Shown piece by piece: positions 1 through 64,000 of a stretch of DNA of 64,000 nt (the first letter of the stretch is position 1; the number at the start of each line of letters is the position of its first letter). The notes beneath the pieces were generated by a model, which was given only the letters and a program-made list of their open reading frames with translations, ran no database searches and had not been told where the DNA came from. The stretch is from Sabellastarte sp. h YS-2021 (Eukaryota > Annelida > Polychaeta > Sabellida > Sabellidae), in contig OZ024930.1 in NCBI GenBank assembly GCA_964017235.1, positions 153,388,221 through 153,452,220 of the forward strand. Direction: 5' to 3'. A program made the translations under genes and the position numbers.

Positions 1-35
1 TCGTCTCAACAGAAACAATAGCAGCACATTTATTA

Positions 36-168
36 TGTATAGCTTAATGGCCAAGTAAGTGTCCACTATTTGAAAATAATGGATTGTTAACCAGTTCCTC
101 AAGGGAACAAATCCACAGTCCACAATTTTCAAATGTTGGACACTTGCTTTGCCATTATACTACTTAAA
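36..168. repeat. Short imperfect inverted repeat (hairpin-forming)
   Basis: The left arm (about 36-86, core AGTGTCCACTATTTGAAAAT) is matched in reverse complement by the right arm (about 118-168, core ATTTTCAAATGTTGGACACT). The loop is about 30 bp. The arms differ at several positions. It could be a small foldback MITE. No target-site duplication was identified. Confidence 0.55.
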
Positions 169-2240
169 TTACAATCCTTCCTTAATTTGTAATTTTTAAC
201 ATATTGTTTCAAATCTTTACTTTTCATTTCTATATTCTGTATTCAAGGGTTTTCAGTTTTATTTCAGTTGAAATACAACTAAAAATTTAAAGTCTGTGAA
301 AATGATTTCCATGGTCATAGTAACCGAGTGGAACAATTGTCCATAAGTAAAAAAATATTGGACACTCTTAGAAAAGATAAACTTTATGAATTCAATTTAT
401 GGGCACATTTACCACATTAAAACTTTGTGACTTTGTAGGACATGAAATATCTCTTTTTTCATCAAACTTTCAGCATCCAAACTTCACCTTAGGGGGTTTT
501 CGCATGTGTCCTGATGACAAGATATACAATTATTAACACATCTCCCAACTAAACAAGATAGATTGGTGAATGCATATTGTCTTATTTTAAGCCAAGACAT
601 CATAATGGGAAAAGAGTTACAGGGACAGCGATGAAGACATCCGGAGTATTTTAAACAATCCACATTTTGTATTTGGAAGCCAAAATGAGTAAGTTTGTGG
701 CTTACACTCGGAAGCCAGTTAACTCCAAATATTTTTCTGACTCTATTGGCAGGGACTCAGATATATGACTCTTGTGTTACAATTTTTCATAATAAAATAT
801 ATATATTTGTACAGGGCAAAATTGATAAAAAACTTCTCATGTGCTGGAAGAAACCAGGCAGAGGTCATGATCAAGTAAGCGCCCACCAGGGAGGGATGAC
901 TATAAAAGGGTGGGTATGCCAATCTGAACAGGTATGTCTTGACTTAGCTCCTGAAACTGTAGATGGTCAGTTGGAGGTCTAACAACTAGTAAAACCTGTT
1001 CCATTCAACTGGTTCAGCCGAGGCAAAACCATGCCTGCTGATTTAGGAAACTGATTGAGGTAACTGAAAGCCTATTTCCATGAGTGAGAATTTTATTAGC
1101 AAGACTGATTCAATCCTGGGACTCCAGATATGCATGCCTGATTAACCACACTGGAGTTCAATAATATTTCTACCATGCCAGAAAGTGCACAGCAGTAGTT
1201 GGTTAGAATTCTACAATATAAAGCAATTGGGACCTGTAAGCAATTAAAAAGCATTCCATTTTAGATAGGCTTGGAACTGAAACCCAGGGACCCGAGAGGC
1301 AAGTGTGTCACTGATGTAGCCCTAAAGTACCAGGAGAGTGAACCAAGAAATGTACAGTTCCAGGTTTCTACAACAATAGCTATGCTCATTTAAAAGTGAT
1401 AGTAGCCATTTTAAAATGGATCCAAATCTAGGTTTACGGACTCCGGATTGCATTTAGGGACAAATTCACATTCTTGTACTATGTCTTCAAAAGGCAAGCT
1501 TAAATGTTGGGCTAAAAATAACACAGAGTACTGTGAGACAGGTGTAGTGTGTCACAAAAGAATTCACTTGGCTACATCAGTGGCCATTTACCTAAGTGAC
1601 ACTGTCACATGAATTACACTAATAGGGTTACTGTTTGCTTGGAGATTTCTGTCTGAATGCTAATGTTTTTAAGTTTTTTGGCTTTTTTCTCACTTTTTAA
1701 CCATATGACAATCATTAACACGTCTAGAAGAGAACATTGAAAACAAAACTGTTGGGAATATTAATGTGGGCATATAGACATTTATATATTTATATGGTGA
1801 ATCATAAAACCTGCATTAACCAGCTGTGTAATTCATTACAAGGAGATGATCTGTCCGAAAATGTGCACAAAGTCAGCTGCTTCAAATAAGCTAATCTAAT
1901 CAGAAATATAATTCCTCCAAAAATCAATTCTATATCCTGTTGACATGTATAAGTTTGATGTTTTATCTGGAAGGTTCCTGACTGATAGAAGAATATCAAA
2001 TTTTAATATATAACAATTATAAACATTCAATTCAAATACTTGACCTTGGTGGTGAGATTTGAGTGATCACCCACAGGGCCAATAAGACCTCTTCATCTGT
2101 GTCTACTGATTATCCCACTAAAAACAAAGACTACTAAAGAGAGATACCAAGTCATGTTTACCTCTTGGAATTGTATTAATGCAAAAAAAATTATGATTTT
2201 GGTACTGCTCAAGTCTATTCCAGTTTGGGGAGTTTATTTT
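169..2240. other. AT-rich stretch with no recognised gene
   Basis: I find no recognisable coding region, RNA gene or tandem structure. The longest ATG-started frame (695-982, plus) has no family features and looks like chance. Confidence 0.5.
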
Positions 2241-3191
2241 AAATTTGTGCAATGGTCAAGGTCACTACGGCAAGGTCAAAGGTCAAATCAAGGTCACACC
2301 ATGATGCTGCACACTTAGACCCCCGAACCAATGCCCCTTACAACTAACAACTTCCTACACCTTACGATTTCTGAGATATAACCCAGACAAGAATTTATAC
2401 GTCGAGGTTACTACGGCAAGGTTAAAGGTCAAATCAAGGTCACACCATGACTTTGCACTACCTACTGCCCCTAACCAGAAGTATCAACATCCTAAACCTT
2501 ACGGTTGCCGAGATATAGCCCGGACAAGATTTTATAGGTCAAGGTCACTACGGCAAGGTCAAAGGTCAAATCAAGGTCACACCATGACACTGCACACCCA
2601 GACCCTCAAACCAATGTCCCTACCGAGTATCAACTTCCTACACCTTACGGTTGTCAAGATATAGCCCGGACAACGTTTTATAGGACAAGGTCACTACGGT
2701 AAGGTTAAAGGTCAAATCAAGGTCACACTATGACGTTGCATACATACACCCCCTAACCAATGTCCCTACCAAGTATCAACTTCCTACACCTTACGGTTGC
2801 CGAGATATTGTCAGGAAAAGATTTTATAGGTCAAGGTCACTACAGCAAGGTCAAATCAAGGTCACACCATGACATTGCACAGCCACATCCCCTAACCAAT
2901 GTCCCTACCAAGTATCAACTTCCTACACCTTACGGTTGCTGAGATACATGTATAGTCCGGACAAGATTTTCAAACTCAAGGTCACTGCGGCAAGGTCAAA
3001 GGTCAAATCAAGGTAAGACCATGACATTGCACACCTACACTTCCTAATCAATGTCCCTACCAAGTATCAACTTCCTAGACCTTACGGTTTCTGAGATATA
3101 GGCTGGACAAACTTTTTCGCACCACCCACCAGCCCATCCAGACACCATGGGTGAAAACAATACATAAACAGCCCTTAAGGGCTGTGAGGTA
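2240..3191 (+). mobile_element. Family II element copy A, 5' truncated (tandem core plus 3' end)
   Basis: About six degenerate monomers of a roughly 146 bp unit lie here. Each has the block AGGTCACTACGGCAAGGTCA followed by AAGGTCAAATCAAGGTCA and a constant tract near CAACTTCCTACACCTTACGG. The array ends in a shared 3' end: a CCATGGGTGAAAACAATA tract and the palindrome CAGCCCTTAAGGGCTG at about 3170-3185, followed by a GGTA-like end. The 5' arm seen in copies C, D, E and F (starting ATAGCATCAGAGATGCC) is missing, so this copy is truncated. The arm, core and 3' hairpin layout is that of HINE/DINE-TR1 and bivalve pearl elements; assignment to that class is inference. Confidence 0.8.
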
Positions 3192-3664
3192 AAATTAACA
3201 GTAACTGCACAGCAAGTTTAGATTAATGACAGAATTTGCTTTCACCACTAATGCATATTTGCTCAATTTATTAGGACTGGACAACTCTATATGCAAGTCA
3301 AATATCACATCACAGAAACTCATTTACTGGGGAATCCAGAGAATTAATACCTTAAGTAGGCTGCTCAGTTTCTCTAAGCACTGATTTCTCTTCTGGATGC
3401 TTTATTGTACTGATTTCCATCTTTTACCAAGCCTGCAACAGTTTGTATTTAGTGCATAATTAACAAAAAATAACACTAAATTTGTATAAAGACCCAGAAA
3501 ATCACAATGACAATTGTTGTCGTATATTTAGACGGTATTCCCTTTTTTCAAAGCAATCTTTAAATTGATAGTGATGATTTCATATTTTGTGCACAAAATT
3601 GTGGTTAGTGTTCCAAAGGTTTCAGATTAAAGAATATAGAAAAAGTTTTGATTGTATACAAACA
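3192..3664. other. AT-rich spacer with no recognised gene
   Basis: This lies between the family II 3' end and the family I 5' end. Nothing recognisable was seen. Confidence 0.5.
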
Positions 3665-3899
3665 ACAAGCAATCAGTGCCTGTGAACGGGCTCTGTGTCA
3701 GCTGACTGTGTGATTTGAGTTTCAGAGTAAAAGTGACAGAAGAAATGGACACAAAAGTTGTGCCCTGCAAATGGTATTCATAAGGAAAGTAACAAGGTAA
3801 CTGTTTTGCAGTAAAAGGTAGGTTACAAACATAATTAAAGAAAATACCGCAAATGCAATAATTACAACTGATTTACTTAACAGTGACTCACAGTGAGAA

Positions 3900-5080
3900 T
3901 CTCAAAGTAGCTTTTGCTCAGCTATGCAATCAGTTAAAGGGCTGTGATTTTAATATGGTATAGCTCACACAAAAGTAGGTGAATAACATATTTAAAGAAA
4001 TACTGTAAATGAAGTAGTTTTCAAATTACCACTGATTTACTCAACAGTGAGAACCTGAAAGTAGCTATTACTCAGCTATGCGAGGAGCTACAGGTCTGCA
4101 ATTTCACTAATTTATAGCTGACCCAAAAGCCTAAGGTTAATAGCTTATTTAAACAAAATACTGTAATTGCAATAGTTTTCAAGTTCCAACTGATTAACTG
4201 AACAGTGAAAATCTAAAAGTAGCTATTGCTCAGCTATGCCATGAGCTACAGGTCTACAATTTCACTATGTTATAGCTGACCCATAAGTATGTGAACAACA
4301 TATTTAAACAGAATACTCTAAATGCAATAGTTTTCACGTTACATCTGATTAACTGAACAGTGAGAACCTGAAAGTAGCTCTTTCTCAGCTATACCATGAC
4401 CTACAGGTCTGCAATTTTACTGTCAAAGCTGACCCAAAAGTGGGTGAACAACATATTTTATGGAAAATACTTTAAATGCAATAGTTTTCAAGTTACAACT
4501 GATTTACCCAACTGTGAGAACCTGAGAATAGCCATTATTCAGCTATGCCATGAGCTACACATCTCATATTCAACATAAACATATACATAATAAAGTATAT
4601 AACATAACATATTTAAACAAAATTCTCTAAATGCAATTGTTTTCGAGTTACAACTGATTTACTCAACAGTGATAACCTCAAAGTAGCCATTACTCAGCAA
4701 TGCCAGGACATACAGGTCTGTGATTTCACTGTTACAGTTGACCCAAAAGTAGATGAATAACATATTTAAACAAAATTCTCTAAATGCAATAGTTTTCGAG
4801 TTACAACTGATTTACTCAACAGTGATAACCTCAAAGTAGCCATTACTCAGCTATGCCATGACATACAGGTTGCAATTTCACGATGTTACATTTGACCAAA
4901 AGTAGGTGAACAACATATTTAAACAAAATACTGTAAATAGAATACTTTTTAAGTTGCAACTGATTCACTCAACAGTGAGAACATGAAAGTAGTCATTACT
5001 CAGCTATGCCATGACATACAGGTCTGCAATTTCATTATGTTATAGCTGATCCAAAAGTAGGTGAACAACAGATTTAAACA
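3900..5080 (+). repeat. Family I core tandem repeat, first segment
   Basis: About 7-8 monomers of roughly 155-158 bp. Landmark words per monomer are GAGCTACAGGTCTGCAATTT, TATAGCTGACCCAAAAGTAG, CATATTTAAACAAAATACT and ACTGATTTACTCAACAGTGA. Monomers differ by substitutions and small indels. The array breaks at 5080/5081 inside the word ATTTAAACAAAA, where the DIRS element begins. Confidence 0.85.
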
Positions 5081-5116
5081 AAATTGCAAATTTAATAAGT
5101 AAATTAAATTTTTATA

Positions 5117-5299
5117 AGTTAATACCCTATCCAATGGACAATTGCTAATCCGGTCAGTGCAGACCGGCCCGCCAAACGCCAGAAAAAGACGTCCTGTGTT
5201 GCCACCGGCTGGCCGGTCCGTAGTACTGTGCACTCCCCAGATGGCGCCTCGTACTTCCTTCCTGTCTAGACAACCTGACGTCATAGCATCTTTTTCGTT
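5117..5299. repeat. DIRS right inverted terminal repeat
   Basis: The reverse complement matches 10926-11110 over about 180 bp with roughly seven mismatches. Shared landmarks are CTATCCAATGGACAATTGCT-like outer sequence, GACCGGCCCGCCAAACGCC and GTCTAGACAACCTGACGTCA. The repeat ends at the word CATCTTTTTCGTT. Outside it, 5081-5116 is an AT-rich extension unique to this end, whose complement is found in the internal complementary region. Confidence 0.9.
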
Positions 5300-5357
5300 G
5301 TCTAAACCTCTTAGACCCCTAGTAAGCTGATAGCGGGGTCGGTGGGAGGGTCTTGTG

Positions 5358-5453
5358 TGTCCATTGGATAGGGTATTAACTTATAAAAATTTAATTTACT
5401 TATTAAATTTGCAATTTTATTGCGTTAATACATCCTATCCAATGGACAATTGC
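5358..5453. repeat. DIRS internal complementary region (ICR)
   Basis: Positions 5358-5418 are the exact reverse complement of 5080-5140, the outer edge of the right terminal repeat (about 60 bp). Positions 5415-5453 match the reverse complement of 11079-11118, the outer edge of the left terminal repeat, with two mismatches over about 40 bp. In DIRS-1 the ICR is the template that restores both ends during circle formation. Finding both complementary halves abutted here is strong structural evidence for a DIRS element. Confidence 0.9.
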
Positions 5454-5814
5454 TGAATAACTACCGCTTGGTCGGCGGGTAAGTTACTAGGGACTTATGT
5501 GAACTCACAAGTAATAGCAAATTTTAACCTACGGTCTAGGCTGACTTTGTCAGGAGACATATATGTCCAGGCCTGGGTTGACTTTAAGGTCAGGAAACCC
5601 TGCCAGGCCATGGTCGGTTGCCAGCAGCCGGTTACCCGGGGCTATACCGCCGTCGCCCCCCCCCTTTTTTGCAGACCTGCTCTGAGGTAGGGGAAGAGAG
5701 GGATGAGTTCAGTCCCAGAATGCAAATAAACCTCCCGAAAGAAGCACGCCACACTTAATTCTTATGTGCATGAAGAACTGTTATGCACATATACAAATTT
5801 CCTCAATCTAAGGG

Positions 5815-7066
5815 CCACTTGTGGATCTGCTGAGCAGCCACTACCTAGCCCAATGGTAAAGCTCTGAATCAGCCCAAGCCCCGCCCTTCATATAGAACTG
5901 TGTGAAGGTATTGTGACTTCAGTGGCGGGCTGACAAGATTGGATCTAAGGAGACTCCCGACCGGAAGACCTTAGAAGCAGCAAAGGCCCTGACATCATGG
6001 GCTTTAACCTGATGTTAAAAGTGGGCCTCCTGGTCAGAGAGCTCATAACATAGGATAACAGTCTGCTTGATCCAAGAGGAGATAGTGGCAGGTGAGCTGT
6101 CTTTGTTGAAACCTTTCTTAAAGGAGGCAAAAACGACCTCCTTATTCTGCCTGATGTCTGAGGTCCTGTCCAAATAGTAGCACAATGCTCTGACCGGACA
6201 GAGGGACCTGTCAGACTTGAGGGATCTATCCAGAGTCGGGGCCAGGGCTGCTATAACCCCAGGGGCCACACTGGACACTCTATGGCCAGCTGATTCTAGG
6301 ATAGGAAGCTGGGTGATGGATACAGGGACACCTTTGACCAATCGGATTGGTGTCCAATATATCAGTTTTGCTAGGCATGAATCTCACTTTTGCACTTGCC
6401 CGACCCAAGGGCCAAGAGGAATACCATCTTGAAGGTCAAAGCTTCAAGGGGGCCTCCTTAATTGGATCAAATGGAGTCTTAGCTGGCGCCCGGCCAGTAA
6501 GAAGTTCCAGGAGGGTATGCCACTCCTGCCTTTGGGTCTGTCTCTGAGGAATCTATCCAGGAGACGAGCGAGATTTCCGTCCCTACTGATGTTGAAGGGT
6601 GAATTTCCCAATTTATCAACAATGGGTGACCTATAACCATCAATGGTGCTGGGCTGTTTGCCAAGCATGTATCTCACTTCTACGCTTGCCCGACCCCAGG
6701 GCCAAGAGGAAAACTGCCTTGAAGGTCAAATGCTTCAAGAAGGCCTATAATTGGTTCAAAATGAACCTTGTCAGCTGGTGCAAAAACCAGGGAGAGGTTC
6801 CAGGAGGGGGTTCCCCTACGGCCTTTGGGTCTGTCTCAGTGGAAGCTATCCAGGAGACGAGTGAGATTTTCATCCTTACTAACATTGATGGGCAAATTTT
6901 CCAGACTATCAGCAATGGCTGACCTGTAACCATCAATGGTACTGGGCTGCAACTTCCTGTCCTGAAGCAGGTACCTAAAGAAGTCAGCGACTGACTTTAC
7001 AGGTGGTGCCCGAAGTCCACCTGATGAATGATACATCACTTGGTAAAAATGACCCATTTGCCTCAT
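5815..7066 (-). pseudogene. DIRS tyrosine recombinase, broken
   Basis: The minus-strand frames contain the N-terminal core-binding segment (QPSTIDGYRSAIADSLENL near 6950). The catalytic-arginine segment is intact as GSGKRRSEIHAW near 6665, and present in a second, mutated copy as GSGKCKSEIHA followed by a stop near 6375. Next come SLCPVRALCYYLDRTSD (about 6190), ISSWIKQTVILCYELSDQ (about 6060), the HxxR box HQVKAHDVRAFAASK (about 5985) and SHNTFTQFY, which holds the nucleophilic tyrosine (about 5890). Damage includes a stop just before the HxxR box, a stop replacing the W of the third motif, frameshifts and a 290 bp internal tandem duplication. In the family this enzyme integrates circular cDNA. 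The copy is inactive. Confidence 0.88.
6370..6952 (-). repeat. 290 bp tandem duplication inside the recombinase gene
   Basis: Positions 6370-6659 align to 6660-6952 along their length (GCAAGCATG-type start, ACCATCAATGG near each end; offset 290-293). Both copies encode the QPSTIDGYRS to SEIHA part of the recombinase. The length is not a multiple of three, so the duplication itself shifts the frame. The copies have diverged by roughly 20-25 percent by eye, so the event is not recent. Confidence 0.8.
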
Positions 7067-7173
7067 AGACTGATCTGATTGACCCCCCTCTGAGGAGCCT
7101 CAATTCTTGCTGCCACTGCCTCAGACAAGTCCTGCTCCTCGATTGCTGAGGCTCTAGGAGCCCTGCATGGAGA

Positions 7174-7368
7174 TTAAGATTTGTCAGATTTCTGTGAGGG
7201 ATCTGATCGAATGGCTGTGAACAGGCTGGGCAGATTGGGCAGGCTCAGCGGGATGTGGCTGGACATGGCCACTAGATCCCAAAACCAAGGCATGTTGGGC
7301 CACCCCGGAGCAATCAGAATGATTCTCTTACATGGGGAGTCTTGCAACTTCTCCACCACTTTGCCCAA
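7174..7368 (-). pseudogene. DIRS RNase H to recombinase linker segment
   Basis: One open stretch carries GKVVEKLQDSPCKRIILIAP and GWPNMPWFWDLVAMSS. These are conserved in the spacer between the RNase H and recombinase parts of DIRS polyproteins of marine invertebrates (family knowledge). Its biochemical role is unclear to me. It lies in the expected order between the RNase H end (7505) and the recombinase start (7066). Confidence 0.7.
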
Positions 7369-7504
7369 TATGGCTGATGGTGAGGAGGTGTATCCTTTTA
7401 GATCCTACCCTGGCCGACTGAGCACATCCACTGCTGTGGCCAGGGGATCCGGTACCGGTGACACAAAACAGGTGACTTGTTGTTGAACCTCGTGGCAAAT
7501 AAGT

Positions 7505-7960
7505 CTATTTTGGGCCGGTGCCACCTACTGCATAGAGTGGAAGACCTCTGGAAGGAGAAACCACTGTTTGGATGGTCTGGCCTAGCCTGGACAGCCTGTC
7601 TGCTACCACATTAGGCCGGCCTGGAATGTGTCGTGCTTTAGAGTCACTTGTTTCCTGGTACACCAGGTCAAGATTCTCCATAGTAGGACACAAAGTGGGC
7701 CCAACCATATTCCTCCTTCCTTTATGTATGACACTACTGTGGTGTTGTTAGTTGCTACAAGTACTATCTTGTTTGAGCAAAGGTCTTAGAACTCTTAAAG
7801 TCAGAAAAACTGCTTAAAGTTCTAGATAGTTTATATATACAACTTGCTTCCCGGAGGGGACCAGGTTGCTCTTGCCAAGTGCTCATCTAAGTGAGCGCCC
7901 CACCCTTCTATTGATGCGTCTGTAAATATTTGCAGAGCATCTTTTTATTTGATGTAATGG
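7505..7960 (-). pseudogene. DIRS RNase H domain, broken
   Basis: The minus-strand frame near 7935-7890 reads IFTDASIEGWGAHLDEH, holding the first catalytic aspartate. The domain end near 7640 reads KARHIPGRPNVVADRLSR, the conserved C-terminal box of DIRS RNase H. Frames change between these, and several stops lie near 7720-7850. In the family it removes RNA from the RNA:DNA hybrid. This copy is not functional. Confidence 0.82.
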
Positions 7961-8712
7961 TTGGCCTGTAAGTGCATTGTCTTCCTTCAGCCGCCATTGT
8001 AAATGGGGGTGCAGGGACCTGGGGACTTGGATCACCTTTTGCAGTGATTCTGGATACCCTCCAGTTGTTTTCTGTAGATGTTAGTAACCTATCAAGGACA
8101 TGAATTCCCGGACCGGGCAAGCCGGTAGGGATAGCAGTTTTAACAGTCTCTTGAAGGTTCTGTACCCAGTCCAGGGTCGGTCGGAACCAATCAGACCTGA
8201 AGCCGAAACTGGTAGCCTACAAAATCAAAGTCTTGATTGGGCTCCAGCTCTGATTTCTCTAAGTTCATTTGCCAACCCAGTTGTTGACACATTATTTACT
8301 AGCTCCTGTGTATTTTGGAGACAAGCCTGGTAGGATCTGGCTCTCACCAACCAGCCGTCTAGGTCCTGGTGGCTTCTTAAATCCTTGTGTATGGCCATCA
8401 ATTTCACCTGCTTTGGTATCACGGTGAACTCAAAAGGTGCTGTGGACAACCCGAATGGCAGGGCCTTGGGTTGGTATGCCCGACCTTGGATGTGAAATCT
8501 CAGGCATTTCCTGGATTGTACTTGTATAGGTATATGGACGTAGGTATCCCTCCTTCAACAGTTGTACTACCGAAAGTCCAGTTCCCAAGGCTTCCTAAGT
8601 TCCCAAAAAAAGGGCTCAGTCTGGACCTTATAGGCAGATTGTGTGCCACATTTGGGACATTTGGTATTCTGACAATATTTTCCCTCCGGACACTGGTCCG
8701 GTCTGGTGACAA
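7961..8712 (-). pseudogene. DIRS reverse transcriptase, broken
   Basis: The frame at about 8555-8225 reads DTYVHIPIQVQSRKCLRF, then ALPFGLSTAPFEFTVI (the RT box B region), then DLDGWLV where the family has YLDD. The catalytic motif is therefore mutated. After a frameshift the thumb-like part continues as LSLPACPVREFMSLIGY (about 8130-8085) and VPRSLHPHLQWRLKEDN (about 8025-7975). Stops interrupt it at least twice. The order relative to RNase H and recombinase is normal for DIRS. Confidence 0.85.
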
Positions 8713-9139
8713 TGATCCAGGTTAACAGTCTCTCTGTTTTTATTGTGGTCTTATTTTCACATTAATAAACTCTTTGCCCCGGGCCAGCAGCCTGCAAGGT
8801 GCAGCATTTACAGAGCAATTGTCATATGTGAGATGTCAGTCCCCTGGCCGGACCTGATGACAAAATTGATTATTATCTCTGCAGTCAAGTCCAGCACCGA
8901 TAACAGGTTGTTGAGAGGTGTGATAAGGGAAGGTTGCCTGGCAGTAGCTTGGAAAACTGTCCTATCATCAAGATCACTGACCAGTTTAAGAATTCTCTGT
9001 AACCCAATTAACCTTAGGCAACTCTGTCCGGTACCCGGACTCCATACCCGGTATTTTACTGTAACCAGTAATCCTTGTAAACGGCAAAAACTGGCAGGTT
9101 GGGGTCACCAACGAATTTTGACAGCTACTGGTCTATATT

Positions 9140-9540
9140 TAGCCAGCTGTGTAGCCGGTACACTGTAACCAGCTGAGGCTACTGTATAAGGCTGTGAAGC
9201 CGGTCGGTACATACTGTAACCAGTTATTGAAGTAACTGTACAAGGCTGTTTAGCCGGTAGTCAGTCGGTACACTCTGTAACCAGTTGTTGAAGTAAGTGT
9301 ACAAGGCTGTTTAGCCAGTAGGTACACCCTGTAACCAGTTGCTGAATGAAGTTTACAACTATTTTGTGTTGAATTCAGTTTCCTCCATTAATTCCTCTGT
9401 AACCGGTTGTTGAAGCAAGTGTACAAGGCTGTATAGCCGGTACACTCTGTAACCAGTTGTTGAACCAAGTGTACAAGTTATAGCCGGTACTGGTCGATAC
9501 ACTCTGTAACCAGTTGTTGAAAAAAAAAAAAAATTTTACA
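9140..9540. repeat. Degenerate 45-70 bp repeats in the DIRS 5' region
   Basis: About seven copies of a unit containing CTGTAACCAGTTGTTGAAG, GTGTACAAGGCTGT and TAGCCGGTA lie in this part. Spacing varies, so it is an irregular array. It sits between the left terminal repeat and the RT part. It may be untranslated leader or a decayed gag region; I cannot distinguish these. Confidence 0.65.
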
Positions 9541-10219
9541 ACTATCTTTGAACGCACATCTTATTTGTAGATTTTGACAGTTGCTGGGAAAGCCCTTGTG
9601 AGCTATATTTAGAAACAAAAGTTGGTCGGTGTGTCACGTGACCAGCTTGCTGGTCGGAGGGACAACGTGATTGGCCGGTTGGAGATGACGATCAGCTTCG
9701 TGAACTGGTCGGAAAATCACGTGACCAACTTTGGGGATACGCCCTCACTAGAGGTGTTCTTTCCTTATATCACAGTAAACGTAAGCTTACTGGTCGACTG
9801 ATGTCTGTAGCAGAGAAGTCTGTACCAGTACGCTGGAGGTGGATTACAGGAACTAAAAAACTGGAATCACAGTAGACGTGAGTGCAAAGAATGTACTTCC
9901 GACCTTCTTGTTCGGTGAATCACGTGATAAACTTCGTGACTGGTCGGTGAAAACACGTGACCAGCTTCGTGAAGACACGCGATTGGCTGACTGGGTATGA
10001 CGTCAGAGGTCGCGTTCTTTTAGCTGGCCGGTCGGCTGATGCTTTAAAAGCAGATAAGCCTGGACCAGTGCACTCTGTAGATGAAATTCCTGGCCGGTCT
10101 GAAGTCGGTTCTTCTTCTCAGCCGGCTGTACACTCAAACCAGTTTCCTGGCCATCCACTGCCCTTACTACCGACACATGTGCCGGGTCCATAAGGGTGGG
10201 ACTGAGAGTGACAAAAATT

Positions 10220-10480
10220 CCTTCTATGTAGAAAATACTTGAAAGGTCGGTTGAAGAAATCTGAAGAATTCACCTCTTGTTTCTGATGAAAAAATACTCG
10301 AGCTAGGCTGGTGTGACTGATGCTTTACAGCAGAGAAGTCGGTACCAGTGCGCTCTGAAGAAATCTGAAGAATTCATCTCATGCTTCTGATTAAAAAACA
10401 CCAAATACTCGAGCTGGGCTGGTGTGACTGATGCTTTACAGCAGAGAAGTCGGTACCAGTGCACTCTGAAGAATGCATCT
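10220..10480. repeat. 111 bp direct repeat in the DIRS 5' region
   Basis: A unit with ACTCGAGCTRGGCTGGTGTG and CAGCAGAGAAGTCGGTACCA occurs at about 10297 and again at 10408 (111 bp period). More diverged relatives of the same words lie near 9800 and 10040. The copies are nearly identical, so this duplication is younger than the rest of the decay. Confidence 0.7.
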
Positions 10481-10925
10481 GTGATGGGGAACTCCTTCCA
10501 TTCACAGATTTCAAAACTACGTAGACTGAAGATCTCGTGTAGAGACGTTTCTATGGTGATTGTAGCTGGAAGGTTATAGATGAAACATTCAAACAAAAGA
10601 CACGGATAAAATACCTGTTAGAAGTATATCCATAATTCCTCAATATTGTTGATCTGCCCCTAACAACACAAAGGTTGAATGGGAGGAAACTAGCAAAATG
10701 GCTGCCTTCATATATCTCGTCGATTACTGCCCTATCATCAATAATAAATTGAGCCAACTAGGGAGCGTTTCCAGCAGATTTCTAAATGTATATCCGTGCT
10801 TGACCAGCTGGTAACACTTTACAAAGAAACTCTCCACATATAAGGTTTAAAATCCGTCATAAAGCACACTTTTCCTTTAAAATTCTGGAGATGTTAAAAA
10901 ACACGTCTGCACAGTACACGCGCCA

Positions 10926-11118
10926 AACGAAAAAGATGCTATGACGTCAGGTTGTCTAGACAGGAAGGAAGTACGAGGCGCCATCTGGGGAGTGCACAGT
11001 ACTATGGACCGGCCAGCCGGTGGCAACACAGGACGTCTTTTTCTGGCGTTTGGCGGGCCGGTCTGCGCCGACCGGATTAGAAATTGTCCACTGGATAGGA
11101 TGTATTAACGCAATAAAA
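10926..11118. repeat. DIRS left inverted terminal repeat
   Basis: This is the inverted partner of 5117-5299. Its outermost 40 bp (ending ATGTATTAACGCAATAAAA) has its own complement in the internal region at 5415-5453, and differs from the outer edge of the right repeat. The plus-strand flank ACTCTAAATGC immediately continues the family I monomer. Confidence 0.9.
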
Positions 11119-11640
11119 ACTCTAAATGCAACAGTTTTCAAGTTACAACTGATTTACTCAACAGTGAGAGCTTGAAATTACCAATTGCTGAGCTATGCCA
11201 TGAGCTACAGGTCTGCAATTTTACTGTTATAGCTGACCCAAAAGTACATAAAAACATATTTAAAGAAAATACTCTAAATGAAATAGTTTTGAAGATACAG
11301 GCAATTTACTCAACAGTGATAACCTCAAAGTAGCTATGCAATGAGCTACGGTCTGCAATTTTACTATGTTATAGCTGATCCAAAAGTAGCTGAATAATAC
11401 ATTTATACAAAATTCTCTAAATGCAATAGTTTTTGAGTTACAAGTGATTTTACTCATTATGAAAGGTACTGAAAAATCAGAAAGTAGCTATTACTCACCT
11501 AGCTATTGGAATAGACACCCAAGTTACTCACCATGTTGTAGCTATGGAAAAAGTAGCTGAATAACATATGTTAACAAAACGCTCTAAATGCCATACTTTT
11601 CAAGTTTTAGGTGATTTAATGCATGATTTCATGAATTTTA
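11119..11640 (+). repeat. Family I core tandem repeat, second segment
   Basis: About three more monomers of the same unit as 3900-5080. They begin in mid-monomer right after the DIRS left end and run into the right arm of the element. Confidence 0.82.
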
Positions 11641-12201
11641 ATGCATTAAAAATTATTTTAAAAATTCATAAAAAATAATTAAAAAAGATCCAGGCCTGAT
11701 ACTCACCTAAGGGAATCTACTAGTGGCCTAGTTCATATAAGCAAGATAAGAGAGAAATCCCTGCAGTAGTCAATGAGAAAATAAGTGATTTAGTGCATGA
11801 CTTCATAAATTTTAATGCATTAAAAATAATTTTAAAAATTCATGAAAAAATTAAGACAGATCCAGATCTGATACTCACACAAGGGAAGCTCCTTGTGGCC
11901 TAGTACATATATGCAAAATATGAGAGAAATCCCTGCAATAGTCAATGAGAAAATTGTGATAAAGTGTTGAAATTTTAACACTTTGGTGGGGGTACCTCCC
12001 TTGTAATGTCTCTAGCAAACAGACGAACAGGGAGATTTGCATGCCTTGAACAATTTTTCATCCTCGATAGATAGGTATCTTTTAACAAAAAAACAGCATG
12101 TCTCTAGGCCTTCTAGTTTTGGAGAAGTTGTTCACACGGACGAGGACTCGGACGCCGCAGAGTGACGACATAAGTCAGCTGACTGACAAGTCAGCTGACA
12201 T

Positions 12202-14930
12202 AAAAATTAGTTCCACAAGGAATTAAGGTCTTCTGAACTTCAGAGGCATGGAGTGGTACAAAAGCTTACATTTCATATTTCATCATTTCACTAAATAGGA
12301 CCAATCATTCTTCCAATCTCCTTTTTTTTGAAGACTGACTCACTCAGTTCTTTTTTCTTGAGGACACAATTTTTCAGATTATGCTTACAGACTGTATAGT
12401 CTTGGTAACACAATAAAGTATTGTTAAATGAACAGAAGAACTGAAAAAATTGTCAGTAAATTTAATAAACTGCCATTACCAAAAAGTGTTACGGCTTCTT
12501 GTGTAGACTTGGAGACTGTCTTTTGATAAACTAATACTAAAATAAATATTGCACAATACAAATGCCTTCCAGATTGATGAAATTACTTTATTTTCTAAAT
12601 AAAGCAGTGTTTTTTCATTATTTTCGACTGTTTCCAGTATTGGTGGAGAGAAATTTATTCCACTGCCTTCTTACTGGTAATTACGGCCACTGGGATTTGA
12701 CCTTGTATTTTTTCTTTCTACCCTTTACAAAATTTGGAATACAAATTAAATAAATTATAACATTCACAGGAATGCTGTTTTTGCATTCTTAAATACAAGC
12801 ATTTATAATAACGAGACTGAGACAAATGGAACAATAACCTAGAAAAGAAAAGTGTTTTTTAGATTATAAATGTTTTATGGTTATAAAGAATTAATAAATT
12901 TAACACAATACTGTCAATCTGTTATTCATGTGTTACTTGATGTGAAAAATTTGATAAATATGCACTGAGAAATGGTCAATTTGATATGATTAACAAAATC
13001 AGCTTGGACTGAGTCATGACATTTTTTTCAATCAGAAAAAATTTCATCTTTACAGTAGGTGACAAAAGCCTGAAAACCTGATTACATGTACTCATATCTC
13101 ATAATGGGTCTCCCAATCCCAGACAATAATGAGAACCCAATTACTTTCTGTATCTGTTCAGTGACCACTTCTGAAAGTCAATAAAAAAGCTTATTTCACT
13201 CAATTCAACTTTGATCAAAGCCAGAGTTTCAATAAGTGGTAATTTTCAGGTAAATGCTTACATATTCTGTGAAGATTTTTATGATGTAACAAATACCTGA
13301 TTGTTACCTAGTACAGAAATAATGTACAGATTAAACTTCTTCAGGAAAATCAATCCCACATTTTCAGAATGAGAACCAGTACAAAAATAGGTAAACCCCC
13401 TGTGTTCTGAAGAAAATCATCCCATGTTCATATTTTCACAAAAATATGGCAAAAATAGTCAACAAGACTGGCAAAAATGAATGCAATTACATGCAACCAA
13501 ATCACCAATCAATTACACCTATATCCCTGTTTGCCTATCTGTGTGTTGGTAGGATTTTGTAAAATACACTTCACCAAATTTGACAAAACTGTCAAATGTG
13601 GAGTAAGGTCCAAAACAACAGAATGTAGCTTGGAAGCAACTGGAAAAGAATTAAGAGGGAAAAGTTTTATGTAGAATATAGCATCCTTCTGTGCAGTCTG
13701 CATAATCTGAGTGCTCTAGCTTTTTCATTTGTTAAATCTCTAAGATATTATTAAACTTTACACAACAATGAATAGGACTAAAGACCAACTCCAAAATCGA
13801 GAGATCTTCCTTAAATTTAATCACAAAAGCTCTGTTCAAACACACAGCCACATATATTATTAAAGATTCAAATGAAAAACTGCTAAATATTCCACCAAGT
13901 CAGACACTAAGATCTCTATATTAGTGATATATAAACATGTTTTCTTTAAAGGGACTACAGTGGCAGCATGAAAAGATATCAGTCTACACGCTGAATTAGG
14001 TTAATGGATTACTAGCTGAGTAAATAGAGTAATGTTCAATCACCAAGCTTCATTTTAAGCAAACATGCAGTAGGTATCACCCAACTTTTTCAGGCCAGGA
14101 TGCATTCATTGATGAATTAATTTATTTACTATCATGGTTTACATTGGTTTAGATTCACTTTGCTGGTTACATAGTTCTGAGCAACTATCTGAGAGACAAT
14201 ATTTAAAACAGTTTGCAAATCTTTCAGCTTTACAATTTAAAAATAATTATGATGTATTACAATAAGACCAAAAGACTCCGGCCCCTCCACATTGGAGAGT
14301 TAGACTAAAAGCACAATAACCAATGGATTTGAAAACTTTGAATTTTCATCAATTTTAGTCACCAGCACTATTGAAAACAAATTATAACAACTGAGTATTT
14401 TTTCTGGAATATAGAACCAGGAACTAGCAATGTAGCCAAAACACAAGAATATTCCACTTCAAAAGGTAGCTATAACCCCTTTAATGTTTGGTGTTCTTTT
14501 TGCCTTGACTGTGTGTCTTCAGAGAACAATTGGGGCTACCAAAATGGTCTCTGACGTCAATAAGTCTATTTCAACTCCAAAAGAACCACAAAGCTTTGCT
14601 GTAAGATGGTATGCCTGCCAATTAAACAAGATATTCTATATGAAGGATGGTTTTCATAAAATTAATGTTCTGTACATAGGCTTTTTTGGTAAGTTTCAAA
14701 TAATTATATGCACAAATCTATAAAAAGGATTTATCCACAACATGTAAATAAATAATATAAAAGGCTGAACGAAAAAAATTACATGTATATCTTAAGTTAA
14801 GACTGACTCCTGACTGGTACTTTTTCCCCGAGGGCCAAGACTAAAAGCCATTTGGCATACTTTGTAACTGTAACAGAGGTTGAATTTTAAATGAACATTA
14901 CAAGACATTAGGCCTCCAAAGCTGCTGAGA
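12202..14930. other. AT-rich stretch with no recognised gene
   Basis: Very AT-rich sequence. The short frames at 12562-12753 and 13477-13674 show no conserved motif, and I could not support any exon model or RNA gene. Confidence 0.5.
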
Positions 14931-15410
14931 CATTATCGAAATGAAAAATTGTGTCAATTACCTATCAGTTATGTAAAGGTGCTGGTGAAACAACACTTAA
15001 GAGAGTAAAAATGTATGTATCGACAAAATATCAAAACAAGACAATTCAAGATGACAGCATTAATTAGTAAACTAAAAGTTAGGAATCTGTAAAATTTCTA
15101 AACTCGAGTATAGCTGTTTATGGAGATAGCATAATTAGTTAAAAGTACATTTAATAATCATTTGCACCAATCAATATATACTTGTGATTGGTGAAATATG
15201 TCTCAAATATGGCAGTAGAAACATGCTGGCAGAGCCAAGGTCAAAGGTAGCACCAAAGTCACACTATGATATTGCACATCTACATCCCCAAACCAATGTC
15301 CCTACCAAGTATCAACTAAACTAAACCTTACTGTTTCCAAGATAAAGCCCAAACAAGATTTTAAAAGTAAGGTCACAATGGCAAGGTCAAATCAAAGTTG
15401 TATCAACACA
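14931..15410 (+). mobile_element. Family II element copy B, truncated at both ends
   Basis: Positions 14931-15230 resemble the left arm of copy F (GACAATTCAAGATGACAGCAT, CAGTAAACTAAAA, a region near ATAGCTGT). One monomer and part of a second follow (CCAAGGTCAAAGGT at about 15236, TAAGGTCACAATGGCAAGGTC at about 15367). No 3' hairpin is present. Divergence is higher than between copies C and D. Confidence 0.65.
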
Positions 15411-15689
15411 ATTCCACAATTAACAATAAATGGCCATGTGATAGTAACAAGAATACCTTGTTTAGTGAGCACATTTCACCTTTTTTCCATCATGCAAAAT
15501 GGGATTATTCTTACTTTTCACCAATTTTCCACAGAGTCTAATCTGAAGGGATTAGTAAAATACTTTTATTTAACCAGGATATTATGTTGATAGATTTACG
15601 AGGATAATCAGCCTACATTCACTTCTTTGAAAAGAGAAGGTCTTCTTCAAGGACTCTACCTGTACATTCTGTAACAAGTTTTGTTTATT

Positions 15690-16028
15690 ACAGTAAAAAC
15701 AAGAGCACTCGGAGAGTGCAGACCTCTGGCAAGGGAGCAATTGTATCCTGAAAATTTCATCAAAATCCATCCATAACTTTTTGAGTTATCTGTCTTTAAA
15801 AATTACATTTCATGGATCCAGAAGATCCAGATAGTGATCCGGATCACTCTCAAAATTGAATCATTTCTTCCTTTTACCTTTTCAGACATATCCTGAAAAT
15901 TTCATCAAAATCTGTCAATAAGTTTTTGAGTTATCTTGTTAACAAACAAACTCACAAACAAACTCGCAAACTTACAAACCCACAAACAAACCCACGCAAA
16001 AACAAAACCTCCTTGGTGGAGGAAACAA
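15690..16028. repeat. Interspersed repeat fragment ending in CCTCCTTGGTGGAGG
   Basis: It begins with ACAAGAGCACTCGGAGAGTG and holds two copies of CCTGAAAATTTCATCAAAAT. An AAACAAAC-rich microsatellite tract (15940-16005) follows, ending ACCTCCTTGGTGGAGGAAAC. The same end, in the other orientation, opens the copy at 20443. This type of end is widespread in marine invertebrate genomes (general knowledge). Probably half of a palindromic MITE. Confidence 0.6.
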
Positions 16029-19000
16029 TAAACTCAGACAGAATATCACTGATGTTGAAATTTACACCTCAGTGCCTATTCAACACAGCTTACGTAACGA
16101 ACTAATATGGTTATCCAAAGAATAACACATCATAATAGTCTTTGCTCTTGTAAATAAACCAGTCAACAAGAACTTAAGATTTTTTCATTTACATCTTGTT
16201 ATGGCTCCCCAGGTAATGATGAGGAGATCTTAGGAACGAGGAGGCTCATTAGACTGAAGAAATCATAACCCATAAGCAGTTCCTCTTAATCTTTGTCTTT
16301 CCCACAATGTTACATGAACAGACAGCATTTTCGTGTTTGTATAAATTTTTGTTTTAGAGAGATAGAATCTGAACCAGTTTGGTCTCAAGATGGCATTGTG
16401 GCAACACTTGGTTTTCATACAAAAGTAACATACCAAAACATTTATGTGTTTTTTAAATTAATTATTCTCATATAACATGCCCGTGTTCCAGCAATTCTCT
16501 TTGGTCAAGTGGCAAAAAAGGGAGATTATAAATCTATACTAAGATAGATTTAAGGCAAAGTGGTGGCATCTTCAAATGCTTACAAAATATCAATAATCAG
16601 ACTGTTTTTAAAAAATCAAAACAAAAAAAAATGAGGTATTAAATATTTTTGACACTGAGGTGGTGAAACTTACCATGCAATAAACTACATTTCTAACCAA
16701 TATAAAGTACAAATATGAGATATTTTACTCTTTATACAAATTATAAGTTTTTTTATTGCTTTGATGAAGTATATGAGCCACTAGAAAGGGTAAAATAATA
16801 ATGTTTCTACTAACCAGTTCTTGAAAATTCTTTGCAGATTTTATTATTTTTAAAACAACGAAAAACCAAAAACAAAATTCCAGATTACTGTTTGTATCTG
16901 ACTTCACAATATCACAATACAATGTATTAATAAATGGTCTAGTTTCATCTTATCAATTTTGAGGAAGCAATTTTACCATCAACTTGCCTTAGAACTTTAA
17001 ATGGAGGTTCATGAAGAAAATAAATGAATTGTTTTGTTTTATACATTCACCAATTCTTAAAATGATGCTTCTGGAGAGGCCTCTTCATATGAATTATGAT
17101 CAAGAAAAAGGTTTTCTTTAAAACCAAGATAAAACCATTCCAAGATTTTTGTACTTCAAATTAATCAAAACAGGTTTTTTATTCAATGTAAACACACTTA
17201 ACGGATACTTCAACCTTCAGAATGGCTTGACAGATGAGATGACCCCAGCTGTGTAGAAGATTTTCAGTTAAACATTATCTACTCTTCCTTTGTGGATATT
17301 GTGTGTAAAGTACACTCAAGATATTCCAACCCAATCTCAACTTATTTTATTTTACTGTGACAGCACTAATGAATTTAACACAGATCTTCACACTAGAAGG
17401 TTTTTTATTTTAAATAATTGCACTACATAAGGACTCAAATAGGTGAAGAAAATAATAACTAGCATACATATGATTTAAAATAAATCAGCCTTAAAGCATT
17501 TATTTGTACAGTACAAGAGAGACAACACGATCATACAAAGAACCCCTGCCACAGATACTTGTTTACCACATTTTATAGTGGTAAAGTCATCATCAGTCCT
17601 GAAGAAAAATAACATGACAAGAAAATCTCCACTTATCTTCATAATTACATTAATCACATGCCACTAGGAGAGAGCCTACAGTAAAAGCCTGGCCAAGCCT
17701 GGCCAAGCTTTTCAGACATCTTTTTATAACCATCCAGTCTATCTTATGTTGTGTTTCTGCAGTCTGATAGCTATTCAGCAAAATGATGTAGTCATTTGAA
17801 AATTGACCAAACTGGCATGACCAGAAGGTTAATGTGATGACAGTTAAATATTATTAAACTTACGGCCCAGTCACACCTTTCCTTACAGTTGTATCTGTAT
17901 GTATTTGCTTTCCCTTTGATGACCTCGCTATGACTCCGAAAAGACATCCTCATATCTGGGTAGTGCACATTGAAGAACGAGCTGCTTCAATTATCTATCC
18001 CCTGATTTCACCCCTACAGTGTTTATATTTCGGTAGTTAAGACCATTTGGTTGTAGCTCATGACCCAAGAGCAGGTGTGAACTAGGTATAATCTTATCTT
18101 TAATAACACGTCAGATTAATTAATTCCCTCTTATATTCCTGTCATCCAGTGAAGGATCTCAAACCAATTAAAAACGGATTGAATAAATGGTGATTGCATA
18201 ATCAGAGATTTGAACTGGAAACCCACAGGTCAATAAGCAAACTACCCAAGACAAAAAGTAGGTAGTCATTTAACAATGAAATATTTTACAGAAACAAGGC
18301 AGATTATTCTGAAGATGGTGGCATTAATAGAAGTTGATTTCCTTTACCTATGTATGTATGTTGACATCTACAGGTACCAAAAACATGACAATGTGTTCTT
18401 CCTGCAGTTTTAACATAATGAAATTTTAACTAATGAAGAAATGATATAAAAATATGATGTTAAAGTGCTACTTTTAACTGCAAATTGACATTATTTGGGG
18501 TTTGGTACAATTCTCCAATGTATTCTTAATATCACAAGCAAAATACACTAAAAATCCGGGAAATCTCAACATTCTGAAAATAAGGATTTGTGTGTAGTTT
18601 GCACTTTACAGTCATGGGATTCATTGCTGATAATTCCGAGATACATTTAATCACAGCTTGCATGGGGTTAAAGTAATGAAAATTGAGTGCTTGCTACAGA
18701 GTTGCAGCTCCCATGTTTTCTACATCTTGTTGCATATTTTTTTTACTTGGAAGCAAGGATGTAATTGAGACAAATATATAACTACAGGGTTAGGTTGATA
18801 CATTACCGATATTTTTTCATGTTTGCATTACAAGATTTACAAGTAGAGCAATTGCTTTTAAACCATGAATGCTTTAACAAAATATTGACACCTTAAATGA
18901 TTGAATATTATTATCGGGACTTGAAAAACTACTAAGTCAGTATATTTTACAAAAAACCAATATAGTGGAATGTTTGGACCAAAGAACTGCTCACAGAAAC

Positions 19001-20440
19001 CACAAATCAATGCTAAAGAAATTTCATGGTTATTTTTATTTCAATTAAGAGGGCTGCATAACGAAATTATTTCCTTACAACTAGACTCAATAAAGCACGG
19101 GAAATGAATGTCAAGCACAGGATGGTTTTTTCTCCTGGAATCAACATGATTTGGGATGTTTTTGGTTTCCTCCGCTTTTACCAAGATCTGTCAGATCCAC
19201 AAGTGACGTGTGATCAATATGCTGAAATATTAACGTCACAAAACAAACTTGAATGTTTAGAACACAGAAGTTTGGATAATATGACATTGGAGTTCCACTG
19301 CACAAAATGGCTGTTCATAGAGGATCTTTTGCCTTTAAAGGACAGAGGAATGATACATAGTATTCATTATTTTAAACAACAGTTGACCTGCTATAAGTTT
19401 CAACCACCATTTATGTTATAAAACGGCATCATAATAATTATTGTCACCAAACCATAATGTCTCTCTTATGTTTTCTTACAATTAGTTATTTCACACTAAC
19501 ATTAACAGTAATGAAGCAAGGATTTTGTTGCATAAAAAGACGTCTTTGTTCTATCCCACATTCCAAATTGACCCAGTTTGTCTTATAGAGGTTTTCTTTC
19601 ACTTATTCTGTGAAGCAAGCTTTTGTTCCCATTAACTGGCAGCTTTCCAGGGAGAATTTAAGTGGAACAGCAATCCATTCAGCTGATCCCGGTGTCAACT
19701 ATTGATTGAGAACTCCATTCTTCAAAACACAACACAGTAAATTACTCGTTGCAGTCAATACCACTGTCGAATAATGCCTTTTCACTCTATCACCAACACA
19801 AAAACCTTATTTTGACACCATTAACATGAGAATATGTCCTTAATGTGACTGCAGAAATTACACACTACTTTTGGGCTATTTCTAGATAATTGGTATCTGA
19901 TGAAAGTGTGCTTAAATGTTTTAATTACCCGAGCTTGGTACGTTTTTTCCCCCTTAATAAGTCATCAATTATAAGTACAATAATGAAAAACTTTATTTCA
20001 AATGATGATTCAGTTGAAAATTTGACTTAATATCAGTGAGAATTGAACCCATACCTGATTACAAAACTTGATCACGGTAACATTATTAAACTAAAGGTTA
20101 GACTTAACTCAGCTTATTTATTCTTACGGCAGATTTTTCAGAACAAATAGCAATGGGATGGTCTCAGCTTCTAACACTTATAGATACACAGGCATCTCAA
20201 ATGCTACACAGGTCTACAGCTCATTATCTTAACTGACTGGCCATGCATACACACAGGATAAAGCTTAAGGTATGCATGAAATCCTCCCTCTTGTATAGGA
20301 ACTTTTGCTCACTTTATAGCCAGATGTAAAATGCAGACACTTGAAACACAAGCTTGCATTTCACAAGTCAACATCACCTTGTCCTTTGCTTTAAGAAATA
20401 TATTTACATCATTTATTGATTGAAATTGATGTGAAACTTA
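16029..20440. other. AT-rich stretch with no recognised gene
   Basis: I found no tandem array, terminal-repeat element or RNA gene. The plus-strand frame at 19104-19421 (105 codons) is the longest but shows no domain, repeat or convincing splice context, so it is not called as a gene. The stretch could contain introns or intergenic DNA of a host gene. Confidence 0.45.
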
Positions 20441-20442
20441 TT

Positions 20443-20640
20443 ACCTCCACCAAGAAGGTTATGTGTCTGGCGGCTTGCATTTGTATGTATGTTTGCAAAA
20501 TAGTTCAAAAAGTTATAGATTGCTTTCTCTGAAATTTTCAAGAAATGTCAACAACGACACAAGGAACAGATGATTGGTGGTGATCTTGATGATTTTAGTG
20601 GTGATCCAGATCACCATGACTGGCTGCAGGAATTCTTTAA
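20443..20640. repeat. Interspersed repeat fragment beginning TACCTCCACCAAGAAGG
   Basis: It starts TACCTCCACCAAGAAGGTTA and includes AAAGTTATAGATTGCTTTCT and GTGGTGATCCAGATCACCA. The terminus matches, in inverted orientation, the end of the repeat at 16028. It is a second copy of the same family, lacking the other end. Confidence 0.55.
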
Positions 20641-21148
20641 ATGATTATTTATCACTTACACAACTGGAAGTGTTGGCCCTTCACATAGCTATGTACTCTC
20701 CAAGTGTTCTTGTGCTAATTATTACTTGTTCTTTCTTCTATTCTTGTTACTTTCTTTGGTCACAAACATCTGTGTGGCACAGTCAGGACTCAGAAGACCC
20801 ATGAGACCCCTTTTAATGATCTTGATAGTATGGCATAGTTAAAATATGGAATAAATAAACATGGAAAATAATGGGAGTTGAATAATTTTGAATAAAGAGA
20901 GAATAAAAAATAATTTTCTTTCAATGCATTACAAAAAAAAACAACTTTATATAATTTATATTTACTTTTATCTCAAAGGAATCAACATTTGCTTGTATAA
21001 TCTTTTGCCACTGATCACATCAAAAGAATCTTATTAAAGTTGAATACCAAAAGACTCAAGAGAATCCTATTTAGCATTTCTTCTCCCAAAAGAGAGATTG
21101 TAACCTGTTTCTTACAGCAAGTAGCAATGTATCCAAAAAGAAACACAA

Positions 21149-22917
21149 ACAAGCAATCAGTGTCTGTGAACAGGTTCTTAGTAAGCTGACTGTGTGTTTG
21201 GAGTTTCAGGGCAGAAGTAAAAAAGAAAAGGACACAAAAGTTGTGCCCTGGAAATCGTATTCAGAAGTAAAGTACCAAGTTAACTGTTTAGGAGTAAAAT
21301 GTAGGTGGAAAACACATTTAAACAAAATACTGTAAATGCAATAGTTTTTCAGTTACAACTGGTTCACTCAAAAGTGAGAATCTCATATTAGTAGCTTTTG
21401 CTCAGTTATGCAATGAGTTAAAAGGCTGCAATTTTACTTGGGTATAGCTGATCTAGAAGTAGGTGAATAACACATTTAAAGAATATACTGTAAATGCAAT
21501 ACTTACCAGATTACAACTGATTTACTCAAACAGTGACAATCTGAAAGTAGCTATGGCTCTGCTATGCAATGAGCTATACAGGTCTGCAATTTCACTATGT
21601 TATAGCTGACCCAAACATATTTAAACAAAGTATAATGTAAATGCAATAGTTTTCAAGTTACAACTGATTTACTCAACTGTGAGAACATGAAAATAGCTAT
21701 TGCTCAGCAGTGGAATGAGCTACAGGTCTGCAATTTTACTATGTTCTAGATGATTCAAAAGTACATGAATAGCATATTTAAACAAAACTAGAGGATTGCT
21801 TGCAAAAAAAAGATAATGTTTTTGCACAGCAAAAACAAAGCGTCCTGAAAAGGATATCAAGGTGAGTGCTAAATTATTAAGAAAATGCTCTGCTTCTAGC
21901 CTTAAACTGTTGTGGCAACCAAAGTTAGCGTAGTCTGCTCTATCTAGCATGGTTTTCAAGATATAAGCATTTTTGTGTTTTGCAATTTTTGCAAAAAATT
22001 CGAAAATTCAAAATGGCCGCCATTTTTGGCGAAACAAATTTTTTTTGAAAATTGGGATGGCTACTCTGCAGAGATACTCTGTGGTTCAAAAATTTTGTCG
22101 AAATCGCTCTATCTAGCACGGTTTTCGAGATATAAGCATTTTTGTGTTTTGCAATTTTTGCGAAAAATTCGAAAATACACAAACAAGCATCCCTTACGGG
22201 ATGTTTAATTCTCTAAATGCAATCGTTTTCAAGTTACAACTGATTTACTCAACAGAGATAACCTCAAAGTAGCTATTACTGAGCTGTTATAGCTGACCTA
22301 AAAGTAGCTGAATAACATATTTATACAATGTTCTCTATATGCAATAGTTTTCAAGTTACCAGTGATTTACTCATTATGGAATGTACTGAAAAGTCAGAAA
22401 GTAGCTATCACTCCCTTAGCTATTGGGACAGACACCCAAGTTATTTACCATGTTGTAGCTATAATGGAAAAAGTAGCTGAATAACATATTTTAACAAAAT
22501 GCTTTAAATGCAATACTCGTCAAGTTATAAGTGATTTGGTGTATGATTTCATGAATTTTAATGCATTAAAAGTTATTTTAAAAATTTATAAAAAAAATAA
22601 TTAAGAAAGATCCAGCCCTGATATTCACACAAGGGAATCTACTAGCATCCTAGTACATACATGCACGTTTAGAGAAAAATCCCTGCAATAGTGAATGAGA
22701 AACTTGTGATAAATTGTTGAAATTTTCACACTTTGGATGGGGTACCTCACTTGTAATGGCTCTGGGAAACAGACGAACAAACAGATATGCATGCATTGAA
22801 CGCTTTTTCATTGTCGATAGTTAAGATATCTTAAAAAAAAACAGCATGTCTCTGGGTCGTGTAGTTTTGGAGAAGTTGTTCACGCGGATGCAGAAGTGAC
22901 ATAATGTCAGCTGACAT
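21149..22917 (+). mobile_element. Family I tandem-core element copy 2
   Basis: It has both shared ends: ACAAGCAATCAGTGTC at 21149 and GTCAGCTGACAT at 22917. Between them are the left arm (to about 21310, including GGACACAAAAGTTGTGCCCT), about 4-5 core monomers, and a right arm with GATTTCATGAATTTTAATGC and AACAGCATGTCTCTGG. At 21788-22208 the core is interrupted by another element. It is shorter than copy 1, so core copy number varies. Confidence 0.78.
21788..22208 (+). mobile_element. 421 bp non-autonomous Helitron-like insertion
   Basis: The family I monomer word AACAAAATTCTCTAAATGC (intact at 4620 and 4770) is split after AACAAAA, and TTCTCTAAATGC resumes at 22209. No base is duplicated or lost at the junctions, as in rolling-circle insertion between A and T. 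The insert starts CTAGAGGATTGCTTGC. It holds two imperfect copies of a unit with TCTGCTCTATCTAGCAYGGTTTTC-like and GATATAAGCATTTTTGTGTT words. It ends with the hairpin CATCCCTTACGGGATG plus TTTAA. It shares the CTCTATCT/GATAT core words with family III. The Helitron assignment is inference from insertion mode and 3' hairpin; a canonical TC start and CTRR end are not seen. Confidence 0.7.
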
Positions 22918-23704
22918 GAAAAGCAGAAGCAAGGGTTAAATTTTCACTTAATATGAATGTTTCACGCTTGCATTTGCTATGATAGCATATACATGTATTA
23001 TAAAGACATTTCATTTCATAGAGCTTTCTTCAATTGGAAGTATCAGGTTTCCATGTGCTTAATCTCCAAACTCGCGGATTAAAAGGCACACCATCCAGAT
23101 TAGAAATTAACACAGCCAATTTCTACACCTGCTGTATTTTAATTTTTAGAAACTAATAATCCAATAGGCCTGAGCATTGTCATGTTTTGTATATTTCTCT
23201 TAGCTTTAAAAAATTGTCATTTCATTAAATTCATAATAATTCTATAATTAATGCATGAATTATTATATAAAATATTAATAAAACAGGTGGGGTCATATTT
23301 GTCAGAATGCTGTTTTTCCTTGTGCTTGAGTAGTAGCTACAGAAAGTGACTGCAAAACTTCAGGCACTAGACATTCTATTTTCATTTTTTTCCTATGTTA
23401 TTTCATGTGTAATAAAAGCCTTACATTTGTAGCAGCTCTGCAAATATCTATATCTGATGATTGCTCCAGATATTTTTTGTCTTATGGGAATTCAGAGATA
23501 CAGTTATTTGTTGTTACACACTGTTGTTTCTGACAGAATTTAAGTGTACCACAGGTGTTCCTTCTAGTTTTCCAAATATGTCTTCACAATAATTTGAATT
23601 AATTTCTATTGCTACAACTGCTTATTTTTGTGTTACAGGTAGTGGGGATCACTGCCAAATGCAGAAAAATAGATAAAAAGTTTTTTCAAACACAAAATTA
23701 AAAT
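22918..23704. other. AT-rich spacer with no recognised gene
   Basis: Nothing recognisable on either strand. Confidence 0.5.
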
Positions 23705-25376
23705 ATCTCACAGCAAACAAGGCCACTGCCGCAGCATTTGTCTCCCGCCTGGAATCAGTAATAATGGAGAACTAAATGAGATAAGGGCTTTATAGTAAGA
23801 TAACCCCACTTGACATTGAAGAATGGGTCAAAGGTAAAAGTCAGCAGTCTCAGGCCTTTACTTCCTTTAAGTTGTTTTCACATTTGGAACCCCTATTAGT
23901 AATGACAAGGGAGATATAAGGCCTTTTTAATAGGATAATCCCATTTAACATGTGATAAGACAGCCATTTTGGCTTCGAAACTAGGTCAAATTACTATCAG
24001 CTTAACTTTCCTGGCCATATATATTTTGCGCATATTTGATGAACCTAGCTGCAATATTTCACGTTTTAGAGCATCTTAATGAATTTTAAATAATTGGATA
24101 TGGTGGCCATTTTGTTTTTCAAAATAAGGCCAAAATTATTCTCAGACAAAACATTTGAAGGCCAAGAGTTTTAATGGTCTGAACCTGTAAGAGCAATATT
24201 AGGGGAGATAGAAGGCCTCTTAAAATGTAAATTTGATGAAGCTAGCTGGAATTTTCGACATTTAGAACAACTGTATGATTTTTAAACAATTGGCTATGGC
24301 GGCCATTTTGTTTTTCAAAATGAGGCCAAAATTTTGCATAAACATTCCTTGCAAATTTGATGAAGATGTCTTTATAAATGAATAAGATATTAAGGCTTAT
24401 GCTGAAACGTGACAAACGGATGCACGGATGGATGCACAAACAGATGCACACATGCATGGAAGCTGTTTACAAGTTTAGACCACAGCCTTTGCTTTTCATG
24501 GTCTGTCTTTACAATCTGAAGCCACAGCACCAATAATATGGGAGAAATAAGGACGTTTTAGTGTGACGACCTTGAAGCAGGTGTCAAAGGTCAAATTCAA
24601 CACATGGAAAGGATTACCAGGCCATGACTTCGTACAAGTTGTTTTCACATTCCGAACCTCTAGGAGCAATATTTGGGGAGATATAAGGCCTTTTTAATAG
24701 GATAATCCCGTTTGACATTAAACATGCGATATGGCGGGCACTTTGTTTTTTGAACTAGGTCAAATTTATTATCAGGCTAGCTTTTCTAGCCATATAGCTT
24801 TTGTGCAAATTTGATGAAGCTAGCTGGAATATTTCAAGATTTAGAGCGCCTTTACAATTTTCAAACAATTAGCTATGGCAGCCATTTTGTTTTTCAAAAT
24901 GAGGCTAAAATTTTTCAGTGACAGGTTTTCATAGCCATAAACATTCCCTGCAAATTTGGTGAAGATATGCAATATTTGGGGAGATATAAGGCCTTTTTAA
25001 TAGGATAACCCTGTTTGACATTAAACATGTGATATGGCGGCCATTTTGTTTTTGAACTAGGTCAAATTTATTATCAGGCTAACTTTTCTAGCCATATAGC
25101 TTTTATGCGAATTTGATGAAGCTAGGTGGAATATTTCAAGATTTAGAGCACCTTTAGGATTTTCAAACAATTAGCTATGGCGGCCATTTTGTTTTTCAAA
25201 GTGAGGCTAAAATTTTTCAGAGACAGGTTTTTATAGCCATAAACATTACCTGCAAATTTGGTGAAGATATGTTCATAAATGAATGAGATATTAAGGTTTA
25301 TGCAAAAACGTGACAAACGGACGGAAGGCGTTTTATAATCTCCCGACCACGGCCTTCGGCCAGCGGGAGATAATAA
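23705..25376 (+). mobile_element. Family III tandem-core element, copy 1
   Basis: It begins near AACAAGGCCACTGCCGCAGC followed by TCTCCCGCC. The core has a long, partly compound repeat (about 300 bp, with shorter sub-periods) marked by CTATGGCGGCCATTTTG, TTTTCAAAATGAGGC and GGGGAGATATAAGGCCTTTT. The 3' end is a GC-rich stem-loop, CTCCCGACCACGGCCTTCGG then CCAGCGGGAG, followed by ATAATAAA. The second copy (26505-27640) has matching start and end words but a different core unit. No coding capacity. Confidence 0.65.
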
Positions 25377-25953
25377 AGTATATAATGGCAAAAAAGAAAT
25401 CGTAAAGATAATTGAAAGAGTTTTTTTGAATATTAGGCCATGATTTGTTATAACCTCCCAAAACATTCCAATATCAACATAACAGAAGAGATATTAAGCA
25501 ATAACTGAAAATCTTAATTATTTGGGGTCGGATAATTGACCTATAAGAACTTAGAAGTGTGCAAAAGACACATTACTGGGCTAATAGTCCTAAAGATTAA
25601 TTCAATGAATTTTTACAGGATTCCATGCAACATTTGTTTAAACACACTGCAAAATAGAAAATACACGAAAATGAAGTTCATGAACCCAGATTCACCATGG
25701 GAGGGATTGGGGGGGGGGGGGGGGGGGGGCAAAGTCGCTGGGGTTTTTGGAATCCCAGGCCATGTTTTCCTATTACTGAGGACAAGGTAATTATTACTGG
25801 CACCATGTAATACCTAAGAGCATATGCACTACACATATTGCTTAATGCCACTAGGGAATAACATGTCAGCCGCCCATATATGATACGACTCATTACCTTG
25901 TGTAACTGAGTCATATTAGGGCAATCTCGGTCGTTACCTAGCAGTGGATTACA
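25377..25953. other. Spacer with a 21-base G run
   Basis: A perfect run of 21 G occupies 25709-25729. The sequence around it (from about 25440) has a diverged relative around 26330-26510 and 27640-27780, sharing TAAGCAATAA-type words, GGGTCG and the phrase TTCACC(C/A)-GGGGG-ATTGG. It is probably an interspersed repeat. No gene was recognised. Confidence 0.5.
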
Positions 25954-25956
25954 CTA

Positions 25957-26175
25957 AACTCCACGTGCTTTATAATAAGCACTGAGATCTGGCTGGCGAA
26001 AGTCCCTGGACACAGGTGTGACTTGGTTTGGTCCATATCTCATGACACTGGATCTGTAATTCATATTGTCTGTGTCTTTCCTTACTTCTTCTCTCACAAT
26101 GGGGAGTGGGGTCCAGAGAATTGGAAAGCTGTAATTAGAGTTACTGTCCAAATACCGACAGCATTTATAATGGTG
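25957..26175 (-). CDS. Candidate terminal coding exon, function unknown
   Basis: A minus-strand frame of about 70 codons ends with a TAG near 25957. Its C-terminal half reads NYRSSVMRYGPNQVTPVSR then a tail ending SAYYKARGV. Composition is balanced and less AT-rich than the surroundings, unlike nearby chance frames. There is no in-frame ATG at the 5' side (the first candidate start codon is TTG), so if real it is the last exon of a spliced gene. Possible acceptor AG dinucleotides lie just upstream, but the pyrimidine tract is poor. I do not recognise the protein. It is the only non-transposon coding candidate I would defend, and weakly. Confidence 0.25.
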
Positions 26176-26504
26176 TCCTGACTCTCACTTCTTGTAGATA
26201 TGGTGCCAGAATGTGAAGACATAAAAATTATTAAGGCAAGGTGTGAGTCGGTTCAGGCTTCCTGAATTAACTCTCACCAGGCATGAATAATTTTCATGTT
26301 TTCATATTACCTCTTAGTATTTTTCAAACTTGTAATTATTGTAATGATAAAACAGAGTTAAAGCAATAAATGAAAATCTGACCAATCTGACCTTGAAGGC
26401 AGGAAAAGGCACAAAAAGCCAAATCACTAGGTCTGAATATTCCTAAAAATATATTTCAATTAAGTTCATTGGATTCCTGCCAATATTTGTATACACTACA
26501 AAAG

Positions 26505-27640
26505 AACAAGAAAACAAGACCACTGCCGCGGTGTGTATCTCCCGCCAAGCATTAAAGGGGAAGAAATACCTTTCAGTTTCTGCTAAAATCCAAGATGGCC
26601 GCCAAAAGTGGCCAAAATTGAAATATTTCCCCTAGGCACAGAATACTGTTGTACTACCCTGAAGGTCAAAAATTCGCTCCAAATCGCTCTATCTCTTACC
26701 ATTTCGAAGATATTTTCAATGTTTTATTTTCCGCTAAAATCCAAGATGGCCACCAAAACTGGCGAAAATTGAAACTTTTCCCCTTTGCAAAGGATACTCT
26801 TGTACTACTCTGCGGGTCAAAACTTCACTCGAAATCACTCTATCTCTTATGGTTGTCAAGATATTCACACTTTTTTATTTTCCGCTAAAATCCAAGATGG
26901 CCACCAAAAGTGGCGAAAACTGAAATTTTTCCTCTTTGCATAGGATACTCTTGTACTACCCTGTGGGTAAAAAATTCACTCGAAATCGCTCTATCTCGTA
27001 CGGTTTTCGAGATATTCACACTTTTTCATTTCGCACTAAAATCCAAGATAGCCACCAAAAGTGGCGAAAATTGAAATTTTTCCCCTATGCATAAAACACT
27101 TTTGTACTACCCTGTGTGTCAAAAATTCACTTGAATTTGCTCTATCTCGTACGGTTTTCGAGATATTCACACTTTTTCATTTTGCGCTAAAATCCAAGAT
27201 GGCCGCCAAAACTGGTGAAAATTGAAATTTTTCCCCTATGGATAAAACACTTTTGCACTACCCTGTGGGTCAAAAATTTGCTCGAATTTGCTCTATCTCG
27301 TACGGTTTTCGAGATATTCACACTTTTTCATTTTCCGCTAAAATCCAAGATGGCCACCAAAAGTAGCGAAAATTGAAATTTTTCCCCTTAGCATAGGATA
27401 CTTTTGTACTACCCTGTGGGTCAAAAATTCGCTCGAAATTGCTCTATTAGGTAAAAGTGCTATTACTCACTCAAAAGTAGGTCAAAGTTCACCAAACCCC
27501 AAAAATATTGAAGAGCGTAAAAATTCTTTAGGACAAGTAATTTACCAAAAATGTGTAATTTACACTTACGGACGCACGCACGCACACACATGGTGCAAAT
27601 TATAATGTCCCGCCGGCGAGCCAGGTGGGAGATAATAAAC
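26505..27640 (+). mobile_element. Family III element, copy 2, with six-unit 151 bp core
   Basis: It starts ACAAGACCACTGCCGCGG then ATCTCCCGCC. The core is six monomers with CCAAGATGGCC or its variants at 26591, 26741, 26892, 27042, 27194 and 27343 (mean period about 151 bp). Each also has CGCTCTATCTCGTACGGTTT, GAGATATTCACACTTTT and TTGTACTACCCTG. The 3' part has a GCACGCACGCACACACA microsatellite and ends CCCGCCGGCGAGCCAGGTGG then GAGATAATAAA. The layout parallels family II: arm, about 150 bp tandem core, microsatellite, GC-rich 3' structure. Confidence 0.7.
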
Positions 27641-28264
27641 TCAATAACCACAGTTCACCCAGAGGGGGGATTGGGAGGCAAATTTGCTGCCTTTTTATGG
27701 ATTTCCAGCCCTTGGTTTCCTGTTATCCCAGAATACATCAAACAGCTCTCATTACATTATAAAAAGAGGTATTAAGTAATAAGTGAAAATCTGATCCATT
27801 TTGGGTCGTACAATTGACTTTGAAAGGCAGGGGGGAAAGAAACATATTACAAATTTAATCTGTCTGTATACAGCATACCAAAGACACCTGAGTTGGCTTA
27901 TTTAAAGGTAGCCTAATAATGGGAATGCAACTTTTCAAGCTAAAAGCCCGATTTTCATGCTTCAATAATATTACTGAACCTGTGTAAGGTCCTACATATG
28001 TGTAGATATGCACAATATATTCCCGAAAGGGTCATGTTCAACATTTTTTTTTCACTATAAGATAATCAATTAGAACTCAATCAGTCAATTATGGCCAAAC
28101 TGATGTGAAATTTATCTCACACCTAGATTTGATGTGAGGAAGACGCTTCCAAAATTTGGTTCATCTATATGTTGTTCCTTTCCAAGGAAATTTCCTGTGA
28201 AAAAGAAGTCCAAGAAGTCCTTGTTATCCGTCAATTTTCCCCATGCTTATATAGAGAACTGGCA
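27641..28264. other. Spacer with no recognised gene
   Basis: The first 130 bp resembles the repeat around 25440-25790. The rest is unremarkable AT-rich DNA. Confidence 0.45.
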
Positions 28265-28477
28265 AAAAATCGTTGTGGGTTTTTTTGTTTTACGTCGCTT
28301 TCAACACTGTACAGGTCATATCATGACAGGTAGTTGGAAGGGCAGAGGAAACCAGTACCTTCAGTTCGTCAGGGTTTCTGTACTGTAAACTGCCGACCAA
28401 CGGCAAGCAACTACCAGCTTTCCCACTTGAGGCCGTGCCGGGAATCGAACCCCGACCTCAGAGGAAAAATCGTTGTG
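28265..28477 (-). mobile_element. tRNA-derived SINE, 5' truncated, with 13 bp target-site duplication
   Basis: On the minus strand the body (28464-28278) begins with the 3' half of a tRNA-like head containing a perfect B box, GGTTCGATTCC (28451-28441). A tRNA-unrelated body follows, ending GAAAGCGACGTAAAACAAAA and a short A/C-rich tail. AAAAATCGTTGTG occurs exactly on both sides (28265-28277 and 28465-28477) and is the target-site duplication. The A box is absent, so it is 5' truncated and unlikely to be transcribed by RNA polymerase III on its own. Confidence 0.85.
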
Positions 28478-31087
28478 ACAGACCTTATTTTAAGGGAGAT
28501 AATACTACAACCAAGAGTAGCAGATGGCAGTCGTATTGGCAGTATAGTCTGTCCGAAAATGGGAGGCAAAACCCAACATGCCCTTTTCACCAGACGCTTA
28601 ATTAGTGTAGAATAAAAACGTGTACAACTTAAGATTCTCTTACATCACATTGTACGTGTATACACACGTAAGTGTGCTGCAGAATGCAAATATTGTTGGA
28701 GAATATGAACGTAGCCTGGTAGTGGGGTAGCAGAGATTTCCTCATGCAAACAAGGTGTATTTTCCAAAGAAGAGTGTCACTTCTTGAAAGTCAAAGAACA
28801 GACTACAGCCCCAACAGTGGGTTAATATGGTTGCAAGGTACATGCGAGTGTATCTTACAGCACGTGCAAACAATGCAAGTAAATAGGGAGCACCTGCAAC
28901 ACTAGCAAGGAAAACGCATGTACCAAAGTCTCTCGTAAGTTACCCTTGAGATATGGATGCGTTTGTAGGAATACTGTGTGCACGCAGAGAATAATGTGCA
29001 TGCCAATTTTCATTGCGGGGTCTGTGTGACCTTGAAATTCTGTCATAAAATCGCAAGTGTAGCTTAAGTGTCCCTTGCAAATCCACCAATTTTTCTCTGA
29101 AATCAGGATGTACATGCATGTACGATGGGATGTAAGAGAGTCTTAAGATATACGTTTCGGTTTTTCATACATTTATTACCAGAAGTGATTCTTCTTCTAC
29201 CTTTATTCTCAGTGTTATATGAGTCCCATCGTATGTGTACTCACATACTTACAGACATGCACCTCGTGTTTTCCCATTTGTAACAACTGATCCAATTTTT
29301 ACCCCAGACTGCAAAACATTAGGCAACATCAAGTTGACAAATGCATCCCAGTATATAGATATGCACAAAAAGTATAGAAATGGATAGAATTCCTCTCGGG
29401 TCTCATCAATCAGTCGAGTGGGTTTCACTTGTTTTGACTTCATCTATGTTTACATGCTTGCACTGTGCATTAACTGAAGGCTTAAAATTCTGATAAAGTC
29501 GCAATTTTTCAAAAATAATTCTGAGAAGCCCGAGTTATATACACACTGAAACTTAAAAGGTTGTAAACTGGTGTTAATTTTTTGAAAATTTTAATAGGCA
29601 TACAAAAGAGGAGCATGGGAAAAGTATACAGTTCTTTTCAATGAGTTTGTTCTCTAATTTCAACACAAAGATTCACACTGTTTTAATAAAGATTTGTATA
29701 TGTCGAAACACTGAAGATGATTGCTTTATGGGGAACCAGTGGTCAATCTTGAGGTAAACCAATGACTGATCATTGTCCTGACCAGATGAGCAGAAAACAA
29801 GATCTGTCTAAAAAGCAGGACATCTAACCTCTACGCATGCAAAGTCATAAAGTAACAAAAGCTAATACGGCAGCTGCCTCATGATCAAATTTTGAGACAA
29901 TACCTTATTTGTAACTCGAGGAAACAATACATCCAGTTATTCTCTCCTGATCAATCTGCCTACCAAACAATACTAAGGTGAGATTCAAGTGATTATGTGA
30001 CATAAGATCTGCTAACAAGAGATACAGTAATTAAGGCTTCTGAGGATATAAGCGCTCCATGTGTACAGTTGACAGCAAGAAATGTTTCTTCATGACTTAA
30101 ACTGCGAGCAAGTTTATTTTAAATATTTAAAGATTTTAAATGGCCAAAAGTCAAGTCTTTCTCTTGCCATCAAATGTAACACATTGACAGAGTGCAATGA
30201 ACTCATAATACATTTGAGCAGTTACTAACATTTTAATACCCATTGGGCAACTAGGTCTTTTGTGTGTGTACACATCCAGTTTGTACCTCAGTTACAAAAT
30301 AAAACAGAAATAGAGTATTTTATTGACACTGATCTGCTTAAAAATGGGGAGAAATAACTCACCTTTAAAAACTTTGTTAGTGATGGTTGTTTTTCTTTCA
30401 ACTAACAGTCATGTATATAAAAATTGTCAGTCAACAAATGGCACAAGAATGCTTATAAATATATCCAAGAAATCTGTCCTTTTAGCCAACTATATAAATG
30501 TCCATTTTATGTCTCTGATATATTTTAACTGAAGGTATTTGAAAATATCAAAAACTTATTTAAACAACCAGGCCACACCATCCAATAGGACCAATACATA
30601 ACAGAAAACACATGAATGGTATGCAGTTCTAGCTCCCAATGCCATCTTATCATACTGCAGCCCACTTGTTTTGCCTGAAGAGTTATTGTATTATACTTGT
30701 CACTCGAATCCCATCCTTTTCATGTCAATGCCTCTTCTTGATTAAGTTTACCAGTGAAAGGAGGCTTCCAATAACCCGTAAACTAATCCCAGTCTTAATA
30801 AAGCCTCAGCATCCATTACTTCAATGACACTAATTTAGGCCAAACATTGATAATCCTTTTTTGTTTGATTAAGCCGACAAGTGGGATAACAACGGCTGTG
30901 GTACACTCAGAAATGTATTCAATAGTGACTTCATCTTCAAGGCCACTCTTAAACATCCTATAATACATGTATATGAGAAATATATTATAATATGTATTAT
31001 TTTACAAGTAACAGCCAAGTATAGTACAAAAGCAATGCAACAAGAGAATTATCATCAATTTAAAATGGTTGCGTTGTAACAATAATC
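28478..31087. other. AT-rich stretch with no recognised gene
   Basis: No repeat structure, RNA gene or coding domain was recognised on either strand. Confidence 0.45.
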
Positions 31088-31612
31088 ACCTCTGCCATTA
31101 GGATGTTATGTTTTTGTGAGCATTTGTCTGTCTGATTGTTGTCTGTCTATCAGTATTTATTATCATGCCAAAACTGACAAATACATCTTCATAAATTGAT
31201 TATGTGGTTAGAGTCTGACCAAAAGAAGAGAATAAATTTTCAGAGAGATACAAAACCTTACTCTGGCTACAAAATAATCCCGAATTTTCAAGTCCCCTTT
31301 TAAAGTATTTGGGATGAGTGGTAGACTTGCTCACCAGTCTTTACTTTGGGTTTTTTTTGAAGACAATGAATGTGTTTTGTTAAATTGTCATAGTCTGGAT
31401 TTCACATTCTCATTGGAAGAGAAATGCTCTCAGAGAATCATAGTGCACTAAGGAAGGACCTTGCACAAGGTCTAGATTAATGGTTGAGATTACTAAAAGA
31501 AATCTTTCTGAAATTTTGATGCGCATATGGCCTGACCAAAGGAAGAATTCATTATATTTTGGAAAAGATCTGGCTCATACTCTTCATACGTGGCTGGCTT
31601 GGCGGAGGTTTG
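31088..31612. repeat. MITE-like repeat with CCTCYGCCA inverted ends
   Basis: It starts CACCTCTGCCATTAGGATGT and ends GGCTTGGCGGAGG, which is the inverted counterpart. The same terminal word family occurs at 16028 and 20443. The interior is AT-rich with no coding sequence. The target-site duplication could not be defined. Confidence 0.5.
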
Positions 31613-32679
31613 CACACAAAGAGTGCTTTCCTGACAAAAAATGAAACCGATTCCATGTTACAACAATTATCACTTCGTGACCATGTCTTTCAGGCAGTTT
31701 TAATATTTCCAGTTTGACTATAAAACCGTACTAGTTAATATAGCTAAATAACTTCTCTTAAATTATTTCTATCAATTTTGAGTTTCACCAAGATTTATAT
31801 AAACCTGTACTAGTTTATATAGTTCAATATAATCTCTTTAGATTTGAATCAATTATGTTTCAATTTTGATTTTATTTTAAAAAATCAATGAATGAGGAAC
31901 AATCCTGCAACCATTATAACACACTGTTCTCAAGAGTGATGTTAAATTATACATATAACTACAAAAGGTCAAGACATCACTTCTGGATTCTGTTTAACAA
32001 TAACCACTTAGTGGGATATCCCCTTGGATTTATTCATGTTATTGCTTTCTTTTCCCATTAATAGCTTTGCCTATAAAAGGCCATAGAGCAGCATAAAAGG
32101 GCACTGCATAAAGGTATTGTGAACCATCAGGACCAAAACTCCAGTCACATCACAAAACAGTGGAGTTTTTTTTCTGTGTATAAGTGGCTTTTCCTCATCA
32201 ATTTTTTTGTCTGTGGGTGATTGGCAGATCAATATCTGTACTAACCATTCCTGTAAATCACTCCCGATTGTCTTCACAGATAGTGCTATAAATTACAGAT
32301 ACAAACAACAGCATAAATGCTAATACACAGATTCAAGAGCTTCTTAGGGTTCAATTTTATTGTATTTCATTTCTTGGAATATGATTTTGTTTGAACTAAA
32401 CTGAATTATATTCTTTGTCAAATAGTATTCAAAAAGAAAAAAATGACAAGATTTATCCACCAGAAAAGGAACAACTATTTGACACATTGTAGAGAGGTGT
32501 GGATTGATTGATATGTCCACCAGGAAGCAGGTATGGAGTAGAATAAAAAAGAACAATTTTTACAACAAAAGTACAGGTGTAGTGTGTGATTTCAGAAATT
32601 GAAATACAATATAGAAATTATGAAGTCCATTCATTTAACAAACTGTATGAAATATTTAAAATTGCAATTCCACAATAAA
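31613..32679. other. AT-rich spacer with no recognised gene
   Basis: Nothing recognisable was seen. Confidence 0.5.
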
Positions 32680-34117
32680 ACAAGCAATCAGTGCCCATGA
32701 ACAGGCTCTGTGTCAGCTAACTTTGTGTTTTGAGCCTTAGAGTAGAGTGAAGTAAAACAAATGGATTAAAAGTACTAATTTGACCTTGAAGGGAGGGTCA
32801 AAGGTCAAATCTGAACCACAAAAAGATTTGGAGCACACAATTTCCTAAAAGCTGTCTTCACCTCCCAAACTTCTAAGACTAATAATAAAGGGGATACAGG
32901 GTTTTTAAAGTATCATTGACCCCACTTGACCTTAAAGAAAGGTTCAAAAGTCAAATCAGACCCATCAGACGATTCAGGGCACATGATTTCCTACAAGCAG
33001 TCTTCACATCCTAAACCTATAGGACCAACAGTAAAGGTGATACAGGGCACTGAAAGAAGCAACAACCCCATTTGACCTTGAAGGAACAACACTTTCAAAA
33101 GAAATTGCTTAGCTGCAATACAAAAGACACAAGCCATTTTACTCATTAGATAACTGCTGAAAAGTGCAAAGTTAGAAATTACTCACTTAGCTATCAAGAT
33201 AGATTTCCATACTTCTAACAATGCTGCACCTATGGAAAAAGTGGGTGAACAATGTATTTCAACAAAATGGTCTACATGCTACAGTTTTCAAGTTATAAGT
33301 GATTTTACTCATTACGGAAGGTACGGAAAAGTCAAGCCATGCAATGATGTACCAGTCTGCAATTTTACTAGGTCATAGCTGACCCAAAGTAGGTGAATAA
33401 CATATTTTAACAAAATACTCTAAATGCAATAGTTTTCAAGTTACAAGTGATTTGCTTAACAGTGAGAATCTCAAAACAGCAACTGCTCAGCTATGCAATG
33501 AACTAAAGGTCAGCAGTTTTACTACGCTACAGCGGACCCAAAAGCATTTGAAAATCATATTTTAACAAACTACTCTAAATGTAATAGTTTTAAGTTACAA
33601 GTGATTTACTCAACAGTGAGAACCTGAGAGTAGCTATTGCTTAGCTATCAAATGAGCTACAGGTCTGCGATGTTATAGCTGACCCAAAAGTAGGTGAATA
33701 ACACATTGAAACAAAATACTGCAAAAAATACTTTTCAAGTTACAACTGATTTACTCAACAATGAGAATCCCAAAGGTGCTATTGCTCAGCCATGCAATAA
33801 GCTACAGGTCTGCAGTTTTACTATGTTATAGCTGGACCAAAGTAGGTGAATAACATATTGAAAAAAAATGCAGTAAATGCAACAGTTTTCAAGTTACAAG
33901 TAATTTACTCAACAGTGAGAACCTAAACACAGCCATTGCTCAGCTGTGCAGCTAAAATTAAGGAAATAGCCGTTACTCAATTGTATAGTGCATTACCCTC
34001 CAAAGTACATACCACCTTGTAGGTAAGGAGAAAGTAGCTGAACAACATATTTTAACAAAATACTCTAAATGCAAAAGTTTTAGAGTTAGAAGGCACTGAC
34101 TCAAAATAGCTAAAAAA
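32680..34117 (+). mobile_element. Family I element copy 3, hybrid, without the right arm
   Basis: It begins with the shared 5' word ACAAGCAATCAGTGCCC. Instead of the usual left arm it passes at about 32760 into two or three monomers of the GACCTTGAAGG/GGTCAAAGGTCAAATC array type (to about 33100). It then enters the usual family I core of about six monomers (33100-34090). It is cut off at about 34117 where family II copy C begins. The mixture of two core types in one element suggests recombination or template switching between families. Confidence 0.65.
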
Positions 34118-34441
34118 ATAGCATCAGAGATGCCCGTACCCCACAGCCTTGGGAAATATTTTCAACACCATGAGATATAGAAGTACTGTACCAGTACAAA
34201 CTTCAGGATACTTTCAGAGCACTGTCAGTTATATAAAGGTCCAAACAATGTTTAAATGGAGAAATAATGTTTAAAAGAAAGATAATGCGTATAAAGATGA
34301 AGTATTAAAACAAGATAATTCAATGACAAGATGACAGCATTAATCAGTAAACTAAAAATTCAACACTCTTTATATACATCTGCATTTCCGAATTATGGTT
34401 TAGATGGTTTGAATATTACCATGCATACAGAAGTGGTAATA

Positions 34442-35236
34442 CAGTAGAACCTCGATTATCCGGCCTTCTATTATCCGAATCTCCAGATTAACCGAACCAA
34501 AATCATGTCTCCCTACACATGTACATGTATAATGCACCGTCTATACAGGATTTTACACAGTCTCGGAAACTATTAATTCTAGTGCTTTATAAAACATACC
34601 ATTCACAGAAACGCCTAACTTCTTTGATCTTTATCACCATTGTTACAATAGGGGAGGGATTAATTCAATTACACGACCCCGCTACACAACTTCTTTGATA
34701 ATGCGCCAGTTAATGAAAGTGTGTTCGATTGCGTGTCACAATTTATAATCTCCCGGAGTAGGTTCACAGACTGCCGTGTAGAAAAGATGTCAATAATGCA
34801 GTACCAATCAAACCCACCTATCAGTGAAGGCGTGTTCGCTTGGAGTTTTACAATAAATAATCTCCCAGAGTTTTTCAATTGACAAAATGCGGGACGATGT
34901 TAATCTAAAATTAAAATTATCAATGCAAGTACCAACTGAACACAACCAGCTCAAGTCCGCATAATATTTTAAATAAAAATAATAATATCCACGGATATGG
35001 AGAAAATAAACAACAACTGAAGGGTCCCTTATATTATATGACACAAATATATTAAATTATTTTATTAACGACCACCAACGTGTATGTTTATTGCATAAAA
35101 ACAACAATTCTTCAATTATCGCCCAATCGGTAACCCATAGACCGTGAATTTCGGTTTCCTTCATCTATCCGAACCTCTCGATTATCCGGCCGGATTGTAT
35201 GTCTCCCATGGGGTTCGGATAATTGAGGTTCTACTG
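34442..35236. mobile_element. 795 bp pogo/Tigger-type MITE (Tc1/mariner superfamily)
   Basis: The left terminus is CAGTAGAACCTCGATTATCC and the right terminus is the inverted CAGTAGAACCTCAATTATCC (one mismatch over 20). Both are flanked by TA (34440-34441 and 35237-35238). The TIR type and TA target duplication are those of Tigger/pogo elements. Related GATTATCCG words recur just inside both ends. There is no transposase, so it is non-autonomous. The paralogous arm of copy D (37221-37240) shows the uninterrupted site. Confidence 0.92.
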
Positions 35237-35396
35237 TACATTTAATGAATGCTTATGTGTGGTGTTGGAGTAAAATCTGCGGCTCACTTGATGAAATTCT
35301 ATCTCTTACAATGGGAAGTTATGAAAGTAAAATTCTTAACAAATTCTAATATGACTTTTGCTTAATCTGCATCAAAAGACAGACCCAAAGGTGCAA

Positions 35397-36715
35397 CAAG
35401 ATTTTAAAGGTCAAGGTCACTACGGCAAGGTCAAAGGTCAAATTAAGGTAACACCATGATAATACACACCTATAGCCAATAACCAATGTCCCTACCAAGT
35501 ATCAACTTCCTACACCTTACGGTTTCCGAGATACAGCCCTGACGATTTTATAGGTCAAGGTCACTATGGCAAGGTCAAAGGTCAAATCAAGGTCACACCA
35601 TGATGCTGCACACCTACACCCCCTGGCCAATGTCTCTACCAAATATCAACTTCCTGCACCTAACAGTTTCCGAGATAAAGCCCGGACAATATTTTATAGG
35701 TCAAGGTCACTACAGCAAGGTTAAAGGTGAAATCAAGGTCAGACCATGACGTTGCACACCTACACCCCCTAATCAATATCCCTACCAAGTATCAACTTCC
35801 TACTCCTTACGGTTTCTGAGATATAGCCCAGACAACATTTTATAGGTCAAGGTCACTACGGCAAGGTCAAAGGTCAAATCAAGGTCACACCATGACGCTG
35901 CACACCTACACCCCCTAAGCAATATCCCTACAAAGTATCAACTTCCTACACCTTACGGTTTCTGAGATATAGCCTGGACAAGATTTTATAGGTCAAGGCC
36001 ACTACGGCAAGGTCACAGGTCAAATCAAGGTCACACCATGACGTTGCACACCTACACCCCCTAACCAATATCCATACCACGTATCAACTTCCTACACCTT
36101 ACGGTTTCTGAGATATAGCCCGGACAACATTTTATAGGTCAAGGTCACTACGGCAAGGTCAAAGGTCAAATCAAGATCACACCATGACGTTGCACACCTA
36201 CACCCCCTAACCAATGTCCCTACCAAATATCAACTTCCCAAGCCTTACAGTTTCCGAGATATAGCCCGGACAACATTTTATAGGTCAAGGTCACTACGGC
36301 AAGGTCAAAGGTCAAATCAAGGTCAGACCATGACGTTGCACACCTACACCCCCTAACCAATATCCCTACCAAGTATCAACTTCCTACACCTTACGGTTTC
36401 CGAGATATAGCCCGGACAAGATTTTATAGGTCAAGGTCACTACGGCAAGGTCAAAGGTCAAATCAAGGTCAGACTATGACGTTGCACAACTACACCCCCT
36501 AACCAATGTCCCTACCAAGTATCAACTTCCTACACCTTACAGTTTCCGAGATACAGCCCGGACAAGATTTTCAAACTCAAGGTCACTACGGCAAGGTCAA
36601 AGGTCAAATCAAGGTCAGACCATGACGTTGCACAGCTACACCCCCTAACCAATGTCCCTACCAAGTATCAACTTCCTACACCTTACGGGTTCTGAGATAC
36701 AGCCCGGACAAACTA
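35397..36715 (+). repeat. Family II core: nine 146 bp monomers with AGGTCA clusters
   Basis: Monomer starts are spaced 146 bp apart (for example 35703, 35849, 36141, 36287, 36433). Within each, AGGTCA half-sites occur five times in about 45 bp: AGGTCAAGGTCA, then AGGTCAAAGGTCA, then AATCA and AGGTCA. The remainder contains ACCATGACGTTGCACACC and GATATAGCCCGGACAA. Homogeneity is highest in the middle monomers. Confidence 0.92.
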
Positions 36716-36801
36716 TTTCCCGCCGCCCGCACGCCCGCCCGACCATCCGGACACCATGGGTGAAAACAATACCCCAACAGCCATTAAGGGCTGTGGGGTA
36801 A

Positions 36802-36903
36802 AAACTACTAGTACTCACTTACCTTTAGGCCAAAGTCTGATAAAACAACTTTAAAATTTTGAAAGGCATTAAAATCTATTAGGACAAGTAATTTACAAAA
36901 AAA
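36802..36903. other. Short spacer between family II copies C and D
   Basis: It shares the phrase ATTAGGACAAGTAATTTAC with the region near 27530, so it is probably a fragment of another repeat. Confidence 0.5.
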
Positions 36904-38183
36904 ATAGCATCAGAGATGCCCGTACCCCACAGCCTAGGGAAATATTTTCAACACCATGAGATATAGAAGTACTGTATCAGTACAAAGTTCAGGATACTTT
37001 CAGAGCACTGTCAGTTATATAAAGGTCCAAACAATGTTTAAATAGAGAAAATAACATCTAAAAGAAAGATAATGCATGTAAAGATGAAGTATTAAAACAA
37101 GATAATTCAATAACAAGATGACAGCATTAATCAGTAAACTAAAATTACAACACTCTTTATCTACATCTGCATGGCCGAATTATGGTTTAGATGTATTGAG
37201 TATTACCATGCATACAGAAGTGGTAATACATTCAATGAATGCTTATGTGTGGTGTTGGAGCAAAATCTGTGGTTCACTTGATGAAATTCCATCTCTTACA
37301 ATGGGAAGTTATAAAAGTAAAATTCTTAATAAATTGTAATATTACTTTAACAGTGCTTAATCTGCATCAAAAGACAGACCCAAAGGTGCAACAAGATTTT
37401 AAAGGTCAAGATGACTACGACAAGGTCAAAGGTCAAATTAAGGTCACACCATGATAATGCACACCTATAACCCCTAACCAATGTCCCTACCAAGTATCAA
37501 CTTCCTACACCTTACGGTTTCCGAGATATAACCCAGACAAGATTTTATAGGTCAAGGTCACTACGGCAAGGTCAAATCAAGGTCAGACCATGGCGTTGCA
37601 CAGCTACACCCCCTAACCAATGTCCCTACCAAATATCAACTTCCTACACCTCACAGTTTCCGAGATATAGCCCTGACAAGATTTTATAGGTCAAGGTCAC
37701 TATGGCAAGGTCAAAGCTCAAATCAAGATCAGACCATGACGTTGCACAACTACACCCCCTAACCAATGTCCTTACCAAGTATCAACTTCCTAAACCTTAC
37801 GATTTCCGAGATATAGCCCGGACAAGATTTTATAGGTCAAGGTCACTACAGCAAGGTCAAAGGTCAAATCAAGGTCAGACCATGACGTTGCACACCGTAC
37901 ACCCCCTAACCAATGTCCCTAGTACGTATCAACTTCCTACACCTTACGGTTTCCGAGATATAGCCCGGACAAGATTTTATAGGTCAAGGTCACTACGGCA
38001 AGGTCAAAGGTCAAATCAAGGTCAGACCATGACGTTGCACACCTACACATCCTAACCAATGTCCCTACCAAGTATCAACTTCCTACACCTTATGGTTTTT
38101 CCTGCCGCCCGCCCATCCACCCACCCATCTGGACACCATGGGTGAAAACAATACCCAGACAGCCCTTAAGGGCTGTGGGGTAA
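36904..38183 (+). mobile_element. Family II element copy D, complete and uninterrupted
   Basis: It starts ATAGCATCAGAGATGCCC with TACCCCACAGCC just inside. The left arm (to about 37395) is about 95 percent like copy C by eye but lacks the MITE. The core has five monomers (37405-38080), and the end is CAGCCCTTAAGGGCTGTGGG then GTA at 38183. It is the best reference copy of the family in this window. The different monomer count (five versus nine in C) shows the core expands and contracts. Confidence 0.85.
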
Positions 38184-38243
38184 CTAGACCTATGCATCGG
38201 AGAACCGATGCAAATCTGTATCCACCGGAAAGACCACCGACTC
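38184..38243. other. Perfect 8 bp stem-loop directly after family II copy D
   Basis: TGCATCGGAGAACCGATGCA (about 38192-38211) is a perfect 8 bp stem with an AGAA loop. It may be the terminal hairpin of another element abutting copy D. Confidence 0.5.
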
Positions 38244-38765
38244 ACCAAAGCCAGTGAACCATCGTTTGACCTTGTAGGAGGGGCCAAAGGTCAAATCTGA
38301 CAACATCAGAAGATTCCCAGCCCATGATATCCTACAAGTTGGTTTCACACTGCAAACCTCTAGGACCAATAATAAGCGAGTTATAAGCACTTTTAAGTTT
38401 GGGTGTCCTCGTTTGACCTTGAAGGAGGGGATCATGGTCAAATCTAAGCACATCAGAACACTCCCAGCCCATGATTTCCTATAGGTTGGTTTCACATTGC
38501 AAACCTCTAGGACCAATAATAAGGGAGTTATAAACACTTTCAAGTTTTTCTATCCTCGTTTGACCTTGAAGGAGGGGCCCAAGGTCAAGTCTGAACACAT
38601 CAGCAGATTCCCAGTCCATGATTTCCTAGAAGTTGGTTTCACATTGCAAACCTCTAGGACCAATAATAAGCGAGTTATAATCACTTTTAGGTTCGGCTAT
38701 CCTTATTTGACCTTGAAGGAGGGGCCCAAGGTCAAATCTGACCACATCGCCACCTTGACATCACA
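38244..38765 (+). repeat. Tandem repeat, about 147 bp, 3.5 copies
   Basis: TTTGACCTTGAAGGAGGGG recurs near 38265, 38411, 38558 and 38706. It is followed by CCAAGGTCAAATCTGA and, later, GCAAACCTCTAGGACCAATA. The same array type is seen at 32790-33100, 24550-25040 and 53200-54060. Each unit holds TGACCTTGA, the reverse complement of TCAAGGTCA. Confidence 0.85.
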
Positions 38766-39780
38766 CACTAGATTGTACTTAGCGTTGCTGTTTCAAATCG
38801 TGCACCCTTATTGTGTGCCATTTCAACACTCTACAGATTAAAATATTTAAAGTATATTACAAATATTGTTTTGGGTTTATAAAATAAAATGTCTTAATGT
38901 ATGGTGCACTAAATTCTAAATTTGTCATGTGAAATGCAAGATGGGAGTTATTGGCAATGGCAACGCTCATGAATTTCTGTGAAATATGCAAATATTATCC
39001 CAATTAAACATAGTAAACTCTAAATATTTTGTAAAAGACATTTAATTTAAAAAAATGAAACATACACATCATTTAATTATCGATCTTTACCTCAAGTATT
39101 TTAAAACCTTTAACCTTTAACACTGGCTTAAAAACCTCCAATCGGGTAGTGAAATAGCCATGCAAGGTCAAAACTGATATTTTGTTGGTATTGAAACGGT
39201 GCTCATTGCCATTTCAACTTAGCATGGGTGTTGAATCGGCCTCATACAATTACTACTGGTTTCCTTACTGCTTGGCATCATATGATGGCACAAACTTCAA
39301 CATGGCACAAATTTCCAATTTGAGGTGCTAAGTTCTAGAAGAAATTATATTTTCGGAAGACGTAAAACTCGCAACCATGGCAATTCGCTACCACTGTCTC
39401 ACTACCACAATTCATTATACCAATTAAAATGGCATACTTTAAATGGTTACAGGGGGGGGGACAGCGATTCGCAGGGGACAGTGTTTTGCGATAATTGCCG
39501 ATTTTCATATAAAATCTATCTAATAGCCAATATACATGCAAATACATGTCACTTTCATAATAAATAAGCAAAAACACAACCTACCACTACAGATTAATAA
39601 CTTACTTTAGTAAAAAATGTGCGTGAGAAGTAATTATTTATCCATTCATGCTGTTTGTATGATGCTGAATTGGTCACATGATCCAATCAAAACATTTCCG
39701 TATGCCAGCTGTCAAGAAGGAGATTTATTGTAAATTTATTAAATTGTTAAAAATAAATTATGAAGTCACATTTTCAATCA
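38766..39780. other. AT-rich spacer with no recognised gene
   Basis: It includes a G9-10 run near 39451 followed by GACAGCGATTCGCAGGGGAC. A related phrase is at 57645 (GGGGGGGACATTGATTCGGG), so it may be a fragment of a shared repeat. Nothing else was seen. Confidence 0.45.
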
Positions 39781-42428
39781 ATGGGAAAGAAATCAAAGGT
39801 AAAGCTTAATTTATAGATTGTTTTTATGAAAAAATTAATTTTGATTTGTTATGATTTAATTTTCAGTTAATCATTTTGTAAGTCCCACCAAAAAACGTCT
39901 GCTTGTTTACCCTCCATATTTCTGAACTAGTCTGGTATCCAGTTTTTTTTTTTTAATTTAGTGAACCTTTTTCATTCATTAGGATCTGCTGTGTAAGTGG
40001 GAAAATTGTAGTTAAATTAACCAGGATGAAATATTAAAATGTAACACTACAAACTTACAGTGTTTGAATAAAAACATACATACAATAGTGTTTGAAACTG
40101 TAATTTGACAAAGTGCACAAGGTTCAATTAATTAATCAAAGTTGGCTGTGAATCTTGCATTGACAACTGTATGTGTTTTACATAAGTAAATGCAAATGTA
40201 ATATAAATATAGCAACTCAGAACCCACAAACCTTTGAAAACATGTTGATTAAGTGTTGAAAATCGATCAAAGAAATTGTGATTAACTTATGCAATTTATA
40301 TTCCTTTACAATGAATTCATTAAATTTTTTGCCAAGCTCTACAGTTTAACCACATTTTTTTAAACTTTCAGAATCCAAAAGGTACATATAAAAATATGCA
40401 AGAGATGTCCTTGTTAAGGCAGTCCAAGAAATTCAGTCTGGTCATAAACTGAGCAAGGTTTGCAAGAAATATAGCTTGCCAAGTTCGACACTTCGAGGGT
40501 ATAGAATGAAAAATGCCAACTTGGACAGTATGATACCACATAATTAACTGCTGACTCACAAAGAAGAGCATTCAATATGTAATTACATAGGCTGGATGGC
40601 AGAACATAATTTTCCCATTACCAGAATTCTGTTGAAATCAATGGTCTTAGAAATATTGACAAGGAAAGGAATCAAAGTAACACCATCAAAAAAATGGTAC
40701 CAAAGATTTATAAAAAAGAATGGTCTTCTTTCAAAAATGCCTAAGCATGTTAACCGTGGAAGGTTTCGAGCTGCTAATACAGACAACATTGCCTCTTACT
40801 TTGACCTGTTGCAATCTGTTCTTGATAAATTTGACCTAATTGACCAACCCGAACTCATTTTCAATGTTGACGAGACAGGGTTCAGTGAAGAACTGAACAC
40901 CCAAACCAAAGCTATTGTGCCAGTTGGGCAAAGGCCAATTACTAGGCAAATATTCACAAATGACCACTCAACGTCCGTATACACAATATCAGAAACAGGA
41001 CAAGTTTTATCCCCTATGGTTATATTCACAAGGTCTGTTCCAGTTTCTCTGAGAAATATGGAACTTGGTAATTGGATTTTCAGAAGCACCAAAAGTGGCT
41101 TCATAGATACAAAACTATTTCTAGAGTGGTTCCGTGACATTTTTCTGAAGGAAGCCCCTGTCAAGAGACCTTTACTTCTCATTTTAGATGCCCACAGTAC
41201 CCATGTAGGATTTGAGTTTGTTGAGCTTGCAAAGAAAGAAAATGTAGAAGTTTTGTCCGTACCTAGTAAAACAAGCGATAAATTACAACCTCTTGACCAG
41301 ATTTTCAGCCTTTTAAAGGGGCAATTCTCAAATTTGGTACTCTCATTGAAATTAGTTAAAGGTGATATCTTGGTGAATCAAGGCAACTTAGCACAAATAT
41401 TGCAGTTGGCAATTGACCAGGCATGGACAAAGTATACTCTTTTAAGAGAACAGGTATTGTTACTTCTACATAACACATTACTTTACAGTGCATGTTCACA
41501 AATAGACATTCCCACATGTAAACATAGCATACTTATAATTAGGGGTGCGACCGAGCAGTTGACACTCGACGAGGAAGGCGAATTTCATGAAAATTTGACC
41601 CCAATTCTCAGGGTCGAGTGCTCGTGTATATATAACAACCTATAGAACTGGTTATGTTTTTTAGTTAATAAAACATATATAACACACCTTACTTACATTA
41701 AATCACATAATCCATCATTTTAAAAATAATATTATTGATATTACGTGCTGACAATAGCTAATTCAAGCGATTCAAAGCTTTTATCTTTATATTTTTTTTT
41801 CATTTACGGGAGCCGCCATATTGGATGTCGTTTCCTGTTAAGGTGGATACTAAACTTCGCGAGGGCTTGATGTCGAGTCGAGTTTTTATCTGCAAGCATT
41901 CGACCCGAAATATTTGTACTCGTCACACCCCTACTTATAATGTTAATAAAATGTAATGTGTGTCAAACTTCTACTTTTTTGTTGTACTTTGTTGTACTAT
42001 GTATATTGCTCTACTGTTGATAGTGGTAAACTCTTGCAAGGCAGTAGTTTCAAGGTGGGAATACAGTCCAAACTGTCAATGTTTATTAATGTAACCCTGT
42101 ACAGGCAGTATATCAAAATATGGTGTTAAGTAATACTTCAGATACAGTCAAACCATTACATATATCTTTTAAAATAATGTATGTAACTATGACAAGCATC
42201 ATACCATGCAACAGAAATGCCATTACATTGCAACAACCTGCACCTGTCTCAGGAAAATCTGCATTGATGCTAAATGTACAGAAAGATTCAGAAGGCCGTT
42301 GCCCTACATGCAAGCACCTCAAACCTTGCCCTGATTGTTTTCAGGTGTGTTCTATACTTGCAAAATGTAGCCAATTACTTTATAATTTAGAATATAAAAA
42401 GCAATCGTTGCAACAAAGGTGCCACTGA
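39781..42428 (+). pseudogene. Pogo-like (CENP-B/jerky-type) transposase gene, spliced, nearly intact catalytic domain
   Basis: Proposed exons are 39781-39798 (start MGKKSK, donor GTAAAG), 40372-41453 (acceptor TTTAAACTTTCAG, donor CAG/GTATTG) and 42105-42428 (acceptor CTGTACAG). All joins keep phase 0. Exon 2 begins with a Psq-type helix-turn-helix (LVKAVQEIQSGHKLSKVCKK). It continues with a CENP-B-like second DNA-binding part and a DDE domain: NVDETGF (first D), LLILDAHSTH (second D) and SKTSDKLQPLDQIF. Exon 3 has IPCNRNAIT, resembling the family's C-terminal GIxPFNRxAI box, and a cysteine cluster CPTCKHLKPCPDC. Damage is a one-base deletion near 40395 and a TAA at 40545-40547. The open frame from 40596 covers 286 residues of exon 2. 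Introns are inferred. Terminal inverted repeats were not found, so a domesticated gene is also possible. Confidence 0.72.
41540..41933. mobile_element. 394 bp hAT MITE inside the pogo-like gene's second intron
   Basis: The termini are TAGGGGTGCGAC and inverted TAGGGGTGTGAC (11 of 12 match). The 8 bp CTTATAAT flanks both sides exactly (41532-41539 and 41934-41941). An 8 bp duplication with a TAGGG-like terminus is typical of hAT elements. The interior is rich in GTCGAGT-type words and has no coding sequence. Without splicing, the last 34 or so codons of the open frame starting at 40596 would be MITE sequence. Confidence 0.92.
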
Positions 42429-43595
42429 GAATTTTGTTAAAGCATAAGTGCAAAAATTAACTTAAGACTTAATCTGTTAGCTGAAAATATATTAATGTAA
42501 GTTCTAAAGAATATGTATGATGTGTGGCATTGTATTTCACTACCAGATGGATTGACAGGTAGAGATTATTATCTGTCCTGTTAAATTGAAACATGTATTC
42601 TGTATGAGTATGCTGGTAATGTTAACCCTTTAGTTAGGCAAGGCATTGTTTCATGTGACCTACTTGATGTGTGTGTTCCTCCACTGAATGCTAACAATCA
42701 TGTACAGTCCACTACTGGTGCAACACAGAGTACCCGTCATATGTGGAGACAGAGTAGATTGTTGATAGGTGCCCACATAAATAATGAACATAAATAAGAT
42801 TAAAGTAAATACACATATTCACGTTTCCATAGAAAATATGAGGTCAAAGAATTTTGTGGGTTTCACAACAACATTTTACTATAAATAGAAATGCTGCTTG
42901 AAGATCAAATAATTCAAAGTCTCAGACTTGTACGACTCATTTATATTCATGTTAGGCCATTCAATTCAGTGGGGTTTCCAACAATTTTCTATTAATTGAC
43001 TATAAATACTACAAATTTACAAACATGATACATTAATATTCATGTATGCACAGAAAATATACGAGGTCATGGAATTCAGGGTTTTGGGTTTCCTAACAAT
43101 ATTTTATTAAACTAGCTAAATTGCTGTTTGAAGACCAAATACTTCAAATTACAAAAATAATTTATTGGTAGCAAGATGCCGTGGTCAAGAGTTAAATGTA
43201 AATAATATTTTTGCCCATTAAAAATGATTCTGAAATGTTTATTGTTTTGACTTTACATTTGTAAAATACTTTTATGACCTGCGCTTGTGCCGATGCATAT
43301 TTTAATAAAGAGAAATTCATGAAACTACAAATAAAGCAAGAAAAAAAATGAATTTTTAATGTCCAAGTTGTGCAAAGTTATGGTGGGGAGCAGTACTTTG
43401 CTGTAATTACGAGTATGGTGGTTTTCTATTTATTGAGACATTAAGCAAGTAAATGTGACTTTCACGGCATGTTTTACAACTTTTATGCACATTTGGTTAA
43501 AATAAACGAATGACAGTTGGTTAATGTTGAAAGATGTTTTCACTTTGTTGAAAAACAAGAATTCTTGCTCCATTGTAATGCTAATGTATACATAA
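42429..43595. other. AT-rich spacer with no recognised gene, containing one long-range direct repeat
   Basis: Positions 43151-43218 recur almost exactly at 57756-57823. Nothing else was recognised. Confidence 0.5.
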
Positions 43596-44429
43596 TAGTG
43601 GCTTTCTACCAGTAAACACCCGTCTAGCTACCAGTGAACGCCCACCTTATATTTCCTTGTTAGTGGTCAAGGACAAAGGTTTTTACTTATCTACAAAATG
43701 GGCGTTCACTGGTATTTTTGGTTTGCTGTAGAAACGGCGGATAATATAGATGAATTATGAAAATATAAAGCTTTGAAACAAATAAAACAACACACGCCTA
43801 AGTTATTAATTGCATGTAGTGTATTAGACCGAGTTTCTGTCCCGTCGCCAATTGCTATTGATATACTGATGGACACAATGGCGAGGGACAGAGTTCCCAT
43901 GTACCTGTTTTCTGTGTAAATCTCGAAGTTTTGGAAATTATTTCATTTACTTTGAAAAGTCCTTCTGATGTCTAGATAGCTGTATCTCGTATACAATACA
44001 TATGTTGTTGAACTAAACTGCTTTTACAAGCCAGGAATTTCTTTTGTAGATAACTATGTAATGTTGAAGGTTTGTTTACATTTTAAAAATAGGTTGAACT
44101 ATACACATACCAGAAGGATAGGCATTAAATATTTGTGAACGGCACATGTACAGACCTTAAAGAAACCAAATAACACTTTATACTTGTTGTAATATGTGTA
44201 GAAATATGCCGTTCAAAATTTACACAGAAAACAAGTACATGTGAGCTCTGTCCCTCGCCATTGTGTCCATCAGTATATCAATAGCAATTGGCGACGGGAC
44301 AGAAACTCGGTCTAGTAGTGTATATCATTTGAAAATCTGTTGTTAGAAGAATAAAATATAAAGCTGTAAACATAGTTTAAATTTAATATATTAACTTCAA
44401 CATGGGCGTTTACTGGTAGAATGTCACTA
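43596..44429. mobile_element. TA-flanked MITE (about 330 bp when empty) hosting a nested MITE
   Basis: The ends GTGGCTTTCTACCAGTAAAC (43598) and inverted GTGACATTCTACCAGTAAAC (ending 44427) differ by two bases over 20. They are flanked by TA on both sides, suggesting a Tc1/mariner-type element. A second, exact 16 bp inverted pair lies inside (TACCAGTGAACGCCCA at 43629, complement at 43699-43714) and repeats the terminal motif. The element is interrupted by the Mutator-like insertion at 43825-44314. Confidence 0.75.
43825..44314. mobile_element. 490 bp Mutator-like (MULE) MITE with about 98 bp terminal inverted repeats
   Basis: The first 68 bp from TAGACCGAGTTTCTGTCCCG is identical to the reverse complement of the last 68 bp, and similarity continues to about 98 bp with a few mismatches. 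The 9 bp GTAGTGTAT flanks both ends exactly (43816-43824 and 44315-44323). Long TIRs plus a 9 bp duplication are typical of Mutator-like elements. The near identity of the arms suggests a fairly young insertion. No transposase. Confidence 0.9.
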
Positions 44430-44660
44430 GGCCGAAAATACGAGTTAGGCCGAATATACGTACCTTACTACACAACCTTTAAAAGAAACTGTGACAATCA
44501 AAACATAACATACCAGCAATTAGAGTTTTATACCAGGATTAATACACATACAATGTGAAATTTTACTGCTCCCCAGTTTTCTGTGAGCAGTTTGTTTTCT
44601 CACTTGCTACTGTAGAGTAGAGCGATAATACAAACAGGAAGTTATGTCTCTAATAGTAAG

Positions 44661-44825
44661 TTCAGCGCTGACAGGACAGAAAATATTATGTACACAGTGG
44701 GATGCCTATCCCACCACCGCCAAAGATCCTACATTATTTCTGCTTTCAGACTGGTAACCATGTGGTACCTGCTAAAACGAAATTTCTTAAATTCGTACTT
44801 AAAACACTTCTGAAAGGAAATGAGC
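44661..44825. repeat. Outer arm of the left 109 bp array
   Basis: It contains TTCAGCGCTGA (44661-44671) and TGTACACAGTGGGAT (44689-44703). Both recur in reverse order and orientation at 57560-57570 and 57517-57531, beyond the right-hand array. The similarity in between is weaker, but CATTATTTC and CCTATCCCAC words are shared. This suggests the two arrays and their outer flanks form one inverted duplication. Confidence 0.65.
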
Positions 44826-46033
44826 TGCCTATCCCACTGTGCACACACAAGGGCGAGGAAGGGCTGACCTATCCCACTGTGCACACTTTTGAGGCTGAGC
44901 ATCCCACTGTGGCCATTTTACAAATGAGAAGAGATGCCTATCCCACTGGGCACACACAAGGGCGAGGAAGGGCTGACCTATCCCACTGTGCACACTTTTG
45001 AGGCTGAGCATCCCACTGTGGCCATTTTACAAATGAGAAGAGATGCCTATCCCACTGGGCACACACAAGGGCGAGGAAGGGCTGACCTATCCCACTGTGC
45101 ACACTTTTCAGGCTGAGCATCCCACTGTGGCCATTTTACAAATGAGAAGAGATGCCTATCCCACTGTGCACACACAAGGGCGAGGAAGGGCTGACCTATC
45201 CCACTGTGCACACTTTTGAGGCTGAGCATCCCACTGTGGCCATTTTACAAATGAGAAGAGATGCCTATCCCACTGTGCACACACAAGGGCGAGGAAGGGC
45301 TGACCTATCCCACTGTGCACACTTTTGAGGCTGAGCATCCCACTGTGGCCATTTTACAAATGAGAAGAGATGCCTATCCCACTGTGCACACACAAGGGCG
45401 AGGAAGGGCTGACCTATCCCACTGTGCACACTTTTCAGGCTGAGCATCCCACTGTGGCCATTTTACAAATGAGAAGAGATGCCTATCCCACTGGGCACAC
45501 ACAAGGGCGAGGAAGGGCTGACCTATCCCACTGTGCACACTTTTCAGGCTGAGCATCCCACTGTGGCCATTTTACAAATGAGAAGAGATGCCTATCCCAC
45601 TGGGCACACACAAGGGCGAGGAAGGGCTGACCTATCCCACTGTGCACACTTTTGAGGCTGAGCATCCCACTGTGGCCATTTTACAAATGAGAAGAGATGC
45701 CTATCCCACTGGGCACACACAAGGGCGAGGAAGGGCTGACCTATCCCACTGTGCACACTTTTGAGGCTGAGCATCCCACTGTGGCCATTTTACAAATGAG
45801 AAGAGATGCCTATCCCACTGTGCACACACAAGGGCGAGGAAGGGCTGACCTATCCCACTGTGCACACTTTTCAGGCTGAGCATCCCACTGTGGCCATTTT
45901 ACAAATGAGAAGAGATGCCTATCCCACTGTGCACACACAAGGGCGAGGAAGGGCTGACCTATCCCACTGTGCACACTTTTCAGGCTGAGCATCCCACTGT
46001 GGCCATTTTACAAATGCCTATCCCACTGTGGCC
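44826..46033 (+). repeat. 109 bp tandem array, left copy, 11 units
   Basis: The unit is exactly 109 bp and contains three copies of ATCCCACTGTG (offsets 5, 45 and 76). Between them are ACAAGGGCGAGGAAGGGCTG, TTTTGAGGCTGAGC and CCATTTTACAAATGAGAAGA. Units differ at only a few sites: GTGCACAC versus GGGCACAC in the first motif, and TTTTGAGGC versus TTTTCAGGC. Because 109 is one more than a multiple of three, every unit is open for about 60 codons on both strands by frame cycling; this is not evidence of coding. A final partial unit ends at about 46033. Confidence 0.95.
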
Positions 46034-46189
46034 ACATTAAAGCGAGGAAGATGTGCAAATGGTTCTCAAGCCATGAATTCTTACCTGTTTTATAGTTTTT
46101 GAAGCCCTAGAACTAAGAAAATGATGTTGCTTACAAAAGCAAAGCTTCCCCAAAGGTTAGATAGGTTTTATAGTTTAAACATAGATAAA

Positions 46190-46570
46190 AAGCTTGTATA
46201 TGGGGGTCACGGGGTAAATCTGACCATCTATATAGGCTCTTACATATGGTTTCCCAATACCTCTTAATACATTCTAAATGAGATATTAGGCAAAAAGACA
46301 AATTGTACTGTTTTACGACCCCAGTTTGACCCATAAGAGGGGGGTCGGGGGTAAATCTGATGAACTATATACACTCTCTACCTATGGTTTCCCAATACCT
46401 GTTGTAACATTCTAAAGCTGTAAAAGAAATGACAAAGGAGATATAAGGCAAAGTGTCAAAATCTGCTATTTTATGACTCCAGTTTGAACCCTACAGGGGG
46501 GTCGGGGGAAATTTAACTTGCTTTCTAGACTGTCCACATATGGTTTCCTGTTACTCCCAATATATTTTGT
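46190..46570 (+). repeat. Tandem repeat, about 145 bp, 2.5 units, GGGGGTC-marked
   Basis: GGGGTAAATCTGA recurs near 46211 and 46346, with a diverged third at 46500. It is followed by TATGGTTTCCCAATACC and, later, GAGATATAAGGCAAA. It resembles the GACC/GAGATATAAGG arrays elsewhere in the window. No gene. Confidence 0.7.
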
Positions 46571-46977
46571 TGCTCTAAATGCACTACTTAAAATAATAGG
46601 GGGCTTCACATGAATTTTAAGTTTTCTGGTTGGTACCTGTGAGAAAATCACTCATAAATATGTCAATTTTCAGCGGATCACTGCCAAAAGGTAATCAGCT
46701 CGAATTTTGATAGTATGAACATGTGTATGAAATTACAAGGCTCGGCATTGAGTAGATTTTGCTTAGCAATGGTGACAGGCGGGTGTACCCCCAAAATATT
46801 TTTCGATCATGTGACCTTGATAAAGATCAAAGGTGAAATTTAAGCATGTGGAAAATTTTTTCCATGCTTAAGGTACATAACTGCCAAATATGGTTGAAAA
46901 GCTTTCAATAATGAGTGAAATATTCAAGGGAAACCATAATGCAGCGGTGGTGGAGAGGAAACTGAAGTGAAAACAAA
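46571..46977. other. Spacer with no recognised gene
   Basis: It contains one AGATCAAAGGTGAAATTTAA fragment related to the AGGTCA arrays. Otherwise nothing was recognised. Confidence 0.45.
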
Positions 46978-47869
46978 TAACCCATAAGTGCTGTCAGGGT
47001 ATTGTTTTCACCCATGGTATCTGGCTAGGTGTCTGGCTAGATGTTTGGGTATTCAGGTGGGTGGGCAGGCGGGCAGGCCAGTGGGCTTGAGGAAAAGTTT
47101 GTCTGGGCTGTATCTCAGAAACTGTAAGGTGTAGGAAGTTGATACTTGGTAGGGACATTGTTTAGGGGTTGTAGGTGTGTAATGTCATGGTTTGACCTTG
47201 ATTTGACCTATGATGTTGCCATAGTGACCTTGACCTATAAATTCTTGTCTGGGTTATATCTCAGAAACTGTAAGGTGTAGGAAGTTGATACTTGGTTGGG
47301 ACATTGGTTAGGGATTGTAGGTGTTCAACATGATAGTGTGACCTAGATTCACATTTGAGCTTGCTGTAGTGACCTTGAACATTAAAATCTTATCCAAACT
47401 ATACCTCAGAATCTATAAGGTGTAAAAGGTTGATATTTGAGGTTTGGGTATGCAGAGTATGGCCTTAATTTGACCTTTGACCTTCTAGGCAGTGAACTTG
47501 AACTTAAAAATCTTGTTAGTGCCATATCTCTGAAACTGTAAGAAGAGAAAGTTGTAGAATGGTGTAGAAAGTTGATTCTTGGATGGGTCATTGGTTGGGG
47601 ATACAATTATACTAAGTCATGGTGTGATCTTTAACCTTGGGTCTGCCAAAGTTTGTTCACCTTCCATAATTGAGCCATATTTCTCTTATGACAAAGATAT
47701 ATGGATTGCTGTAACTGATTATTATTTGTACTTCTTAATTGTGCCATTTCTACTGGTAAGTACATTTCAATTTATAAATTTTACAGCTTCTTATTTTTCT
47801 CTCTGAAACACTATTTTGCTCTGCAAACATTATTTGGACCTTTACATGATGCACTGTTTCCACTGGAAC

Positions 47870-48430
47870 CGACAGGCCGGTAACTATGCATTTTGGAGAG
47901 TTGGGGCCATTGTTTACATAGTCGGTTAGGGTCGGTTACAAGTTACCGGTCTGTCAGGGAGAGTCGGTGAAATATCAAACGTGTTTGATATTTCTATGAC
48001 CATTGCCGACCCTTGTATCCAACCCTAATTTCAGCCCCCTAGCAACAGGCCTGTCGGTTAACTTAACGGCCTGTCGGTTACACTTCCCAGCTTGTCGTTT
48101 AATCAAACAGGCCTGTCTGTAACAAGTATCCGGCTTGTCCCAAATATGAACTTCCAGACTGTACATGATGACTCACCGACTGTGCGGGAAGTGTTACAGT
48201 ACAGTTGGTAACTTTTGCCGGCCTGTCTGTAAGTGTTCCCGACAGGCCTGAAAAGTTTACAGGCTGGTCGGTAACTTTAACAGACTGGGTCCTAGAGTCG
48301 GGAAAATTTCTAACTGACAGGCCTTAAACTGAAACAGACAAGCCATAAACAATAACCGACAGGCCTGTAACACTAACAGGCAAGCCGGCAATATTTTTGC
48401 TTCTTATGGCCTGTCGGCTTCAAAGTCTGG
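47870..48430. promoter_or_regulatory. Harbinger left subterminal motif cluster
   Basis: At least twelve copies of GGCCTGTCGG, GACAGGCC and related words occur on both strands in about 550 bp. The same words (CTTGTCGG, CCTGTCGG, GGTCGGTT) recur at 52800-53065. Subterminal motif clusters in Harbinger elements can bind the Myb-like protein. The function here is inferred from position and symmetry. Confidence 0.55.
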
Positions 48431-48431
48431 G

Positions 48432-48440
48432 TATAAAAAG
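48432..48440 (+). promoter_or_regulatory. TATA box for the Harbinger Myb-like gene
   Basis: TATAAAAAG lies about 215-230 bp upstream of the first ATGs of the accessory gene, in an otherwise mixed-composition context. Confidence 0.55.
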
Positions 48441-48645
48441 GCGAGTCAGTAGACAATCTGCATATATTTGATATGACTTTGATTTGTCGACTGACAACTT
48501 GGTGTGCAGCTTTTCTTCAGGTTTTTATTTTGGGGAAATTAGCTTAAGTACTGAGCTAGGCTGGACTGGTTGGGAGTAAAATCTCTTCTGTGAGGTTTCA
48601 CTTTTATTTTAAGATTTTGTTTTTTAAAACAAGCTGTACACTTGA

Positions 48646-50210
48646 ATGATTCATCAGCATATGCCAAGGGGCAGAAGGAGAAAGATTGAAGTACCAACTG
48701 GAGACACTCAACCACAGTTTGAGTTAGGAGATACAGCTGAGGATATAGAGGGAAGGAGGAGGGAGAGAGAGGTGAGGGATCAGAGAGAGAGGATTGAACA
48801 GGCGGAGAGGGACAGAGAGAGGAAGGAGAGAGAGAGGAGGTAAGAGAGCCAAGAAAGAGGAGAGAAGAGAGTGCGAACTGATATGGATACTGATGTAGAA
48901 TCAACTCAATCCACACAGAAGAAGGGCCAGATGAAGTCCATTTTCCTGAGTGATTCAGACAAAGAAGCCATCGTGGAGTTTGTTAAACAGCACGAGGAAC
49001 TGTGTGACAAGACCAACGACAGTTTCAAAGACAAGCAGAAGAAGGAAGGACTTTGGGAGCACCTAGCAGCTACCAGAAACTTGTCAAGACTGTGAAAAAG
49101 TGGTTCAATACTCAATGTACCAGATATGGCAAGCTCACTCAGATGAAGTCAGGACAAGCAGCTGAGAAGAGCACAGAATGACAGACCTGGCTGAAGGACA
49201 GTTTCAGTTTTCTACAAGGTCACATCAGAAGGAAGGGAGTTTCCAAGTCTTCTGCATTCAAGTCACCCCAGAGGCCGTCTGCAGCCGCAGCTTCAGTTCG
49301 AGATACATCCAGGGACACAGAATCCGAGAAGGAAATCAGCATTACATCAGATGTTACTCATCGGCCTTCGAGTACCAGTCCCAAGCGATGACAGCGTCCA
49401 GTTGCGACTACCGCCACATCTGCAAATCCAGTCTTAGATGGGTTCTAGCAGATGAGGTTGATGATTTTCACATTTTTGGGTGCACATCAGGACCCCACTC
49501 CAAGTCCTCGACAGTCGTTCTGCAACTATCTCCACTCTGAGATTGAACATCTTGAAGAAAGGGACTTTTTAACCTTCAGGAATGACACAGTGAAGCTTCT
49601 CAGTAAAATACAGTACAAGGCCAAAGAACGCAAGAGACATTTCACCACAAGTCAAGAGGTCACCACATATCAACATCCAGAAGCACCACAGTCCACAGCA
49701 GGACGGTAATATGTACTCACCATCCCGGAAACTCAACCAGTCTCCATTCCAGTTGTGCAGCCTCAACAGACTACCACAAGACAGCCTGTTACAGTGATTG
49801 TGAAAGTACAGCAAACATCGGGGCCTTCATCATTGTCAGTACAGCCTACTTCTTATGTTGTGAATGACCAACAGCCTGGGACTTCCAGACAGATGATTTT
49901 CAACCCACCTTCAGTTGCACCTTCACAACAGGAGGAGAGTCAGACAACACTTCTGGATTATCCAGTCTCTTCACAGCTATTCCCAGTGTGCTTCAGTATC
50001 AACAGATGGACACACCACAGCCATTTTCACCCTCTCAACTTCAACCAGCACCGTCACACGTGCCATCTTCCACTCATCATGAACATTCAAGACCTCCCAG
50101 CCAGTCCAGCCAGCAGAGTCAAAGTCAGCCCAAATCAACGGATTAGCCCGCACAAGTCGCACCAAACCCGGCCCCTCTTAGGGCCACCCGAATCATCCAA
50201 AAACAATTAA
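48646..50210 (+). pseudogene. Harbinger Myb/SANT-like accessory protein, broken
   Basis: It begins with MPRGRRRKIEVP and an Arg/Glu-rich coiled-coil-like segment. The DNA-binding part follows: FLSDSDKEAIVEFVKQHEEL, then KKEGLWEHLAATRNL and, after a frameshift near 49085, KTVKKWFNTQCTRYGKLTQM. Later frames give a Ser/Thr/Pro-rich linker, SFCNYLHSEIEHLEERDF and a Gln/Pro-rich tail. In-frame TGA stops near 49178 and 49389 look like CGA-to-TGA decay, and a TAG lies near 49448. In autonomous Harbingers this protein helps import the transposase and bind the ends (family knowledge). This copy cannot make a full product. Confidence 0.75.
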
Positions 50211-50444
50211 CAACCTACAAGTTTGTGCCCAAAAACATGAAAGGCATACCGTCCAACACTTACACCTCCCCACAGTACAAAAAAAATTGTGTGAATGAAT
50301 GTGTGAATATTAAACACATATAAATAAACTTCCACCACAAAATGAAAACAAAAAAAAATTCCCCTTAAAAATAATCCTCTAAGAAATCAAAGTAAAACCA
50401 CCACCCAAACAAAATAAAATTTAAAACAAACTCCCCCCACCCCC

Positions 50445-50965
50445 AAAAAATAAAGATGTGGACTCAAACCCACAACCCCCCAAAAATAAAGTTGTAGACT
50501 CAAACCCACGTCCCCCGAAAACCAAGATCCAGATTCAAACCCACGTCCCTCATAAACCAAGATCCAGATTCAAACCCACATCCCTGTCTCCCAAAACCCC
50601 ACTTTAAATAAAAAGCCACATCCACACTGACACACCAACAAACATGAGGCCTAACAAAATTGATAAAAATGTGACTGGCAATGGATTGATAAACTAAAAA
50701 AAAGAAATTGGATGTGGACTTAAACCCACAACCCCCAAAAAATAAAGTTGAAGACTCAAACCCACGTCCCCCAAAAACCAAGATCCAGATTCAAACCCAC
50801 GTCCCTCATAAACCAAGATCCAGATTCAAACCCACATCCCTGTCTCCCAAAACCCCACTTTAAATAAAAAGCCACATCCACACTGACACACCAACAAACA
50901 TGAGGCCTAACAAAATTGATAAAAATGTGACTGGCAATGGATTGATAAACTAAAAAAAAAGAAAT
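50445..50965. repeat. 256 bp tandem duplication with CAAACCCACRTCC sub-repeats
   Basis: A 256 bp unit is present twice (for example CACCAACAAACATGAGG at 50633 and 50889). Each unit contains several copies of ATTCAAACCCACRTCCCT. It lies in the intergenic middle of the Harbinger. Reverse complements of the sub-repeat loosely resemble a tRNA B box, but no tRNA structure is present. Confidence 0.8.
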
Positions 50966-51377
50966 TATTGGGACTGCAAAGCTTGTATAATTTTCTTTTT
51001 GCAAATTTCCTAGCACTTTTTAAATTCTTGTGAATTATGCAGGAAATATTTCCAGATATTTATTTGGAAACTTTTTTTTAATACCACTTTGTAAATTATT
51101 TTTTCAGAGATTTAAGCCAGGTCATGGGATGGCAACTTTGTTAAGTGAGGACCTGGGTTTGAATCTGTAAGTGATATAGTTTACTTTTTTCAACTGAGTG
51201 TGGGATGGATTGGTATTTGTGATGGGGAATATTTTTGGTGAAATTGAATTTGAATTAAATTATTGGAAACTTGGGGTTGTTTTTGAAGCAACACTTTGCT
51301 AAATAAAAGTTCTTGGATTATTTGGATAGTCCTGAAAAGGACTGATGTATAACAGCATTTTCTCCTCCTCAGTCTTC

Positions 51378-52676
51378 TTAAACTCTCTCCTCCTTCCCAG
51401 CCAGTGCCCCCACGTGATTGAAGTAGTCTTTCAGTAGGTCTCGTTGATGTTTGGCCTCCCTCGATGGTTTTCTGAAGTTCTCTTGATGTCCCTGTTCCCC
51501 CTGGTCCCCCTGTGGTGGTTGTATGACATCAGCTGAAGTGGGTGGTCTGTCTGCTGCCCCCTGATGGCTTCTCAGCATGTTATGTAGTACCACACATGTT
51601 AACACAATGCCTCTCACAGCTTTTGGCCTCTGTTCCATGGTGGTCAACAGCACCTGAATCTCTTGACAAGTATACCAAATGAGTTCTCAACCACCCTTCT
51701 CCCCCTGGATATCCTGTAGTTGGCTATTCTCTCTTCTCTGGTCAGTTGGTGTCTACTGTAAGGCTTGACCATCCAAGGCATCAGGGCAAAGGCGTCGTCC
51801 CACAGCAGGAAGTAGTGTAGATTTGGCCCCCGAGGTCCAAGTGGTTCAGGTGGTGGTAGTCCCAAGGTTCCATTTTCAATTCTTTTTTTCAGTTTGCTGC
51901 GGTTGAAAATCTGTGCATCAGATGATGACCCACAGGAACTTGTAATCTGCATCGACTAAAGCCAAAAGTACCAGGGAGAAGTAGCCCTTGTAGTTTAAAT
52001 ATTCACTGCCTGACTTCTTGGACTTCTTGATAGCAAAGTGTTTTCCATCTAATGCACCAACTGCATGGGGGCATTCCATCTGTTTCTAAATCTTTGTTCA
52101 ATTTTCTTCCAGTCTTCAGGATCGGTGGGGCACATCAGATATTCTTGTTGAAATTCTTTCAAAATGGCTTTTGCAGATCTGGGGGATAAACTTGCAGATG
52201 GTCATTCTTCCAACCCTCCAGTGGTATTGCAGTGAGGTGTAGCTTTCCTCTGTGGATAAGTCTCTCAAAGTAACTGCCAGTTTCAAGCCAACTTCCAGTG
52301 GCTTCCTGAAGTTGGTGATTGACTTCCTGAGGTGGGGGGGTAATTCTTTCTTCAATCAAATAAAAAAATGCTGGCTCCATCCTGGTGAAATTTCTGTAGC
52401 CTGGTATGTCAGTAGTGATTAACTCATCCAAGAGTGTTCTGTAGCAACCTCTCTCCTCTCTCTGCAGTATCCAGGGCAGGATCCATGGATTCTGTGGCTT
52501 CCTTCTCCTTCTTGGTGCTGGGGGTGGGGGTGATGGTGATGCTGGCTGGGCAGGTGCTGGGTTCTGCTGTGTTCTGTGTCTTGAAAATATCAGGTACAAT
52601 AAAAAATTAAACTCAATAAAAACAAAAACAACCCTCAAGTGATCTATCAGTTCCTCTTGATGTGTTCCTGTCATCT
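51378..52676 (-). pseudogene. Harbinger transposase (DDE_Tnp_4 / HARBI1-like), broken
   Basis: The start is MTGTHQEEL near 52674, about 45 bp from a TATA box. The N-terminal part includes RRRRKPQNPWILPWILQREE and DIPGYRNFTRMEPAFF, typical of HARBI1-type proteins. Catalytic motifs are visible in shifted frames: [10 protein letters not shown] (first D, about 52050), [10 protein letters not shown] (second D, about 51950), WDDAFALMPWMVKPYSR and RRVVENSFGILVKRFR (E, about 51690). The tail has VLTCVVLHNMLR and AKHQRDLLKDYFNHVG. At least three one-base indels (near 52130, 52068 and 51925) and a further frame change near 51650 break it. The AT-rich stretch at 52560-52640 may be a small intron. Confidence 0.88.
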
Positions 52677-52715
52677 TTAAAGTGTGAAGTGAATGGCATA
52701 TGACAGGGGAGGGGA

Positions 52716-52726
52716 GTTTATATAGT
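52716..52726 (-). promoter_or_regulatory. TATA box for the Harbinger transposase gene
   Basis: The minus-strand CTATATAAAC lies about 45 bp upstream of the transposase ATG. With the TATA box at 48432 it shows two convergent promoters, each just inside one terminus. Confidence 0.5.
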
Positions 52727-53191
52727 GTGATATGGATCCCAGTTCTGGATCCCGACCCACAAAAACAATCAGTCCTGTTGGGAAGGGTTGGGAACATGCT
52801 CCCGGCTTGTCTGTCATTACGGCTTGTCTGTTTGTGATCTGACTTGTCTGTTAGGGGTTTAGGGCTTGTTGTAGAAGTTCTACGACTGGCCGTGCAAAAA
52901 AATTCTCAACCCTACGGCTTGTCGGGATTGCCATTACAACCTGTCTGTAACTTTACCATCCTGTCGGGGATTTCATAACCGACTCATCATTTTCGCGCCA
53001 TTTTTTCTACGACCCTCCGACTTTTGCAACCGACTCTAGAGTCGTAGGGTCGGTTCCAGTGGAAACAGTGCATAAATGACACCATTTGCTGTGAAAGTCT
53101 CCTGGTATTTTTACTGTTTCATTTCTTCTATATTTCATGGTGTCAAAAACTGTTTCCCCAGGCTTTGGGGTTCGGGGATCCCTGATGCTAT

Positions 53192-54130
53192 TTTTAGTAT
53201 GATGACCCTACTTGACCTTGAAGCAGGGTCAAAGGTCATTATTTCCTCTAAGTTGCTTTTACATTTAGAAGCCCTGGAACCAATAATAAGGGAGATATAA
53301 GAGCCTCTTAGTGTGATGACCAAATTGACCTTGAAGCAGTGGTAAAAGGCCAAATTCAGCACTTTTTAAAGATTTGCAGGCCATGTCATCCCAGACATTA
53401 GTTTCAAGCCAAAGGAGCAATAATAAGGGAAATATGAAGCTGTTTTTGTATGATAACCACACTTGATTTTGAAGCAGGGGACAAAGCTCTAATTCAACAC
53501 CTTCAAAAGATTTGCAGGCCATGATTTCTTATAAGTTGCTTCAGATTTAGTAGCCCTAGAACCAATATTAAGGGAGATATAACAGCCTTTTAGTATGTTG
53601 ACCTAAACTGACCTTCAATCAGGGATCAAAAGGCCAAACTGGGCATTTACTAAAGATTTGCAGGCCATGACTTGCAACAGGTTAGTTTCACATTTTCAAG
53701 CCACAGAGGCAATAATATGGGAAATATAAAGCCTTTTATTTTAAGATAACACCACATTACCTTGAGGTGACAAAGGTCAAATTTGACACTTGCAAAAGAT
53801 TTGCAGGCCATGGTTTCCCATAAGTTGTTTCATATTTGGAAGCTCTAAAACCAATAATAAGGGAAATATGACAGCCTTTCGAACTGAAATCAAAGGCCAA
53901 ATTTGGCACTTGCTAAAGATTTCCAAGCCCATTTCCAATAGGTTGTTTCAAGCCACAAGAGCAGTAACAAGAGAGATATAAGGCCATTTCAGTATGATGA
54001 CCCCACTTGACCTAGAAGCAGGGGTCAAAGGTAAAGGATTGGGCTATGATTTCCTATAAGTTGATTTCTCATTCCAAACCCCTAGGACCAATGGTAAAGA
54101 AAATATTACGCCTTTTTGATGATATTCGCA
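53192..54130 (+). repeat. Tandem repeat, about 145 bp, six degenerate units
   Basis: The unit contains GACCTTGAAGCAGGG, TCAAAGGTCAAATT, AAGATTTGCAGGCCATG and CAATAATAAGGGAGATAT. Units recur near 53211, 53331, 53461, 53610, 53755 and 54005 with considerable drift. It is related to the arrays at 24550, 32790 and 38244. Confidence 0.8.
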
Positions 54131-54673
54131 AATCTGATGAACAGTCAGCCATGACGACCATTTCATTTTTTTTAAATGATGACAACATTTTTGACAATCT
54201 GTAAATTTGGTTAAAATACTTTCCTAAATGAATGAGATATAAAGATTTGTTGAAAATCCATGCATGTGTTTAGGCTGTGAAATACCTAAAACCTTATGAT
54301 TAAAAAAATTGTAAAGGTTTTTGCCACATACCTGCCACTGCTGCCACTGCAAATGCCAAACAGATGGCACAGGGGATGACTATAACCCCACTCTTTCGGG
54401 GCTAGTGTTAGAGTGCTTATAACTTGCCTATTATGCCTAGAGGTGTTGGATGTTGAGCAAACCTATAGGAAATTGTTTGCTTAGAATCGGCTGATGTTTG
54501 ATGTCACATTTGACCTTTGGCCTCTTATTGAAGGTCAAATGAGGGTAGCCAACATTAAAAGTGTTAATATCTTGCTTATTATTGATCTGAGAACTTTGGT
54601 ATATTAAATTAATCTATTGCAAAGTACTAGTATTCAAATCATTTGACCTTTGAACCTGCTTTTAAGAAAGAAA
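54131..54673. other. Spacer with fragments of AGGTCA-type repeat and no gene
   Basis: It contains ACATTTGACCTTTGGCC and a few more TTTGACC words. No coding sequence was recognised. Confidence 0.5.
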
Positions 54674-55536
54674 ATAGCATCAGAGATGCCCATAGCCACA
54701 ACCTGGGGAAATAGTTTTCAATACCATGAGATATAGAAGTAGAGAAACAGTATAACGATTGGGCACTTTCAGAGCAGTGTCAGTAATATAAAGGTCCTAA
54801 TAATGTTTAAGTAGAGAAAATAACATCTAACAGAAAGAAAATGCATGTAAAGATAGAATATTAATACAAGACAATTCAATAGCAAGATGACAACATGAAT
54901 CAGTAAACTAAAAATTATGAAGCTGTAAAATTTATTTATTGGAGAATAGCTGTCAATGCATAATTATGTAAAAGTGCATATAATAATCACTTTCAGAAAT
55001 CCATATATCTTTGTCATAAGAGAAATATGTCTCAAATATGGGAGGTCAACACACTTTGGCAGGTCCAAGGTTAAAGATCACACAATGACTTTGCATACCT
55101 ACTCCCCAACCAATGACCCATCCAAGAATCATCTTTCTACACATTATGGAATCCAAGAAATAGCCCAGACAAATTTTATAAAGCTCATGGTCACTGTGAA
55201 AAAGTCAAAGGTCAAATCAAGACAACTCCATGAGTTTGCACACCTACAACCACTAAGCAACAACCCTACCAAATATCAACTTCTTACACTTAAGAGATAT
55301 TGCCAGGACAAAATTTTTATGGTCATCGTCACTACGACAAGACCAAAAGTTAAATCAAGGTCACAGCATCACGTTGCACAAGATTTTATAGGTCAAGGTC
55401 ACTACAAAAAGGTCAAACTTTTTCCCACCACCAAGCCAAACCTCTGACCACCTACCCAATCCCCCACCTACCCGCCCGAATGCTCACCCCCCATCTGGAC
55501 ACCATGTGTAAAAACAATACCCGACAGTACTTAAGG
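54674..55536 (+). mobile_element. Family II element copy F, complete but diverged
   Basis: It starts ATAGCATCAGAGATGCCC. The arm runs to about 55050, followed by about three diverged monomers (AAGTCAAAGGTCAAATC at 55203, AAGGTCACTAC at 55397). The 3' tract is CACCATGTGTAAAAACAATA ending near ACTTAAGG, where the right-hand 109 bp array begins at once. It is in inverted orientation relative to copy E, with both 3' ends facing the 109 bp arrays. Confidence 0.75.
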
Positions 55537-57433
55537 ATAGGTCAGCCCTTCCTCGCCCTTGTGTGTGCACAGTGGGATAGGCATCTCTTCTTACTTGTAA
55601 AATGGCCACAGTGGGATGCTCAGCCTGAAAAGTGTGCACAGTGGGATAGGTCAGCCCTTCCTCGCCCTTGTGTGTGCACAGTGGGATAGGCAACTCTTGT
55701 TACTTGTAAAATGGCCACAGTGGGATGCTCAGCCTCAAAAGTGTGCACAGTGGGATAGGTCAGCCCTTCCTCGCCCTTGTGTGTGCACAGTGGGATAGGC
55801 AACTCTTGTTACTTGTAAAATGGCCACAGTGGGATGCTCAGCCTGAAAAGTGTGCACAGTGGGATAGGTCAGCCCTTCCTCGCCCTTGTGTGTGCACAGT
55901 GGGATAGGCAACTCTTGTTACTTGTAAAATGGCCACAGTGGGATGCTCAGCCTGGAAAGTGTGCACAGTGGGATAGGTCAGCCCTTCCTCGCCCTTGTGT
56001 GTGCACAGTGGGATAGGCATCTCTTCTTACTTGTAAAATGGCCACAGTGGGATGCTCAGCCTCAAAAGTGTGCACAGTGGGATAGGTCAGCCCTTCCTCG
56101 CCCTTGTGTGTGCACAGTGGGATAGGCAACTCTTCTTACTTGTAAAATGGCCACAGTGGGATGCTCAGCCTGAAAAGTGTGCACAGTGGGATAGGTCAGC
56201 CCTTCCTCGCCCTTGTGTGTGCACAGTGGGATAGGCATCTCTTCTTACTTGTAAAATGGCCACAGTGGGATGCTCAGCCTGAAAAGTGTGCACAGTGGGA
56301 TAGGTCAGCCCTTCCTCGCCCTTGTGTGTGCACAGTGGGATAGGCATCTCTTCTTACTTGTAAAATGGCCACAGTGGGATGCTCAGCCTGAAAAGTGTGC
56401 ACAGTGGGATAGGTCAGCCCTTCCTCGCCCTTGTGTGTGCACAGTGGGATAGGCAACTCTTGTTACTTGTAAAATGGCCACAGTGGGATGCTCAGCCTGA
56501 AAAGTGTGCACAGTGGGATAGGTCAGCCCTTCCTCGCCCTTGTGTGTGCACAGTGGGATAGGCAACTCTTCTTACTTGTAAAATGGCCACAGTGGGATGC
56601 TCAGCCTCAAAAGTGTGCACAGTGGGATAGGTCAGCCCTTCCTCGCCCTTGTGTGTCCACAGTGGGATAGGCAACTCTTGTTACTTGTAAAATGGCCACA
56701 GTGGGATGCTCAGCCTCAAAAGTGTGCACAGTGGGATAGGTCAGCCCTTCCTCGCCCTTGTGTGTGCACAGTGGGATAGGCAACTCTTGTTACTTGTAAA
56801 ATGGCCACAGTGGGATGCTCAGCCTCAAAAGTGTGCACAGTGGGATAGGTCAGCCCTTCCTCGCCCTTGTGTGTGCACAGTGGGATAGGCAACTCTTGTT
56901 ACTTGTAAAATGGCCACAGTGGGATGCTCAGCCTCAAAAGTGTGCACAGTGGGATAGGTCAGCCCTTCCTCGCCCTTGTGTGTGCACAGTGGGATAGGCA
57001 ACTCTTCTTACTTGTAAAATGGCCACAGTGGGATGCTCAGCCTCAAAAGTGTGCACAGTGGGATAGGTCAGCCCTTCCTCGCCCTTGTGTGTGCACAGTG
57101 GGATAGGCAACTCTTCTTACTTGTAAAATGGCCACAGTGGGATGCTCAGCCTCAAAAGTGTGCACAGTGGGATAGGTCAGCCCTTCCTCGCCCTTGTGTG
57201 TGCACAGTGGGATAGGCAACTCTTCTTACTTGTAAAATGGCCACAGTGGGATGCTCAGCCTCAAAAGTGTGCACAGTGGGATAGGTCAGCCCTTCCTCGC
57301 CCTTGTATGTGCACAGTGGGATAGGCATCTCTTGTTACTTGTAAAATGGCCACAGTGGGATGCTCAGCCTCAAAAGTGTGCACAGTGGGATAGGTCAGCC
57401 CTTCCTCGCCCTTGTGTGTCCACAGTGGGATAG
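55537..57433 (-). repeat. 109 bp tandem array, right copy, 17 units, inverted
   Basis: It is the same 109 bp unit as at 44826-46033 but in reverse orientation. It differs diagnostically at the ACTTGTAAAATGG / CTCTTSTTACTTG segment (the left array has CATTTGTAAAATGG). Sub-variants (ATCTCTTCTTAC versus AACTCTTGTTAC, CAGCCTGAAAAG versus CAGCCTCAAAAG) are shared by blocks of neighbouring units. This is the pattern expected of unequal exchange within the array. Confidence 0.95.
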
Positions 57434-57610
57434 GCCGAATTTTTGCTTTGAAATAATGCATGGTCTTTCTTTGGTTAAAGCAGCTTCCCACCACAGCCGG
57501 CCATAGCCGGCTGCCTATCCCACTGTGTACATGCACCATCCCACTATGTCATCCTCCCCTCAGCGCTGAACCTACCTCTCAGTTATGTTGACTGTCAAAC
57601 ATAGATAGAA
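57434..57610. repeat. Outer arm of the right 109 bp array with a perfect hairpin
   Basis: CAGCCGGCCATAGCCGGCTG (57494-57513) is a perfect 8 bp stem with a CATA loop. Then come ATCCCACTGTGTACA (57517-57531) and TCAGCGCTGAA (57560-57570), the inverted counterparts of words at 44689-44703 and 44661-44671. Confidence 0.65.
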
Positions 57611-57755
57611 GTCAGATTGAGCGCCATTTTACTGAGAAAAAAAGGGGGGGACATTGATTCGGGAGGGTCATCAATTTGGGACACCTTTGATATGAGAGAA
57701 TAATAAAACTATTTGTTTGACTTGACAGCACTGGCAGTGGATTCCAGAAGTATTC

Positions 57756-57975
57756 ACAAAAATAATTTATTGGTAGCAAGATGCCGTGGTCAAGAGTTAA
57801 ATGTAAATAATATTTTCGCCCATGACACACTTAATGTATATTTAGCATTATACGTGAAAGTTTATACAACAACAAAATTCAGCTTTCCCAAATCTGCCAT
57901 TCCGGGCCGACTCTACCTTTACATTTACAGCTCATATATGACAGAAGTCAATCAATCAATCAATCAGTGGTCCTG
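57756..57975. repeat. 68 bp long-range direct repeat plus a CAAT microsatellite tail
   Basis: Positions 57756-57823 match 43151-43218 at 67 of 68 positions, in the same orientation. The sequence continues to a TCAATCAATCAATCAATCAG tail near 57950, which is typical of a retroposon or SINE tail. The left-hand copy lacks the tail. Confidence 0.7.
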
Positions 57976-58859
57976 GTGCTTACCCAGCAGGCATATGCCC
58001 TGAAATGTCGTTGATTTAGAGTTGAAAACAGGTCTTGAAGTTGAAATCCGCATTATCAACTTCTAAAGCTAAGTTAGTTTTCTGACATGAAAAAGTACTG
58101 ATATTTTGACCGGAAATCATGGTGATTTTTTGGTTGAAAAATTGACACTGACAAAATTTTAACACTATTTCAAAGCTGGATTTCTGACTGGAAAAAGTAG
58201 TGAGACATCATACAAAAATTAACACTATATCAAGTTTGGTTTTCCGACATGAAATCTTAGTCATGTTATTGAACAGAAAACAAGTTGAATGTTGGGAAAG
58301 GAATGACTAGTGATCGTTGATTGAAACTTCTTTTTCTAGAGGGAGATATCGTCTCTAGATTAAGTCTAACTTTTTGAAAGAACTATTGTTCCTATAGTTT
58401 TTGAATTTGTAGGTATTTGTAAAGCAAAGACTAATTTTTAGAAATTATAAAGATGATAAAGATTATGTGTGCATGTACCTGTACATTTTTATCCATTCTC
58501 CTTATTAATTTATAGCAACAACAAAACTAATGAACCCAAATATAATTTTTATAATTTATAATTATACTTTGATTAATGCAATTCCTGATAATTAAAAAAA
58601 AATTTTTGCAGTCAAACTTATCTTAAATAAAAACAGATAAATTCAAACTTATTCATCAAAACTTAGTTATTTGTTTCTCAAATGCTCCCATGCTCAAATA
58701 ACCAGTTTTATGTTTGCAAGTTTACACTGAAAACCTCTCTATACAGAAAACCTAAGCTATAACATTTTATCACATAGCACTGAGGTCATGGGAGTTCCTG
58801 GGTTTTCTTATCTGGACCCTGCTACACAGAACATTAGGCCTGTGACTAAAAGTAATTAG
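57976..58859. other. AT-rich stretch with weak degenerate repeats and no gene
   Basis: Words around TTTTCTGACATGAAAAAGTA and TTTCTGACTGGAAAAAGTAG recur at about 58075, 58180 and 58240, suggesting a decayed repeat of about 60-110 bp. Nothing else was seen. Confidence 0.4.
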
Positions 58860-61800
58860 ACAACACAGCATGTGGGCAACAAGCATTAATAAAAACATTT
58901 TTCCTTCCACTGGACCACAAAAGTCAGCATGAAATCATCGCCAAGGCTGGTACGGCCAGGCCCAAGTCTGTGTTTTACTGAATGGGTCAGGTAGAATGTG
59001 TCCGCATAGATCACAACTTGCTACTGTTTGTTCGATTTCAGCATCTATTGTTGGCACCAAGAATAAACCTTAGCCCTAGCCTTCATTTTTACTGTGCCTT
59101 CATGAAATTAGTGTATCTCATTCAAAATAGGACGTCTCGATTTTGATGGGATTACTACCTTTACCCTTTTCAGAAGACATCCCTGTTCTACTGAAAGTTC
59201 ATCTTTACACTGAAAGCAAGGTAACACCTCTGGGCTTTTTTTCATTTTAAGGTGCCCAACCTATTCCAATGTCTCTTAAGACTTTTGTTAAAAACTGGGT
59301 CCTTGTGGGTTTCCAGACTTATTTGTTTTTTCGATATTGGTCCCTGGAATCCTGAATGCAGCTGCTGCTGGGATTGCCCTATTGGGGTTAAGGATAAAAC
59401 TCAAGGGTGGATCACCTATTTCTAGCAGAAATTCTATCCATACAAGTAGACATGAAATTTCTGAACAGCAAATACGATCCCTATAGCCCCTTTTTCAATC
59501 TGGGAATAATTTTGTTCAGTTGGTCTTAATGTTCTAGAGGCAAAAGAAATTTGTTTCTCTTCCTCATTATGTAAAATATGGGAAATAACTGCTCCTAAGC
59601 CAGTTGGGCTTGCATTACTTTCAACAACTATTGGTAATTTAGGGTCATAGTGTACTAAAACCGAAGCTGAGCAAAGGACCTTTTTCACTTTGTCAAATGC
59701 TTTATTCTGTTTATCTCCCCACTGACATTTTACTTTATCTTTGAGTAAATCATTAAGCACACTAGTAGTTGCTGCAAAATTTGATATAAACCTCCGGTAA
59801 TAGTTTATTAATCCTAACCAAGATTTCAATTGTTCTTTATTTAAAGGGGCTAGAGCTGATATCATGGCATTGATTTTGTCATTACTTGGGCGAATGCCAT
59901 CCTCGTCAAGTCTGATGGCAAAATATTCAACACTGTCTGCAAAGAATGAGCCTTTCTGCTCATTTAACTGAATGTTGTACTAAGATAGCCTTGCTAACAC
60001 AGCTTGTAAATTGGACAAATAATCCTCATCAGATTCCCCTGTTATGATTATATCATTGATGATGCACTAACCCTGGAGAATCTTATCCACGGTTCCCTAA
60101 TATTTGCTTTGGGCAGATGAAATACCACATGGCATCAGGTTGTATCTATACAGGCCTACATGTATGTTAATGCAGACCAAATTTCATCTGTCTTGTCCAA
60201 ACTCCATTTGTGGATAGGCCTGTCTCAAATCAGGTTTTATGAATGTTTTACCCCCAATTCAAAATGCAAAATAGTTCTACTGTGGGAAAAGGATAATTAG
60301 ATACCTTCAACCATGGGTTGATAATAACCTTGAAATCATCACAGATGTGGATTGAACCAATGAGTTTTGAAACAGGGCTATTGGGGCTGCCCCATTACTG
60401 TATTTGACCTTTTTCATAACACCTAAGTTCTCCAACAGAGTTATTTCAGCCTCTACCTTTTGCTTAATGACAAATGTCATATGTCTGGATTTAAAAAACT
60501 TGGACTGTGCATCATCTTTCATCTCAAGGTCTACTACTACCAATCTTAGTTTTCCTAAGGTTCCTCAAAGAGATGTTTCTGTTCATCTTTAACTTTCTGC
60601 ACCTTGACTTGTACAGTACTCTGGTTAATATCGAGGCTCTTAATTTCACCCCAAATGAGTTTTAGCATTTTCAACCAGTTCCTACCCAAAAGACTTGGGC
60701 CCTTGCCTTTTAAAATGACCCAGAATAGCTTCTTTTCCTGCCTTTATAACAAGCCAGGACCCCAATCTCTCCAAAGACCTTAACATTTTCATCTCTGTAT
60801 GCCTTTAACAGTTGAAGGTTTTCCTTCAATGTGAGAGAAATGTTTGTCATATTCAATAGATAACAAAATGCTCACCCCCAGCACCTGTGTCAATTTGTAT
60901 AATTACCTTCCAGTTTTCCACCATAATCAGGATTTTGAATGGACTGACTTCATCGCTGCTTGATTTTATATGTAATAGTGGATAGCACAGATGATATATG
61001 GGTATCTTCTGTGTCAGAAATTTGCTGCTCAGCTGAAACTGCACGCATTTTTTTCACCAATTTCCCTGTAATCTTTCTTGGTTGCCTTACATTGGCCTTT
61101 TAAATGGCCCTTCTTTCCAGAGTTTTAGCATTCTGGTTCTTTAAAACGGAAATTATATGGGAAATGCCCAATCTTACTGCAACACCAGCACATTCCTTTC
61201 TTTGGAAAATCCTTTCCTTTTGAAGCTTTAATTGTTGGTGGCACTGAATTTCTTCACCTCCTAGCTGCTGAGACATTGGTTACAGTGTGGCAGCCTGTTT
61301 ACTTGTAAGCTCTATTGATGTAGTCATGTCTACTGCACTTAGTGTTGAGTGTTAAGTTGTCCTTTTCCAAAAACTGTTGCTGAATATTGGTGTTCACAAG
61401 ATCAAAAACTAAGCTATCTCATAACATTTCACCTAATGATTATCTGAAATCGCAATTTTTTTCTTCAGTACTGCCACATAATCTGCTATGGATTCAGATT
61501 CCTTTTGATCTTTCCTATAGAACTTAAATCTCTCCACTATGCTCAGTGGCTTTGGATTCATATGTTTTTTTGTGTGTTAATTCTAGTAAGTCCTAGCTTG
61601 TGAGATTTGTGTGTGGGTTGTTTTGGTTGTAACAAACTTTTCATTAACTGCAAACTTTTTTACTGTACAGTCGATAAAATGGATTGCTTAACACATATCT
61701 GAATCATCTCCTGTGATCCCAGTTGCAGTAAAGTATGCATCCAGCCTTTCTATAAATTCCTGCCAGTTATCCCAATCAGCAAATTCTGGCAACTTACCTA

Positions 61801-61927
61801 ATGCAGTACTGGTCATCTTGTATTTAGTTCTGTGAAGAATGTTCACTGCACCTCTTTTAACAGATATGTATTTCCCAACACAACAATGTTCACTGCATTG
61901 TATCCTGTTTGAGATCAGCCAGTACAA
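58860..61927 (-). pseudogene. Ty3/Gypsy-type LTR retroelement internal region, heavily decayed
   Basis: The minus-strand order is gag (LGKLPEFADWDNWQEFIERL, about 61800), a zinc-knuckle remnant (CWCCSKIGHFPYNF, about 61165, with the last cysteine lost), protease (IIQIDTGAG, about 60890), RT (start near 60540; the YxDD box reads IIND near 60050; PSNDKINAMISALAPLNKEQ near 59870), RNase H (SNASPTGLGAVISHI, then QISFASRTLRPTEQNYSQIE) and an integrase zinc-finger remnant (VEQGCLLKRVKVVIPSK, about 59180). Many stops and frameshifts are present. No LTRs were found in the window. The copy is inactive. Confidence 0.82.
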
Positions 61928-62590
61928 CAGTAAACTTGATATTTATCTATTTATATCCTGCATCCTCATTGCCATTTGTTATGTTTACTATATACAAGTA
62001 ACACATTAGTAGTGCACTCAAATTTATTGCCAGAAACAATCTACATCATGATAGAGTATATAAAAATGGAAACATGCTGTCACAGTTATGGGAGTAGACT
62101 AACAAACGTTAGGGTCCATGCATGCATATATAACAGGGAGCCAGCAAATATTGAGTGTGCTAGGAGTTTACTTTTGTTTGTCACTATCCTGCCTAAACTG
62201 TTCTGAATACAAAGCACCAATATAGAAAGCTACAGGTGCACAATGAGGCATTTGCAACACCATGTTATGCCAAGGTTTAGTTTACCAATCTCGACAGTCT
62301 AAATCAACACACATGTATGGTGAAAACTATGGTCCAAGACATGTACAGTATCTTTGTGTCTGTAAAAGAAGATAGAATTTTATGGTTATTGGCCGGAAAA
62401 GCCCCAGAAATATCAATCACAATGATTGCTGTAGACTCACCTTTTCATAGTGAATTATGATTTTAAGATTGACCAATGTATTAAAAATATTTTGATTATT
62501 CTTAATTATTTCTACACTAAAATTTTCCAATTCACTATAATTTCCACCAGGCTATAAAATGTGTGCATTGTTTCATTGAAATATTTACCC
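61928..62590. other. AT-rich spacer with no recognised gene
   Basis: Nothing recognisable was seen between the Gypsy 5' part and the LINE 3' end. No LTR was identified next to gag. Confidence 0.45.
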
Positions 62591-64000
62591 CCACCCCAGT
62601 AAGTAAGTTAAAATTAAAGTGCAAAAGTAGCCAAAAAGACCAAGAAAAACAAGATTATAAGAAATGACTAGAATAATCAAACTAAAAAAAACAGCAATAA
62701 ACAATAAACAAGGAAAACAAAATGTATATATAAAACAGAGACAGTATACACTAGTCAAGACTAGATTAGACAAATAAATTAACAAAAAAACATTAAAACT
62801 TTTTGTACAATCCAACTTCTTTTATATAATTTATAATATTAAACATATATTAGTTTAATAACTTTTCGTTGTATTTATATCTCTATAATATTTTATTCTA
62901 ATATCACGTAGGTCAATACAATCTAATAATATATCTTTCACTGTATTGGGATAATGACATGGAATGCACCAGGACATATCTTCACCTTTTAACAGATAAC
63001 TGTGTGTAAAATAGGTATGTCCTATACGGGCTCGAGTAATAACTGTTTTTTCCCTATGAGATAAACCCGTCCAAACACAAAAATCTCCAACAGTAGGGTT
63101 TATTTGGAATAGTTTGTTATCAGGACACACATTCCATTGAGCTTGCCACTTTTGTCTAAAAACACTATTTACATTCACTTTCCAGCCTGTATAGGGGACG
63201 TTTAAGTCTAAAACATTGAAATTCAAGGCCTGTTTGGCATGCTAATCTGCCTTTTCATTGACCTTTATGCCTATGTGACTTGGAATCCAAGCTAAAACAA
63301 CTTTCTTATTCACTGACAATCATTAAAAAGTTTTAAAAAATCTTGAATAAAAGGATGATCACAGTTGTTGCTATCAAGAGCTTGAAGACTAGATAAAGAA
63401 TCAGTGAATATGATAAAATGATCCCCATCACAATTTTTAACAATATTAAAAGCCATTTTAAGAGCCAATAATTCAGTTGTGAATATACTAGCATTGCCAG
63501 GAAGTCTGTCCTATTAGATATAGCAGCTGCAGCAACCCTTTTTTCTGCCTTCGATCTGTCAGTATATGTAGCCCTATGGTCAGAATAACAACTTTTCAAC
63601 TGAGCAAACAGACTTTGAAAAAGAAAATCATCACCTAGATGTTTCTTTTGATGGGTGAGACATAAGTCTATCTGAGGCTTCTGTAAATTCCAGGGTGGTT
63701 TATCTGGCAATGACACAGTCTGAATTAAATCCAGCTGGGGACAGACAGCAGGCAAATCTTCCTCTACACGATGTCCAAAAGATCTTATTTCAGATGGTTT
63801 TTTGTCATAAAGATAAAAAATCTGGGAGTTAAAAACAACATTGTAAGCTGGATTATCAGGATTACTTCTCAGTTTTAAAGCATACTGAATACATAATTTA
63901 TCAAACCTTAAATACAAGGGTGGTTCATTTGCCTCTACATTCAAGCTTTGCAATGGAGAAGTCCTGAAGGCCCCTAGGCATATTCTTAAGCCCTGGTTAT
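62591..64000 (-). pseudogene. LINE (I/Jockey-like) 3' part with RNase H domain, running off the window
   Basis: The minus strand from 63953 has the post-RT segment (VEANEPPLYLRFDKLCIQYA, VSLPDKPPWNLQKPQIDLCL). RNase H follows with YTDRSKAEKRVAAAAIS (usual YTDGSK), then after a frameshift SIFTTELLALKMAF and IIFTDSLSSLQALDSNN, then WIPSHIGIKVNEKAD followed by a stop. The C-terminal part has REKTVITRARIGHTYFTHSY and CIPCHYPNTVKDILLDC, a CCHC-like end of these ORF2 proteins. All four RNase H acidic/His motifs are visible. It is a pseudogene because of two frameshifts and a stop. The 3' untranslated part runs to about 62590. The RT itself must lie beyond 64000. Confidence 0.85.

Follow-up and report, generated by a model that had tools for sequence, protein, structure and literature searches.

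A probable Foldback-type transposon ending in inverted 109-bp arrays in the Sabellastarte genome

The window, which is the whole stretch of 64,000 nucleotides that was analyzed, contains two opposed arrays of a 109-bp tandem repeat. They form the ends of a large mobile DNA element that is present at dozens of sites in the genome. Positions 44648-57580 (12,933 bp) are bracketed by the 8-bp target-site duplication (TSD) AGTTATGT and are read here as a single copy of a large, probably non-autonomous DNA transposon with Foldback-type structure (probability about 0.92). A sequence-only reading had remarked that the arrays could be the terminal part of a giant element. That remark came close: the transposon is 12.9 kb long, has an 8-bp TSD, and carries the arrays at its ends.

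Boundaries and recurrence of the element

The TSD lies at positions 44640-44647 on the left and at positions 57581-57588 on the right; mispaired ends served as a control. Inside it are imperfect 21-bp terminal inverted repeats (TIRs). The left TIR of the window copy, CTCTAATAGTAAGTTCAGCGCTGA (44648-44671, plus strand), follows a pattern that recurs genome-wide, and the left end of most other copies starts with CAATAGTAAG. The right TIR, GAGAGGTAGGTTCAGCGCTGA (57560-57580, minus strand), is identical to the common left end at 16 of 21 positions. The true ends are 13 bp (left) and 10 bp (right) farther out than the limits first given for the arrangement, 44661 and 57570.

Among the ends listed from the genome search, 33 of 41 left ends are paired with an inverted right end at a distance of 0.49-31.2 kb (about 0.02 by chance); 8 left ends and 7 of 40 right ends are unpaired. 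Array flanks without an inverted partner at other loci had been named beforehand as the observation that could overturn the paired arrangement, and the search returned mostly pairs. The word repeated at the two junctions is 7-9 bp long in 14 of the 17 copies with both termini readable (8 bp in the window copy), close to the approximately 8-10 bp of Foldback TSDs. Mispaired ends reached 7 bp in 3 of 272 controls and 8 bp in none. Copies L013, L017, and L019 have junction words of only 5-6 bp, and the left end of L022 is replaced. Two pairs of near-identical copies occupy different sites with different TSDs, namely L020 and L021 (99.7% over 4.8 kb) and L024+25 and L030+31 (99.5% over 11.4 kb). 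The Foldback-like traits observed are imperfect TIRs, tandem arrays that are inverted and vary in length, a variable middle, and short derivatives of 0.5-1.1 kb.

Arrays, leads, and interior

The opposed arrays noticed at the outset are confirmed, with 11 plus units on the left (44822-46016) and 17 full minus units on the right (55535-57435), 9.5 kb apart; the right array also has one truncated unit at its inner edge. Each unit of the left array contains three copies of ATCCCACTGTG, one of which has a single change in 5 of the 11 units. Across 38 arrays (671 units), divergence of the motif is 1.5%, versus 7.6% for the rest of the unit; random window triples were as low in 113 of 5000 trials. 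The suggestion that each array has its own diagnostic variants holds for two unit positions, which are fixed for different letters, and fails for a third, which is polymorphic in both arrays. Unit counts in the 20 copies read range from 2 to 70 forward and from 1 to 81 reverse, the variable tandem-repeat ends of a Foldback element. The near-identical L024+25 and L030+31 carry 28 and 63 forward units, respectively. L050, which is outside this set, has the array in a single orientation only.

Between each TIR and its array lies a lead. The left lead (44672-44821, plus strand; 41 genome matches) contains one reversed array motif (44693-44703) and the hairpin GTGGGAT-GCCT-ATCCCAC (44697-44714). 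The right lead (57436-57559, minus strand; 40 genome matches) contains two reversed array motifs (57517 and 57538) and a hairpin (57494-57513). The array units carry this motif in the opposite direction to the leads. A putative transposase acting in trans would recognize the TIR and the lead motif, and the arrays would then be multiplied copies of its recognition site. The terminal hairpins fold only slightly better than shuffled sequences (z -1.9 and -1.7), and no argument is drawn from folding.

The mirror-order words reported in the outer array flanks are borne out as GTTCAGCGCTGA (12 bp) and ATGTACACAGTGGGAT (16 bp). With up to one mismatch, TCAGCGCTGA occurs in the window at two places only, the outer flanks, and both are exact. 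This count is not unusual by itself (0.74 expected; two reached in 16 of 100 shuffles), so weight is put on recurrence elsewhere in the genome. The word TCAGCGCTGA is palindromic. It was considered as a 10-bp TSD and dropped, as copies at other loci have an 8-bp TSD outside it. An exact 19-mer was absent from viral contigs and matched genome contigs once, in a Bacteroides MAG, where 1-2 matches are expected by chance (an estimate for ~257 Gb).

The interior contains two family II (Helentron/HINE-like) segments. Segment E belongs to the body of the element and is on the minus strand, with its 3' part at 46982-47849 and its 5' part at 53073-53195, beyond a nested PIF/Harbinger. Segment F (54662-55534, plus strand) is truncated within its 3' hairpin, where it meets the array. 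Both segments exist in the orientations first described, and F adjoins the right array at this truncated hairpin; E is not just inside the left array, as had been stated, but has its 3' end about 0.93-0.97 kb from it. The intervening sequence (46017-46981, plus strand) is composed of a degenerate array end, to about 46050, and an inner body segment common to other copies. A middle block with a 143/289-bp tandem repeat (53196-54661) is also common to other copies. Helentrons and HINEs have a 3' hairpin and, close to the 5' end, a subterminal repeat that is complementary to the 3' end. An alignment of the window copies, read by eye, shows the hairpin ACAGCCCTTAAGGGCTGT in other family II copies, with TACCCCACAGCC close to their 5' end and GGCTGTGGGGTA at their 3' end; the 3' ends of E and F depart from this or are cut. 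The outer element itself has an 8-bp TSD, unlike a Helentron/HINE, which would insert in TT without a TSD.

Orientation of the middle and competing origins

The body of the element runs in the plus direction in 10 of 17 copies and in the minus direction in 7. Well-supported branches of the tree force at least three changes of orientation, and orientation is not clustered on the tree (193 of 500 shuffles were as low). Six of the seven reversed copies keep a junction word of at least 8 bp, so the flanks were not exchanged. Because the arrays are mutually inverted copies, recombination between them would turn the middle around. The same process could even out the units and generate short derivatives that lack a middle. 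In the reversed copies L026, L032, and L034, a lone A-type unit stands beside one end of the body, the one that in the window faces the A-type array; the remaining units of that array are all B. The unit types within the arrays look like crossover footprints, and those of L026, L032, and L034 may stem from one shared event. L036 does not fit a simple footprint, with nothing but A units in the left array and a mixture in the right one.

Within the same transposon, the reversed middles may instead reflect assembly errors, or a few masters that formed separately and then transposed, and not frequent recombination between arrays. Long near-identical inverted arrays are difficult to assemble, and L032 and L034, which do not differ in the tree block, may share one reversed master. 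However, the reversed copies include L020 and L021, whose arrays are short (about 0.3-0.5 kb each), and the tree has at least three orientation changes; this account is considered unlikely. A broader proposal, also doubtful and offered tentatively, is that the inverted arrays serve the element as a recombination switch of its own. Flipping of the cargo, homogenization of the ends, and shedding of short derivatives would regularly arise as side effects of transposition or gap repair, with orientation re-drawn in nearly every cycle. The 109-bp array would be retained because each unit adds three putative transposase sites.

The sequence-only reading had proposed that the arrangement is an inverted duplication of about 12.9 kb, now partly decayed; the arrays and family II copies would be its two arms. 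The mirror order of the arrays, leads, and E/F segments agrees with such an origin, but mirror-image ends are expected of every TIR transposon. In best local matches, the longer pieces of E and F share 63-73% identity. Other family II copies of the window are closer than this supposed partner, at up to 85-86% for E and up to 77% (repeat part) and 83% (5' part) for F. The junctions of E and F with the surrounding sequence also differ, end pairs bracketed by TSDs are present at many loci, and the F block is turned round in L016, L018, and L019 and missing from L020, L021, L024, and L030. In an inverted segmental duplication the two arms would share one ancestral copy, be equally diverged, and have matching junctions, which is not what is found. 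The duplication is contradicted by recurrence with an 8-bp TSD and is very improbable. Also very improbable, and contradicted by the pairing, is the nearby insertion, in opposite directions, of two independent array-bearing elements such as HINEs with palindromic subTIRs: the palindromic form of TCAGCGCTGA resembles some Helentron subTIRs (PMC4067079) and tandem arrays are described in oyster HINEs (PMC7492417), but the two leads differ, pair left with right at 33 loci, and share TSDs, which Helitrons are described as not making (PMC4067079).

Related elements and coding content

The Foldback-type transposon of the window resembles several described elements. Tetris of Drosophila virilis is described as a non-autonomous Foldback element with a variable, coding-free middle and 8-10 bp TSDs; its TIRs are composed of an outer flanking domain, an array of ~220-bp tandem repeats that expands, and an inner domain (PMC4079207). 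The likeness is structural only, made without sequence comparison, and covers the probable non-autonomous state, array-built TIRs with outer and inner domains, variable middle, similar TSD, and expanding arrays. Here, in contrast, the unit is 109 bp with three motifs, the paired ends are up to 31 kb apart, a nested Harbinger is carried along, and the middle occurs in both orientations. Tm1, a Mutator/Foldback family of Meloidogyne, is described with composite tandem-repeat TIRs, outer motifs that differ between ends, short MITE-like members, and 8-10 bp TSDs, all of which recall the present element; its repeat units are 13-15 bp and its transposase is of the Phantom type (PMC3169594), whereas the units here are 109 bp and no transposase of the element's own was found among the ORFs scanned.

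Galileo, a Foldback-like element of the P superfamily in Drosophila, shares long TIRs with internal tandem repeats in unequal numbers at the two ends and sequence exchange between TIRs; D. mojavensis has up to three copies of a ~210-bp repeat region, and the repeats are proposed as extra transposase binding sites (PMC3573991). Unlike in Galileo, none of the eight P-like matches here lies near a TIR place. The oyster Helentron non-autonomous element Cg_HINE also has satellite-like arrays inside mobile elements, comparable to segments E and F (PMC7492417), but the outer element here is set apart by its pair of inverted arrays, its TIRs, and its 8-bp TSD. Among the matches listed, a literature search returned Foldback and HINE papers, none describing this element. 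Three sequence words had no literature match, which counts for little, since words of this kind are seldom printed in papers. The element shows the spread and expansion of satellite-like arrays inside a mobile element. Its copies form a natural set, with mostly readable insertion sites, for dating and counting recombination between inverted arrays. For annotation, they are a warning that mirror-flanked inverted arrays are not necessarily duplications.

Pfam scans covered 9 window ORFs, 4 of which lie in the element, along with 5 ORFs of sister copies, 10 of L015/L022, and 7 of L036/L037. In these selected ORFs, Harbinger domains alone were above the cut-off or just below it, and no transposase of the element's own was found; a variable middle, with most copies lacking a transposase, is as in Foldback elements. 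A Foldback element would be expected to be mobilized by a transposase of the Mutator or P type; among the P-like and MULE matches listed (150 of 633 MULE candidates scored), none lies within 50 kb of a TIR place. The search for an autonomous partner covered 5 kb at each of six ends whose interiors are unusual and at the L018 flanks, mostly as ORF lists, and recognized no transposase. The long open frame of L042 is a reverse transcriptase (RVT_1, E 2.2e-20), with no match for an overlapping longer frame, and a frame in L041 gave a weak match below the cut-off.

The PIF/Harbinger nested in E (47850-53072) has the TIR TGCACTGTTTCCACTGGAACC. Elements of this superfamily make a 3-bp TSD, TWA. The window copy is flanked by TGA on the left and TAA on the right, and empty sites read TTTACACAAATG. 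Its ORF at 52162-52905 had no Pfam match; DDE_Tnp_4 and MADF domains are found in the Harbinger of sister copies L020 and L024 (E 2.5e-21 and 1.4e-6), and through these copies the PIF/Harbinger transposase and Myb-like protein are both represented. The arrangement was said to have been enlarged later by the Harbinger. An insertion did occur, as the site is empty in six other copies, but it happened in an ancestor and not at this locus. Among 17 long copies, the Harbinger is at one same site, whole or partial in 11 and absent in 6; it entered the ancestral element once and was then carried along with it.

Termini and recurrence

The window element is a Foldback-type DNA transposon that inserts with an 8-bp target-site duplication (TSD), has paired ends, recurs in the genome, carries cargo, and occurs with its body in both orientations. 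The sequence-only reading had bounded the system by two paired inverted arrays and their flanks. The pairing of the arrays stands, and comparison of 20 copies places the true ends slightly further out. The ends are CAATAGTAAGTTCAGCGCTGA on the left and GAGAGGTAGGTTCAGCGCTGA on the right (reverse strand), alike at 16 of 21 positions; the left end of the window copy has CTCT in place of C ahead of AATAG. Most of the 20 copies have an 8-bp direct repeat immediately outside the ends. In the window copy, this TSD is AGTTATGT (44640-44647 and 57581-57588), and the element spans 44648-57580.

Both termini could be recognised by pattern in 17 copies. The longest word shared by their two junctions is 7-9 bp in 14 and only 5-6 bp in three (L013, L017, and L019); three of 272 mispaired-junction controls reach 7 bp and none 8. 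The count omits L022+23, with a replaced left end, and L028+29 and L039+40, with shortened right ends, where ATCTAGAT and ATACTGTA are still visible by eye. An 8-bp TSD is by itself insufficient to assign a superfamily.

The genome searched was the window's own (1.786 Gb, 647 contigs), and the left end was found again at many places. The lead, the short segment between terminal inverted repeat (TIR) and array, has at least 41 matches for the left side (40 of 61 candidates scored) and at least 40 for the right (40 of 59 scored); these copy numbers are lower bounds because part of the candidates was scored. The inverted pairing seen in the window extends to other loci, with an inverted right end within 40 kb of 33 of the 41 listed left ends. 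Spacing is 0.49-31.2 kb, and the chance expectation is ~0.02. Eight left and seven right ends among those listed have no partner. Of the 33 pairs, 23 were read fully or almost so, including the window copy.

Short copies L012, L013, L014, and L049 (0.76-1.1 kb) are made up of leads and short arrays without the middle, and L050 has an array in a single orientation only. L020 and L021 are 99.7% identical over long stretches, as are L024+25 and L030+31 at 99.5%. The TSDs differ within both pairs; therefore, the whole structure transposed recently.

Arrays, body and nested Harbinger

The left array (44822-46016, plus) is composed of 11 109-bp units, and the right (55535-57435, minus) of 17 full units and one cut. 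Each unit contains three copies of the motif ATCCCACTGTG, some with a single change. The leads possess this motif in reverse, with a single copy in the left lead and two in the right (one of them mismatched), followed on both sides by the palindrome TCAGCGCTGA. Mean unit identity, truncated units included, is 95.5% between the arrays versus 97.7 and 98.2% within them. Two unit positions are fixed different between the arrays, and one is polymorphic in both. Over 20 typed copies, array length is 2-70 units on the left and 1-81 on the right. L024+L025 and L030+L031 are 99.5% identical over 11.4 kb, yet have 28 and 63 left-array units, respectively; array growth is fast.

Four blocks of the window body were sought in other copies, and three short copies have none. 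Among 17 long copies, the inner 0.9-kb piece with the 3' part of E is found in all, the block just past the Harbinger in all (partial in four), the E block adjoining the Harbinger in 15, and the middle-to-F block in 13. Being common to other copies, these blocks were ruled out as later additions to the window copy and belong to the body.

E (minus) and F (plus) are family II segments of the body, and the other window copies of this family have Helentron/HINE-like termini. Best local matches between E and F show 63-73% identity in the longer pieces; against other family copies in the window, E reaches 85-86%, and F reaches 77% over its repeat portion and 83% over its 5' portion. F is cut within its own 3' hairpin, at the start of the array. 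The 3' ends of further family II copies (2254-3110, 35396-36711, and 37391-38098), which contain 146-bp arrays, are HINE-like; alignment of the 5' ends covered two copies, at ~34.1 and 36.9 kb.

The Harbinger (47850-53072) lies inside E. Its exact terminal word is present at both junctions in seven copies (window, L026, L028, L032, L034, L036, and L039) and, with one change on the left, in L024 and L030. L020 and L021 keep the right end alone, and the site is empty in L015, L016, L017, L018, L019, and L022. Because the site is filled or partly filled in some copies and empty in others, the Harbinger entered an ancestor once and subsequently reached other sites as cargo of the element. Pfam recognises its DDE_Tnp_4 and MADF domains in sister copies but not in the window ORF scanned.

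Body orientation and proposed mechanism

Measured against the leads, 10 of 17 copies have the body in the window's orientation, and seven have it reversed (L017, L020, L021, L026, L032, L034, and L036). On the tree of a 741-bp body block (17 rows, 13 different), with four forks left open and bootstrap values not fully converged, orientation requires five changes, at least three forced by well-supported branches. It is unclustered on this tree (193 of 500 shuffles are as low). Junctions of reversed copies match over at least 8 bp in six of seven (6 bp in L017), so flanks were not exchanged.

The non-reversed close relatives (window, L028, and L039) have an A-type left array and a B-type right array, with no more than one atypical or untyped unit per array. 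Reversed L026, L032, and L034 have a right array of B units except for one A unit at its inner edge, adjoining the end of the body that in the window is turned towards the A array; in their left arrays, B predominates and A accounts for 0-3 units. A crossover between the arrays would leave such a pattern, and the three may be products of one event. L036 deviates from this simple picture, and unit types are mixed outside the close group.

Foldback loops are reported to turn in older Drosophila work; among the papers listed by a literature search on such turning, none was relevant. Recombination between the inverted arrays would turn the middle and could delete it, either at the resident site or in repair after excision. 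A putative cut-and-paste transposase, supplied in trans, would recognise the TIR and lead motif, and the arrays may be multiplied copies of this recognition site. Across 38 arrays and 671 units, the motif diverges by 1.5% versus 7.6% for the rest of the unit, and 113 of 5000 random window triples are as low. Units were selected with an anchor that lies outside the motif and whose positions were omitted, and units with fewer than 80 of 109 matches were dropped. Passages on Galileo propose that repeats in Foldback-like ends may be extra binding sites (PMC3573991, PMC4079207).

Transposase search, known elements and neighbouring features

Beyond that of the nested Harbinger, no transposase was recognised in the ORFs listed for fetched copies or in Pfam scans of nine window ORFs (four inside the element), five from sister copies, one from L041, 10 from L015/L022, and seven from L036/L037. 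This reading covered 23 of the 33 pairs, the 31.2-kb pair not among them. Pfam matches inside the element other than Harbinger domains are weak, under the curated cut-off. The genome has eight P-type RNase H matches, and 150 of 633 candidate MULE matches were scored; among the matches compared on contigs holding a TIR place, the nearest is 50 kb off.

By the features tested, the element belongs to the Foldback structural class, which is a shape, not a lineage. Its structure is the one described for Foldback elements, in particular Tetris and Tm1; its size, carried Harbinger, and two body orientations go beyond the descriptions consulted.

L018 sits within another, related array element, which has inverted arrays bearing the ACAGTGGGCC motif as well as a TCAGCGCTGA end and may represent a second family with the same architecture (flanks L047 and L048, C1:130203190-130208189 and 130218190-130223189). 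Two left leads face each other ~10.9 kb apart at G000:C1:148121182 (+) and 148131937 (-), possibly an element with a left end on either side. At G000:C2:79060263-79060640, two left leads lie back to back with ~54 bp between them, and one of the two has its right-end partner 15.4 kb off.

Near the window copy, a 68-bp direct repeat (43151-43218 and 57756-57823, 98.5% identical) flanks the element on both sides. The left flank contains an imperfect palindrome (43803-44335), 67% identical to its own reverse complement and perhaps a MITE. A DDE_1/HTH_Tnp_Tc5 (pogo/Tigger-like) transposase ORF is located at 40548-41642 (+), and a retroelement RNase H piece at 59437-59979 (-).
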